IMG/VR virus record: IMGVR_UViG_3300014819_000027
Coordinates: 1 to 37,554 of that record
Source: a virus
Reading direction: 5' to 3' (one strand)
Length of the DNA: 37,554 nt
Shown here: in pieces, positions 1 through 37,554 of the stretch
How positions within the stretch are numbered: position 1 is the first letter of the stretch
How the letters are laid out: each line of letters starts with the position of its first letter
Translations under genes and position numbers: made by a program
The notes under the pieces: generated by a model
Told to the model about the DNA's origin: nothing
Database searches by the model: none
The model's input: only the letters and a program-made list of their open reading frames with translations

Positions 1-1209
1 GCTCAAGGTATACAAGGAAGACAAGGTACACAGGGATTACAAGGACAGACAGGTACGCAAGGTGCTCAAGGTACACAGGGATTACAAGGACCAATATCAG
101 CACAAGGGGCTCAAGGTTTGCAAGGCAACGTTGGCGGACAAGGAATTCAAGGTTTGTCAGGAGCAGCTTCATCACAAGGTATGCAAGGTGTTCAGGGTAT
201 ACAAGGATCACAAATAAATTTATTGTCAATTACTTCTTCAATAATTCCAAATTCAAACGTCGCATATGATTTAGGTAGTCCTACTTTAGCGTTTAGAGAT
301 TTATACTTAAGTGGAAACACACTTAACATTGGAAACTCATCAATAAGTGCAACAGGGAATACTATATCGTTGCCAGCAGGGTCAACCTTAGGTGGCGTTA
401 ATCCTGCTACTGTTTATTTGCTAGGTAATGTTAATGCAGTTGCTAATCTTCCAGTAAGCCCTACTCCAAATATCGGTGATGCGTATGTTGTTACGGAGTT
501 TAATCCAGCACAATTATATACATACACAGGTGGCGGATATACAAGTTTAGGAAATTTTCAAGGTCCTCAGGGGTTTCAAGGTTTACAAGGTAGGCAAGGA
601 TTACAAGGTACATCCCAATCGGGATCACAGGGATTGCAGGGATTGCAGGGATCATTGGGTAGTCAAGGACTACAAGGTACATCACAATCAGGATCACAAG
701 GATTACAAGGTAGGCAAGGTTTACAAGGTACATCACAATCAGGATCACAAGGATTGCAGGGATTACAGGGATCATTGGGTAGTCAAGGACTACAAGGACC
801 AGCAGGTGGTGGTGGCGGTGGAAGCGGTTCATCAATAGTCAACGGCACAAGTAATGTTAATATTGCAAATAGTAATGGTAATGTGACAATAAGTGTTGGC
901 GGCACAAGTAACGTGATGACAATTGCATCAAGTAATATTACTGTTGCTGGAGGTGTTGTAGTAAGCAATACTGTTAGTGCTCAAGGATTTATTTCAAATG
1001 CAGCAGGAACACCCACAATAGCAAGTGATACAGATATAAGATTGGTGGCTAACGGTGCAGTAATTGTTACTGAAACTCCATTTCGAATAGCCTCAATGAC
1101 AACACAACAACGTGATACATTTACTGCTGCCATTGGAGATATTATATTTAATACAACAACAACTAAATTTCAAGGTTATACAGGCGTTAGTTGGGTAGAT
1201 TTTCACTGA
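1..1209 (+). CDS. Collagen-like tail fibre protein, 5' end outside window
   Basis: Probable virion fibre or adhesin. The frame is open from base 1, so the N-terminus is missing; 402 residues are visible. Two blocks of Gly-X-Gln/GlnGly triplets (residues 1-70 and about 187-265) predict collagen-like trimeric rods. Between them is a globular segment with YDLGSPTLAFRDLYLSGN, a motif I know from marine phage structural proteins. The C-terminus (from about residue 360) carries the QQRDTFTAAIGDIIFNT pattern often seen at fibre ends. Internal TTG or ATG codons such as 118 are not real starts because the repeat continues upstream. It is followed 12 bases later by a subtilase gene. The fibre role is inferred from composition and motifs; the receptor is unknown. 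Confidence 0.85.
   Translation, partial: AQGIQGRQGTQGLQGQTGTQGAQGTQGLQGPISAQGAQGLQGNVGGQGIQGLSGAASSQGMQGVQGIQGSQINLLSITSSIIPNSNVAYDLGSPTLAFRDLYLSGNTLNIGNSSISATGNTISLPAGSTLGGVNPATVYLLGNVNAVANLPVSPTPNIGDAYVVTEFNPAQLYTYTGGGYTSLGNFQGPQGFQGLQGRQGLQGTSQSGSQGLQGLQGSLGSQGLQGTSQSGSQGLQGRQGLQGTSQSGSQGLQGLQGSLGSQGLQGPAGGGGGGSGSSIVNGTSNVNIANSNGNVTISVGGTSNVMTIASSNITVAGGVVVSNTVSAQGFISNAAGTPTIASDTDIRLVANGAVIVTETPFRIASMTTQQRDTFTAAIGDIIFNTTTTKFQGYTGVSWVDFH
577..803 (+). repeat. 120-bp-period direct repeat encoding collagen-like rod
   Basis: Two near-identical copies with a 120-base period (about 577-683 and 697-803) encode the segment GLQGTSQSGSQGLQG and its continuation. A shorter partial copy lies between them. 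The repeat keeps the reading frame, so copy-number change would lengthen or shorten the fibre rod. Confidence 0.8.
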
Positions 1210-1221
1210 TAGGAAACTTTG

Positions 1222-2814
1222 ATGGAAAAAGAATATATTGTTAGTTTAAACAAAAATGTAAACTATGATGAAGTATGGAATGATATTGAATTAAGTAATA
1301 CTAATAGTCCCTACATACCTAACAGAGCAGTGGATATTGTAAATGCTCGCCCTGCAAGTCTAAGAAATTGCCATTATGCATTAACGGATGAGGAAGCTGC
1401 ACAAATGCGTAATGATCCAAGAATTTTAGCAGTTGAGATACCACCCGAACAAAACCCTAATTTATATATTGGTCGTAGATATGATCAAGCAGGTGACTTT
1501 ACAAAAACAACAAGTGATTCAGGTAGTTATATAAATTGGGGAATAAGACGTTGTATAGATTTAGTTAATCCTTACGGAACAGGAACAACCGTAAGTGGTG
1601 ATTATTATTATTGGAATGACGGGACAGGCGTTGATGTTGTCATTCAAGATTCAGGAATTCAAGTAGATCATCCTGAATTTAATAATTCTAATGGCAGGTC
1701 TAGGGTACAACAAATTAATTGGGCGACAGTAAGTGGCTTACCTTTTACTCAAAGTCCTAACTTCTATAGAGACTATAGTGGACATGGAACACATGTTGCG
1801 GGCATAGCGGCTGGACTTACATATGGTTGGGCAAGAAATGCTAACATATATTCAGTTAAGGTAGCTGGATTAGAAGGATCAGGTGATTCAGGATCAGGCA
1901 TATCCACGACATATTGTTTTGATTGTATAAAAATTTGGCATCAAAACAAAACAGCTAATCCAGCAACAGGTGTTGTAAGACCTACAGTAGTAAATATGAG
2001 TTGGGGATATTCTGGATTTTATAATACAGTCTCAAGTGTATATTACCAAGGAGTAACTTACACTGATGCGAGTACAACAGGTAACGCTACTTATAGATAT
2101 AGTACGTATGGTATTAAAAATATCAGTGCAGCAGCATATGGTTTTACATATTTGCTACCAATAAGAGTGGCGTCAATAGATGTCGATGTTGAAGAAATGA
2201 TTGATGCTGGTATACATATTTGTATTGCAGCAGGAAATGATCAATACTATGTGTGCAATCCTTCTGACACTAACTATCAAAATTATATGGTAACTTCTCA
2301 GGGTTTGTATTATTATCACAGAGGAATGAGTCCACATAGTCCTAACTGTAATACAGTTGGATCAATTGATATATCAGTTTATTCAGCTACCGAAGAATAC
2401 AAAGCCACATACAGCAACCAAGGTCCAGGAGTAAATATTTGGGCACCAGGTACAAGCGTAATGAGTGCATGTAGTAATATTAACCAATTTGGTACAGGCG
2501 CACAACCCTACTACTTAAATGCTTCTTTTAAACAGACAAATATTAGTGGTACAAGTATGGCATCTCCGCAAATATGTGGACTTTCAGCACTTTATTTACA
2601 ACGAAATCTTGGTGCTACTGTTTCAGAGGTAAAAGAATATTTGCAAGAACAAGCAGAACAAAGTGCAAGGTTATATAGCACAGGACAAAATTATGACTAT
2701 ACTAATATAAGAAGTTTAATGGGTAGTCCGAATAGGTTAGCTTATTGGCAATATGCGTATTTACCACAGCCTGTACCAATGACGATAGACAAAATATCAA
2801 TGAGTATAAGTTAA
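1222..2814 (+). CDS. Subtilisin-like serine protease (S8 family), virion-associated
   Basis: A 530-residue subtilase. The catalytic triad is complete: Asp143 in QDSGIQVDHPEF, His188 in GHGTHVAGIAAG and Ser445 in SGTSMASPQ, with the oxyanion Asn339 in AAGND. The first 85 residues (YIVSLNK...DPRILAVEIP) resemble an I9-type propeptide and suggest autocatalytic maturation. I see no signal peptide. I chose ATG 1222 rather than the TTG at 1219 because AGGAAA lies at 1211-1216. It sits between two collagen-like fibre genes on the same strand, so a virion or fibre-processing role, or digestion of host surface protein, is plausible but inferred. Catalytic identity is secure. Confidence 0.93.
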   Translation: MEKEYIVSLNKNVNYDEVWNDIELSNTNSPYIPNRAVDIVNARPASLRNCHYALTDEEAAQMRNDPRILAVEIPPEQNPNLYIGRRYDQAGDFTKTTSDSGSYINWGIRRCIDLVNPYGTGTTVSGDYYYWNDGTGVDVVIQDSGIQVDHPEFNNSNGRSRVQQINWATVSGLPFTQSPNFYRDYSGHGTHVAGIAAGLTYGWARNANIYSVKVAGLEGSGDSGSGISTTYCFDCIKIWHQNKTANPATGVVRPTVVNMSWGYSGFYNTVSSVYYQGVTYTDASTTGNATYRYSTYGIKNISAAAYGFTYLLPIRVASIDVDVEEMIDAGIHICIAAGNDQYYVCNPSDTNYQNYMVTSQGLYYYHRGMSPHSPNCNTVGSIDISVYSATEEYKATYSNQGPGVNIWAPGTSVMSACSNINQFGTGAQPYYLNASFKQTNISGTSMASPQICGLSALYLQRNLGATVSEVKEYLQEQAEQSARLYSTGQNYDYTNIRSLMGSPNRLAYWQYAYLPQPVPMTIDKISMSIS

Positions 2815-2826
2815 ACTTAGTTTTAA

Positions 2827-2836
2827 CATAAATATA
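2827..2836 (+). promoter_or_regulatory. Candidate T4-type late promoter
   Basis: CATAAATATA matches the T4 late consensus TATAAATA at seven of eight positions and lies 22 bases before the second fibre gene. The same ten bases occur at 24438-24447 on the minus strand. The late sigma factor of this phage is not in the window. Confidence 0.4.
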
Positions 2837-2858
2837 AAAAAGATTAAGGAAAATCTGT

Positions 2859-4682
2859 ATGGCAAATTTAACAATTGGTTCACAAGACCCGCTAGCAAAG
2901 CAAGCTGAACTTATTTCAGAAAATGCGAATTCTATTGTGTTAGCACAATCAATTGCAACAGTAGCTACCACACCTGGGGCAAATAATGTTACTGTATCAA
3001 CTTCAGTAAATAATGATTCTGGAGACACAGTGACCGTGTACACTACCCCAGGAACAATAAGTGTATCTTCAGTTGATCAGACAATCAATCAATATTTAGT
3101 AAGTGACAATGGAGTGTCCAGTATTGTTGCAGGTAACAATGTCACAATCACATCAAGTGCAGGCAATGGACAAGGTACTGTTACTATAAATGCTGTAGTA
3201 AGTACTGTTAATACGGTTGCAACTGCCAATACAGTAATTAATAATGCACAACCAAATATTACAAGTGTAGGAACATTAACATCGTTGGGGGTTAGTGGCA
3301 CAATAATTGCAGCAAACGTTATTGCTAACACAGGAATATTTTCTGGTAATGGTTCAGGGTTATCAAATTTACCTGCATCCAACCTAACTGGAAATTTACC
3401 AAACTTAACATCCTTGTTTGTTGGTAATGGAAGTTTAGCAAATTCTGCAATGGTAAATTTTGGTGCCAATTCATTTACATCTACTGTAAATGCAAATACT
3501 TATGTAACATTTTATGATACTGGCGAATCAGGAAAATTAAGTTTTATTAATTATGTAAGAACATTCGGTAATTTAAATTCACCTTCAACACCAAGTAATG
3601 ATTCAAGCATCGGACAAAGTTTGTATAGAGTATATAATGGAACACAGTATCCAACAGCGGGAAAATTATACTTTTATGCTCCTAATGCAAGTTCTAACAG
3701 TTTTTCAGGCAATGTTAGTTGGACTCCAGGGGGGTTTGTAGTACAGACTGGAAATCCTTCAGGTAATGTTGCTGATCCTAACTCTCAAAGTGCATACAAT
3801 TTATTATACTTTAATGAGTATGGCCAATTTTTTGTCATTAATGGTGGTGGAGCGAATGGAATTCCTACGGCATCACTAGGTGTAACCTGTTTCACGGATG
3901 TAGCAGGGGACGGCTCAGACGTAGTGTTATCAAGAGCTAGAGGAAATAGAGACAACTACTTACCTGTACAATCTGGTGACTCCCTTGGAAATATCTTCTT
4001 TAGAGGATACAATGGAACATCATTTAGAGAATCAAGTAGGCTTATTTCCACAGCAACATCAAATGCTTCAGTGACTCCAGGTAGTTTAATTGCTGCTGAT
4101 TTTACAATTGATACCGTTCAGGGAAATATTTATATAGAATCGATTCTAAGTAATGGAGCAACTAACCCTATAGGAAACGTATACATAGGCGACGGAATAA
4201 CTAATGCACAGCTAATTGCAGGTAATGTGTTTTTTGATAATATGACTTTATCAAATTTAAGCAATAGTTCAACAGGTAACGCTCTGTTTTACGATACAGG
4301 AACAGGTCAGGTTACTTATGGAGAGGTAGGAACATTACAAGGTATACAAGGTATTACAGGGTCACAAGGTACACAAGGCATCACAGGTAGTCAAGGTACA
4401 CAAGGCATCACAGGTAGTCAAGGAATACAAGGGCTTACAGGTAGTCAAGGAATACAAGGATTACAAGGAACTACAGGGTTACAAGGAATTCAAAGTACAC
4501 AAGGACTTCAAGGAATACAAGGCATTCAAGGTCCAACTAATGCAAATGCACTTATTTGGACGAGTGTTCCAGGAACAAGTTCTAGTACAGGAACACCAGG
4601 ACAAGTTGCATATGCAACTGGATTCTTTTATGTATGCGTAGCACCAGATACTTGGGAAAGAGCGACACTAGCTACTTGGTAA
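2859..4682 (+). CDS. Tail fibre / structural protein with C-terminal collagen-like repeat
   Basis: A 607-residue Ser/Thr/Asn/Gly-rich protein. The N-terminal half has beta-rich NVTVSTSV and GTLTSLGVSGTI repeats and the GIFSGNGSGLSNLP motif common in marine phage fibres. Residues about 495-560 are collagen-like (GIQGITGSQGTQG). The last 40 residues, with GTPGQVAYATGFFYVCVAPD and a WERATLATW end, match a C-terminal cap I recognise from many phage structural proteins. ATG 2859 has AAGGA eight bases upstream. It ends at a strong terminator. With the first fibre and the subtilase it forms a late virion module. The exact fibre type cannot be told. Confidence 0.85.
   Translation: MANLTIGSQDPLAKQAELISENANSIVLAQSIATVATTPGANNVTVSTSVNNDSGDTVTVYTTPGTISVSSVDQTINQYLVSDNGVSSIVAGNNVTITSSAGNGQGTVTINAVVSTVNTVATANTVINNAQPNITSVGTLTSLGVSGTIIAANVIANTGIFSGNGSGLSNLPASNLTGNLPNLTSLFVGNGSLANSAMVNFGANSFTSTVNANTYVTFYDTGESGKLSFINYVRTFGNLNSPSTPSNDSSIGQSLYRVYNGTQYPTAGKLYFYAPNASSNSFSGNVSWTPGGFVVQTGNPSGNVADPNSQSAYNLLYFNEYGQFFVINGGGANGIPTASLGVTCFTDVAGDGSDVVLSRARGNRDNYLPVQSGDSLGNIFFRGYNGTSFRESSRLISTATSNASVTPGSLIAADFTIDTVQGNIYIESILSNGATNPIGNVYIGDGITNAQLIAGNVFFDNMTLSNLSNSSTGNALFYDTGTGQVTYGEVGTLQGIQGITGSQGTQGITGSQGTQGITGSQGIQGLTGSQGIQGLQGTTGLQGIQSTQGLQGIQGIQGPTNANALIWTSVPGTSSSTGTPGQVAYATGFFYVCVAPDTWERATLATW
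4336..4545 (+). repeat. Short tandem repeat encoding collagen triplets
   Basis: Imperfect 18- and 27-base repeats built on CAAGG(T/A)AT/AC ACAAGG encode GIQGITGSQGTQG units inside the second fibre gene. The coding frame is unbroken. This is a protein-level repeat, not a CRISPR array: there are no spacers. Confidence 0.8.
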
Positions 4683-4705
4683 AAAAGGCCCAAAAGGGCC
4701 TTTTT
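4682..4705. terminator. Bidirectional rho-independent terminator
   Basis: The stem AAAAAGGCCC/GGGCCTTTTT with an AAAA loop directly follows the fibre stop codon. It has A and T tracts on its two sides, so it can end transcription of the plus-strand fibre module and of the minus-strand gene at 4719-5087, which converge here. Confidence 0.9.
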
Positions 4706-4718
4706 AATTTTGACATAC

Positions 4719-5087
4719 TTATACAGAATCTTTTTCAGGCTCAGTATCAGTAATTTTAGCCTTAGCCCGTGCTTTAATCGCCTCTACAGAAGGAGTAGCT
4801 TTAGTAGCTTTTACTTTTACTTCACGCTTACTAGGGGCATTTGAGCGATCCTCAATAGCATCCTGGATAGTTGCCTTGTCGCTAGGACTAGAAAACTCAT
4901 CCAAAGTAAGCATATGATTCAATGCTTCCAATTTAGTCATTGGACTAGCAAGTTCAACAAACTCACAGCGGGTAGCTCCGCCTTTAGTGAATTGTTTGAC
5001 CCTACGTACCAAATCATCAGTAAAACGAACCTTTGCATTACCATTGTGAACAGTGATACCAACTACCTTAAAAGTTTTATCAGACAT
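4719..5087 (-). CDS. Hypothetical early protein, Lys/Ala-rich C-terminus
   Basis: A 122-residue soluble protein I do not recognise. The N-terminal 65 residues (FKVVGITVHNGNAKVRF, then RRVKQFTKGG) look folded with beta strands. The last 50 are low-complexity, rich in Lys, Ala and Pro (REVKVKATKATPSVEAIKARAKAK), and probably disordered or nucleic-acid binding. GAGGT precedes ATG 5087. It has its own promoter at 5136-5164 and ends 14 bases from the shared terminator. Function unknown. Confidence 0.8.
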   Translation of the reverse strand: MSDKTFKVVGITVHNGNAKVRFTDDLVRRVKQFTKGGATRCEFVELASPMTKLEALNHMLTLDEFSSPSDKATIQDAIEDRSNAPSKREVKVKATKATPSVEAIKARAKAKITDTEPEKDSV

Positions 5088-5135
5088 AATTACCTCAATT
5101 TAAAGTTAAGTTAAAAAGAATTTACTACAATAATG

Positions 5136-5164
5136 ATTGTAATATAAATGGTCGATATTGTCAA
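5136..5164 (-). promoter_or_regulatory. Sigma70-type early promoter
   Basis: On the minus strand TTGACA (5164-5159), a 17-base spacer and TACAAT (5141-5136) sit upstream of the 4719-5087 gene. The -35 is perfect and the -10 matches five of six. Confidence 0.8.
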
Positions 5165-5180
5165 CCACTCAATTACCCGT

Positions 5181-5327
5181 TTAAAAGACTTGGCTAGGAT
5201 ATCCACATAAGTTGTCACCATACATTGCCAATAACATTTGATGTGCCTCATATGGATTACTAGCATTGACAGTAACACGCATAAAACTTCCTACACCAGT
5301 TCTTACATTAGCCCAATATGTATACAT
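5181..5327 (-). CDS. Small hypothetical protein (48 aa)
   Basis: A 48-residue gene starting MYTYWANVRTGVGSFMRVT and ending GDNLCGYPSQVF. AAGGAGAAG lies six bases before ATG 5327, a very strong ribosome binding site. The NPYEAHQMLLAMYG segment has a helical pattern that I associate with small conserved phage proteins. It follows the 5344-5760 gene by 16 bases and is probably read from the same promoter. Function unknown. Confidence 0.75.
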   Translation of the reverse strand: MYTYWANVRTGVGSFMRVTVNASNPYEAHQMLLAMYGDNLCGYPSQVF

Positions 5328-5343
5328 TGACTTCTCCTTAAAA

Positions 5344-5760
5344 TTACTCAGTTACAACGTAGGGTTTGTTCCACTTACCGATGTTAATGTCAAAGTAGTA
5401 AGCGGTATCAAAATAATCAATTTGTGCATCACTACGGTCGTAGTAATCAGCTGCCTTAAGTGCATCAATAGCTTCAGCCAAGAAAGCCTTAGCATCGCCG
5501 TCATAATGATCCTGAAACCAATAAGGGTTTACATCACAATAACCTGAAGTATTGGGTCGAAAACCATTTGATACTTGATAATGACTATTACCACAAACAC
5601 GATTACTGTTAGCAATAAAATCAATTGGACCTGATTTAAGGGTCAAGCAAATTGCAAGATGATTACGGACACTAAGCGAACCCTTGATACCGTATTTTTT
5701 AAGTACTGGAGCAAGTGCTTGAGCTATTTTTGCTTTGCGTTCTTGATTCATATATGCCAT
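5344..5760 (-). CDS. Hypothetical early protein (138 aa)
   Basis: A 138-residue protein with a basic helical N-terminus (MAYMNQERKAKIAQALAPVL) and an aromatic, acidic C-terminal half (YFDTAYYFDINIGKWNKPY). The frame extends upstream to 5823, but that extension would run through the promoter at 5795-5823. ATG 5760 has CGGAG seven bases upstream, so I start there. Not recognised as a known family. Confidence 0.8.
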   Translation of the reverse strand: MAYMNQERKAKIAQALAPVLKKYGIKGSLSVRNHLAICLTLKSGPIDFIANSNRVCGNSHYQVSNGFRPNTSGYCDVNPYWFQDHYDGDAKAFLAEAIDALKAADYYDRSDAQIDYFDTAYYFDINIGKWNKPYVVTE

Positions 5761-5794
5761 TTGTTTCTCCGTTTGATCAGTTTCAATACTATGT

Positions 5795-5823
5795 ATTATA
5801 CACCCAAGTCCATTTATTGTCAA
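5795..5823 (-). promoter_or_regulatory. Perfect-consensus sigma70 promoter, copy A
   Basis: TTGACA (5823-5818), exactly 17 bases, then TATAAT (5800-5795) on the minus strand. It drives 5344-5760 and probably 5181-5327. The whole element is repeated almost exactly at 7221-7249. Confidence 0.92.
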
Positions 5824-5826
5824 GCC

Positions 5827-6618
5827 TTATTTTAGTTCAATTCCAGCTAATTTTAGGCGAGCAAAAACATCATCTCCAAAGTCCCAACCCTCAGGCATGC
5901 TAGTTTGCAGGTCCAATTCGTTGTCTAACTTATCTGCCTCTTCGTTGGTAATCAACACAATAGCCAAATTAGTTTTAATCATTTGGGCAATTTCCGTGAT
6001 GCTACGATTCTCTATAGTCATGGTGACTGCTTTGTTGTAAAGCAATACACAAGGAACTATATGTTCTCGGTAAGTGTTTTCTTTGGTTCTGCTAACACTT
6101 TCGCCAATCGTAATTAAGTGATCAATGCTATCACCTTCAAGTAATGCACGTACATTGTCTAATCCAAATCCATCGTCATTGTCAATAAAATACCTAAATC
6201 TTTTTGCGATCTTCTCAAAAATGTTTTTTTCGCTTACTTCTCTTGGAATAGGCTTAATTGCTTGCCCACGAATTTTACGTACAATTGTTTCAATAGATTC
6301 AATAATCCCAACAATAACCCAAAAGTTGTCAAGAATATCCTCATTGTCAATAAAAAACACGTTGATAAAGTCAATGTCATCCTTTCGATTTTGTGTACGC
6401 TTGCCGATTTTTTCAACAAAGCCTGCTTCCGTAAGATGTTTACGTATAGAAGCAACATCCTCTAATTTAGCACGCCAAGCTACAGTATAATGGTTTTTCT
6501 TTAGTTCACACTTAATTCCATTATTGCTTGTAAGATACCAATGGTTCTCATGTTGTCGTGCTTCATACCCACGATCTTCGCATGAAGCTTTAAACGTATT
6601 AAAAGGTATAGCAGCCAT
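5827..6618 (-). CDS. Hypothetical protein (263 aa)
   Basis: A 263-residue soluble protein, not recognised. It is mixed alpha/beta with a central helical acidic stretch (about residues 90-150, including DNEDILDNFWVIVGIIESI) and a basic N-terminal part (KKNHYTVAWRAKLEDVASIRKHL) that might be a small DNA-binding fold. No membrane segment or catalytic motif stands out. It is the third gene of a three-gene unit (7187 to 5827) read from the promoter at 7221-7249 and ends just before the next promoter. Function unknown. Confidence 0.8.
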   Translation of the reverse strand: MAAIPFNTFKASCEDRGYEARQHENHWYLTSNNGIKCELKKNHYTVAWRAKLEDVASIRKHLTEAGFVEKIGKRTQNRKDDIDFINVFFIDNEDILDNFWVIVGIIESIETIVRKIRGQAIKPIPREVSEKNIFEKIAKRFRYFIDNDDGFGLDNVRALLEGDSIDHLITIGESVSRTKENTYREHIVPCVLLYNKAVTMTIENRSITEIAQMIKTNLAIVLITNEEADKLDNELDLQTSMPEGWDFGDDVFARLKLAGIELK

Positions 6619-6620
6619 TT

Positions 6621-6833
6621 TTAATCACAACGAAATTGACGATGGACCTCAGCGTGATACAACAGCCCAGTTGGGTCCTGTCTTACATTGTACATACTTG
6701 CAATGTATCCAAGGTTAGAACCATCCGCAATTTCTCTAGCAAGTTCTGCTTCAAGCAATTCCATACTTACAGCAGTCCAATGCTCATTTACACCTAAATC
6801 AGTCTTGCTGGTAGTAATTCTAACGACGGTCAT
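6621..6833 (-). CDS. Hypothetical protein (70 aa)
   Basis: A 70-residue protein with an N-terminal strand (MTVVRITTSKTDLG), a helix (SMELLEAELAREIADG) and a C-terminal basic end. AAGGAA lies before ATG 6833. It is two bases upstream of the next gene and 12 bases downstream of 6846-7187, so it is the middle gene of an operon. Function unknown. Confidence 0.75.
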   Translation of the reverse strand: MTVVRITTSKTDLGVNEHWTAVSMELLEAELAREIADGSNLGYIASMYNVRQDPTGLLYHAEVHRQFRCD

Positions 6834-6845
6834 ACTAATTCCTTA

Positions 6846-7187
6846 TTAATGGGCTAAAGCTTGAAAAGATTGAATAAAATCACGACCAACATCCAAACTT
6901 ACATAGTCAACACCTTGCATACCTTGCTCACTGTAGCCAACATCATCACCTGCTAGGCGAAGACTAACCAAAAAGTGCTTAAGCTCATGCAAGAATAAGT
7001 TGTCGGTATAGATAAGTCCATCATTATCAACGTCCCAAGCATTAGTGTCAAAATAGACACGTAGTTCACCAAAAGTGTCGTCCTCATTGATATATCCAAT
7101 GTCAAGACCTGTAACAGGAACATTTTTAGAGATTTCTGACCAGTAACCCGAACCATCTGTACACAAAACTTTTGAGACTAGCAACAT
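6846..7187 (-). CDS. Hypothetical conserved phage protein (113 aa)
   Basis: A 113-residue acidic protein with a beta-rich core (GELRVYFDTNAWDVDNDG), then LHELKHFLVSLRLAG, a central helix, and a GYSEQGMQGVDYVSLDVG turn. I recall similar proteins in T4-like aquatic phages, all unnamed. CGGAG precedes ATG 7187. It is the first gene after the perfect promoter at 7221-7249. Function unknown. Confidence 0.8.
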   Translation of the reverse strand: MLLVSKVLCTDGSGYWSEISKNVPVTGLDIGYINEDDTFGELRVYFDTNAWDVDNDGLIYTDNLFLHELKHFLVSLRLAGDDVGYSEQGMQGVDYVSLDVGRDFIQSFQALAH

Positions 7188-7220
7188 TTTTTGCTCCGTT
7201 ATCTAACTGTCAATAATGCT

Positions 7221-7249
7221 ATTATACACCCAAGACCATTTATTGTCAA
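7221..7249 (-). promoter_or_regulatory. Perfect-consensus sigma70 promoter, copy B
   Basis: TTGACA (7249-7244), 17 bases, TATAAT (7226-7221). Including the spacer it differs from copy A (5795-5823) at one base across about 33 positions. It drives the 7187-5827 operon. Confidence 0.92.
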
Positions 7250-7503
7250 GCCACAAACCGATCATAATTGCGAATTGGGCTGTACTTATGTGGGCTATTT
7301 TTCTCAGTATATGATACTATAATTCCCTTTAGAGCAAGGGCAGTTGTAAGTGTGGCTAGATCCAAATCTTCCTCAAGGTATACAGTCTGACCTTTTTGGT
7401 AGCTAAAACCACTAATTTTGTCAAGAATTCCTAGTTCAATCAATACTTTACGCTTAACTGCACCCCAACCATGACCAGGATCTGAGTAAAATTTAATCTT
7501 CAT
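7246..7503 (-). CDS. Conserved hypothetical phage protein (85 aa)
   Basis: An 85-residue protein beginning MKIKFYSDPGHGWGAVKRK with the central SYQKGQTVYLEEDLDL and a SPIRNYDRF end. I recognise this arrangement from unnamed proteins widespread in phages, often encoded among early genes. It has its own promoter (7532-7560); its 3' end overlaps the -35 of the next promoter. Function unknown. Confidence 0.85.
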   Translation of the reverse strand: MKIKFYSDPGHGWGAVKRKVLIELGILDKISGFSYQKGQTVYLEEDLDLATLTTALALKGIIVSYTEKNSPHKYSPIRNYDRFVA

Positions 7504-7531
7504 TTAAGTTCCTTATTCTTACAATAACAAC

Positions 7532-7560
7532 AGTATAACAAAGAACCCAATTATTGTCAA
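7532..7560 (-). promoter_or_regulatory. Sigma70-type early promoter
   Basis: TTGACA (7560-7555), 17 bases, TATACT (7537-7532) on the minus strand, just after the terminator at 7564-7586. It restarts transcription for 7246-7503. Confidence 0.85.
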
Positions 7561-7563
7561 GTC

Positions 7564-7586
7564 ATAAAAAAGCCCCTTTCGGGGCT
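7564..7586 (-). terminator. Rho-independent terminator
   Basis: On the minus strand AGCCCC-GAAA-GGGGCT is followed by a T run. It lies four bases after the stop of 7590-7880 and insulates that gene from the next promoter. Confidence 0.92.
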
Positions 7587-7589
7587 AAA

Positions 7590-7880
7590 TTATTTCTTGA
7601 AACTTGCTTGGTTTACGAAATCGTACATTTTTTGGGCAGTCTCTAACACTTTGTCTAGTCCTGGAAATTCAGGCATACTTACTGTATTAACGATCTGTCC
7701 TGTTTTTTCATCACGTTTAGCACTCATTTCCCAACCTTGAAACTTCATTGAATATTCTGCTTGTACAAGGTCTTTTGCCATATGTAGAATATCTGTGCGA
7801 ATTTCATATCCATTTTTATTAAATTTTACTTCAGGTGCTTTAAACTCAGGTAAAATTTTATCTCCATAATTATTTGACAT
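7590..7880 (-). CDS. Conserved hypothetical phage protein (96 aa)
   Basis: A 96-residue protein: FKAPEVKFNKNGYEIRTDIL, then a helix (AKDLVQAEYSMKFQGWEMS) and the C-terminal MPEFPGLDKVLETAQKMYDF. I recall similar unnamed proteins in aquatic T4-like phages. AAGGAG lies upstream of ATG 7880, preceded by the leader CATACACACA shared with the 7905-8207 gene. A terminator follows immediately. Function unknown; a helical oligomer is possible. Confidence 0.8.
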   Translation of the reverse strand: MSNNYGDKILPEFKAPEVKFNKNGYEIRTDILHMAKDLVQAEYSMKFQGWEMSAKRDEKTGQIVNTVSMPEFPGLDKVLETAQKMYDFVNQASFKK

Positions 7881-7904
7881 AATAATCTCCTTATGTGTGT
7901 ATGT

Positions 7905-8207
7905 CTATGTCGAGGATTTTTTGGCGTAAGCTTCTCTGTTAGCATCTGCCCAAGCATCCCAACCTGCTTTGAAAAAGTCTATTCCAAAAGGATTAAACAT
8001 TTTTTCAATCTTTGTATTCAGCATTTCGTGGCCTACAACAGTAGAAATACCACCTGCTACGGTCAATGCTGTTTTTAAAAACTTTGATTGTGCGTCAATG
8101 TAGATATGACAATTATTTTTAATGTCATTATTACGAACGCATTTTTCAACCCACTGCTTTTTAGCATTTTGAATTGTGTCTATTAATAGTTCTGGTTGAT
8201 TAAACAT
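7905..8207 (-). CDS. Phasin-like helical protein, paralog 1 (100 aa)
   Basis: A 100-residue, mostly helical protein. It aligns by eye along its length with the 8789-9046 protein: LLIDTIQNAKKQWV versus MTIDMVQTTKKNLI, IDAQSKFLK versus IDKQTDYTK, and FNPFG versus FMPFG. The pattern, with the C-terminal FFKAGWDAWADANREAYAK, resembles phasins, the small coat proteins of polyhydroxyalkanoate granules. That assignment is inference. AGGAG precedes ATG 8207. A promoter-like TTGACA lies at 8256-8251. If phasin-like, it may act on host storage granules or membranes. Confidence 0.75.
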   Translation of the reverse strand: MFNQPELLIDTIQNAKKQWVEKCVRNNDIKNNCHIYIDAQSKFLKTALTVAGGISTVVGHEMLNTKIEKMFNPFGIDFFKAGWDAWADANREAYAKKSST

Positions 8208-8226
8208 AGTTCTCCTTTCTGTGTGT

Positions 8227-8256
8227 ATGTTAAACTGTTATTGAACTTAATGTCAA
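8227..8256 (-). promoter_or_regulatory. Candidate sigma70 promoter
   Basis: TTGACA (8256-8251), 18 bases, TAACAT (8232-8227) on the minus strand. The -35 overlaps the 3' end of the 46-residue gene, and the element precedes the 7905-8207 gene. The -10 is weak. Confidence 0.5.
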
Positions 8257-8393
8257 CTATTTCGGCGAATATTTGGAGTTAAGAAATCCCATTCTTCGCC
8301 CAAAACTTTTTCTTTTGATAGTAATTTATCAATTGCTACTACCATACATAAAAAAGTAAGTATTATAAATGTTGTCACTAAACTTGGTTCCAT
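8253..8393 (-). CDS. Small membrane protein (46 aa)
   Basis: A 46-residue protein with an N-terminal hydrophobic segment (about residues 5-20, LVTTFIILTFLCMVVAI) followed by a charged tail with GEEWDFLTPNIRRNS. Its ATG directly abuts the stop codon of the preceding 35-residue gene, so translation is probably coupled. It is the last of five consecutive mini-genes. Function unknown; probably inner membrane. Confidence 0.65.
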   Translation of the reverse strand: MEPSLVTTFIILTFLCMVVAIDKLLSKEKVLGEEWDFLTPNIRRNS

Positions 8394-8501
8394 TTATTGC
8401 CCCATTACTTTAACTGCTGAACGCCATTTACCACGGCGAGTTAAATGGCTAGCCACTAAACCTTGGCACCATACTTCATATATAAGTTTAAAAAAAGTCA
8501 T
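8394..8501 (-). CDS. Mini-gene, basic protein (35 aa)
   Basis: A 35-residue basic protein (MTFFKLIYEVWCQGLVASHL, then TRRGKWRSAVKVMGQ). Its ATG overlaps the TGA of the preceding gene as ATGA, and GGAG lies nine bases upstream. The short hydrophobic helix plus Arg/Lys tail recalls DUF1127-like bacterial mini-proteins, but this is only a resemblance. Confidence 0.6.
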   Translation of the reverse strand: MTFFKLIYEVWCQGLVASHLTRRGKWRSAVKVMGQ

Positions 8502-8611
8502 TGCCAAGCTCCTTTATCATATTTTGTCATAACTCTACGGGCACGGGCACGACCACTTGCCTCCAATGCGAAAAAAATCTTACGAAATACTGCTATAATA
8601 TAAGTCATCAT
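8498..8611 (-). CDS. Mini-gene, Arg-rich protein (37 aa)
   Basis: A 37-residue protein: MMTYIIAVFRKIFFALEASG followed by RARARRVMTKYDKGAWQ. ATGA overlaps join it to the genes on both sides (8608-8611 and 8498-8501), which supports it as a real translated unit. The GRARARR segment resembles small bacterial Arg-rich proteins. Function unknown. Confidence 0.65.
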   Translation of the reverse strand: MMTYIIAVFRKIFFALEASGRARARRVMTKYDKGAWQ

Positions 8612-8787
8612 TTGTAACACTCCTTGTGAGAATTGTATTCAAACTCTTTAATATAATTGTCAAGAATTGCCGCATCAGTAATGCTTTTGGTTCTAAGATA
8701 TTGTTCTAAACGACTTTGGTAACCGTCCTTAGGAAACATCTCAGCTAATCGCTCAAGGATATTGAGCATAAACTGCGATAGAAGCAT
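8608..8787 (-). CDS. Small helical protein (59 aa), possibly DUF3563-like
   Basis: A 59-residue protein, MLLSQFMLNILERLAEMFPK onward, with a SRLEQYLRTKSITDAAILDN segment. The pattern of a hydrophobic helix, then YL...AxxxxxLexxi, resembles DUF3563, known mostly from beta- and gammaproteobacteria; I am not sure. I start at ATG 8787, with a textbook AAAGGAG six bases upstream, rather than at the longer frame to 8868, which would run inside the upstream gene. Confidence 0.65.
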   Translation of the reverse strand: MLLSQFMLNILERLAEMFPKDGYQSRLEQYLRTKSITDAAILDNYIKEFEYNSHKECYK

Positions 8788-8788
8788 A

Positions 8789-9046
8789 TTAAACTCCTTT
8801 CTTACCGAAAGGCATAAAACATGATTTAAAGGTTTCTTGTTGAAATTCTTTATTGTTAAAAATAGCATAAACCGCAGACATTATGTCTACTTGGCTGTGA
8901 ATAAACTTTTTTGTGTAATCTGTTTGCTTGTCGATAAACTCGGTTAAAACTTTGTTTAACCCAACATGTTTAACTGTTGTATTAATTAAGTTTTTCTTAG
9001 TTGTTTGGACCATGTCTATGGTCATATCTGTAAATGTATGTATCAT
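8789..9046 (-). CDS. Phasin-like helical protein, paralog 2 (85 aa)
   Basis: An 85-residue helical protein that appears paralogous to the 7905-8207 product (shared TIDxxQxxKK, IDxQxxxxK and F.PFG spacing). It lacks that protein's C-terminal 20-residue extension. AGGAA precedes ATG 9046, with an ACACATACACAT leader before it. It heads the run of five coupled mini-genes. The phasin-like label is inference from helical pattern and motif. Confidence 0.7.
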   Translation of the reverse strand: MIHTFTDMTIDMVQTTKKNLINTTVKHVGLNKVLTEFIDKQTDYTKKFIHSQVDIMSAVYAIFNNKEFQQETFKSCFMPFGKKGV

Positions 9047-9074
9047 AATTTTTCCTATATGTGTATGTGTGTTT

Positions 9075-9093
9075 GGGGGTTTTACAGACCCCC
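9075..9093. other. GC-rich hairpin in an AT-rich intergenic region
   Basis: GGGGGT and ACCCCC pair across a seven-base loop between the 9106 stop and the 9046 start. No T tract follows on either strand, so it is not a standard terminator; it could be a leader structure for 8789-9046. Confidence 0.5.
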
Positions 9094-9105
9094 TAACTGT
9101 AATAC

Positions 9106-9378
9106 TTATGCTAATCCACTACGCAATAAATCTATATTATTATGTAATGAATCGTATTTAAGTAAAGCTATTAGCCTAAACAATTTTAATCTAAGTAAAA
9201 TATTATCTGATAGTTCATCTTCAAGCTTTTCTATCTCAATTCTGTTAAGATTTCTCGCTATAAAAAATTCTATTTCAATATAATCTTCATCTTCAAAATC
9301 GCTAGGGTTTTTATATACCTTTACAAAAATACGTGGGCCGATTACTTCTTTGCAGGTTCGGCTTTCTTTTCTTCTTTC
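9106..9378 (-). CDS. Open frame without normal start, possible frameshift extension
   Basis: The minus-strand frame is open from 9378 to the TAA at 9106 and reads like real protein: GPRIFVKVYKNPSDFEDEDY, then charged helices (IEIEKLEDELSDNILLRLKL). It has no ATG, GTG or TTG near its beginning. Its first codons overlap the 3' end of the signal-peptide gene 9342-9515 in the -1 frame, next to A-AAG-AAG-TAA. It could be a -1 frameshift extension, use a rare start such as ATT, or be a gene that lost its start. Stop at 9106; true start unknown. Confidence 0.4.
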   Translation of the reverse strand, partial: ERRKESRTCKEVIGPRIFVKVYKNPSDFEDEDYIEIEFFIARNLNRIEIEKLEDELSDNILLRLKLFRLIALLKYDSLHNNIDLLRSGLA

Positions 9379-9515
9379 TTAGCTTCTGGTTTAGCAGGAG
9401 CAGGAGTTGCTGCTGCAGGTTTAGCTTCGGCTTTCTTTTCGTCTTTCTTAGGTGCATCAGCAGCAAAGACTGTTACTGCAAACAATGATGCGATTAAAGT
9501 TGCAACTGTTTTCAT
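9342..9515 (-). CDS. Small exported Lys/Ala/Pro-rich protein (57 aa)
   Basis: A 57-residue protein starting MKTVATLIASLFAVTVFAAD, a typical Sec signal peptide with likely cleavage after the VFA or FAA. The mature part is about 38 residues of Lys, Ala, Pro and Glu (KKDEKKAEAKPAAATPAPAK). No lipobox Cys. AAGGAAA precedes ATG 9515. Low-complexity periplasmic proteins of this kind are common in betaproteobacteria, so it was probably captured from a host. Role unknown; a periplasmic or cell-wall binding peptide is possible. Confidence 0.8.
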   Translation of the reverse strand: MKTVATLIASLFAVTVFAADAPKKDEKKAEAKPAAATPAPAKPEAKKEEKKAEPAKK

Positions 9516-9629
9516 TTATAATTTCCTTTTTAAGTTAAAATGAATTAGACATTTTTGCATGTCTATATATATTAACGCATAGCATACACATTCCGTTGAC
9601 ACTATACATTAAATTTGGGTGAATAAAAG

Positions 9630-9791
9630 TTAACCGCCCCTGCCACTTCTTCGCACTACTGAAGGTGCTCCGAACCCTTTATTAGATTTTGGAACATTAG
9701 GACCTTTGTTTTTTGGGGCAGGTGCATTATTCTTTTTGCTAGCATTTGCCATGTTAATAAATGGGTTCGGACTTTTTTTTGGTTCTGTCAT
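9630..9791 (-). CDS. Small basic low-complexity protein (53 aa)
   Basis: A 53-residue disordered, basic protein rich in Lys, Asn, Pro and Gly, beginning MTEPKKSPNPFINMANASKK and ending VVRRSGRGG. I start at ATG 9791 because GGAG lies eight bases upstream; the longer frame to 9824 has no better signal. It overlaps the end of 9754-10185 by 38 bases. The RG-rich tail suggests nucleic-acid binding. Confidence 0.7.
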   Translation of the reverse strand: MTEPKKSPNPFINMANASKKNNAPAPKNKGPNVPKSNKGFGAPSVVRRSGRGG

Positions 9792-10185
9792 TTGTTTTCT
9801 CCAAAGAATCAATATATTCAACAATATTACCGTATAAACTTAACATCATAGCTATTTTATGATCATATAAACGAATGAATGGTTTTTTAGGTGAGTCTTT
9901 AAAACTTATAATACCAATATAATAAGGACATAATATTTTTGAATTTAGGGATAAAATTAAATCTTGAGGACTACGATTTCCAAAACTAAAATTAAAATCA
10001 TAGTGTGCTATTTCAGCCAATTCAAAACAGGTTTTACCTTCATCTGTAAGACGCATACCTGTACTTATTCTACCTGTCATCCACCAACGCAAAAATACTT
10101 TATCAACAGTAAGGTCGGAATATTCATCTAAATGTTTTAGATTTGATAAAACTATTTCCGTAATCTTTATTTTTTTCTTTCTCAT
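9754..10185 (-). CDS. Conserved T4-like phage hypothetical protein (143 aa)
   Basis: A 143-residue protein with a DKVFLRWWMTGRISTGMRLT segment, a CPYYIGI turn and a C-terminal YDHKIAMMLSLYGNIVEYI helix. I recognise this arrangement from unnamed proteins of marine T4-like phages. Its ATG shares a base with the TAA of the preceding gene (TAATG at 10185). It is part of a co-translated chain from 13064 down to 9754. Function unknown. Confidence 0.8.
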   Translation of the reverse strand: MRKKKIKITEIVLSNLKHLDEYSDLTVDKVFLRWWMTGRISTGMRLTDEGKTCFELAEIAHYDFNFSFGNRSPQDLILSLNSKILCPYYIGIISFKDSPKKPFIRLYDHKIAMMLSLYGNIVEYIDSLEKTNDRTKKKSEPIY

Positions 10186-10490
10186 TAAGAATCAATGTCG
10201 TTATCAGGATATACTGTTTTTCCTGAATTCATAAAAACTACTGTGAACTTGTCAGTTTTAAATTGCGTATTTAATTTTCTACATAAATTCCTTGCATGAC
10301 CTGGATTACTAAAACTTGTTTTCTTATATTTTGGTGCGATCTGATCGTTCAAGTAGTTTTGAGATTTTAAATTAATTGGTTGGTTATCATAAAACACAGC
10401 CCAAATTCCTGATGCTTCTACAATTTGATCAGTTTTGTAAGTTTTTTTATCAACATGCTCTAATACAACTTTTGGTTGTGTTCTACTCAT
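10185..10490 (-). CDS. Conserved phage hypothetical protein (101 aa)
   Basis: A 101-residue basic protein. The middle (VEASGIWAVFYDNQPINLKS) and the SFSNPGHARNLCRKLNTQF segment look like an alpha/beta fold with a helix after GHA. It overlaps the 10487-10702 gene by an ATGA. I have seen similar unnamed proteins in aquatic T4-like phages. Function unknown. Confidence 0.78.
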   Translation of the reverse strand: MSRTQPKVVLEHVDKKTYKTDQIVEASGIWAVFYDNQPINLKSQNYLNDQIAPKYKKTSFSNPGHARNLCRKLNTQFKTDKFTVVFMNSGKTVYPDNDIDS

Positions 10491-10702
10491 TTAAATGTGC
10501 CACCTTTTACCTCCACGCTAATAATTTCTGGTGTTTCCGAAGGTTTACTATTTTGTAAATTTTGTAAATTCTGTAAATCTAAAAGTAGCTTAGTTATTTC
10601 ATCTCTAAGCCCTTTTGCATCATTAATGTTCAAAACAACATCTTTAAGATTTTTAGTTTCTAAGTATGCTATTTTATCAATAAACTTCTTAATGTGTATC
10701 AT
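10487..10702 (-). CDS. Small coiled-coil protein (71 aa)
   Basis: A 71-residue protein with long helices (MIHIKKFIDKIAYLETKNLK and GLRDEITKLLLDLQNLQNLQ) likely to form a coiled coil, then a short strand (EIISVEVKGGTFK). ATGA overlaps join it to the genes on both sides. Small phage proteins of this pattern are common near replication genes. Function unknown. Confidence 0.75.
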   Translation of the reverse strand: MIHIKKFIDKIAYLETKNLKDVVLNINDAKGLRDEITKLLLDLQNLQNLQNSKPSETPEIISVEVKGGTFK

Positions 10703-11154
10703 ACATTATTTATCTGTAGAATTGCTTCATTTTCAGTTTTATAAGGACCGGTGTATTTATAACGCTGAATAAAGATGTATTTAGGGCACAATATAACTTG
10801 GCTTATTCCATTTTGTTTTAATACAAACCACCCTGCAACATGATAGCATTTGCTTTTATTGCTTTTTGTAAATAAATGCAATTTGCGTTTTATATCAAAA
10901 AGTGAGTTATATATTTTACCTGTAGTTGGATATTCTGGGTAGGGGACTTGTGCTTTTGTTTTATTAGATTTCATTGGTTGAAATCTAATTTTAGTAAATT
11001 TTGTTATATCATTTGCATTATCATAATGACTTAATGTGCCATCAAGTTTTACATCAAATCCTGTTCCATCTGATATAACATTCCCTACTTTCTTTTCACC
11101 ATCGGTTACTACCCAATATTGGTTTTTTATAATAGGTTTTGCAATAAGCGTCAT
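10699..11154 (-). CDS. Conserved T4-like phage hypothetical protein (151 aa)
   Basis: A 151-residue protein starting MTLIAKPIIKNQYWVVTDGE. It has SLFDIKRKLHLFTKSNKSKC in the middle and LCPKYIFIQRYKYTGPYKT near the end. I know this arrangement from unnamed proteins conserved in marine T4-like phages. It is basic and probably soluble. AAGGAAAAA lies upstream of ATG 11154. It follows 11164-11619 by nine bases. Function unknown. Confidence 0.82.
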   Translation of the reverse strand: MTLIAKPIIKNQYWVVTDGEKKVGNVISDGTGFDVKLDGTLSHYDNANDITKFTKIRFQPMKSNKTKAQVPYPEYPTTGKIYNSLFDIKRKLHLFTKSNKSKCYHVAGWFVLKQNGISQVILCPKYIFIQRYKYTGPYKTENEAILQINNV

Positions 11155-11163
11155 CTTTTTCCT

Positions 11164-11619
11164 TTATTCTTTTGTTAACTTTGCCAGCAATAAAAATTGG
11201 TCATATGCATTTTTTACTGTAGGATTAGATAATAATTTATTTGCTTCTTCTATTAGTGCATTTACTCCTGCTTGTGCTACATCATTCGCACTAGGAAAAG
11301 ATGAATATATACTAAACATTTCATCCCCATATGATTCTTTTAATTTATTCCATGCATCAAGTTGTGCAGGGGTGCAAGGAATTTGTTTAGGTTTGGCTTC
11401 ACTACCTTTTACTAAAGCATTAACCATTTTATCTTTTGCTGCCAATCCTGCAGCAACTAAAGCAGCATAATTCGGATCAACATTGCTTACATATGAAGTT
11501 GAATTAAGGTTTACATGAATCAGATGCGTTCCCTTACTAAAGGCATCACGCAATTCCGAGTCATATTCGCTTACAGCAACATAACGTTTTCCTACTTTTT
11601 TGTAAAATATTTTTTTCAT
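11164..11619 (-). CDS. Hypothetical protein (151 aa)
   Basis: A 151-residue protein. The N-terminal 25 residues (MKKIFYKKVGKRYVAVSEYD) are basic and beta-like; the rest is helical (NYAALVAAGLAAKDKMVNAL; VNALIEEANKLLSNPTVKNA). An ATGA overlap (11616-11619) couples it to the upstream gene. No membrane segment, no recognised domain. I recall similar unnamed proteins in T4-like phages with the same YKKxGkrYxpVsEYD start. Confidence 0.78.
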   Translation of the reverse strand: MKKIFYKKVGKRYVAVSEYDSELRDAFSKGTHLIHVNLNSTSYVSNVDPNYAALVAAGLAAKDKMVNALVKGSEAKPKQIPCTPAQLDAWNKLKESYGDEMFSIYSSFPSANDVAQAGVNALIEEANKLLSNPTVKNAYDQFLLLAKLTKE

Positions 11620-11849
11620 AACATAAAAGTCTTTAGATATTTCTGTACAAAGGAGTAATCAGTTTCTTTAACTTCAAGTAACTCTAATATTAATAATTCT
11701 TTAATTGATTCAACTACAAGTCTATCATGATCAGATAATGAAATATACCAATCAACCAATTCTGCTGTGCTATTAAACTTCCATAAACTGTTGAATAATT
11801 CTAAATGATGCTTATTAATAATAACAACTGAAATATTTGGTGTAGTCAT
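11616..11849 (-). CDS. Hypothetical acidic helical protein (77 aa)
   Basis: A 77-residue helical protein (AELVDWYISLSDHDRLVVES, then IKELLILELLEV). I start at ATG 11849 because it overlaps the TGA of the preceding gene as ATGA; the longer frame to 11867 has no ribosome site. Function unknown. Confidence 0.75.
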   Translation of the reverse strand: MTTPNISVVIINKHHLELFNSLWKFNSTAELVDWYISLSDHDRLVVESIKELLILELLEVKETDYSFVQKYLKTFML

Positions 11850-12070
11850 TTGTGAAACTCTTCCCAAAATAATTCACTATCTCTTACATGTGCTATTGAC
11901 TTTAGCCAACCACATTCTATACATTCTATAATTACTCTCTTATAATTATCAGGACAACTATTACTTATTTCAAAACTTGCTCTAGGATAAAGCAAATAAT
12001 TTTCTTCAATATTAAAGTTAGGGTTATTTGGTCGTAATATCCTTATACTTGTTTGTGTAGTTTTATACAT
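11846..12070 (-). CDS. Conserved small phage protein (74 aa)
   Basis: A 74-residue protein containing PRASFEISNSCPDNYKRV and IECIECGWLKSIAHVRDSEL. Its three Cys residues are not arranged as a zinc site. I recall the ECxxxGWLKP.A pattern from unnamed T4-like phage proteins. It overlaps the RNase H end by eight bases, so it is translated from the same message. Function unknown. Confidence 0.78.
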   Translation of the reverse strand: MYKTTQTSIRILRPNNPNFNIEENYLLYPRASFEISNSCPDNYKRVIIECIECGWLKSIAHVRDSELFWEEFHK

Positions 12071-13064
12071 TTACTGTACCTTTGTATGGATTATTTAACC
12101 ATTTTGCATAAGTTTCCGCTTGTTCACTTATCTTATTTAACTCATATTTCCCACAAAACTTCATTAGATGAACACCAACTTGTGGCGTGACCTTTACACG
12201 TACATCTTTTTTAATAGCACCATCTACAGCATCCTTAATATCTTGTGGTTGTGCTGTTAAATCAATCAATGTGCGATTACGTTCGTAACATTCACGAACC
12301 CGTTGTTCTTCGCCATTATGATCTAACCAACGTTGCAACATCATATTGTTCCAATTAAAGCCTTGTTTGTTGCGATCCTCATATGCTTCAATCAACCCAA
12401 CTTTATTCTTACTGCCTTTTGTACGTACGCCTGGATACGCACTAAAAACATTATCAGTGATATCCCCACGCATACACTTTTCAAACAATAGAAACTGTGG
12501 ATCACCTAATAGTTTTGGTTCTTTAGTTTTTTTGTCTACAATAAGTCTATCTTTCTCATCGTAATAACCTGATAATTTAATAAGTTGGTTACTTACACCA
12601 TTGTACTGATTTACATTTTCAGCAATTAATTGAACATAATCACTGTCACTACTAATGATGTAATGATTATCGTTAGGATGCAATGCAATGAACCTAGCAA
12701 TAATATCATCTGCTTCAGCGTTAGGATGACGCAGTACACTGGTATTTGTTTTTTCACGTAAGAAATTGGTAAACATTTCATACGTTTCCCAAAACATTTT
12801 GTTTTCTTCTACTTCAGCCTCAGTCATTACTGATTCATCAAGCTTGCGATTAGCTTTGTATGGCTTGTAAAACTCCTTACGCCAACTGCGACCCTCTAAA
12901 CAAAATACAACATGGTCAATACCAAACCTACGCACTGCCATATTAACACTGGACAATGTTAAGTGTAATGCCATTCCAATCTTTTCCCATGTATCACTAT
13001 TGCGACTTGCAATATGCCGAGCACGGAAGAAAGTATTTGCAGTGTCAATAAGTGCATAATTCAT
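12063..13064 (-). CDS. rnh: T4-type RNase H / 5'-3' exonuclease (FEN family)
   Basis: A 333-residue nuclease that would remove RNA primers from lagging-strand fragments (T4 RNase H, 305 residues). Acidic metal-binding positions are visible: Asp7 in ALIDTANTFF, the NAEADDIIARF motif near residue 120 and SSDSDYVQL near 140, followed by GDITDNVFSAYPGVRTKG, the helix-hairpin-helix-like segment of the family. ATG 13064 follows a promoter at 13100-13128. It overlaps 11846-12070 by eight bases and leads a chain of small genes. Its partners in the window are the polymerase and clamp at 33664-37185. Assignment is strong at family level. Confidence 0.92.
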   Translation of the reverse strand: MNYALIDTANTFFRARHIASRNSDTWEKIGMALHLTLSSVNMAVRRFGIDHVVFCLEGRSWRKEFYKPYKANRKLDESVMTEAEVEENKMFWETYEMFTNFLREKTNTSVLRHPNAEADDIIARFIALHPNDNHYIISSDSDYVQLIAENVNQYNGVSNQLIKLSGYYDEKDRLIVDKKTKEPKLLGDPQFLLFEKCMRGDITDNVFSAYPGVRTKGSKNKVGLIEAYEDRNKQGFNWNNMMLQRWLDHNGEEQRVRECYERNRTLIDLTAQPQDIKDAVDGAIKKDVRVKVTPQVGVHLMKFCGKYELNKISEQAETYAKWLNNPYKGTVNV

Positions 13065-13099
13065 AATTGGAATAGTATTTAAGTAGTTAATATACGCAT

Positions 13100-13128
13100 A
13101 TTATACACATACTATGCATTATTGCAAA
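13100..13128 (-). promoter_or_regulatory. Sigma70-type promoter for the RNase H operon
   Basis: TTTGCA (13128-13123), 17 bases, TATAAT (13105-13100) on the minus strand in the gap between the HNH gene and RNase H. The -10 is perfect; the -35 matches four of six. Confidence 0.75.
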
Positions 13129-13140
13129 GTATTTTGGGTA

Positions 13141-13554
13141 TTATAAGTCAGGAAATAATTCGCTATTTCCTACTCGTACCTTATGACTATTATTTGGTAA
13201 ATGATGATTTTGCGTCATAGTAGCTAATCTATGACAATTACTACATAATACTTCGATATTGCTTTCATCCCTATTAAAGTTATTTCCATCAATATGATTA
13301 ATTTCTAATTGACTAGGATCTGTAATTACACAATTACATGGAATGCCTCCGTATTTTCCTGTACGATTGCTACATCCGTTCTGTAATTTCCAATTATCAG
13401 TAATGGTTTTACCTAAACCATTTCTATGTTTTTCACAGACTGTTTTCCATTTAACGCTAAACCCATCAAATAGTTTGGCACTTTTAACACGATGATAACC
13501 AACTTTATTACAACAATTAGGAATACTGCATTTAACATAATCATATCTACTCAT
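13141..13554 (-). CDS. HNH endonuclease, probably homing type
   Basis: A 137-residue HNH nuclease. The core LEINHIDGNNFNRDESNIEV carries the H-N-H residues, and the CSNCH pair that follows, with upstream Cys pairs (CSIPNCC, CNC), makes zinc-binding sites. It starts with a TAATG overlap at 13554 on the preceding gene and lies just before the RNase H promoter. Free-standing HNH genes of this type in T4-like phages usually spread themselves into related phages; that role is inferred. Confidence 0.88.
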   Translation of the reverse strand: MSRYDYVKCSIPNCCNKVGYHRVKSAKLFDGFSVKWKTVCEKHRNGLGKTITDNWKLQNGCSNRTGKYGGIPCNCVITDPSQLEINHIDGNNFNRDESNIEVLCSNCHRLATMTQNHHLPNNSHKVRVGNSELFPDL

Positions 13555-13991
13555 TAACTCACCTCTGTGCGTCCGTTTCCAATATCCCTACTACGAATAA
13601 TTCTTAAGTCACGATTTGTTGGATCAGCTTGTTGCTGTTCATATATTTCTAATGCTATATTTCTGCATACAGTTTGAAACCAACGGTCTACTATTTGTGC
13701 ATCTGTATCTTCTTGTTTTATTTTGTAGCCTGCTTTAGTTAGATTAATAATAAATTTATCGTTCCAATCAAGTTCAAAACTACCATTGTTTATATTATTT
13801 TGATCTAATTCAACATTAAGTATTGCAATATAAGGCTCACCATTTGCAGTGGCTTGTTCTTTTGGAGATAGTTTTATTTCAGGAGGTTTCTGTTTTTGTT
13901 GTCTTGTTTTTTTAGGATGAGCCTCGCTCGGAGGCTCAGGTCGTGACCCTACATCGTTCAATCCTAAAAACTTTTTGAGTTTATCAAACAT
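13554..13991 (-). CDS. Conserved T4-like phage hypothetical protein (145 aa)
   Basis: A 145-residue protein. MFDKLKKFLGLNDVG is an amphipathic N-terminus, residues 15-50 are Pro/Lys-rich and disordered, and the core has YIAILNVELDQNN, SFELDWNDKFIINLTKAGYK and IVDRWFQTVCRNIALE. I recognise this core (GxFELDWN...Y..G..IVDxWFxxVCRN) from unnamed proteins of marine T4-like phages. It overlaps the UvsE end by eight bases. Function unknown. Confidence 0.83.
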   Translation of the reverse strand: MFDKLKKFLGLNDVGSRPEPPSEAHPKKTRQQKQKPPEIKLSPKEQATANGEPYIAILNVELDQNNINNGSFELDWNDKFIINLTKAGYKIKQEDTDAQIVDRWFQTVCRNIALEIYEQQQADPTNRDLRIIRSRDIGNGRTEVS

Positions 13992-15006
13992 TTATATATG
14001 TATCGTAAAGTTTCATACTAGCAAGATTTTTAGCCTTGCTTTCGCACATTATATCAAAATGTTCGTTAAACTGTAAAGCCCAACGGTTAACAGCGTCATT
14101 CCAATAATAATCACTGTGTGCCCGTAGTTTCTGTTTATTATGTCCTGATTCTAAGAGAACCTTATAATCGGGAAGTGTATGAAGGCAGTGGTTAACCAAA
14201 ATATCTTCTCTACTGACAGAAAAATGACAAGTAGGGCGAATACCCCGCCAACTATCAATAACCCTTTTGACACGATCATCGTTTGGCTGGATATATAATC
14301 CTTCGTTAATCCAAGCGTGATGAATATCAAGAACAATAGGAACAATATCACTAAGCTGAAGGCAATCATCGAGTCCATAACTTATTTCTTCGTTTTCAAT
14401 TGTAATACAACTGCGGGCTGAGTCAGACAATCTCTTGTAGGCTTGTCTAAAACCTTCGACACCGGCTCTACCCGAGATGTGGATGTTGATTTTAATGTCC
14501 TGAAATTTTTTTGTATACCCCATCCAGCGGGCCATATCCACATGATATTCAAACTCCTCTATACTTTTATTTACTACTTCAGGGCGATCACTTGCCAATA
14601 CTACAAATTGATCGGGATGAAAGCTTACCCGTACATCATTTTGTCTTGCAGTTTCACCTAATGGGGCAAACCATTTTTCTAACAACGTTCTTACAGTCTG
14701 TGACTGCCAAAACGGTTTCCAATCATCCATGGTATAAAAACTAAGCATGTCGCTTGTAAGACGAACCATGCGTAAAGCAGGGGGTAATGTAGCAACTTTT
14801 TTAATAAGGTTATGGGTATTAACAATATTGCGTTTAGCTACATCCAATACTTTTTCTTCTGCTTTTTCACGGATTTGACGTTTTGCCCAAGCATGTGTAG
14901 TACCACCTGTGTTAAGCCCTTCTACACTGGCAATCTCACCTTTCTTATTGATTTCGACCCATTTACAAGCGAAACCAAGACGTTTGATATTTTGATTAGT
15001 ATACAT
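13984..15006 (-). CDS. uvsE: UV damage endonuclease (UvsE/UVDE family)
   Basis: A 340-residue protein of the UV-endonuclease family, TIM-barrel enzymes that nick DNA 5' of pyrimidine dimers and other lesions. Family motifs in order: RLGFACKW near residue 10, LRMVRLTSDM, VSFHPDQFVVL with metal-binding His near residue 155, NIHISG, TIENEEISYGLDD and VLDIHHAW near residues 225-240. It would repair phage DNA under sunlight, fitting a surface-water habitat. ATG 15006 has a GGGC-type ribosome site. It stands divergent from the plus-strand gene at 15082. Assignment to the family is strong. Confidence 0.92.
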   Translation of the reverse strand: MYTNQNIKRLGFACKWVEINKKGEIASVEGLNTGGTTHAWAKRQIREKAEEKVLDVAKRNIVNTHNLIKKVATLPPALRMVRLTSDMLSFYTMDDWKPFWQSQTVRTLLEKWFAPLGETARQNDVRVSFHPDQFVVLASDRPEVVNKSIEEFEYHVDMARWMGYTKKFQDIKINIHISGRAGVEGFRQAYKRLSDSARSCITIENEEISYGLDDCLQLSDIVPIVLDIHHAWINEGLYIQPNDDRVKRVIDSWRGIRPTCHFSVSREDILVNHCLHTLPDYKVLLESGHNKQKLRAHSDYYWNDAVNRWALQFNEHFDIMCESKAKNLASMKLYDTYINV

Positions 15007-15019
15007 GATGCCCTATTTT

Positions 15020-15028
15020 GATAAATAC
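15020..15028 (+). promoter_or_regulatory. Candidate late promoter for 15082-17740
   Basis: GATAAATAC matches the T4 late consensus TATAAATA at seven of eight positions, 54 bases before ATG 15082 in the divergent gap. TATAAT also occurs at 15034-15039 but without a good -35. Confidence 0.35.
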
Positions 15029-15081
15029 ATAATTATAATAGCAAAACTATTATTTATTAGCAAATTATTTGGATTCATACT

Positions 15082-16263
15082 ATGAAAATTAATGAAATTT
15101 TATTTGAAGATAAAATGTCCGTAAGTACATTGGGCGGGTTTCCTGTCACACCATTAAATATTGAACAACAGGGTGTCGATGAAGCACTCAAAGTTGATAT
15201 TCCTCAAAAACAATATGACAAGAAAGACTTACAAGCATACTTGACACGCATTAAAAGTGGTGAAAAGACAAAAGCTGATCGCTTTAAGCCTATTATACAC
15301 GCAAGTAATATTAAAGCAATCACAAAGGACAATGAGAATACAGAATGGGATTTAGTAGATTTAGCTAACCAAATAACAACACCTCCAAATAGTATTTTAG
15401 GCACAAATGCTAAAATGGCTAAAAGTAAAAAAGAGGGTGCTATTACTTATGATTTAACATTGCCAGCATTAAGTGGTATTGTTGTAGATGAAGAAGCAAG
15501 TTCAGCAGGTGAGCCAGTTTTTGTTGAAGTAGAAACATGTCCAGGTGCTGGTGAATGTCAATTATATTGTTATGCTAGAAAAGGCGGTTATGTAATGTTC
15601 CCAGGAAGTAGCATGAGTGCTGCTAGAGCATTAAACTTCTTATTAAATCATCCAGTAGATTATATGAAAATGTTTGACCGTGAAGTAAAACAAGCTAAAG
15701 CTAGAGTAGATAAAGCTGGTATAAAGTTATTAGTTCGTATACATGATGCAGGAGATTTCTTTAGTAAAGATTATTATGATTTAATGATGGATGTTGCTAG
15801 AATGAATCCTGATGTAAGATTTTATTTCTATAGTAAAATGGGCGAAATTGTTACTGATCCAAACAGCCCACCAAACGTCGTTAAGCAGTTTAGCCCAGGA
15901 GCAAAGAGTAAAGAAGTAAAAACAGTGCAATTTGCTAGAGAGAAAGGCAAGTTCGTTAAAGATGCTGTAACATTACCAAAAGAATTCTTTAAGGGTTTAT
16001 TTAAAACAGACCAAAAAGGTAAGTATATTAAAGATGAAGATGGTAAAACAATTATTGCTAGTAACGAAGCATGGGATCAATTTAAAGATAAATTAGCAAG
16101 TAAATATAATATTGATAAAGATAGCATTATTACATATGATCAAATGGTAAAGATTCCTGAAGGTCCTAAGCCAAAATGGAATGTTGTTGTATTCCCTGCA
16201 GGGCATGGGGACTTAGGTGCGCCAAGATTAGATGTACAAAATCAGTTCTTAATGTTCCACTGA
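15082..16263 (+). CDS. Gene product 88-like protein with capsid-targeting-like N-terminus
   Basis: A 393-residue protein. MKINEILFEDK at the N-terminus resembles T4 capsid targeting peptides (MKTYQEFIAE). The core has ETCPGAGECQLYCYARKGG with Cys153, Cys159 and Cys163 (CX5CX3C), then RIHDAGDFFSKDYYDLMMDV and VRFYFYSKMG. This order matches my memory of the phage Gene product 88 family, which has a radical-SAM-like Cys cluster. The end has FPAGHGDLGAP. Metal binding is inferred; the reaction is unknown. It lies two bases upstream of the 16265 gene, and both face opposite to the flanking operons, so late expression and packaging into the head are possible. Confidence 0.75.
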   Translation: MKINEILFEDKMSVSTLGGFPVTPLNIEQQGVDEALKVDIPQKQYDKKDLQAYLTRIKSGEKTKADRFKPIIHASNIKAITKDNENTEWDLVDLANQITTPPNSILGTNAKMAKSKKEGAITYDLTLPALSGIVVDEEASSAGEPVFVEVETCPGAGECQLYCYARKGGYVMFPGSSMSAARALNFLLNHPVDYMKMFDREVKQAKARVDKAGIKLLVRIHDAGDFFSKDYYDLMMDVARMNPDVRFYFYSKMGEIVTDPNSPPNVVKQFSPGAKSKEVKTVQFAREKGKFVKDAVTLPKEFFKGLFKTDQKGKYIKDEDGKTIIASNEAWDQFKDKLASKYNIDKDSIITYDQMVKIPEGPKPKWNVVVFPAGHGDLGAPRLDVQNQFLMFH

Positions 16264-16264
16264 T

Positions 16265-17740
16265 ATGCGAGCTATTGAGTTTTTAAAAGAAAGTAAAAAA
16301 TTATTTACTGATACTAAACCAAAGTTAATTGGATTAGCATCCCACAACTTAGATAAATTATGTGAGTACGCAGGTGATGATTTTACTAAGTTTAATGATA
16401 ACATCATAAAAAATTTAAAACTTCCTCAATTTAAAGGGACTCAAAGCAATACATTAAACTTATATGCTGTATATAGAAAACAAAAAATTTATGAGTCAAC
16501 AAATAAAAACTTGGATGATATTGAAAAAAAATTATTTACGATTTTTAATTCAAGAGCTACAACTAATATAAATTCAGCTAAGCCTGGAGATTTTATTTCT
16601 GTATTGATGCTTAACACATTGTCTATTCCAAATGATAAACTTATTGTAAATTTACAAGGATTTCTAAGTCCAAAACAATTAAAATCAATATCCACACATA
16701 ATGGTATAGATTATTTACATTTTATTGATGGTAGTAAATTTCCTGAAACTGATAGTGACCCTATACATTTAGCTCAATCATGGGCAATGACTAAAATATT
16801 TGATTCATATGAATCTGCCGAAAAAGCATTTCTAATGTACGCATTAGAAGGTAAAGAAATATCTAAAGATATTCAATTTAATATAAATGTAGATACTTCA
16901 AATAATGGGCCAATTGATGAAATGGCATTGTCTAAGTACCAAACGTTTGGTGACTTTACAAAGCCTGGACCATTTCGTGGCGTAGATAAAAGATTAATTC
17001 CTCATCCTAAAAGTGAATTAAAAACACAAAAGTTTTTTGAAAAAACTCCCTATGATTTCAGGTTGTTCTTTACTAATGTTTCTGGCTTTGGTAAATATAG
17101 CGAACATGGCCCAATGCATCCAGGAGAAATAAGAAATACTTTTAATAAAGAACAAGCAGATCAAATACTCGATGGGCATGAAAATGCCATTACTGTTGTG
17201 TACGTCGGCAATCGTGGTGACGCTAAAGTAATGTTAACACCATGGTTAATGGCACATCGTTTTGGTCATGCTATACAAGCTGGTGTTCGTAAAAGTCAAG
17301 GATGGAGTGAGTGGGCTGAAGCTGAGAAACATTTCTTTGGAACCGTTAATAATTTACTTGATGAGTATTATAGTAAATTAGGCAAACCATATAATATGCC
17401 AGCAATTAAATGGACATTAACACAAGAATATAATGGATTATTTAACGCTATAGGAACACAGCGTAGCAGTCGCACTGGACAAATTAGACGACCATATGAA
17501 TTTATGTATGAGATGTTTGCTCAATACTTAGGCACTGGTAAAATTACATTAAATCCTTTTCCAACTAATTTAGGATATGGTCGTAAAGTTTTTGGCAATC
17601 CTACAAAATATATGAACATCAAGCCTGAATACCGTGATGAGGCAGATAGAAAAAATGCTAGTGATATTTTAGCAAATGATATGGAAATGATGTTTAATGA
17701 CGTACTAGCAAGTAGTGTTGGTAAAATATTTGTTATGTAA
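16265..17740 (+). CDS. Probable virion-internal protein with HRFGH motif
   Basis: A 491-residue protein beginning MRAIEFLKESKK, again like a capsid targeting peptide that would be cleaved after Glu. The first 200 residues are helical. The C-terminal half has TPWLMAHRFGHAIQAG, close to an HExxH metallopeptidase helix but with Arg instead of the catalytic Glu, followed by WAEAEKHFF and EFMYEMFAQYLGTG, where a third ligand (Glu) could sit. I recall similar unnamed proteins in marine phages. It is coupled to the gene before it and overlaps the convergent epimerase by eight bases. It may be an ejected or internal protein; peptidase activity is doubtful. Confidence 0.65.
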   Translation: MRAIEFLKESKKLFTDTKPKLIGLASHNLDKLCEYAGDDFTKFNDNIIKNLKLPQFKGTQSNTLNLYAVYRKQKIYESTNKNLDDIEKKLFTIFNSRATTNINSAKPGDFISVLMLNTLSIPNDKLIVNLQGFLSPKQLKSISTHNGIDYLHFIDGSKFPETDSDPIHLAQSWAMTKIFDSYESAEKAFLMYALEGKEISKDIQFNINVDTSNNGPIDEMALSKYQTFGDFTKPGPFRGVDKRLIPHPKSELKTQKFFEKTPYDFRLFFTNVSGFGKYSEHGPMHPGEIRNTFNKEQADQILDGHENAITVVYVGNRGDAKVMLTPWLMAHRFGHAIQAGVRKSQGWSEWAEAEKHFFGTVNNLLDEYYSKLGKPYNMPAIKWTLTQEYNGLFNAIGTQRSSRTGQIRRPYEFMYEMFAQYLGTGKITLNPFPTNLGYGRKVFGNPTKYMNIKPEYRDEADRKNASDILANDMEMMFNDVLASSVGKIFVM

Positions 17741-18557
17741 CTTTTAGTAGTTCATCAATAGTATATAAATTTTCCATATATGGCGACACATCTTCTAACA
17801 CGCTGACAGGTAAATCACCTATTCGTCTTGGTCCATATTTTATATCAAAATCACAATCATTTACAATTTGAAATTTATTTACAATTTCTTTAACGCTGTA
17901 TCCTACACCATGTCCAAGACATTCAATACTATTACTTGGTTTTTCTATTGCGGTTTTAATTGCATGACAAATTTCATTAACATGTACATAGTCACGTAAA
18001 CAAGTGCCATCAGGTGTTTCATAATCTTTTCCATATATAGTAAAAGTACCTGTATCTTTAGCTTTAATTAAATTATAAAATAATCCGTCTGGATTTGTTG
18101 GAAATATACCGTCACTACCAATTACATTATAAAATCTAAAAATAGTATATGGAATCTGTGAACGAAGGGTACAATATTCTCTTATAGCATATTCTGCTGA
18201 TCGTTTTGCTACACCATATGCACTTTTACAATATTCCGCTGCTCCTGTACTAGAAAATATAAAGTTTTTAGTTTTAATATTTGCCAATACATTCATTGTA
18301 CCATTTACATTGGTTATGTAATAATTTATTGAATTGGTTTCACTTTCGCCTACATTAACCAATGCTGCTAAATGTATCACACAATCAAATTCTAAAGGCA
18401 ATACAAATTTTCGGTTAATATCTAATTTGTAAAATTCTTTGACTGGTACAATCAAATCTTTTTTATCTAATCCATGTACTTCATAATCTTTGCTTAGTAG
18501 CTTGGTAAGATGCGATCCAATGTAACCACTATTTCCTGTTATTAGTATTTTCTTCAT
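17733..18557 (-). CDS. NAD-dependent sugar-nucleotide epimerase (GalE-like SDR)
   Basis: A 274-residue extended short-chain dehydrogenase. TGNSGYIG at residues 7-14 binds NAD; SST near residue 103 and Tyr114-x3-Lys118 in YGVAK form the catalytic set; LRDYVHVNE is typical of GalE-type UDP-glucose 4-epimerases. It is somewhat shorter than E. coli GalE (338). It overlaps the upstream glycosyltransferase by four bases and ends convergent with the plus-strand gene. It probably makes a sugar donor for the glycosyltransferases of the operon. The exact sugar is not readable. Confidence 0.88.
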   Translation of the reverse strand: MKKILITGNSGYIGSHLTKLLSKDYEVHGLDKKDLIVPVKEFYKLDINRKFVLPLEFDCVIHLAALVNVGESETNSINYYITNVNGTMNVLANIKTKNFIFSSTGAAEYCKSAYGVAKRSAEYAIREYCTLRSQIPYTIFRFYNVIGSDGIFPTNPDGLFYNLIKAKDTGTFTIYGKDYETPDGTCLRDYVHVNEICHAIKTAIEKPSNSIECLGHGVGYSVKEIVNKFQIVNDCDFDIKYGPRRIGDLPVSVLEDVSPYMENLYTIDELLKVT

Positions 18558-19882
18558 AATCCTTCAAATAAATCCTCTGTATCTGTTGGTTCAAAACTAG
18601 GGTCTTTCGTAAGATATGTATCATTGTCTGTGTAAATTATACGAAACTTATGTTTATTAGTTAATACGCTACGGATATCATCTATACAAATTAAATTCCT
18701 TTTTAGGCTACTAATATAATCTGATAGTTTAACTGTAGTTTCATTACATATTTTAGCTGTGGTTGAGTTTGATTCCCTACATTTAAAATCACTAAAGCAA
18801 TTGTTCCATTTATGAAACACCTGATCTTCTATACTACGATACTTTTCAATAATACCATTTTTATACCAAACATCAGATGTTGGCACATTCTTGTATAACC
18901 CCATGACTATTTCTGCCATGTTCTTTTTATTACACGTATAGAAATGGTTGGAATCAAAATTATTTGTCCATCTTTGATTTTCTAATACTACTGTAGGCAT
19001 TTGTATCATTTGTTCGTAAAAAGCCATACCATAACTTTCAACAATACTAGGATTAAAAGCTACTCTAGCACTTGTAATAAAATCTACTTTCTCTTGTCCA
19101 ATAATGCTAGCACGTATTTCATACTTTGCATTAATATTTTTTAACCTATCTTCAAATTTTTTAACACCATTTGGGCTTGTCATTACTTTTGCTGGGAGTT
19201 TTGTTTGCTCTATTAATTCAATAAACAGTTCAGGATTCTTGCCTTCTTCCCAACGTCCAATAAACAAAACACCATCCCTAGCATTATCAATTTTATTAAG
19301 TAATTTTTTTTCTGTAATAGGAATAGGTAAATGATAAGCACTATCCCCAATGGTTAACTGATTGAACTTACTTTGTGTTCCTATGTATATACAATTCAAA
19401 TTAAGTTGCATACGCATCATTTGATTTGTAGATGCTAAAAAAGGGTTTTTAGTATCTTTAAATATTTGACTTTCCAAATGAGTGTAGGCTATAATTTGTA
19501 TTACATCCTCTAAACCAATTGTACTTGCAACTTGAACACTTTCATATGTGTTGCATATGAATGCGTCATATAAATTATTTTCTAATGCCTGTATAATAGC
19601 ATTACGAAAGTTTGCCATACGCTCATAGCAATATGTATCTCCATACATAAAAATATTACTATGATTCGTATAAGGTAATGACACTGACGGGATTATAACT
19701 TTAGTATTAAGTGATTTTACAAAGTCTTTATCATTAGGTTCTTTATCTGTAATAATATCAACTTTAATATTATACTCGTTCATTAACTCACAAAAACTTT
19801 TTGCAAATTGTCCTATACCACCATGTGGGATTAGTGTTTGACTACTAACAATGAAACCAATCCGTTTGTCATAAGTTCTCAC
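18554..19882 (-). CDS. GT-B glycosyltransferase (GT4-like)
   Basis: A 442-residue protein. The N-terminus (GFIVSSQTLIPHGGIGQFAK) has the GGIG loop of GT4 enzymes. The C-terminal Rossmann domain has GVLFIGRWEEGKNPELFIEL and ARVAFNPSIVESYGMAFYEQ, the E-x7-E-type donor motif. It would transfer a sugar from a nucleotide donor to a phage or host acceptor. It overlaps the upstream 62-residue gene by an ATGA and the downstream epimerase by four bases. Acceptor unknown: DNA base, capsid or lipopolysaccharide are all possible. Confidence 0.88.
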   Translation of the reverse strand: MRTYDKRIGFIVSSQTLIPHGGIGQFAKSFCELMNEYNIKVDIITDKEPNDKDFVKSLNTKVIIPSVSLPYTNHSNIFMYGDTYCYERMANFRNAIIQALENNLYDAFICNTYESVQVASTIGLEDVIQIIAYTHLESQIFKDTKNPFLASTNQMMRMQLNLNCIYIGTQSKFNQLTIGDSAYHLPIPITEKKLLNKIDNARDGVLFIGRWEEGKNPELFIELIEQTKLPAKVMTSPNGVKKFEDRLKNINAKYEIRASIIGQEKVDFITSARVAFNPSIVESYGMAFYEQMIQMPTVVLENQRWTNNFDSNHFYTCNKKNMAEIVMGLYKNVPTSDVWYKNGIIEKYRSIEDQVFHKWNNCFSDFKCRESNSTTAKICNETTVKLSDYISSLKRNLICIDDIRSVLTNKHKFRIIYTDNDTYLTKDPSFEPTDTEDLFEGL

Positions 19883-20067
19883 AATACATCCTTCAACTTA
19901 TTTACCAAATAATGCTTCTTATCATAATATTTGTATTCAAATAAAGGTTCCCCAGGTCCTGTGTATAAATGAATATGCTCATATGCATGACAAAGCCATA
20001 ATAACTTGTTTGTTAAGCTACAGCGTTTGGGAAATAATAAAAATTTATAGTCAGTTCCTACTAACAT
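19879..20067 (-). CDS. Conserved small T4-like phage protein (62 aa)
   Basis: A 62-residue protein, MLVGTDYKFLLFPKRCSLTN followed by TGPGEPLFEYKYYDKKHYLV. I recognise the WTGPGEPxFEYRxYD pattern from unnamed proteins of marine T4-like phages. I start at ATG 20067, which shares a base with the preceding TAA (TAATG), rather than at TTG 20073. Function unknown. Confidence 0.8.
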   Translation of the reverse strand: MLVGTDYKFLLFPKRCSLTNKLLWLCHAYEHIHLYTGPGEPLFEYKYYDKKHYLVNKLKDVL

Positions 20068-20249
20068 TACCAACTTTCAACATCAGTAATATCAACTTTA
20101 ACAAAGCTTGGATTAAATTCTAATGTTGTTGTTGGGCCTATACCAGACGTACTTTCTTCATGTATTTTTACATAGTCAATTGTATCATACATTTCAAACA
20201 CCTCTTTAATTTTTTCGTATTGATTTCTAGTGATTATATATGTTTTCAT
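20067..20249 (-). CDS. Conserved small phage protein (60 aa)
   Basis: A 60-residue protein starting MKTYIITRNQYEKIKEVFEM and ending VDITDVESW, with an SGIGPTTTLEF turn. I recall similar small unnamed proteins in aquatic phages. I start at ATG 20249 because it forms TAATG with the queE stop and GGGGAA lies five bases upstream; ATG 20261 inside queE has no such signal. Function unknown. Confidence 0.78.
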   Translation of the reverse strand: MKTYIITRNQYEKIKEVFEMYDTIDYVKIHEESTSGIGPTTTLEFNPSFVKVDITDVESW

Positions 20250-21088
20250 TATGTTCCCCATTCGTTTTTAAATAGTGGTACTTGTAGTCTGTCACTATAA
20301 CGCCAACCTCGTTTCATAGCTGCTAATGCCACATTCTTTGCGTTTAAATTATATACACTATCAACACCACCGACAGGCATAATATAAGTGGGACCAACAA
20401 ATCCTGCGTTTCTGAATTCTCTGTCTGCTTTTTCGGCATCTCCAATATCTTCTTCAGTTGCTACTACAAATTTTAAATATGTATAGCCAACTTCTTGATA
20501 TTGACATACTATATCTGGATTGATTGCTTCATCCCACTTTTCACCACTGTTTGGTAACTTTGCACTTACACTAAATGTTACGTCACCATTTCTTTTTCTT
20601 GACCAATCTTTCAGATAATCATAAAATTCAGCAGATAACTTTTGCGTACCATTAGTTTCAAATGTAATATCGTGTAGATGATCCATAAAGTCATGGTTCA
20701 GTAAATCAGGATAGCTACGCTGCCATCCTAATAACGGTTCACCACCTGTGATAACCAAATGCTCACCTTGCCAATAACCTGTAGGCAATAAATCAAGAAT
20801 TTTAACAGCAATACTATCGGTATTGAGAACAGGACTAAGATTTTTAAACCTAGGATCCCAGCTAGCATAACTGTCACATCCAGTGCTAACCAACGGGAGG
20901 GTTTTGTAGTCGGTGTATTTTTCCGCCTGTATTTCGTTACGCTCATTGCTAGTTTGTCCTCGTGGCATACCAAACCCACCACATGTAAAATTACATCCAA
21001 ATACACGAAGGAAGACACTAGGAACTCCCATATATCTTCCTTCCCCTTGTATTGAATAAAATAATTCACTTACTTTTAATTGCGACAT
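20249..21088 (-). CDS. queE: 7-carboxy-7-deazaguanine synthase (QueE, radical SAM), variant
   Basis: A 279-residue QueE that would convert 6-carboxytetrahydropterin to 7-carboxy-7-deazaguanine. LFYSIQGEGRYMGVPSVFLR opens the family. The cluster Cys residues are Cys32 and Cys36 (GCNFTC) and probably Cys71 in GCDSYASWD, so the usual CX3CX2C is stretched to CX3CX34C. ITGGEPLLGWQ is the SAM-binding GGEP motif, followed by FETNGTQ and TFSVSAKLPNSGE. Start 21088 has GAGGAAAT upstream; the longer frame lies within the oxidoreductase gene. It overlaps that gene by 13 bases. Part of the deazaguanine pathway with FolE, QueD and DpdA. Confidence 0.9.
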   Translation of the reverse strand: MSQLKVSELFYSIQGEGRYMGVPSVFLRVFGCNFTCGGFGMPRGQTSNERNEIQAEKYTDYKTLPLVSTGCDSYASWDPRFKNLSPVLNTDSIAVKILDLLPTGYWQGEHLVITGGEPLLGWQRSYPDLLNHDFMDHLHDITFETNGTQKLSAEFYDYLKDWSRKRNGDVTFSVSAKLPNSGEKWDEAINPDIVCQYQEVGYTYLKFVVATEEDIGDAEKADREFRNAGFVGPTYIMPVGGVDSVYNLNAKNVALAAMKRGWRYSDRLQVPLFKNEWGT

Positions 21089-22263
21089 ATTTCCTCTATT
21101 AATAATTTTGCTGTGTATGGAGCTAATGTCCATCCTAAATGACCATGACCTACATGATAGTATACATTTTCTTTATGTTTACTTCTAGTGTATACGGGCA
21201 TCATATTTGGGGTCATTGGGCGTAAACATGCCCAACTACTATACTCATCACAAACTACATTTGGAAAGTTTTTGTGAACCCAATTTAATAAAGGCTTGAT
21301 ACGGTCATTGCGTATATCATAATTTTCGCCATCAAACTCAGCAGTGCCTGCGATTCTTAATCTATTACCCAACAAACTTGTAACCACTTTTGATTCTTCA
21401 TCAAGTAAACTAGTTTTTGGTGCGCTATTATAACTAGTTTCGTTTTTAATTGGTATTGTTATACTGTATCCCTTTACTGGATAAACATTAAGTTTGTCCC
21501 CTATAGTCTTAGCAACCTTTGTAGCACCAATACCGTTAGCTATAATGACTTTATTATATTGGCGTAACTCGTTAATATGCTTTAATTTATAATTATATAC
21601 AAATCTTACACTATATTGGTCTACTAATAATTTACTAAGTTCTATACAAAACTTATGTATGTCACCAGTCCAATCATCTTCCGTCCATACTCCCCCTATT
21701 AAACCATCATAATATCTTAAAGTAGGTTCTAAATTAATTACCTCATTTTTATCCAATAACTTATATTGACAACCTTCTGATGTATACAATTCACTAGCGT
21801 CTTTAGCGGCATGGTAATATTTTAAATTTTTATATATATGTAAAATACCAGATTTACTTTGGTCAAAATTTAAGTTATGCTCTGACATAATGGTTTGATA
21901 TAGCTTTCTTGCTTCCAAACCCATGCGTATTGTTTTTGCTGTGTTTTTTGCGTACTCGTTTTTTGCTGTGTGATACAAAAACTTAGCAAGCCAAATCGCT
22001 TTATCAATATCTAAACTTGGTCTAATAAGCAAAGGGGCATCTTTTTTGAGCATCCATTTAATGCCTTTATAGACGTTAGCCCAAGTATTCCATACTTCGC
22101 TATTACTTACACTAACTTGTCCTCCATTTGCGTAACTACAACGCATAGCAGGATAGTTTTCTTGTTCAAATAAAGTTACATCAAAACCTTTTTTAGCAGC
22201 ATAGTAGGCAGCTGTAATACCTGCTATGCCTGCTCCTAATATTCCTATCGTATCTTTAGCCAT
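21076..22263 (-). CDS. FAD-dependent D-amino-acid dehydrogenase-like oxidoreductase
   Basis: A 395-residue DadA/glycine-oxidase-type flavoenzyme. The N-terminal GILGAGIAGITAAYYAAKKG is a classic dinucleotide-binding GxGxxG; YANGGQVSVSNSEVW and the C-terminal GHGHLGWTLAPYTAKLL match DadA. Length is near the family's usual 400-430. It oxidises an amine or amino acid C-N bond in known homologs. It sits between the MazG-like gene (eight-base overlap) and queE (13-base overlap), so it is expressed with deazaguanine synthesis. The substrate is unknown: free amino acid or a modified base side chain are both possible. Confidence 0.88.
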   Translation of the reverse strand: MAKDTIGILGAGIAGITAAYYAAKKGFDVTLFEQENYPAMRCSYANGGQVSVSNSEVWNTWANVYKGIKWMLKKDAPLLIRPSLDIDKAIWLAKFLYHTAKNEYAKNTAKTIRMGLEARKLYQTIMSEHNLNFDQSKSGILHIYKNLKYYHAAKDASELYTSEGCQYKLLDKNEVINLEPTLRYYDGLIGGVWTEDDWTGDIHKFCIELSKLLVDQYSVRFVYNYKLKHINELRQYNKVIIANGIGATKVAKTIGDKLNVYPVKGYSITIPIKNETSYNSAPKTSLLDEESKVVTSLLGNRLRIAGTAEFDGENYDIRNDRIKPLLNWVHKNFPNVVCDEYSSWACLRPMTPNMMPVYTRSKHKENVYYHVGHGHLGWTLAPYTAKLLIEEICRN

Positions 22264-22627
22264 GTTTTACAAATTGTTTGAGTTGAGGAGGTTGCCATCC
22301 ATCTGGTTTAAGTATTTTACCATCTTCACGGCGTTTAACTTTTCCTGTAACAGGATCAACTTTTGCGAAATTTGTACGCATCACTTCGTCCCATGCTGCT
22401 TCTCCATCTACTCCTAAACTATGTAATGCCCCTGCTGTGACAACTAAAATGTCAATCAGGGCATCTAATTGTTCAGTTCTATCATTAATTTGTATAGCAT
22501 GAATTAATTCACTTACTTCTTCCCCAATTAATGACTTGTATAAATTAAATTGATCAGGATTATATGTATCAACTGTTTGACCGCAAGCAGTCATAAACTG
22601 CTTTTGGTCTGATAAAACTTTATTCAT
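22256..22627 (-). CDS. MazG-like nucleotide pyrophosphohydrolase
   Basis: A 123-residue all-alpha NTP pyrophosphohydrolase of the MazG/HisE-like group. SLIGEEVSELIHAI gives the ExxE metal motif and EQLDALIDILVVTAGA the ExxD motif. The C-terminal VDPVTGKVKRREDGKILKPD loop is typical of phage members. It would cut nucleoside triphosphates to monophosphates, so it may shape the nucleotide pool or alarmone level. It overlaps the transporter and the oxidoreductase by eight bases each. The preferred substrate cannot be told. Confidence 0.88.
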   Translation of the reverse strand: MNKVLSDQKQFMTACGQTVDTYNPDQFNLYKSLIGEEVSELIHAIQINDRTEQLDALIDILVVTAGALHSLGVDGEAAWDEVMRTNFAKVDPVTGKVKRREDGKILKPDGWQPPQLKQFVKHG

Positions 22628-23243
22628 TAACTTCCTCTTTTTTCATTTTATTTTGTAAATAATTTAATAGAATACCATACGCAGGAAGAATAACTAGTAA
22701 GCTTACAATAATTTTACTGATACTATTATTTGTAGCTACGATATGCCAATTCTTACTCATAAACTCATCAGCTCCACCAGCAAATGCTACACCAAAGAAT
22801 GTGTAGGTATCGATAAATGTACTAGCAATACTACTTAATGTTGGAGCAATCCACCATGTTTGATATTTTTCTCTAAAGTACTGAAAAACATAAACATCAA
22901 GTAAGTTACTAACAAAGTAAGCCATTCCACTGCCTAATCCAATTCTAAAAGCAACGCTATCAGGAGCACCGCCTAATTTTACAACTGCCATACTAACGAT
23001 TACAGCAGGAATAAATGCTAAAGCAATAACTGCTCTACCCGTTTCTTTCCCTAATAATCTTACTGTTAAATCAGTTAACACTACTACTAATGGGAATGTA
23101 AAAGCTGCCCAAGCTAATGGGGCACCAAAAACTGTAAACTTAAATTGTACAATATAATTGCTAATAGCAATAATTAAAATATGCGCCAATATTAGTTTAT
23201 ATGCTAATGATCTATCTACACCCTCTAAGATTTTGTTTATCAT
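22620..23243 (-). CDS. yhhQ: Queuosine precursor transporter (YhhQ/VUT family)
   Basis: A 207-residue integral inner-membrane protein with about six hydrophobic segments. FTFPLVVVLTDLTVRLLGKE is the family hallmark, and LGSGMAYFVSNLLDVYVFQY and SIASTFIDTYTFFGVAF fit the YhhQ family, which imports 7-deazaguanine precursors such as preQ0. AAGGAG lies directly before ATG 23243. It follows queD by 13 bases. In the phage it could feed the DNA-modification pathway from outside the cell, bypassing missing steps such as QueC. That use is inferred. Confidence 0.9.
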   Translation of the reverse strand: MINKILEGVDRSLAYKLILAHILIIAISNYIVQFKFTVFGAPLAWAAFTFPLVVVLTDLTVRLLGKETGRAVIALAFIPAVIVSMAVVKLGGAPDSVAFRIGLGSGMAYFVSNLLDVYVFQYFREKYQTWWIAPTLSSIASTFIDTYTFFGVAFAGGADEFMSKNWHIVATNNSISKIIVSLLVILPAYGILLNYLQNKMKKEEVNE

Positions 23244-23256
23244 TTTTTATCTCCTT

Positions 23257-23727
23257 TTAAACAAACTCATTGTCAGACCTACTTCCAACACGCATTGCCA
23301 TGTTAGCATCAGTCTCTCTTACTTCCACTTTACAACACCATACTCTTTCATCATACCCATAATCTTTTAACCAACAAGTATTAATGTATTCATATAACCA
23401 ATCAGCAATACCTTCACATCCTGTTCGTTCGACCATTGTAATTTTTGCTAATCCCAGTTTTCCTAATCTTAATAATTCATTTTTCTTAGGATCATCTTCG
23501 GCTACTAGAAGCGTATGATCAAACCATTCTTCCAATAATCCTTTTAAGGGTTTTAGACTACCAAAGTCTACTACCCAGTTTCTAGCATCAAGTGTATCAC
23601 TTTCAAATTCAAAATGAAAACTTAATGCGTATCCATGTATCAAGTTACAATGACTATCAGCACGCCATTGACGGTATGCTACTGGACCTATTTGTTTATA
23701 TGTTTTTGTACTAATAAATTTTGCCAC
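23257..23727 (-). CDS. queD: 6-carboxytetrahydropterin synthase-like (QueD)
   Basis: A 156-residue T-fold enzyme of the QueD/6-pyruvoyl-tetrahydropterin synthase family. The zinc region is ADSHCNLIHGYALSF: His26 and His31 are visible, but the third ligand of the usual HGH is Tyr33; Cys27 is a candidate catalytic Cys. VVDFGSLKPLK, FDHTLLVAEDDP (His71) and VEVRETDAN (Glu137 for pterin binding) complete the set. I recall this HGYALSF subtype from marine bacteria. It starts at GTG 23727 after GGAGG; no ATG fits. It would use the FolE product and supply QueE. Confidence 0.88.
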   Translation of the reverse strand: MAKFISTKTYKQIGPVAYRQWRADSHCNLIHGYALSFHFEFESDTLDARNWVVDFGSLKPLKGLLEEWFDHTLLVAEDDPKKNELLRLGKLGLAKITMVERTGCEGIADWLYEYINTCWLKDYGYDERVWCCKVEVRETDANMAMRVGSRSDNEFV

Positions 23728-23802
23728 CTCTTGCCTCCTTTAGCTGAGTAAGTTTGATGACATGCAGAATATTTAAAGTGGGATGAATGCCTTAGACCAC
23801 TG

Positions 23803-24423
23803 TTATTTTAAAGAATTTATTATTTTTTTTGTTAAAGTATATATTTGGTAATAATTTTCTACTTTAACACTTTTAGTATATGTTTTTGTAAAAAAATTCA
23901 AGTCCTCATAAAATAAATCTTCATTAAATGAATAATCAAAATTGTCACAAGAATCATTGTATTTTTTTACCATATTAACTGTAAATTTTAACAATCCATA
24001 CCTAATTGGAATAGCGTCTGGTTCTTTATTTGGATTCCAATCTTTTTTTAATATAGCTATATAAGCACTTATACATTGTTCAACTAAATTTCGTCTCCTT
24101 ATTCTAACTACATAAAAATTATTTGACTTAAACTTGTTAAAAACGTAATTTTTAAGGTACTGCCAATAATTTATAATATCATAGGCGTGTGCTTTTACTA
24201 TAAGATTTTTATTTTGAAACTGACTTGTGAATTCTTGTACTGTATAAATATCAGATTTAATTATTAGATTATCTATATATTCCTTAGTTGTGGGAAGGAT
24301 TACTTTTGGTTCGTTTAAAATAGTTATGCTGTCAGTATTTGGTGTCAATCTTTCATAATATTCCCATAATAACGCAGTAGATCCAGATCGCATAGTAGAT
24401 ATAATAGCAATAGGTAATTTCAT
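23803..24423 (-). CDS. PAPS-dependent sulfotransferase-like protein
   Basis: A 206-residue P-loop sulfotransferase-like protein. ISTMRSGSTALLWEYYERL at residues 8-26 is the 5'-phosphosulfate loop, and RIRRRNLVEQCISAYIA near residues 107-123 gives the Arg and Ser of the 3'-phosphate site. It lies 30 bases downstream of an adenylylsulfate kinase fusion that could make its donor PAPS. The upstream CATAAATATA resembles a late promoter. The acceptor is unknown: glycan, protein or base. Confidence 0.82.
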   Translation of the reverse strand: MKLPIAIISTMRSGSTALLWEYYERLTPNTDSITILNEPKVILPTTKEYIDNLIIKSDIYTVQEFTSQFQNKNLIVKAHAYDIINYWQYLKNYVFNKFKSNNFYVVRIRRRNLVEQCISAYIAILKKDWNPNKEPDAIPIRYGLLKFTVNMVKKYNDSCDNFDYSFNEDLFYEDLNFFTKTYTKSVKVENYYQIYTLTKKIINSLK

Positions 24424-24437
24424 TTTTTCTGTGTGTA

Positions 24438-24447
24438 TATATTTATG
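24438..24447 (-). promoter_or_regulatory. Candidate T4-type late promoter
   Basis: CATAAATATA on the minus strand, identical to the element before the second fibre gene at 2827-2836, lies 14 bases before the sulfotransferase ATG. It could give this gene extra late expression. Confidence 0.35.
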
Positions 24448-24453
24448 AAATTC

Positions 24454-25296
24454 CTATTTTAGACCCATTTGTTTTCGTATATTTGTAGCACTTATACTAG
24501 TAATTGATTCGTCAAATGTTTCTTCTCCACTTGTATATCCTACTCCTCGTCCCCAACCAATGTGTACAATATTTGGAACTAACATAATTTCATATTGACC
24601 TTGATACAATGGATCTAAATCACGTTTTATATAATTTTTAACTTCTTCAACACTAAACGGGTTACTATTTTGCCATCCTTGTACATCACGTATTTGTATT
24701 ATAACTTGTCCTGTCTTACTTAGTAAGCGTTCAAACAATGCACGGTGACCAAGATGCCATGGTTGCCAGCGACCTAGCATTTGTACTGTTTCTTTACGCC
24801 AATCAAAGATTGGTCTACGTTTTTTGTTAAGAATCATTTCACCAACATAAGGTACCCAACGTTCACAATTTTGTTCATTAATTCGAAAATCATAAATGTC
24901 AGGGGGTACAAATGCTTTGTTTGTATCCTCATACCGACCTTTATCAATGGTATCCATCCATATGGTCCAATCAGCTTTAAAATTATGTCTCATTTCGGGT
25001 AAAGGAGCAACAAAATCACAAATTACATATTCCCCATCACAACGAATTGCGAATTCTGCCATACGCAAACTTTGACGAATTCTGCCCTCTTTACTAAAGT
25101 CCCAATCATTAAATTTTTTACGTATATCATCTGCATTAAACCAATCTACTTTTACGTTAAGGATTGGATAAGGGCGATCCGAATTAATTTTTGATAAAGA
25201 CTTTTCTCCATTTATCTCTAAATATTTTTTTAAACGTTCTGCAAAATATGTTTTACCTGAACCTGGTAATCCCATTATTAATATTTTCTCTGTCAT
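24454..25296 (-). CDS. Adenylylsulfate kinase-like / nucleotidyltransferase fusion
   Basis: A 280-residue two-domain protein. Residues 1-160 are a P-loop kinase (GLPGSGKT at 9-16, then FNADDIRKKFNDWDFS, RMAEFA and DFVAPLPEMR) resembling CysC adenylylsulfate kinases. Residues 170-280 are an HxGH nucleotidyltransferase (LGRWQPWHLGHRALFERLL, HLGH at 181-184; SISATNIR near the end). Fusions like this are annotated in cyanophages. With the sulfotransferase next door, PAPS synthesis is plausible; NMN adenylyl transfer is an alternative for the second domain. It overlaps the upstream gene by an ATGA. Confidence 0.85.
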   Translation of the reverse strand: MTEKILIMGLPGSGKTYFAERLKKYLEINGEKSLSKINSDRPYPILNVKVDWFNADDIRKKFNDWDFSKEGRIRQSLRMAEFAIRCDGEYVICDFVAPLPEMRHNFKADWTIWMDTIDKGRYEDTNKAFVPPDIYDFRINEQNCERWVPYVGEMILNKKRRPIFDWRKETVQMLGRWQPWHLGHRALFERLLSKTGQVIIQIRDVQGWQNSNPFSVEEVKNYIKRDLDPLYQGQYEIMLVPNIVHIGWGRGVGYTSGEETFDESITSISATNIRKQMGLK

Positions 25297-25526
25297 TTTT
25301 TAAGTAACTCCCATACTCTTTTTTGCATCATTTCCTCTACCCACTCATCTTCACCTGCAAATTTAGGCGCTTTACTAAAATAATCATCCATTATCCACTT
25401 AAGCTTATATAAGTCTTTTTTAATTTCAAATTGAGTAAAACCATCATTGTACTTACTATTGGTTTCATACATAGCTTGAAAAATAATGTCTGTTGCTTCT
25501 TGCAATTCAGGTTTTTTATATCCCAT
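25293..25526 (-). CDS. Small hypothetical protein (77 aa)
   Basis: A 77-residue acidic helical protein beginning MGYKKPELQEATDIIFQAMY, with DLYKLKWIMDDYFSKAP and a C-terminal MMQKRVWELLKK. I start at ATG 25526 (GGGAA upstream) rather than at TTG 25556. It overlaps the zinc-ribbon-like gene by 11 bases and the kinase fusion by four. Function unknown. Confidence 0.72.
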   Translation of the reverse strand: MGYKKPELQEATDIIFQAMYETNSKYNDGFTQFEIKKDLYKLKWIMDDYFSKAPKFAGEDEWVEEMMQKRVWELLKK

Positions 25527-25683
25527 AATTATTCCCAGTACTATAAAATAGTACAACTGCTACAAATAAAATTATTAACCATAATGGATAAGGATTTGTT
25601 ATTAAAGGCCTATGATGTGGACATCTACCCTGATTATAATCACAATTAGTACTATACTCTTTTTTACAAATACTACAACTCAT
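25516..25683 (-). CDS. Cys4-type small membrane protein coupled to folE (55 aa)
   Basis: A 55-residue protein: four Cys and two His in the first 24 residues (MSCSICKKEY, then CDYNQGRCPHH), followed by a single transmembrane helix (WLIILFVAVVLFY). The CxxC...CX6C spacing suggests a zinc ribbon anchored in the inner membrane. Its ATG overlaps the folE TGA as ATGA, strong evidence for translation. Function unknown. Confidence 0.7.
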   Translation of the reverse strand: MSCSICKKEYSTNCDYNQGRCPHHRPLITNPYPLWLIILFVAVVLFYSTGNNYGI

Positions 25684-26366
25684 TTAGATGAACTCCTTGC
25701 AATACTGTAAAATTCATTACGCACAGCAACATCACTTTTAAATCCACCACCCAAACGACTGGTTACAGTGGAACTACCTGTATCTTCTACACCTCTGCTT
25801 TTTACACAGTAATGTTGTGCATCAATCATTACTGCTACATCTTCTGTATCAAGGATATATTGTAATGTATGAAAAATTTGTTCTGTTAAACGTTCTTGAA
25901 TTTGAGGGCGTTTACTAAAATACTCCACAATTCTGTTGATTTTGCTAAGACCCAATACTCTATCCTTAGGTACATATGCAACAGTAGCAAGACCGTCAAT
26001 AATAACACCATGATGTTCACAATTGCTCTGAACTGATACATTTCTTTCCACTACCATTTCATTATACTGCATTTTATTATTTACAGTTGTACATTTTGGA
26101 AAATTTTCTTCTTTTAATCCAAAATATATTTCATTTATGTACATTTTTGCCATTCTATTCGGTGTTTCTTTTAAACTATCATCATTTAAATCCATTCCAA
26201 CAGTTTTCCAAATTGTTGTAAATGCTTCTTCTAAGATATCTATTTTCTTTTTATTTTCTACTGCCAATAATTGTTCGTTTATTGGTGTTTCGACACCCAT
26301 TTTTATTAAATATTCTCTAACTTGTTTTCCTAGTACCGGACTACATTTTGTTTTATCAAAACTCAT
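25680..26366 (-). CDS. folE: GTP cyclohydrolase I (FolE)
   Basis: A 228-residue GTP cyclohydrolase I, which turns GTP into dihydroneopterin triphosphate, the first step of 7-deazaguanine synthesis. QSNCEHHGVIIDG (Cys116, His119), GLSKINRIVEYFSKRPQIQE, TEQI and HYCVKSRGVED (Cys187) supply zinc and substrate sites; all key residues are present. Length matches the family. AAGGAG precedes ATG 26366. It is followed by the Cys4 membrane protein with an ATGA overlap. A folate role is possible, but QueD, QueE and DpdA in the same block favour DNA modification. Confidence 0.95.
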   Translation of the reverse strand: MSFDKTKCSPVLGKQVREYLIKMGVETPINEQLLAVENKKKIDILEEAFTTIWKTVGMDLNDDSLKETPNRMAKMYINEIYFGLKEENFPKCTTVNNKMQYNEMVVERNVSVQSNCEHHGVIIDGLATVAYVPKDRVLGLSKINRIVEYFSKRPQIQERLTEQIFHTLQYILDTEDVAVMIDAQHYCVKSRGVEDTGSSTVTSRLGGGFKSDVAVRNEFYSIARSSSK

Positions 26367-26381
26367 TTTGTTTCTCCTTAC

Positions 26382-27221
26382 TCAAATTTGTTTATGATTT
26401 ATATATGTTGGTTTTGTCATATTCCAAACAAGACCATATTGATATTTTTTGTCAGTATTTTTTGAAATATCAGATTCATTTCTATATTTTCCTTTTAACT
26501 CACCTTCAAAAATAATTCTTTTTTTAGTTGGACGAGTTATTCTACCATATGCTACATTATAGTTTAACCTAATAAATTCTTCAATTTCATTTGGGAATAA
26601 AAATTTTTCTTGACCGTTTATTATACACCATTTTTTCCCTGTTACCGCAGACTTACCAAACATACCATTTCTTGATCCGTTCCTAGCCATTTGTTTTTTT
26701 GATCCTGAACGAAAGTTTATAGTAGATGTATTAATTATATTTTCTTTACCGTATAGCAACTCTAACCCTTCGAGTTCACAATCTTTAATAATAAAATGTT
26801 CACCTAATAAATAATTATAAATTGTAATTGTATTTTGTCTAGGATTTTTATAACTGTTTTTTTTATGTTTTTTAAGATTATTAGAAACCCAGTTGGTTGT
26901 TCTAATATTAGTTAGACCATATTTTTCTTTAAGTTCTATTAATAATTGTATCTCTAATGATAATGCTTCAGATTCGTTTAAATTGTCAGCAATTTTTAAA
27001 ATATATGGATTTAACCCTTTTGATTGTAACAAGCGAATGGTATTAAGTTTATGTGAATTTTTATATTTACGACTGGGTCTAGCTTCTTTTAAATGATCAT
27101 AAAGCCGATTTCCAGTCCCCTTTCCTATATAAAAAGGTTTATATAAAAAAGACATTTTAGTTGAACTGAAATTACCTATTTCTAAAGGGTTTAAATAAAC
27201 ATAGACATAATATTGTGACAT
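26382..27221 (-). CDS. GIY-YIG homing endonuclease with NUMOD3 motif
   Basis: A 279-residue free-standing endonuclease. The N-terminal YYVYVYLNP and KPFYIGKGTGNRLYDHL form a GIY-YIG variant with Arg in the helix; NESEALSLEIQLL gives the catalytic Glu. RNGSRNGMFGKSAVTGKKW is a NUMOD3 DNA-binding motif. Codon use is even more AT-rich than its neighbours. It sits between folE and a 63-residue gene, with a hairpin just upstream (27261-27281), which suggests later insertion. It probably spreads this locus to related phages. Confidence 0.88.
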   Translation of the reverse strand: MSQYYVYVYLNPLEIGNFSSTKMSFLYKPFYIGKGTGNRLYDHLKEARPSRKYKNSHKLNTIRLLQSKGLNPYILKIADNLNESEALSLEIQLLIELKEKYGLTNIRTTNWVSNNLKKHKKNSYKNPRQNTITIYNYLLGEHFIIKDCELEGLELLYGKENIINTSTINFRSGSKKQMARNGSRNGMFGKSAVTGKKWCIINGQEKFLFPNEIEEFIRLNYNVAYGRITRPTKKRIIFEGELKGKYRNESDISKNTDKKYQYGLVWNMTKPTYINHKQI

Positions 27222-27260
27222 ATAAGTTTCCTCACTCCTTATATTATAAATTTAAGAAAT

Positions 27261-27281
27261 CAGAATCAATCTTATTCTGAC
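27261..27281 (-). terminator. Weak hairpin, possible terminator
   Basis: TCAGAAT and ATTCTGA pair around a seven-base loop, followed on the minus strand by TTTCTT. It lies between the 63-residue gene and the GIY-YIG gene, in an 87-base gap. GATAAATAT just before it resembles a late promoter. Confidence 0.45.
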
Positions 27282-27308
27282 ACAATATTTATCTTATTTT
27301 AAATTTTT

Positions 27309-27500
27309 TTATTCTTTCTTGTTGTTTTTTATGGGCTTTTCTTCTACTACTTGGGTAGAACCTGACTTTACTAATGCTGCTGCTTCTTGTACTTGTGTAG
27401 CAATTACAGCCCAATTAATTTCGTATTGCTGTATTTCAACAGAACTTTCTACTATAGGGGGTTTAGTTAATACTTCTTTCTTTGTACGTTTAGTTGCCAT
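27309..27500 (-). CDS. Small hypothetical protein (63 aa)
   Basis: A 63-residue protein, basic at both ends (MATKRTKKEVLTKPP; KPIKNNKKE) with a central helix (YEINWAVIATQVQEAAALVK). GAGGAAATT precedes ATG 27500. It follows guaC by seven bases. Function unknown; nucleic-acid contact is possible from charge alone. Confidence 0.7.
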   Translation of the reverse strand: MATKRTKKEVLTKPPIVESSVEIQQYEINWAVIATQVQEAAALVKSGSTQVVEEKPIKNNKKE

Positions 27501-27507
27501 AATTTCC

Positions 27508-28587
27508 TCACTTTAAAAATACATCATTTATTTGTCTATTTACTCTGATAAATGTAGTGCATTTTGGAAGTTGTTTTAAATTTATAGCACCAACATACGT
27601 ACAAGCACTACGTAATCCACCTAATATATTCAATATAGTTTCTCTAACAGGACCACGATATGGTATTTCAACTGTACGCCCTTCACTACTACGGTATTCA
27701 GCAATACCACCGTGATGCTTATCCATAGCAGTACCCGAACTCATACCATAAAACATCACATATTCTTCTGTGTCTACGTATGGCTCTCCTGTTTTATTGT
27801 CTAATTCCTTGCTTAGATAGGATTTAAATATTACATCCCCGCCACCTTCATCATGCCCTGCAAACATACCACCGAGCATAACAAAGTCTGCTCCTGCACC
27901 AAATGCTTTTGCTATGTCACCAGGACAGGTACACCCTCCATCTGCGACAATATGAGCACCAAGCCCATGAGCAGCATCAGCGCACTCAATAATAGCACTA
28001 AGCTGAGGATACCCAACGCCAGTTTGAACACGAGTTGTGCAAACGCTCCCAGGACCGATGCCCACTTTAACAATATCTGCTCCACGTAAAATTAACTCCT
28101 GTGTCATGTCTGCGGTAACAACGTTACCCGCAATAATTGTATGGGTAGGAAAAGTTTTACGAACTTTTTCAACATAATCTGCAAATTGTTCACTGTACCC
28201 ATTAGCTACATCAATACAAATAAATTTAAATTCTGTATGATTATTTAAAATTTCAATTAATCTATGAAAATCTTTTTCACTAGTACCTGTGCTTACAGCA
28301 GCATTATTTCCGAAAGCAATTTGTCCTCTTTTTTTATATTCTTCTAATGTATAACTTTTAACTAAACATGTAAACATTAGATGCTCATTTAAAGCGTTTG
28401 CCATATTAAATGTGCCAACACCATCCATGTTTGCAGCCATGAGTGGTATACCATACCATTCATGTTTGCTGTGTTTGAACTTGTATGTTCTATTTAGGTT
28501 TACAATTTTACGACTTGCAAGTGTGCTACGTTTTGGACGAATTAATACATCCTTAAAGTCTAATTTAATTTCTTCTTCTATTCTCAT
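27508..28587 (-). CDS. guaC: GMP reductase (GuaC)
   Basis: A 359-residue enzyme of the IMPDH/GMPR family. [20 protein letters not shown] carries catalytic Cys183, and [20 protein letters not shown] with [12 protein letters not shown] is the GMP-reductase version of the phosphate loop, not the IMPDH one. There are no CBS domains. It deaminates GMP to IMP with NADPH. Its start shares a base with the upstream glycosyltransferase stop (TAATG). Near folE and the dpdA-like gene, it may recycle guanine or GMP released during base exchange or host DNA breakdown; this is inference. Confidence 0.92.
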
Positions 28588-29762
28588 TAGAATTTGTTTT
28601 CCCTATTATATTTGCGATAATCTACGTCCATACGTAAGTATGGTTTACCATTACCTTCAAGTATATCACAAATTCTATCTATTGTTTTATCAGTATAATC
28701 ACTAATTTTACCCATATTTTTATGTGCATTTTCTAATAACGGAATAAGCTTTCTGATTGCATCCTCAATAGACCATGGGACATATAATCTACTATAATCG
28801 TTGGAGAAGGTTTCAGGAAAACTACGATATGCAGGGTATAAAACATTACATCCTAATGCATCAGCCTCACTTACTGTATTACTGACCCAATCTTGTAACG
28901 CACAGTTAAACACACAACGACTATCATTAACAATATTATAATAATCGTTTTTTTCTAAATCTTCATATAACTTAAGCTTACCTTCACCAACTAATTTGTA
29001 TGTGCGTTCCATATAACTTTGATTGTTTGACCGTAGCTTACTTCCACTACACACTGCAAATTCAACCTTTGGAAGTCCTTCAATATTGTGCCAAGCTTCA
29101 ATCAGGTCCATGTAAAAGTCAGGCTGTTTTTCCTGATCCCATCTCGCTGAAAAAACTACACGCATCGCCCTTTCATCAAAGGGCTTAATACTATTTACTC
29201 TATTTTGAACTTCTACTTTACCGAATGCCAATCCAGATATATTATAGATAGGACTAGTCCAACCAGCAATCTTCATATGTGCTACCATTTCTTCATTACT
29301 TGCTAGTACACCATCTACAAAACTATCTACCATTTTTTCATAATGACCCATCCATTTACTCATACCCCATACGTGTACGAAATCATCAGGATCAATACTT
29401 TGTGCAAGACAACGTACAAATATCTTAGGTCTATGATTTATTTCTACTTGATTTAATATGTAAGGTAAACTTTCTATACCAGGTTGAAACATATCCTCAA
29501 AATAAATAACGTCCTCTGAGGTTAGTTGCCCTAGTTTCATTAAACGTATTAAATTCATCAATTGACTCATGCCAAAATATGTTCTGCCATGAGCATCCAA
29601 TACTTGTCCTGTTACAATAGCTTTGTCATTGCTTAATGTTTCACCTTCAACCATATAATAGTTTATACGCCTACGCTCAAATACACTACGATTCCATTCT
29701 TGTAATTGTAATGTATAACGTGCTTTATAAGGCTCCAATCCCATATAAAATAGTTTACGCAT
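28587..29762 (-). CDS. GT-B glycosyltransferase (GT4-like)
   Basis: A 391-residue glycosyltransferase. The N-terminal half is unusual ([20 protein letters not shown]); the C-terminal domain has [20 protein letters not shown] and [19 protein letters not shown], the donor site of GT4 enzymes. I recall related proteins in cyanophages. It begins with a TAATG overlap on the 55-residue membrane gene and ends with TAATG to guaC. It may glycosylate phage DNA, capsid or a host surface glycan; the acceptor is not readable. Confidence 0.85.
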
Positions 29763-29929
29763 TAATTAACCTTTTGTGCAGTAGAACAAATCCAGCCATC
29801 TGGAGTTTTGACAACTAGTCCCTTACAATTACTAATGTACTCATCTAAATCGTGTATACCTTGTATTACTAAAACAATACCAATACAAAAAAATACTATA
29901 ATAGAACCCCAAAATACTTTATCAATCAT
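29762..29929 (-). CDS. Small single-pass membrane protein (55 aa)
   Basis: A 55-residue protein: transmembrane helix at residues 5-23 (VFWGSIIVFFCIGIVLVIQ), then a short domain with GLVVKTPDGWICSTAQKVN and two Cys. ATGA overlap with the nucleotidyltransferase-cupin gene and TAATG with the glycosyltransferase show it is a translated unit. Function unknown; probably inner membrane with the Cys-containing part outside. Confidence 0.7.
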   Translation of the reverse strand: MIDKVFWGSIIVFFCIGIVLVIQGIHDLDEYISNCKGLVVKTPDGWICSTAQKVN

Positions 29930-30714
29930 GTTTGTGTTTTTCTTTCAATATCATCTTCAATACAATGTTCACCATATTGGATTTCAATAAGTTTTAATGG
30001 TTCTGATCCATTATTACATAATTGATGCCAACGTTCGTTTGGTACAAATAAATGTTCATGTTTATTGTAAACACCTAGTTGTTCTAAATCACTTTTTGAG
30101 TTTAATGTATTAACAGTTGCCTCACCTTGACTAACAAACCAAAACTCACTTCGTTTATTATGCTTCTGCATACTTAAACTTTTACCTGGTTCTACTGTTA
30201 ATTCTTTAAGTTTTACATTAGGACCATCTTCATGTAATACACGATAATAACCCCATTGTCTATTTGTTTTGGGAGCCTTCCATTCTTGTAATATCCAACT
30301 ACTAGAATTCATTTTGTTATCGCCACCGACATTAAACCAAAACTGTAGTCTGGGATCTACAATCTCCATTTCAGGAATATTTTCTTGTGTTCTATCCCCA
30401 CCGTTAGCGAATATAATACGCTCATTATTAAATGTATTTTCTAGGCAATATTTAATTGCATTTTTAGCAGAATTATCACTGTCATCAAAAGTTATATAAC
30501 CATCTACAACACGTAATTCACTAATAATTGCAGCACGTTCTGCCAATGGCATAAATGGTCTACCTTTTTTCCTAGCTAACCATTCATCACTATTTAGGCC
30601 AACAACTAATTGATGTCCTAATTCTTTTGCTGCTTTAAAGTAAGCAATATGACCACTATGAATAGGGTCAAATCCACCTGTAACTAATACAACTGTGTAT
30701 TGATTATTTTCCAT
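29926..30714 (-). CDS. Nucleotidyltransferase-cupin (mannose-6-P isomerase-like) fusion
   Basis: A 262-residue fusion. Residues 1-140 are a cytidylyltransferase-like domain (VTGGFDPIHSGHIAYFKAAK with the HxGH motif; GLNSDEWLARKKGRP; FANGGDR), close to the RfaE/HldE group. Residues 150-262 are a ManC-type cupin: RQWGYYRVLHEDGPNVKLKE, the GKSLSMQKHNKRSEFWFVSQ metal site, and IEIQYGEHCIEDDIER. Together they suggest nucleotide-sugar production. It overlaps the 30704-30907 gene by 11 bases. Similar fusions occur in cyanophages. Exact sugar unknown. Confidence 0.87.
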   Translation of the reverse strand: MENNQYTVVLVTGGFDPIHSGHIAYFKAAKELGHQLVVGLNSDEWLARKKGRPFMPLAERAAIISELRVVDGYITFDDSDNSAKNAIKYCLENTFNNERIIFANGGDRTQENIPEMEIVDPRLQFWFNVGGDNKMNSSSWILQEWKAPKTNRQWGYYRVLHEDGPNVKLKELTVEPGKSLSMQKHNKRSEFWFVSQGEATVNTLNSKSDLEQLGVYNKHEHLFVPNERWHQLCNNGSEPLKLIEIQYGEHCIEDDIERKTQT

Positions 30715-30907
30715 CTGCTTCCCACATATTTTTTACTTGTTTCCCTGTAATGTATTTTTGATAATTTCTATAAGAATTACTTTTATCTTTATATAAGTCT
30801 TTTTCGTCGTATACATACCCATACGACCTACAAAATTCTAAATATTTTTCTAGATCATCAAAAATTTTATTATAATGACTATTTACTTTAAATGATGGTT
30901 TACCCAT
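30704..30907 (-). CDS. Small hypothetical protein (67 aa)
   Basis: A 67-residue basic, aromatic-rich helical protein (YNKIFDDLEKYLEFCRSYGY; KSNSYRNYQKYITGKQVKNM). AAGGAAAAA precedes ATG 30907. It overlaps the downstream fusion gene by 11 bases. I recall similar unnamed T4-like phage proteins with the LexYLxFCrxYGYxYdEkdLY pattern. Function unknown. Confidence 0.75.
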   Translation of the reverse strand: MGKPSFKVNSHYNKIFDDLEKYLEFCRSYGYVYDEKDLYKDKSNSYRNYQKYITGKQVKNMWEADGK

Positions 30908-30915
30908 GTTTTTCC

Positions 30916-31374
30916 TTAAATTTTAATACTTAAATGTGGTTTAGTTGTGTTGTAATAAATCGTGGCGCCATTCTCGCCATCTTCACTAACAGTGATATGA
31001 ACATCACGTTCTGGATAACGATTAGCAATTGTAACGTATAAGTCATCGCTAATCATTTCGCAGCTTTTAAAATCTAACGACAATATACCTTGGTCGCCAG
31101 AATATAATCGTTCAAGCCAACGTTTGAATTGTATAAATTCAATGTCTCTATCGTTGTGAAATACTTCAATACCAACGGTAAAGTGAAAAATATGCCTATG
31201 AGGGTAACCCAAAAACGAAACGTCATATTCATCTCCTGTTTTCAGCTTAGGATCTTCACTAGCTGCTGGGTATTTATGAATACCTTCTTTGCGGAAAGTT
31301 ACCCAAATCATACGTTTGGCTTCTTGCTTAATACGATTAATTTTATCTTGTAACATTATTTGTCTTTGATCCAT
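30916..31374 (-). CDS. Conserved phage protein, possible QueD-like T-fold
   Basis: A 152-residue protein that I recall as a widely conserved unnamed phage protein (RMIWVTFRKEGIHKYPAA; VSFLGYPHRHIFHFTVGIEV; IEFIQFKRWLERL). Its order parallels the 6-pyruvoyl-tetrahydropterin synthase fold: His33, then His59-x-His61 as in HGH, then an LDF in place of LDH, and Glu131 in TVSEDGENGA where QueD has its pterin-binding Glu. The catalytic Cys is not evident. T-fold membership is my inference. AGGAATT precedes ATG 31374; one base separates it from the gene before. Confidence 0.7.
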   Translation of the reverse strand: MDQRQIMLQDKINRIKQEAKRMIWVTFRKEGIHKYPAASEDPKLKTGDEYDVSFLGYPHRHIFHFTVGIEVFHNDRDIEFIQFKRWLERLYSGDQGILSLDFKSCEMISDDLYVTIANRYPERDVHITVSEDGENGATIYYNTTKPHLSIKI

Positions 31375-31375
31375 T

Positions 31376-31570
31376 TTAATAATTCCTGGTAAGTATAGCC
31401 CATGTTAACCATTGATGAAAGGCTTCATATACATTTTCTGCTTCTTTTTCATCTTGCTTAAGTTTAACACCTCGAACGTAAAACCCATCTCTTGTTATAC
31501 GTAGCATTTCTGTATCTTCAGCAAAAAATTTTAAATTTGAATTATCTATCGTCGAGGTTGATTCTATCAT
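31376..31570 (-). CDS. Conserved small phage protein (64 aa)
   Basis: A 64-residue protein, MIESTSTIDNSNLKFFAEDT then EMLRITRDGFYVRGVKLKQD. The LRITxDGFYVRG...DEKEAExVYxAF pattern is one I know from unnamed T4-like phage proteins. I start at ATG 31570 (GGGAAG upstream) rather than at 31669, which lies inside the DUF465-like gene. It overlaps that gene by 29 bases. Function unknown. Confidence 0.78.
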   Translation of the reverse strand: MIESTSTIDNSNLKFFAEDTEMLRITRDGFYVRGVKLKQDEKEAENVYEAFHQWLTWAILTRNY

Positions 31571-31748
31571 GATCTTCTTCCCATTGCAACCTATGTAATC
31601 TTGAAAGTTCGTCTTTAAACATAAGTTTTCGCCTTTTGAGTTCGTTAATACGCATTTTATCTGCGCCAATCATTTCTAAATGTTTTACTTGGTCATCTAA
31701 CACACGATGGGTTTCTGTTAATTTACGTATTTGTTCACGATATGGCAT
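31542..31748 (-). CDS. YdcH/DUF465-like helical hairpin protein
   Basis: A 68-residue basic, all-helical protein (MPYREQIRKLTETHRVLDDQ; INELKRRKLMFKDELSRLHR), matching the two-helix hairpin pattern of the YdcH (DUF465) family. GGGGA lies before ATG 31748, two bases after the dpdA-like stop. The family has no known reaction; such proteins are small and possibly nucleic-acid or protein binding. Confidence 0.75.
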   Translation of the reverse strand: MPYREQIRKLTETHRVLDDQVKHLEMIGADKMRINELKRRKLMFKDELSRLHRLQWEEDHDRINLDDR

Positions 31749-31750
31749 GA

Positions 31751-33286
31751 TTATTCCCCTAACATTTCAGATATTAATTCATCACTGTCAATACTATCTT
31801 CATCAACATATTGTTCATCACTTACTTCAAATAACTCATCAAACATTGTACTTGCATTTACTGTTTTCTTACCACTAAACCCTTGACTGCCTGACTTCAT
31901 TTGTGTCCAAAATCTATCGTACTTATCAAGTAATGCTAAACTTTTCTTTCTATCTTTTAAACTAAAAATGTCATCAACTAAACTACCGAAATCTTTTGTA
32001 TCAAATTGGCTTAACACCATACTTGGTTTAATACCCGAATCATACTGTCTATTGCCTTCTTGTACGGCTACAATATGTTGATAAACATTATGTGCCTGTA
32101 ACAACGTATAACTCAATGTATCCCAACTGGTTTTAGTTTCTTTTCCATGTGCTCCAATAAACCCTTGCCCTCTGTAACACAAATCACGAACCATCATTCT
32201 ATCAGTAACAGGGCTATCTGTAAACAACTTATGGATACCATCTTGCAATACAGCGTCCCGAAACTTGCGACTATCATTAGCATAGCTTTTCTTTTCAGCA
32301 GTTTTCTCCATGCTGTATGCCCATTTCTTGTTATGTTGAATATTAGTGTAGAAATAAGCAAGACCTTTAGCAGCACTAAAAAATGGGCTAGCACAGTCAA
32401 AAGTAATTTGTAATTTTGGATTATGATATTTGCGTATTGCTCTTTGAATATCACTAAACAATACAGCATATTCTAAAATGCTTGTACCCAAACAATGTAT
32501 AAGGTCGTGTTTGCCTTCTTCAAGCAGACCATCGTGAATAATATTCACCATACGCTTTAATGTAAGATGTATGTCAATTTTCGTCTGTCCACCAAAAGCC
32601 CAACCATTAAAATGGTTTTTAGGATAAACTTTTGGGTCACAGTACTTCTTCATTTCATCGTACCAATCATCAGATTGTTTATGATTCAACCCTTGTAGTA
32701 CGTTGAGAAATTTACATTCGCCATTACGATGTTGGATAAAATACTCATTATTGATATGTGTAGCCCTAACTGCTTCTTCAATTGTGGATATGCCATGTTT
32801 ATCTAACAAGTGTTTATTGCGTAGTGTTTGAGTTGGAACATCTAAACACATACCATAGTCCATGTATGTGTCCATCCAATTTAACACCTTTTGTCGTTGT
32901 TTCATAGCTTTGGGACAGTTTATATCTTTCCAATCAGCAGGCCATTGACCTTTCATAATCTGAAAGCCACCACTATCACCTAACAAGAAAGTACCCTTCT
33001 CACGTTTTCTTATAATGCTTTCAGCATTATCAACAACATTAGTATCAAGATTGGCATGACCAGCACTATATAATCCCCATTTGTATGTAAACAATCCTTG
33101 TTTACTGTTAAGAAAATTTAAACATTCAACATCATTATTAAAACCAATTGGTATACGTGCTGGGTCAAAATACTGTTCACCCTCACGTTGTTTGCCCAAT
33201 CCACTAATATAAAAACTACTAATAGCAGGTAAAAACAATGCCCATTCAGGATTATGTTTACTTGAAAGATTGTCTTGTTTCAGCAT
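31751..33286 (-). CDS. dpdA: DpdA-like 7-deazaguanine DNA transglycosylase (TGT family)
   Basis: A 511-residue protein of the tRNA-guanine transglycosylase superfamily. LLGDSGGFQIMKG (Asp104) is the base-binding motif; QITFDCASPFF (Asp297) matches the FDCVxPTR nucleophile of TGT; WAFGGQTK and HCLGTSILEYA fit the barrel. The zinc site is degenerate: Cys370 and His399 are visible but no CxCxxC. Phage and genomic-island DpdA proteins exchange guanine in DNA for 7-deazaguanines. In this window FolE, QueD, QueE and YhhQ can supply the base. It lies nine bases from 33296-33667. DNA rather than tRNA is inferred from family and context. Confidence 0.88.
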   Translation of the reverse strand: MLKQDNLSSKHNPEWALFLPAISSFYISGLGKQREGEQYFDPARIPIGFNNDVECLNFLNSKQGLFTYKWGLYSAGHANLDTNVVDNAESIIRKREKGTFLLGDSGGFQIMKGQWPADWKDINCPKAMKQRQKVLNWMDTYMDYGMCLDVPTQTLRNKHLLDKHGISTIEEAVRATHINNEYFIQHRNGECKFLNVLQGLNHKQSDDWYDEMKKYCDPKVYPKNHFNGWAFGGQTKIDIHLTLKRMVNIIHDGLLEEGKHDLIHCLGTSILEYAVLFSDIQRAIRKYHNPKLQITFDCASPFFSAAKGLAYFYTNIQHNKKWAYSMEKTAEKKSYANDSRKFRDAVLQDGIHKLFTDSPVTDRMMVRDLCYRGQGFIGAHGKETKTSWDTLSYTLLQAHNVYQHIVAVQEGNRQYDSGIKPSMVLSQFDTKDFGSLVDDIFSLKDRKKSLALLDKYDRFWTQMKSGSQGFSGKKTVNASTMFDELFEVSDEQYVDEDSIDSDELISEMLGE

Positions 33287-33295
33287 TAGACTTTA

Positions 33296-33667
33296 TTATA
33301 CCTTACAAACATTACATTCATTTTGGATTAATGTTTTTACCATTGTTATTTTTTTGTCAATATCATTGCGTTGATTGATTAAGTCTTTAATTGTTGGATT
33401 ATTTTCTGCTTCTTTCTTTAAATATTCTTCTTCAGCACGTTTGGCTTTAGCCCAATTAATCAAAATTTTTGTATCATTATCTAGTTCAATTTGGGTATAA
33501 TTGCCTGTTACGCTAAGCCAAGATGACCCATCATAAACTTCAAAGGTTTGGTTATTACCATTATACCGAACTATACCTGCACTAGGATTACTCATATTTA
33601 CATATGGATATGAACTATTCCCTCCCGCCACAGTCATTCCTGAACCACCTATAATATTCTTAATCAT
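33296..33667 (-). CDS. Conserved T4-like phage hypothetical protein (123 aa)
   Basis: A 123-residue protein. The N-terminal 55 residues (MIKNIIGGSGMTVAGGNSSY, then GIVRYNGNNQTFEVYDGSSW) resemble the small beta domain found in phage fibres. The C-terminal half is a charged helix (NWAKAKRAEEEYLKKEAENN) with CNVC at the end. I recall similar unnamed marine T4-like proteins near the clamp gene. It overlaps the clamp by an ATGA. Function unknown; a head-fibre role would be surprising here. Confidence 0.78.
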   Translation of the reverse strand: MIKNIIGGSGMTVAGGNSSYPYVNMSNPSAGIVRYNGNNQTFEVYDGSSWLSVTGNYTQIELDNDTKILINWAKAKRAEEEYLKKEAENNPTIKDLINQRNDIDKKITMVKTLIQNECNVCKV

Positions 33668-34395
33668 TTTGTTTGTGCAGGGAAAAGATAACGATAACTT
33701 GCGATTCCACTATTAACAGTAACTTCAGTTGCACCTTTATCACTTATTCTAACAGTTTTATCACCAGGTAAATCCATGATGGCTATAAACACTTTAACAG
33801 GCCACTTCCAACTTTTACTCAATGTTCCGTTTACACTAGGATGAAATACAAAATTGCCATTGTGAGTACTATGGTCACCAAAGTAAATTTTAAGATCGCC
33901 CTTGTCTGTTTTCGTGGTGAAATAAGGCTCCTCATTATGCGCCTGCGCTTGTTTCTTGAGGCGCTGTATACCTGCGATAGTTGGGTCGAATTCAACATCC
34001 CATGTAGTTCCTTTAAAGGTTACGTGTTTTACTTTATCTTCAACTAACACTTTACTCATTAATCTGTAATCATTAACAAAGTCGCCTACTCCTGTTTCAA
34101 AGTGAATAGATGCAGGTACATCAACACCATCTTCATTTTTTGTTGTTATAGAAATAACAGCTTTATCATCATAATCATCAAAACTAAGAATAGTTTTAAG
34201 TTTACCTAAGTTAGGCATACCAAACACGCCCACAAACTCTGGTAGAGCAGTATTAAAAGTACCAGAAATAATAACTGATTTATCCTCAGCGATTGCATTT
34301 AGTTCTGTTGATTTTTTCGTTCCTGTAATCTTTACTAACTCAATCACACCCAAGCCATAAGTATGTTGAATCAAATCTAACAAATAATCTTTCAT
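33664..34395 (-). CDS. 45: Sliding clamp, T4 gp45-like
   Basis: A 243-residue protein close in length to T4 gp45 (228). The segment GTFNTALPEFVGVFGMPNLG and KLKTILSFDDYDDKAVISI corresponds to the gp45 middle domain, and PVKVFIAIMDLPGDKTVRIS to the later strands with a final ASYRYLFPA beta strand. It would tether the polymerase next door as a trimeric ring. It has its own promoter (34440-34468), so it can be expressed apart from the polymerase. The assignment rests on weak sequence pattern plus position beside a T4-type polymerase. Confidence 0.75.
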   Translation of the reverse strand: MKDYLLDLIQHTYGLGVIELVKITGTKKSTELNAIAEDKSVIISGTFNTALPEFVGVFGMPNLGKLKTILSFDDYDDKAVISITTKNEDGVDVPASIHFETGVGDFVNDYRLMSKVLVEDKVKHVTFKGTTWDVEFDPTIAGIQRLKKQAQAHNEEPYFTTKTDKGDLKIYFGDHSTHNGNFVFHPSVNGTLSKSWKWPVKVFIAIMDLPGDKTVRISDKGATEVTVNSGIASYRYLFPAQTK

Positions 34396-34439
34396 TTTTT
34401 CCCTTTATTTAAAATTATATTTAGGCATTTATAGTGTGT

Positions 34440-34468
34440 ATAATAATGGATTTTATTACACAAGTCAA
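34440..34468 (-). promoter_or_regulatory. Sigma70-type promoter before the clamp gene
   Basis: TTGACT (34468-34463), 17 bases, TATTAT (34445-34440) on the minus strand in the 81-base gap between polymerase and clamp. CTATAAATG just downstream also resembles a T4-type late promoter. Confidence 0.7.
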
Positions 34469-34476
34469 CTATCAAT

Positions 34477-37185
34477 TTAACCGAATGTAAACAACTCATC
34501 AAATGTTGTTGTAGTATCTGTACTACGTCTTAAGTCCCAATTTAATACACCTAATAGGTTATCAATCTTTTCATCTACTAAACCACGTTCCATCTCAATA
34601 TCATCAAATGGTAATTCACAAAACCATTTAGGCAAACGTAACTCATCTGTGGGATATGCAATACTTGTAAACCCTAATGGATTACTTTTTAATTTGCATA
34701 CCACAACTTTCATCCCATCTACGATTTTCATGCTGTAGTTATCACTATTAGCCTTACGTAGATAGTTGTAGTTAAGTGCAGCACGAACATGTCCAGGCAT
34801 GTTTACTTTGCCTGTTTTACTGTTTTTTTCTAATTCACCATAATATGTAAGTTTGTTTACTGATTTAGGTGTGCCCTTCAACCAACTGTCACGTTCAGAT
34901 AATATATTTTTAAACGTTTTAATTTTTTCTATGATATCTTCTTTTTGTTTACCAGATAGTACCATTTCTAAAATATGCATTAAAAATTCTTGTATAAATT
35001 TCGGAGTATCTGCACGTTTTAAGTCAAGCCCCATTGCTTTGATATCACCTTGTTTCCCATTTACGTCTTTACGCTTACCTTCTTTATCGTAAATATTAAT
35101 TGCATAACGTTTTTTAGTAATAAAAATGCTACGATCACCAATCAATTCACGACCAGCTACAATAATTTCTCCATTTTTTCTTGGACAATGAAATGCACGT
35201 TCCATAAAACTAGGAAACGATTGATTCGCTTGTTCAGCAATATTGTCGTATAATTGAATACATAGGTCTTTATTCCAGTCTACTTCCGTATTTTCTATTT
35301 GTGATTTTAGAATTGGGTATGCACTGAAATAGCAACTGTCAGTATCACCATATACAATTGCTGAACCTTCGTGATTATATTCACCAGTAATAACTTCATT
35401 AATGGTACTCATCATATGCTTAACGATTTGCCGACCTGTTAATGTAACACTTTGACCAATACGTTTATCATAAAAACGACAATGTTCATTTAACAATGCA
35501 CCATATGCTGAGTTTAGTAAAATCTTACGAACAAGTTGTCTTTTATCCCAGTATTCTTTATCTTCATCAGTTGTGCTTTCTTTTAATTTTTTCTGCATAA
35601 CTTTACGATCACTGTACCAACGTGTTAATAATCCTGGGATCACACCTTCTTGGTCATGCCTAAAGATAGTACCATTTGCGCTGAGAATATATGGTTTATG
35701 ACTATCAAATACAAGTTTCCATATTTCACAGGCACTCATTTCTACACTTCGTCCATCTTCATAATCTAGTGTAAGCATAGTTCCACGTTCACGATTCATT
35801 ATAGCAGTATATTCTAAACTACCAAATAATCCTTCCCATAGAATCGCTCCAGTGACATCATCATCACCATCTTTATAATATTTTTTTTCACGGGCAAGTT
35901 TATTGCCCTTTTCTTTCATGTATTGGTCTGTAAGAGTTTGTCTGATTTGTCCAACAATGGTTTCTGGCGCCATGTTAAGAGCGCGGATCGCTGACGGGTA
36001 TAGACTGTTGATATCGACCGCTCCGACGTATTCGTGTATACCCCTTTTGGGCGTAGCAACAAAGGCACCTGCTGCTTGTTGTTCATCACTATGTTCCTTT
36101 CGTTTTTTATCAGGTACTACTAAACCACGTTCATGTGCTTCATTCATAATAGCCATTTCAATCATAGCCACACTACCCATTACTGTTGGAATCAATACAG
36201 TATTTTCATGCGCTAGTGCATTGGCTAAATCTAAGAATTTAAGTTTATTATGAATTTTAACAAGTAACATTGTATCTTGGCGATTATATTCTAAAAACGT
36301 GACAAAATCTTTGTTGTACAATTGATCTAATGTACCTTCATATTTTGTTTTGTTTTCTCCTACTTCCATTTCGCCAATAAAATCTAGTGCATAACTATGG
36401 CGTGATTCATAATTATATTTTTTGTATAACTGCAAATAATCCATATGAATACGACCAATTAAATCATAAGTCTGCTCCTCTTTTCCAAATCGTTCATATG
36501 TACGCATTTTAGGAGTTTGCCCAAGTAAACAGAATTTTCTGGTATCATCCTTACTCATTATACGTGTTACACGATTAACCATATATGGTATATCGTATCC
36601 TTCACTATTCCAACCTGTCAATACATCTGCATCTTCAATAAGTTGAAAGAATGTTTCAAACATTTCTTTTTCATTGTCAAATAGCATAGTATTGTTCATG
36701 TGTTTAGTCAAATCATTGGCCGTTTCTTGGCTCATATGTTTTGGTGGAATACATAGGGTAACTAACTGATCTAACCAATCCAAATACAAACTAATTGCAG
36801 TGACAGGATTAAATGGATCAGTTGTTGGGCTAAATCCTTTTTCAGGATCAAAGTCTACTTCAATATCAAAAAACACAGTGTGTAATTTTGGAGCTTCTAC
36901 TTTAAGATAGTTTTCCGAAAGGCATCGATAAACTACGTTAATATCACTTTCAAATAATTTTTTATTTGCATGAATCCGTCGTTCTTTTTCAAACTCACTA
37001 CGTTTTCTTGTGCTAAATTTGGCTACAGTATCTCCGTATATGCTGCGATATTTACCTTTAGGATCACTATAGTAAAATGTATAATTAGCTGGAAACTCTT
37101 TATAGGTACGTTTGCCATCTGTAGTACGTTCTACTACATAAATTTTATCACTATCTCTATCGTGTATGGCGTCTATATAACTCAT
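34477..37185 (-). CDS. 43: T4-type family B DNA polymerase (gp43)
   Basis: A 902-residue replicative polymerase, almost the length of T4 gp43 (898). The 3'-5' exonuclease has FFDIEVD near residue 109, GWNSEGYDIPYM and YNRQDTMLL. The polymerase domain has AVDINSLYPSAIRALN (motif A), KILLNSAYGALLNE (motif B) and YGDTDSCYFS (motif C), all intact. No inteins or breaks. It overlaps the upstream membrane-protein gene by an ATGA. It works with the clamp and RNase H encoded in this window; how its active site accepts templates carrying deazaguanine is open. Confidence 0.97.
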   Translation of the reverse strand: MSYIDAIHDRDSDKIYVVERTTDGKRTYKEFPANYTFYYSDPKGKYRSIYGDTVAKFSTRKRSEFEKERRIHANKKLFESDINVVYRCLSENYLKVEAPKLHTVFFDIEVDFDPEKGFSPTTDPFNPVTAISLYLDWLDQLVTLCIPPKHMSQETANDLTKHMNNTMLFDNEKEMFETFFQLIEDADVLTGWNSEGYDIPYMVNRVTRIMSKDDTRKFCLLGQTPKMRTYERFGKEEQTYDLIGRIHMDYLQLYKKYNYESRHSYALDFIGEMEVGENKTKYEGTLDQLYNKDFVTFLEYNRQDTMLLVKIHNKLKFLDLANALAHENTVLIPTVMGSVAMIEMAIMNEAHERGLVVPDKKRKEHSDEQQAAGAFVATPKRGIHEYVGAVDINSLYPSAIRALNMAPETIVGQIRQTLTDQYMKEKGNKLAREKKYYKDGDDDVTGAILWEGLFGSLEYTAIMNRERGTMLTLDYEDGRSVEMSACEIWKLVFDSHKPYILSANGTIFRHDQEGVIPGLLTRWYSDRKVMQKKLKESTTDEDKEYWDKRQLVRKILLNSAYGALLNEHCRFYDKRIGQSVTLTGRQIVKHMMSTINEVITGEYNHEGSAIVYGDTDSCYFSAYPILKSQIENTEVDWNKDLCIQLYDNIAEQANQSFPSFMERAFHCPRKNGEIIVAGRELIGDRSIFITKKRYAINIYDKEGKRKDVNGKQGDIKAMGLDLKRADTPKFIQEFLMHILEMVLSGKQKEDIIEKIKTFKNILSERDSWLKGTPKSVNKLTYYGELEKNSKTGKVNMPGHVRAALNYNYLRKANSDNYSMKIVDGMKVVVCKLKSNPLGFTSIAYPTDELRLPKWFCELPFDDIEMERGLVDEKIDNLLGVLNWDLRRSTDTTTTFDELFTFG

Positions 37186-37475
37186 TGTATTAATAACCTT
37201 GCTAATCCAATACTATCAACTGAAGTAAGTAACAAATAATTTCCCAACATACCAAATGATTTTCTTGAGTATGATGCCCAAGCATACAGTATACATCCTA
37301 ATATCCACAATGGATATAATATCATAAGAGGAGGGTTAGGTACAGTTAGTGCCATAATCAAGGCACAACCAATACTTATAGTCCAAGCCAATAATTCTAT
37401 AAAAAATCTTAAAGGATTAGATTTCCAATCCTGTTTTACCCAAGAATATATGTTTAAAATTATATCGTTGTTCAT
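37182..37475 (-). CDS. Small membrane protein (97 aa)
   Basis: A 97-residue protein with two clear hydrophobic segments (LLAWTISIGCALIMALTV; MILYPLWILGCILYAWASY) and possibly a third near the C-terminus (LGNYLLLTSVDSIGLARLLI). I recall similar unnamed proteins in marine T4-like phages, where the order W...NPxRxxxE...W..SI..T.P.PP is kept. It overlaps polymerase and the upstream partial gene by ATGA. Probably inner membrane; function unknown. Confidence 0.78.
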   Translation of the reverse strand: MNNDIILNIYSWVKQDWKSNPLRFFIELLAWTISIGCALIMALTVPNPPLMILYPLWILGCILYAWASYSRKSFGMLGNYLLLTSVDSIGLARLLIQ

Positions 37476-37554
37476 TTTCGAACTTTTTCATATGGATCTT
37501 TAGCTAAAACAAAATTACCTGACACACTTATTCTATATCCACTAGTATTATAAA
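37472..37554 (-). CDS. Unknown protein, C-terminal end only
   Basis: The last 26 residues of a gene that begins outside the window (GYRISVSGNFVLAKDPYEKV then RK). Its TGA overlaps the ATG of 37182-37475. Too short to identify. Confidence 0.6.
   Translation of the reverse strand, partial: YNTSGYRISVSGNFVLAKDPYEKVRK

Follow-up and report, generated by a model that had tools for sequence, protein, structure and literature searches.

The locus examined here lies on a viral DNA fragment that was analyzed over its whole length of 37.5 kb (37,554 nucleotides, referred to below as the window), and it combines genes for the synthesis of 7-deazaguanine precursors with a gene for a transglycosylase-like protein. 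It raises the question of which guanine analogue the phage produces in the absence of QueC from the window, and whether the destination of that analogue is the phage DNA.

Organization of the locus

The original prediction placed FolE, QueD, QueE, a YhhQ-type transporter, a DpdA-like protein, GuaC and MazG on a single strand, and all of these are indeed present on the minus strand, as are all other features described below, on the evidence of Pfam, PHROG and NCBIfam models or, in the case of DpdA, of fold. The further description of these genes as one overlapping block applies to the extent that most of the genes touch or share bases; the block is nevertheless broken by a GIY-YIG homing endonuclease and by gaps of 75-163 bp, and the span assigned to it (20249-33286) is too short, because the unit starts upstream at the polymerase and clamp genes (33664-37185) and extends to about 17733. 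The modification genes are situated immediately downstream of a family B DNA polymerase (34477-37185; PF00136 and PF03104) and a gp45-like sliding clamp (33664-34395), the upstream neighbour of DpdA; the clamp protein of the window has no Pfam match, and its homologue in phage PAC2 is annotated as proliferating cell nuclear antigen. The gene order is seen again in about 200 other viral loci, so the block is more than a product of chance. Neither an Rfam nor a tRNA scan produced any match in the window.

The frequencies of individual genes across 206 related loci separate the core of the pathway from its accessory components. YhhQ, a 7-deazaguanine precursor transporter of the YhhQ/QPTR type (22620-23243; queuosine precursor transporter model TIGR00697, over cut-off), MazG, a nucleotide pyrophosphohydrolase-like protein (22256-22627; PRA-PH, E = 2e-12), and the GMP reductase GuaC (27508-28587; TIGR01305, over cut-off) had been counted as part of the pathway, but they are found in only 4, 3 and 32 of these loci, respectively, and have been set aside as accessory; YhhQ and GuaC are missing even from a nearly identical contig. 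GuaC may recycle the guanine freed by base exchange. A DAO-family FAD oxidoreductase resembling D-amino-acid dehydrogenases (21076-22263) was likewise set aside on the basis of its frequency (3/206). Also accessory is a nucleotidyltransferase with a cupin domain (29926-30714; PF01467 and PF01050), which occurs in 77 of the 206 loci and probably serves in sugar-nucleotide supply. At the far end of the unit lie an NAD-dependent sugar epimerase (17733-18557; PF01370), whose family has relatives in 47/206 loci, and a second glycosyltransferase (18554-19882), a homologue of which neighbours FolE in Synechococcus phage BUCT-ZZ01. Two core genes that the original prediction missed, a paralog with the QueD fold and a dedicated glycosyltransferase, occur more constantly than any of the accessory genes, and their inclusion changes the predicted end product.

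Precursor synthesis without QueC

The window encodes all three precursor enzymes expected of a phage 7-deazaguanine DNA-modification system: FolE, or GTP cyclohydrolase I (25680-26366; TIGR00063 and PRK09347, both over cut-off), QueD, the CPH4 synthase (23257-23727; PF01242 (PTPS) E = 1e-15, PHROG QueD), and QueE, the radical-SAM synthase of 7-carboxy-7-deazaguanine (CDG) (20249-21133; PHROG 2076, QueE-like, E = 3e-52). By alignment QueD keeps the catalytic residues C27, D70 and H71, and the cysteines of QueE are arranged as a CX3C, an insertion and then a third cysteine (C47, C51, C86).

No QueC was found in the window, which, being a fragment of 37.5 kb, proves nothing by this absence alone; the question is settled by its relatives. 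QueC is absent from the full genomes of the relatives as well, including the complete PA5oct-type (286 kb) and Phosso (469 kb) genomes, and the same search produces strong matches in the control phages 9g, nt-1, CAjan and Vibrio 2.275.O, so that a real QueC-less type exists. Several of the relatives are fragmentary sequences. Weak matches in X1, D479 and several contigs, which cover about 50-106 of 210 positions at E values of 1e-3 to 1e-9, were read as other PP-loop ATPases.

A QueD-fold paralog in the place of QueC

The paralog (30916-31374) adopts the PTPS/QueD fold, with PDB entries 2dj6 and 4ntk as its best Foldseek matches (probability 1.00), and belongs to PHROG 17812, an unnamed protein family found in at least 599 viral stretches. 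Its invariant residues are H33, H59xH61, SCE at 104-106 and E131. Compared with E. coli QueD (4ntk), it has the same fold and keeps the histidine-rich site, with three histidines, and two ligand-type glutamates, but alignments show neither the catalytic cysteine (Cys27) nor the Asp70-His71 pair, so that it is no CPH4 synthase; the window encodes a genuine QueD as well. Full-length QueC occurs in none of the 11 phage lineages that carry the paralog, and the paralog is missing from four phages that have QueC; no copy was found in 9g, nt-1, CAjan, Vibrio 2.275.O, HVTV-1 or CP220. In every phage isolate inspected it lies near FolE or QueE. These patterns of fold, residues and distribution suggest that the paralog is probably a CDG-processing enzyme that takes the place of QueC, and its reaction is probably the decarboxylation of CDG.

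The pathway could instead be completed by the host, if host QueC or preQ0 imported through YhhQ supplied DpdA, which would then insert preQ0 as in CAjan. QueC is present in many hosts, YhhQ is encoded in the window, and a YhhQ-like gene is flanked by DpdA and the paralog in Aurantimonas (contig L231). This route is nevertheless unlikely, as YhhQ occurs in just 4/206 loci, the paralog and QueC are mutually exclusive, and the maintenance by the phage of a FolE-QueD-QueE set together with the paralog would be left unexplained.

As a CDG-like molecule is a probable ligand of the paralog, it can also be asked whether this protein sequesters or destroys CDG in order to block host defences that use this compound, CDG being the conjugated base in the type IV CBASS and Qat defences (PMC13329287). 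An anti-defence role of this kind appears highly improbable, given that the phage itself makes CDG via FolE, QueD and QueE and that the paralog stays next to DpdA and the glycosyltransferase even on bacterial contigs.

The DpdA-like transglycosylase and its probable target

The 511-residue protein encoded at 31751-33286 has no match among Pfam (including PF01702), PHROG, NCBIfam or PDB sequence models, and only the comparison of folds placed it. In its AlphaFold (AF2) model (pLDDT 86.6) it is a DpdA-like guanine transglycosylase with the TGT fold, and its 14 best PDB matches in Foldseek are all tRNA-guanine transglycosylases (E = 1e-7 to 1e-4). The motifs DSGGFQ (D104), CLDVPT (D149), GWAFGG (228) and FDCAS (D297) are recognizable, with the invariant aspartates at TGT-like positions. 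Resemblance to the tRNA enzymes had been put forward as an observation that would refute a role in DNA modification; the resemblance was found, but it does not discriminate, because DpdA and TGT have a common fold.

What distinguishes this protein from the tRNA TGTs is the loss of the zinc cysteines and the gain of a clamp tail. There is no CxCxxC...H zinc site after D297, where cysteines occur only at 298 and 370. Near the C-terminus, residues 482-486 (31829-31843) form a predicted clamp-binding-like motif, FDELF, which recurs at the C-terminus of the polymerase (895-899); a motif of the F[DN]xLF type is found in 146 of 189 DpdA tails, the corresponding rates being 1.4% for background ORFs and 2.6% for shuffles, and such a tail is common to DpdA and the polymerase only. 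The polymerase-like tail and the adjacency of the clamp gene favour DNA rather than tRNA as the target of DpdA. The proposal that the effect of the system is to raise queuosine in the tRNA of the host, with the TGT-fold protein acting as a tRNA enzyme, is in keeping with the closest PDB folds, but it is scarcely credible in view of the absence of both a PF01702 match and the zinc-cysteine cluster, the clamp-like tail, and the synteny with clamp and polymerase. The prediction of a 7-deazaguanine DNA-modification pathway that operates without QueC is thus supported by the QueC-less relatives, the clamp tail of DpdA and its place beside the clamp gene.

The protein gives no meaningful pairwise alignment with the DpdA of 9g (DpdA1), and the profile of its family finds nothing in 9g, in CAjan or in nt-1 (DpdA2 type), the DpdA of ACP17, X1 and BUCT being nt-1-like and unlike the window family. 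The profile also finds nothing in CP220, HVTV-1 or Bipper, a comparison made without reference sequences of the DpdA3 and DpdA4 subfamilies, which we take to be those of Campylobacter phages and archaeal viruses, respectively. Single-query scans of viral contigs, run with either the paralog of phiST or the DpdA of PA5oct, returned no relatives, because the back-translated patterns used were strict.

A dedicated glycosyltransferase

The second overlooked gene (28587-29762) encodes a GT4-type glycosyltransferase in which alignment reveals the R..K and E-x7-E type motifs of GT-B/GT4 enzymes (R207..K212; D291-x7-E299; E317). It matches Glycos_transf_1 below the curated cut-off (E = 5e-4) and PDB 2f9f at E = 2e-4, and the nearest PDB sequence is WbaZ-1. 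In a tblastn search the family was found in 4 of 50,697 phage records, in all four within one gene of the paralog; each genome carries one strong full-length copy, and QueC-type phages carry none. When loci were located through the glycosyltransferase alone, every one of the 35 that are fully flanked also contained the paralog, DpdA and QueE. The distance correlation between paralog and glycosyltransferase (0.71) exceeds that of either with the clamp (0.56 and 0.58). The trio of DpdA, paralog and glycosyltransferase is present on Magnetospirillum, Aurantimonas and Methylobacterium contigs as well, without phage replication genes. Linkage measured by synteny can include hitchhiking.

Hydroxymethyl-pyrimidines were considered as acceptors of the sugar and were rejected as a general explanation, not phage by phage: PF00303 (thymidylate synthase/hydroxymethylase) is absent from seven carriers of the glycosyltransferase (one of them a 130-kb fragment) and present in six others. 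No member of the thymidylate synthase/dCMP hydroxymethylase family was found in ACP17, X1, BUCT-ZZ01 or three contigs of 340-400 kb, so the acceptor in those is no hydroxymethyl-pyrimidine synthesized in this way.

A more serious alternative is that no sugar is added to the inserted base at all: the paralog would make 7-deazaguanine, or CDG would stay as it is, DpdA would insert the product, and the substrate of the glycosyltransferase would be something else, whether a different base, a protein or the host envelope. T4-like phages commonly carry sugar genes, dCDG and dDG were reportedly found as phage bases by Cui et al. in 2023, and in six phage lineages the paralog is present while this glycosyltransferase is lacking, so the function of the paralog cannot depend on glycosylation. 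We regard this alternative as doubtful but far from negligible, since tblastn detects no member of the glycosyltransferase family in any other phage record, since the gene is single-copy, always lies at most one gene from the paralog and keeps this position on bacterial contigs, and since the family that would supply hydroxymethyl-pyrimidines is lacking in the six phages and contigs just named.

Proposed mechanism

The best explanation of the locus, to which we assign a probability of roughly 0.6, is that a T4-like phage here encodes a DNA-modification system based on 7-deazaguanine but lacking QueC, in which CDG is processed, inserted at the replication fork and then probably glycosylated. 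FolE, QueD and QueE would convert GTP to CDG, on which the paralog would act, most likely by decarboxylation to 7-deazaguanine. DpdA, tethered to the clamp through its tail, would exchange guanine in newly made DNA for the processed base at the fork, and the GT4 enzyme, supplied by the nearby sugar-nucleotide genes, would probably glycosylate the inserted base. Because 7-deazaguanine presents neither an oxygen nor a nitrogen to which a sugar could obviously be attached, decarboxylation and glycosylation are compatible only if the glycosyltransferase forms a C-glycoside or if the paralog has another activity. The enzymes, the lack of QueC, the linkage of DpdA, paralog and glycosyltransferase and the clamp-like tail follow from sequence, fold and synteny; that DNA is the substrate, which reaction the paralog carries out and that a sugar is added are inferred.

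Relation to known systems

FolE, QueD, QueE and a TGT-fold DNA transglycosylase are likewise encoded by the Dpd phages 9g, CAjan and Vibrio nt-1 (Hutinet 2019, PMC6884629), and in 9g clamp, DpdA and FolE are consecutive, as a further likeness to the window, but all three phages have QueC, whereas the present system lacks it and adds the QueD-fold paralog and the dedicated glycosyltransferase. The Pseudomonas jumbo phage PA5oct has the same cluster of clamp, DpdA, glycosyltransferase, paralog and QueE, with FolE, QueD and MazG elsewhere and no QueC; the passage on it in a review (PMC7824862) notes only deazaguanine synthesis and incorporation and names neither the paralog nor the linkage of the glycosyltransferase. 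The two-step logic of installing a base and then decorating it is also that of the T4 hmC glucosyltransferases and of carboxyl-handle hypermodification by CmoX/CmoY (PMC12783734), with the differences that the first step here would be an exchange of the base for a 7-deazaguanine and that the glycosyltransferase is of the GT4 type. No description of glycosylated 7-deazaguanine in DNA, which would be a sugar-bearing hypermodification of guanine, was found in the literature searched.

Known hypermodified phage bases are mostly pyrimidines with hydroxymethyl handles. A QueC-less pathway that ends in CDG or 7-deazaguanine is said to have been described already by Cui et al. in 2023, in phages with dCDG or dDG that carry DpdL, a predicted CDG decarboxylase, and the paralog may be this DpdL; a linked glycosyltransferase such as the one in the window is not known to be part of that description.

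Implications

It is a tentative proposal, with chances somewhat short of even, that glycosylated 7-deazaguanine occurs in the DNA of a large group of aquatic T4-like and jumbo phages and in some alphaproteobacterial genomic islands, on the basis of a core formed by a clamp-tethered DpdA, a QueD-fold CDG enzyme that replaces QueC and a dedicated GT4 glycosyltransferase. Isolated carriers exist in the phages Paride and PA5oct (Pseudomonas), ACP17 (Acidovorax), X1, Phosso and BUCT-ZZ01 (Synechococcus). The analysis proposes a function for the unnamed family PHROG 17812, offers a route by which QueC-less phages could complete the pathway, and suggests a coupling of base exchange to the replication clamp. 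If the proposal is true, placing a guanine analogue in DNA after its synthesis and then adding a sugar to it would give a bulky purine mark and with it a broad shield against restriction and perhaps against CRISPR nucleases.

Organization of the gene block

The window spans the whole of a 37,554-bp IMG/VR fragment from a T4-like phage. In order of transcription, its minus strand carries a family B DNA polymerase (34477-37185), a gp45-like clamp (33664-34395), a DpdA-like protein of 511 amino acids (31751-33286), small ORFs, a QueD-fold paralog (30916-31374), a nucleotidyltransferase-cupin protein (29926-30714), a GT4-type glycosyltransferase (GT; 28587-29762), GuaC, a GIY-YIG endonuclease, FolE, a kinase-nucleotidyltransferase, QueD, YhhQ, MazG, a DAO-family oxidoreductase, QueE, and a second glycosyltransferase and epimerase. 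Most neighbours abut or overlap, and the few gaps measure 75-163 bp. The original prediction, a 7-deazaguanine DNA-modification pathway read from the sequence alone, had listed FolE, QueD, QueE, YhhQ, a DpdA-like protein, GuaC and MazG; this list is correct, all of these genes lying in the block, but it had missed the QueD-fold paralog and GT. The window also contains a UvdE-type UV-damage endonuclease gene (13984-15006) and, at 1-4682, structural proteins with collagen-like GxQG repeats on both sides of a subtilisin-like serine protease ORF (1219-2814).

QueC absence and the QueD-fold paralog

QueC, which gives preQ0, is really missing from this phage group. Searches with PF06508 detected it in Vibrio phage 2.275.O, 9g, nt-1 and CAjan (E 1e-51 to 1e-76). 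In the window, in 33 related IMG/VR records of up to 400 kb and in eleven paralog-carrying isolate genomes, they returned either no match or brief, weak hits of PP-loop type. Because several of the IMG/VR records are fragments, the argument rests on the isolate genomes.

The paralog occurs in 26 of 50,697 phage records, spread over eleven lineages, in ten of which it lies a few genes from FolE; in PA5oct-type phages GT, DpdA and QueE adjoin it. The window version and those of PA5oct-type or Phosso genomes are 60-71% identical, whereas DpdA identity is far lower (27-36%). The structural model (pLDDT 88.8) shows its elements in the PTPS/QueD order, beta-beta-alpha-alpha-beta-beta, and Foldseek matched it to QueD/PTPS structures with probability 1.00 (best E 2e-4). 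A PTPS also headed the PDB sequence-profile matches, at a weak E of 0.25, and comparing profiles with phage QueD gave E 6e-5 at a probability of 66%, covering the C-terminal part. Residues H33, H59xH61, H73, R76, E79, S104-C105-E106 and E131 are invariant, and the paralog has no counterparts of the QueD catalytic Cys27 and Asp70-His71, which are invariant in true phage QueDs. Since it combines a QueD fold with the loss of these residues and none of the QueC-bearing phages tested has it (nor was it found in CP220 or HVTV-1), the paralog takes the place of QueC and probably acts on CDG (7-carboxy-7-deazaguanine). Our best guess at its reaction is decarboxylation to 7-deazaguanine, because Cui 2023 reportedly predicted a CDG decarboxylase, DpdL, for phages with a 7-deazaguanine base.

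In Vibrio phage Bakedbeans (L094:11245-12396) and Chryseobacterium phage MA9V-3 (L092:11482-12363) the paralog occupies the C-terminal portion of a larger protein that has an additional N-terminal region, and PA5oct-type PAC2 encodes, besides the paralog, a pair of QueD-like proteins separated by a few genes (L086:4538-5056 and L086:6833-7303). Between paralog and GT, 182 of the 206 related viral loci keep a 67-aa ORF (30704-30907 in the window) that was not found in the isolates.

A dedicated glycosyltransferase

GT is a divergent GT4-type enzyme with a weak Glycos_transf_1 match and R..K and D/E-x7-E motifs, and its nearest solved sequence is the WbaZ-1 mannosyltransferase. Its four tblastn matches among the 50,697 phage records, ACP17 (two records), X1 and BUCT-ZZ01, all have the paralog directly adjacent or one gene off; a profile search adds PA5oct-type phages and Phosso, where the paralog also adjoins, and detects GT neither in QueC-type phages nor in six phages that have only the paralog. 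Each carrier isolate genome has one strong full-length copy. Viral contigs retrieved with GT alone contain the paralog in 75 of 80 cases, and paralog, DpdA and QueE accompany GT in all 35 fully flanked loci; conversely, paralog loci (flanks 8-10 kb or less) include GT in 177/206 and DpdA in 183/206. Distance correlations of 0.71 for paralog and GT, 0.56 and 0.58 for these with the clamp, and 0.81 for DpdA and clamp are suggestive at most, because linkage inflates such figures.

Hydroxymethyl-pyrimidine is ruled out as a general GT acceptor, since a thymidylate synthase/hydroxymethylase family gene is present in 6 of the 13 GT carriers tested and was not found in the other seven, ACP17, X1 and BUCT-ZZ01 among them.

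The DpdA-like protein and its clamp-type tail

No sequence library searched names the DpdA-like protein. Its AlphaFold model, built with 24 natural sequences (mean pLDDT 86.6, pTM 0.85), has tRNA-guanine transglycosylases (TGTs) as its top 14 PDB matches (E 1.4e-7 to 1.6e-4), and scores fall beyond these. The motifs DSGGFQ (D104), CLDVPT (D149), GWAFGG and FDCAS (D297) stand at the acid/base, substrate-binding, GG and nucleophile positions of TGT, respectively; the three aspartates are invariant throughout the family, and no CxCxxC zinc motif follows D297 in the window protein. Because the family profile matches PA5oct-type, Phosso and Vibrio 2.275.O genomes and not 9g or nt-1 (nor CAjan, CP220, HVTV-1 or Bipper), this is a subfamily distinct from the 9g and nt-1 DpdA. 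ACP17, X1 and BUCT-ZZ01 have an nt-1-like DpdA in its place.

The C-terminal stretch of the window DpdA includes TMFDELF, and that of the polymerase reads TTFDELFTFG; in T4-family polymerases, a peptide like this at the C-terminus binds the clamp. Within the last 70 residues, a clamp-type motif occurs in 146/189 DpdA and 135/180 polymerase ORFs, against a background of 20/1407 unnamed ORFs and 2.6% of shuffled DpdA tails, and it is nearly absent from FolE, QueD, QueE, GT and paralog tails. The nt-1-like DpdAs end in TLDELFE (ACP17), SLEELFG (X1) and SLDSFFD (BUCT). These sequences suggest a DpdA that is held on the clamp and acts on newly made DNA. Phage 9g DpdA (DpdA1; L215:3007-3960) ends in LQDLFDE, also like a clamp-binding tail, and such tethering may be general among phage DpdAs.

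The trio on bacterial contigs

DpdA, paralog and GT sit next to one another in Magnetospirillum spp. (L233-L236, L242; contigs up to 1.4 Mb, with QueD nearby), Aurantimonas (L231) and Methylobacterium (L238), with no polymerase or clamp beside them. L234 (Magnetospirillum aberrantis) and L231 were read in detail, and each has a tyrosine integrase no more than about 5 kb away. The bacterial loci look like mobile islands. In Aurantimonas a YhhQ/VUT-like transporter gene (L231:7390-7914; PF02592, below cut-off) separates DpdA and paralog.

Proposed pathway and accessory genes

Already known are phage 7-deazaguanine DNA modification, forms of it that lack QueC, and dCDG/dDG; PA5oct is listed with a deazaguanine system in a review (PMC7824862). 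New, as far as checked, are the QueC-excluding QueD-fold paralog as module core (which may already be named in Cui 2023), the dedicated glycosyltransferase, the clamp-type tail on DpdA, and the bacterial trio.

In the proposed pathway, FolE, QueD and QueE would convert GTP to CDG, a step well founded by homology; the paralog would process CDG; clamp-tethered DpdA, a TGT-fold protein by its model, would exchange the processed base into DNA, its presumed substrate; and GT, given its exclusive linkage, would transfer a sugar. Chemistry is the weakest point of this scheme: because C7 of plain 7-deazaguanine lacks a heteroatom to serve as a handle, GT would have to form a C-glycoside, unless the paralog yields a different base or the sugar is placed on the CDG carboxylate.

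The counts of accessory genes in the 206 loci (YhhQ 4, MazG 3, GuaC 32, nucleotidyltransferase-cupin 77, epimerase 47) depend on flank length, and L001, a contig near-identical to the window, is without GuaC, YhhQ and DAO. The DAO flavoenzyme, D-amino-acid dehydrogenase-like (21076-22263; 3/206 loci), overlaps QueE by 58 bp and is possibly a base-tailoring oxidase or mere metabolic cargo. The P-loop kinase fused to an NMN-adenylyltransferase-like nucleotidyltransferase (24454-25296) is kept in 19/206 loci, and the LEM-3-like GIY-YIG homing endonuclease between FolE and the GuaC region (26382-27221) in 1/80 relatives. In PAC2, BUCT-ZZ01 and a contig of 329 kb, the module includes purine phosphoribosyltransferases; together with GuaC, they would return guanine freed by base exchange to the nucleotide pool, and such recycling would fit heavy substitution.

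Follow-up and report, generated by a model that had tools for sequence, protein, structure and literature searches.

The window, by which we mean the whole stretch of 37,554 nucleotides analyzed here (IMG/VR virus record IMGVR_UViG_3300014819_000027), carries a pair of minus-strand genes with folE (25680-26366; PF01227, 1.4e-59) on one side and queD (23257-23727; PF01242, 1.3e-15) on the other. One gene (24454-25296) encodes a 280-aa fusion of a kinase and a nucleotidyltransferase. The other (23803-24423), separated from it by exactly 30 bp, encodes an Stf0-like sulfotransferase of 206 aa. A conserved ORF of 87 aa (25293-25556) lies between folE and the fusion. The preliminary description had pictured a kinase-like/HLGH fusion with a sulfotransferase 30 bases on, set between folE and queD, and this layout was confirmed by the ORFs, the match to PF01583 and the HLGH motif. 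The same window also holds glycosyltransferases, an epimerase and a nucleotidyltransferase-cupin protein. At 29926-30714 on the minus strand a cytidylyltransferase-like domain is fused to a mannose-6-phosphate isomerase cupin, an arrangement kept in the sister phage L001.

Residues 1-160 of the fusion (24817..25296, minus strand) form an APS-kinase-like P-loop domain, as indicated by Pfam, profile and Foldseek comparisons. The domain passes the Pfam APS_kinase model PF01583 (27 bits, cut-off 21.1) and stays under the cut-off of TIGR00455 (17.2 bits, cut-off 138.7). Profile A5, made from 24 diverse kinase halves, ranks APS kinases first, with the human PAPSS1 kinase at 7.9e-16 and an archaeal APS kinase at 1.3e-15. 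All of the best PDB matches, in sequence and in fold, are APS kinases or PAPS synthetases, and the top 12 Foldseek matches of the AlphaFold model that includes this domain (mean pLDDT 88.9) are all APS kinases. Within the Walker A motif GLPGSGKT (residues 9-16; 25249..25272, minus strand), G9, G14 and K15 are invariant in 58 sequences (set A2). The segment DxxR...GFS...R is retained and aligns to the corresponding PAPSS1 segment with D56, R59, F67 and R72 invariant; we take R59, F67 and R72 to be the APS-site Arg and Phe residues of APS kinase. The DGDN motif is incomplete, as the equivalent of D89 (D56) is invariant and the equivalent of D87 is Asn (N54) in nearly all sequences. Mutation of both aspartates of this phosphotransferase motif (D87 and D89) in PAPSS1 leads to loss of activity (PMC11697783). 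N54 in place of the DGDN aspartate is a real deviation from APS kinase.

The remainder of the fusion, residues 161-280 (24457..24816, minus strand; profile A4), is an NMNAT-like HxGH nucleotidyltransferase domain. The nucleotidyltransferase profile matches NMNAT, pantetheine and FAD nucleotidyltransferases, and A4 finds NMNAT 2qjt at 3.9e-11 and MJ0541 at 2.5e-10. Three minus-strand motifs stand out: HLGH (residues 181-184, in GRWQPWHLGH; 24745..24756), with H181, G183 and H184 invariant in A2 and A4; the loop GR(D/G)VGY (residues 249-254; 24535..24552), with G249, R250, V252 and Y254 invariant in A4; and ISATxIR (residues 268-274; 24475..24495), with S269, T271 and R274 invariant in A4. R176, R203, R250 and R274 are invariant in phage and cellular sequences alike. 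The domain shares the GRxQPxHxGH, NPF and (S/A)(A/G)TxIR (SxTxIR) segments with NMNATs of the archaeal/NadM type and with NadR, but differs from them in being joined to an APS-kinase-like domain, in lacking about 25 residues that MJ0541 has between its PNI and GYxI segments, and in carrying a family-specific invariant Arg (R203) where the GSxQ segment of NMNAT has Gly. It scores 27.5 bits against the NMNAT equivalog TIGR01527 (cut-off 181.2) and falls far under every NMNAT equivalog cut-off. Judged from the sequence, its acceptor may reasonably be taken to be smaller than NMN.

The second domain was also considered as an ATP sulfurylase homologue and this was ruled out by profile search, which gave no PF01747 match and no Sat among the profile matches. 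The QxRN loop of Sat, which binds sulfate in ATP sulfurylase (PMC3779200), is absent, and GRWQPWHLGH is present instead. GR(D/G)VGY is reminiscent of the GRD loop in ATP sulfurylase (PMC3779200), a resemblance and not an established positional equivalence. Because the domain is NMNAT-like and not an ATP sulfurylase, a sulfurylase role is one that we infer.

More than 300 relatives of the fusion were found in IMG/VR, with both domains strongly conserved and near-invariant motifs in both halves, and we therefore regard the fusion as a real gene family and not a chance product. It matches the PHROG 10255 'kinase' at 5e-41. The domain pair occurs both fused and as adjacent genes, and the two domains are nearly always found together. 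On its single chain an APS-kinase-type P-loop domain comes first (N-terminal) and an HxGH nucleotidyltransferase second (C-terminal), the order of animal PAPSS1/2, which join APS kinase to ATP sulfurylase; the fusion also shares with bifunctional PAPS synthetases a genomic link to sulfotransferases. It differs from PAPSS1/2 in that its second domain is short (about 120 residues), belongs to another, non-Sat lineage and has no QxRN loop, and in the Asn at D87 of DGDN. In some phages the fusion has MazG and DNA-metabolism genes in its vicinity, and no sulfotransferase is annotated next to the copies of Stenotrophomonas and Clavibacter phages.

The sulfotransferase of the window taken alone is barely recognizable (PF13469, E=0.12). 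Single-sequence searches gave no PDB, PHROG or phage match, and there was no match to PF09037, against which its best relative (in L089) reached 19 bits with a cut-off of 22. Its only close relatives in INPHARED and IMG/VR are those of L001. A profile built from the window protein and two relatives in L001 picked up L060 1602-2252 at 2.8e-11, an ORF that overlaps the start of the fusion in that locus. An iterated profile search of the loci beside the fusion then yielded a 23-member Stf0-like family (A7), nearly all members of which adjoin the fusion; tandem sulfotransferase pairs lie directly upstream of it in L089-L102. RSGS, K..H, RxRRxNxxEQxxS and YED are all invariant in the three closest sequences. 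The presence of both PAPS-binding loops, as first read from the sequence, is borne out by the 23-member family: R12, G14 and S15 of the 5'-phosphosulfate-binding loop RSGST (residues 12-16; 24376..24390, minus strand) and R110, Q116 and S119 of the 3'-phosphate-binding motif RIRRRNLVEQCIS (residues 107-119; 24067..24105, minus strand) are invariant in it, as is YE. When the predicted model (pLDDT 72.5) was compared with PDB structures, Foldseek ranks 1-4 went to the four chains of Stf0 1tex, with probabilities of 0.99-1.00 and modest E-values of 1e-3 to 1e-2. Neither of the two observations named beforehand as refuting the sulfotransferase reading, a loss of PAPS-site residues or homology to some other P-loop family, was made: those residues are retained, and the closest fold is that of a sulfotransferase. 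The window protein is a divergent Stf0-type sulfotransferase which shares the predicted fold, the RSGST loop and the 3'-phosphate motif with the trehalose 2-sulfotransferase Stf0 (PF09037, 1tex), but is shorter, of very low identity to it and not recognized by PF09037.

Sulfotransferases cluster around the fusion. When loci were dereplicated at 90% identity (114 clusters), the nearest sulfotransferase was within 1 kb in 24 clusters and at 1-5 kb in 13 (p=2e-8); dereplication at 70% gave 7 versus 2 (p=5e-4). The neighbors belong to several families (PF13469, PF00685 and Stf0-like), and the clustering is seen in phages, SAR11 (L178, L175), SAR86 (L197, L230), Bradyrhizobium (L186), Asaia (L187) and SAR116 (L176). 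A whole-record scan found Sulfotransfer_3 in 18 of 42 fusion-bearing viral records. An obligate pairing of fusion and sulfotransferase was rejected, since in many fusion loci no sulfotransferase is within reach, nor is there one nearby in isolate phages.

A second neighbor is a DUF2061 protein of 65-80 aa, which lies at most 500 bp from the fusion in 37 loci (14 of the 114 clusters at 90% dereplication); elsewhere in the 2.8 Mb of loci it is absent. Eleven related loci contain the fusion, DUF2061 and a sulfotransferase together; the window itself has neither DUF2061 nor CysD/CysN. The closest plasmid relatives of this DUF2061 are on Mesorhizobium symbiosis plasmids, three of which were inspected and show the order nodC-nodI-ABC permease-sulfotransferase-DUF2061-cysD-cysN, the genes of Nod-factor sulfation. 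The fusion thus stands where CysD/CysN would in the order sulfotransferase-DUF2061-cysD-cysN. The likeness to the NodPQ/NodH operon (CysD-CysN/C with a sulfotransferase) lies in a sulfotransferase adjoining sulfate-activating genes and in the DUF2061 of the Mesorhizobium cassette, whereas the phage nucleotidyltransferase is no relative of CysD/CysN, in whose stead one small fusion stands. The DUF2061 genes of Bradyrhizobium, Halobellus and one phage are not in a context of the sulfation-operon kind, so the link to sulfation is strong for the Mesorhizobium relatives and not universal. The DUF2061 membrane protein is a candidate for a sulfate-related membrane component. At L212:6399-6614 a DUF2061 ORF sits between separate kinase and nucleotidyltransferase genes.

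The kinase/nucleotidyltransferase pair is also widespread in marine bacteria, where SAR11 and SAR86 carry the two domains as adjacent genes rather than fused. It is strongly matched in 155 of 198 Pelagibacterales genomes, and CysD in 10 of the 198, none of which has the pair (Fisher p=9e-8). The SAR86 order has it in 109 of 176 genomes, and it is absent from the one genome with CysD above the cut-off. Co-occurrence with CysD was therefore seen in none of the 11 CysD genomes of SAR11 and SAR86 together, a count to be read with the genomes often being incomplete and the CysD genomes possibly representing few clades, i.e. few evolutionary events. The presence of Sat in Pelagibacterales genomes is independent of that of the pair. 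P. ubique has neither cysDNCHIJ nor sat (PMC5069961), HTCC1062 has annotated sulfotransferases (PMC2217521), and Sulfotransfer_3 is found in 149 of 198 SAR11 genomes; a PAPS source is therefore missing, and the kinase/nucleotidyltransferase pair fits this gap. Genome-level co-occurrence with sulfotransferases was rejected as proof (SAR11, p=0.23; Alphaproteobacteria not discriminating). The usual SAR11 copy (e.g. L192:5992-6773) lies inside a betaine/one-carbon cluster and has no sulfotransferase beside it. Members of this cluster include a Rieske oxygenase, BHMT and FAD dehydrogenases, and some SAR11 loci have a methanethiol-oxidase-like gene near the pair.

The homologies, conserved sites, gene neighborhoods and the CysD exclusion pattern form the basis of our interpretation. 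The two genes of the window more probably than otherwise constitute a phage sulfation cassette, in which the fusion would supply PAPS to its sulfotransferase partner; this reading extends from the sequences to both catalytic activities and to the acceptor. The fusion is probably a non-canonical PAPS synthetase, a chemistry that we infer. The HxGH domain would most likely adenylylate sulfate (ATP + sulfate -> APS + PPi), the P-loop domain would phosphorylate the 3'-OH of APS to give PAPS, and the Stf0-like enzyme would move the sulfate from PAPS onto its target, for which a glycan or a different surface or small molecule, from either host or virion, is the likeliest candidate. Whether the HxGH domain itself makes APS appears to us about evenly balanced. 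Against the PAPS reading weigh the likeness of the HxGH domain to NMNAT and its missing QxRN loop, N54 in the kinase, the usual SAR11 copy with its betaine/one-carbon surroundings, the Stenotrophomonas and Clavibacter phage copies, the undiscriminating genome-level co-occurrence with sulfotransferases, and the possibly few events behind the CysD exclusion. The original suggestion that the two proteins could make and use PAPS is supported by the sulfotransferase clustering, the DUF2061 link to sulfation operons and the CysD exclusion. As to the proposed activating fusion, its APS-kinase-like half stands, and its HxGH half proves to be NMNAT-like and not an ATP sulfurylase homologue.

The kinase half might serve sulfation alone, turning APS supplied by the host (through CysDN, Sat or, from sulfite, AprBA) into PAPS, with the NMNAT-like domain in some other or regulatory role. 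Such a division would suit a protein with clear kinase homology and no ATP-sulfurylase motifs in its second domain, and the AprBA of P. ubique is able to form APS and could provide it (PMC5069961). It is unlikely, however, given that one domain is rarely seen without the other, whether fused or adjacent, and that catalytic motifs are invariant. Moreover, what the pair fails to co-occur with is CysD, a subunit of ATP sulfurylase, and hence it seems to replace sulfate activation as well as the kinase step. NAD salvage would make sense of the second domain, whose best match is NMNAT, and of the kinase + NMNAT arrangement, which is that of NadR with the order reversed; it would also suit the phage copies close to MazG and DNA-metabolism genes. 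The kinase would then make NMN from nicotinamide riboside, the NMNAT-like domain would make NAD, and the sulfotransferase would be unrelated cargo. Yet the kinase is APS-kinase-like and not ribosylnicotinamide-kinase-like, and the second domain departs from NMNAT in its score, its missing residues and the Arg in place of the GSxQ Gly. As NAD salvage also leaves the sulfotransferase and DUF2061 neighbors and the CysD exclusion unexplained, we hold it to be quite improbable.

The position between folE and queD had raised the idea, put forward as speculative, that a DNA base, a sugar or the phage surface is sulfated. The cassette is indeed placed inside a folE/queD/queE cluster in both the window and L001, and a 7-deazaguanine-type base made by these genes could be the acceptor. 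A 511-aa protein encoded at 31751-33286 (minus strand) has a GDSGGFQ motif resembling tRNA-guanine-transglycosylase/DpdA; it has no match in Pfam or PHROG, and the proteins related to it are hypothetical ones from PA5oct-like jumbo phages. Its presence alongside folE, queD, queE and a gene for a YhhQ-like transporter is suggestive of 7-deazaguanine modification of DNA. A DadA-like FAD amino-acid oxidase gene (21076-22263, minus strand) overlaps queE and mazG; this oxidase and the YhhQ-like transporter are both missing from the otherwise syntenic L001. A LEM-3-like GIY-YIG gene (26382-27221, minus strand) adjoins folE, within a stretch (26199-28587) that has no DNA match in L001. Relatives of the window queuosine genes are, however, missing near most loci with fusion and sulfotransferase, and in L047, which has the fusion with folE/queD/queE, a sulfotransferase was not found. 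The comparison with L001 also speaks against a DNA base. The fusions are 96% identical and the flanks of the sulfotransferase slot share 92-98% DNA identity, while the slot itself is a swapped island (23801..24460, no strand) with no DNA match to L001 and a GC content of 24%, versus 34% for the window. It measures 0.66 kb in the window and 1.56 kb in L001, where it holds two other sulfotransferases. A conserved activating enzyme with a swapped transferase is expected of a diversifying acceptor, e.g. a surface glycan. The link to folE/queD and DNA bases is thus not supported, and we regard sulfation of a DNA base as very improbable; a glycan or surface molecule is the more likely target.

A literature search found no phage PAPS/sulfotransferase cassette; most subscription journals were outside that search, and an earlier description is possible. 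The function of orphan sulfotransferases in phage genomes has been described as unclear (PMC10580990). On our reading of sulfation by fusion and sulfotransferase, an NMNAT-like sulfurylase with an APS kinase could represent a third kind of sulfate activation, present in most SAR11 and SAR86 and in aquatic phages by the hundreds, where it is often accompanied by exchangeable sulfotransferases acting on surface molecules in the course of infection, a proposal to which we give even weight for and against. If true, it would be a new route to PAPS. It would close a metabolic gap in SAR11 and SAR86, which rank among the most abundant bacterial lineages of the ocean and have sulfotransferases with no known PAPS source; both, believed to be without sulfate activation, would have it. 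The orphan sulfotransferases of phages would gain a partner that makes their donor, and with it a pathway that can be tested.
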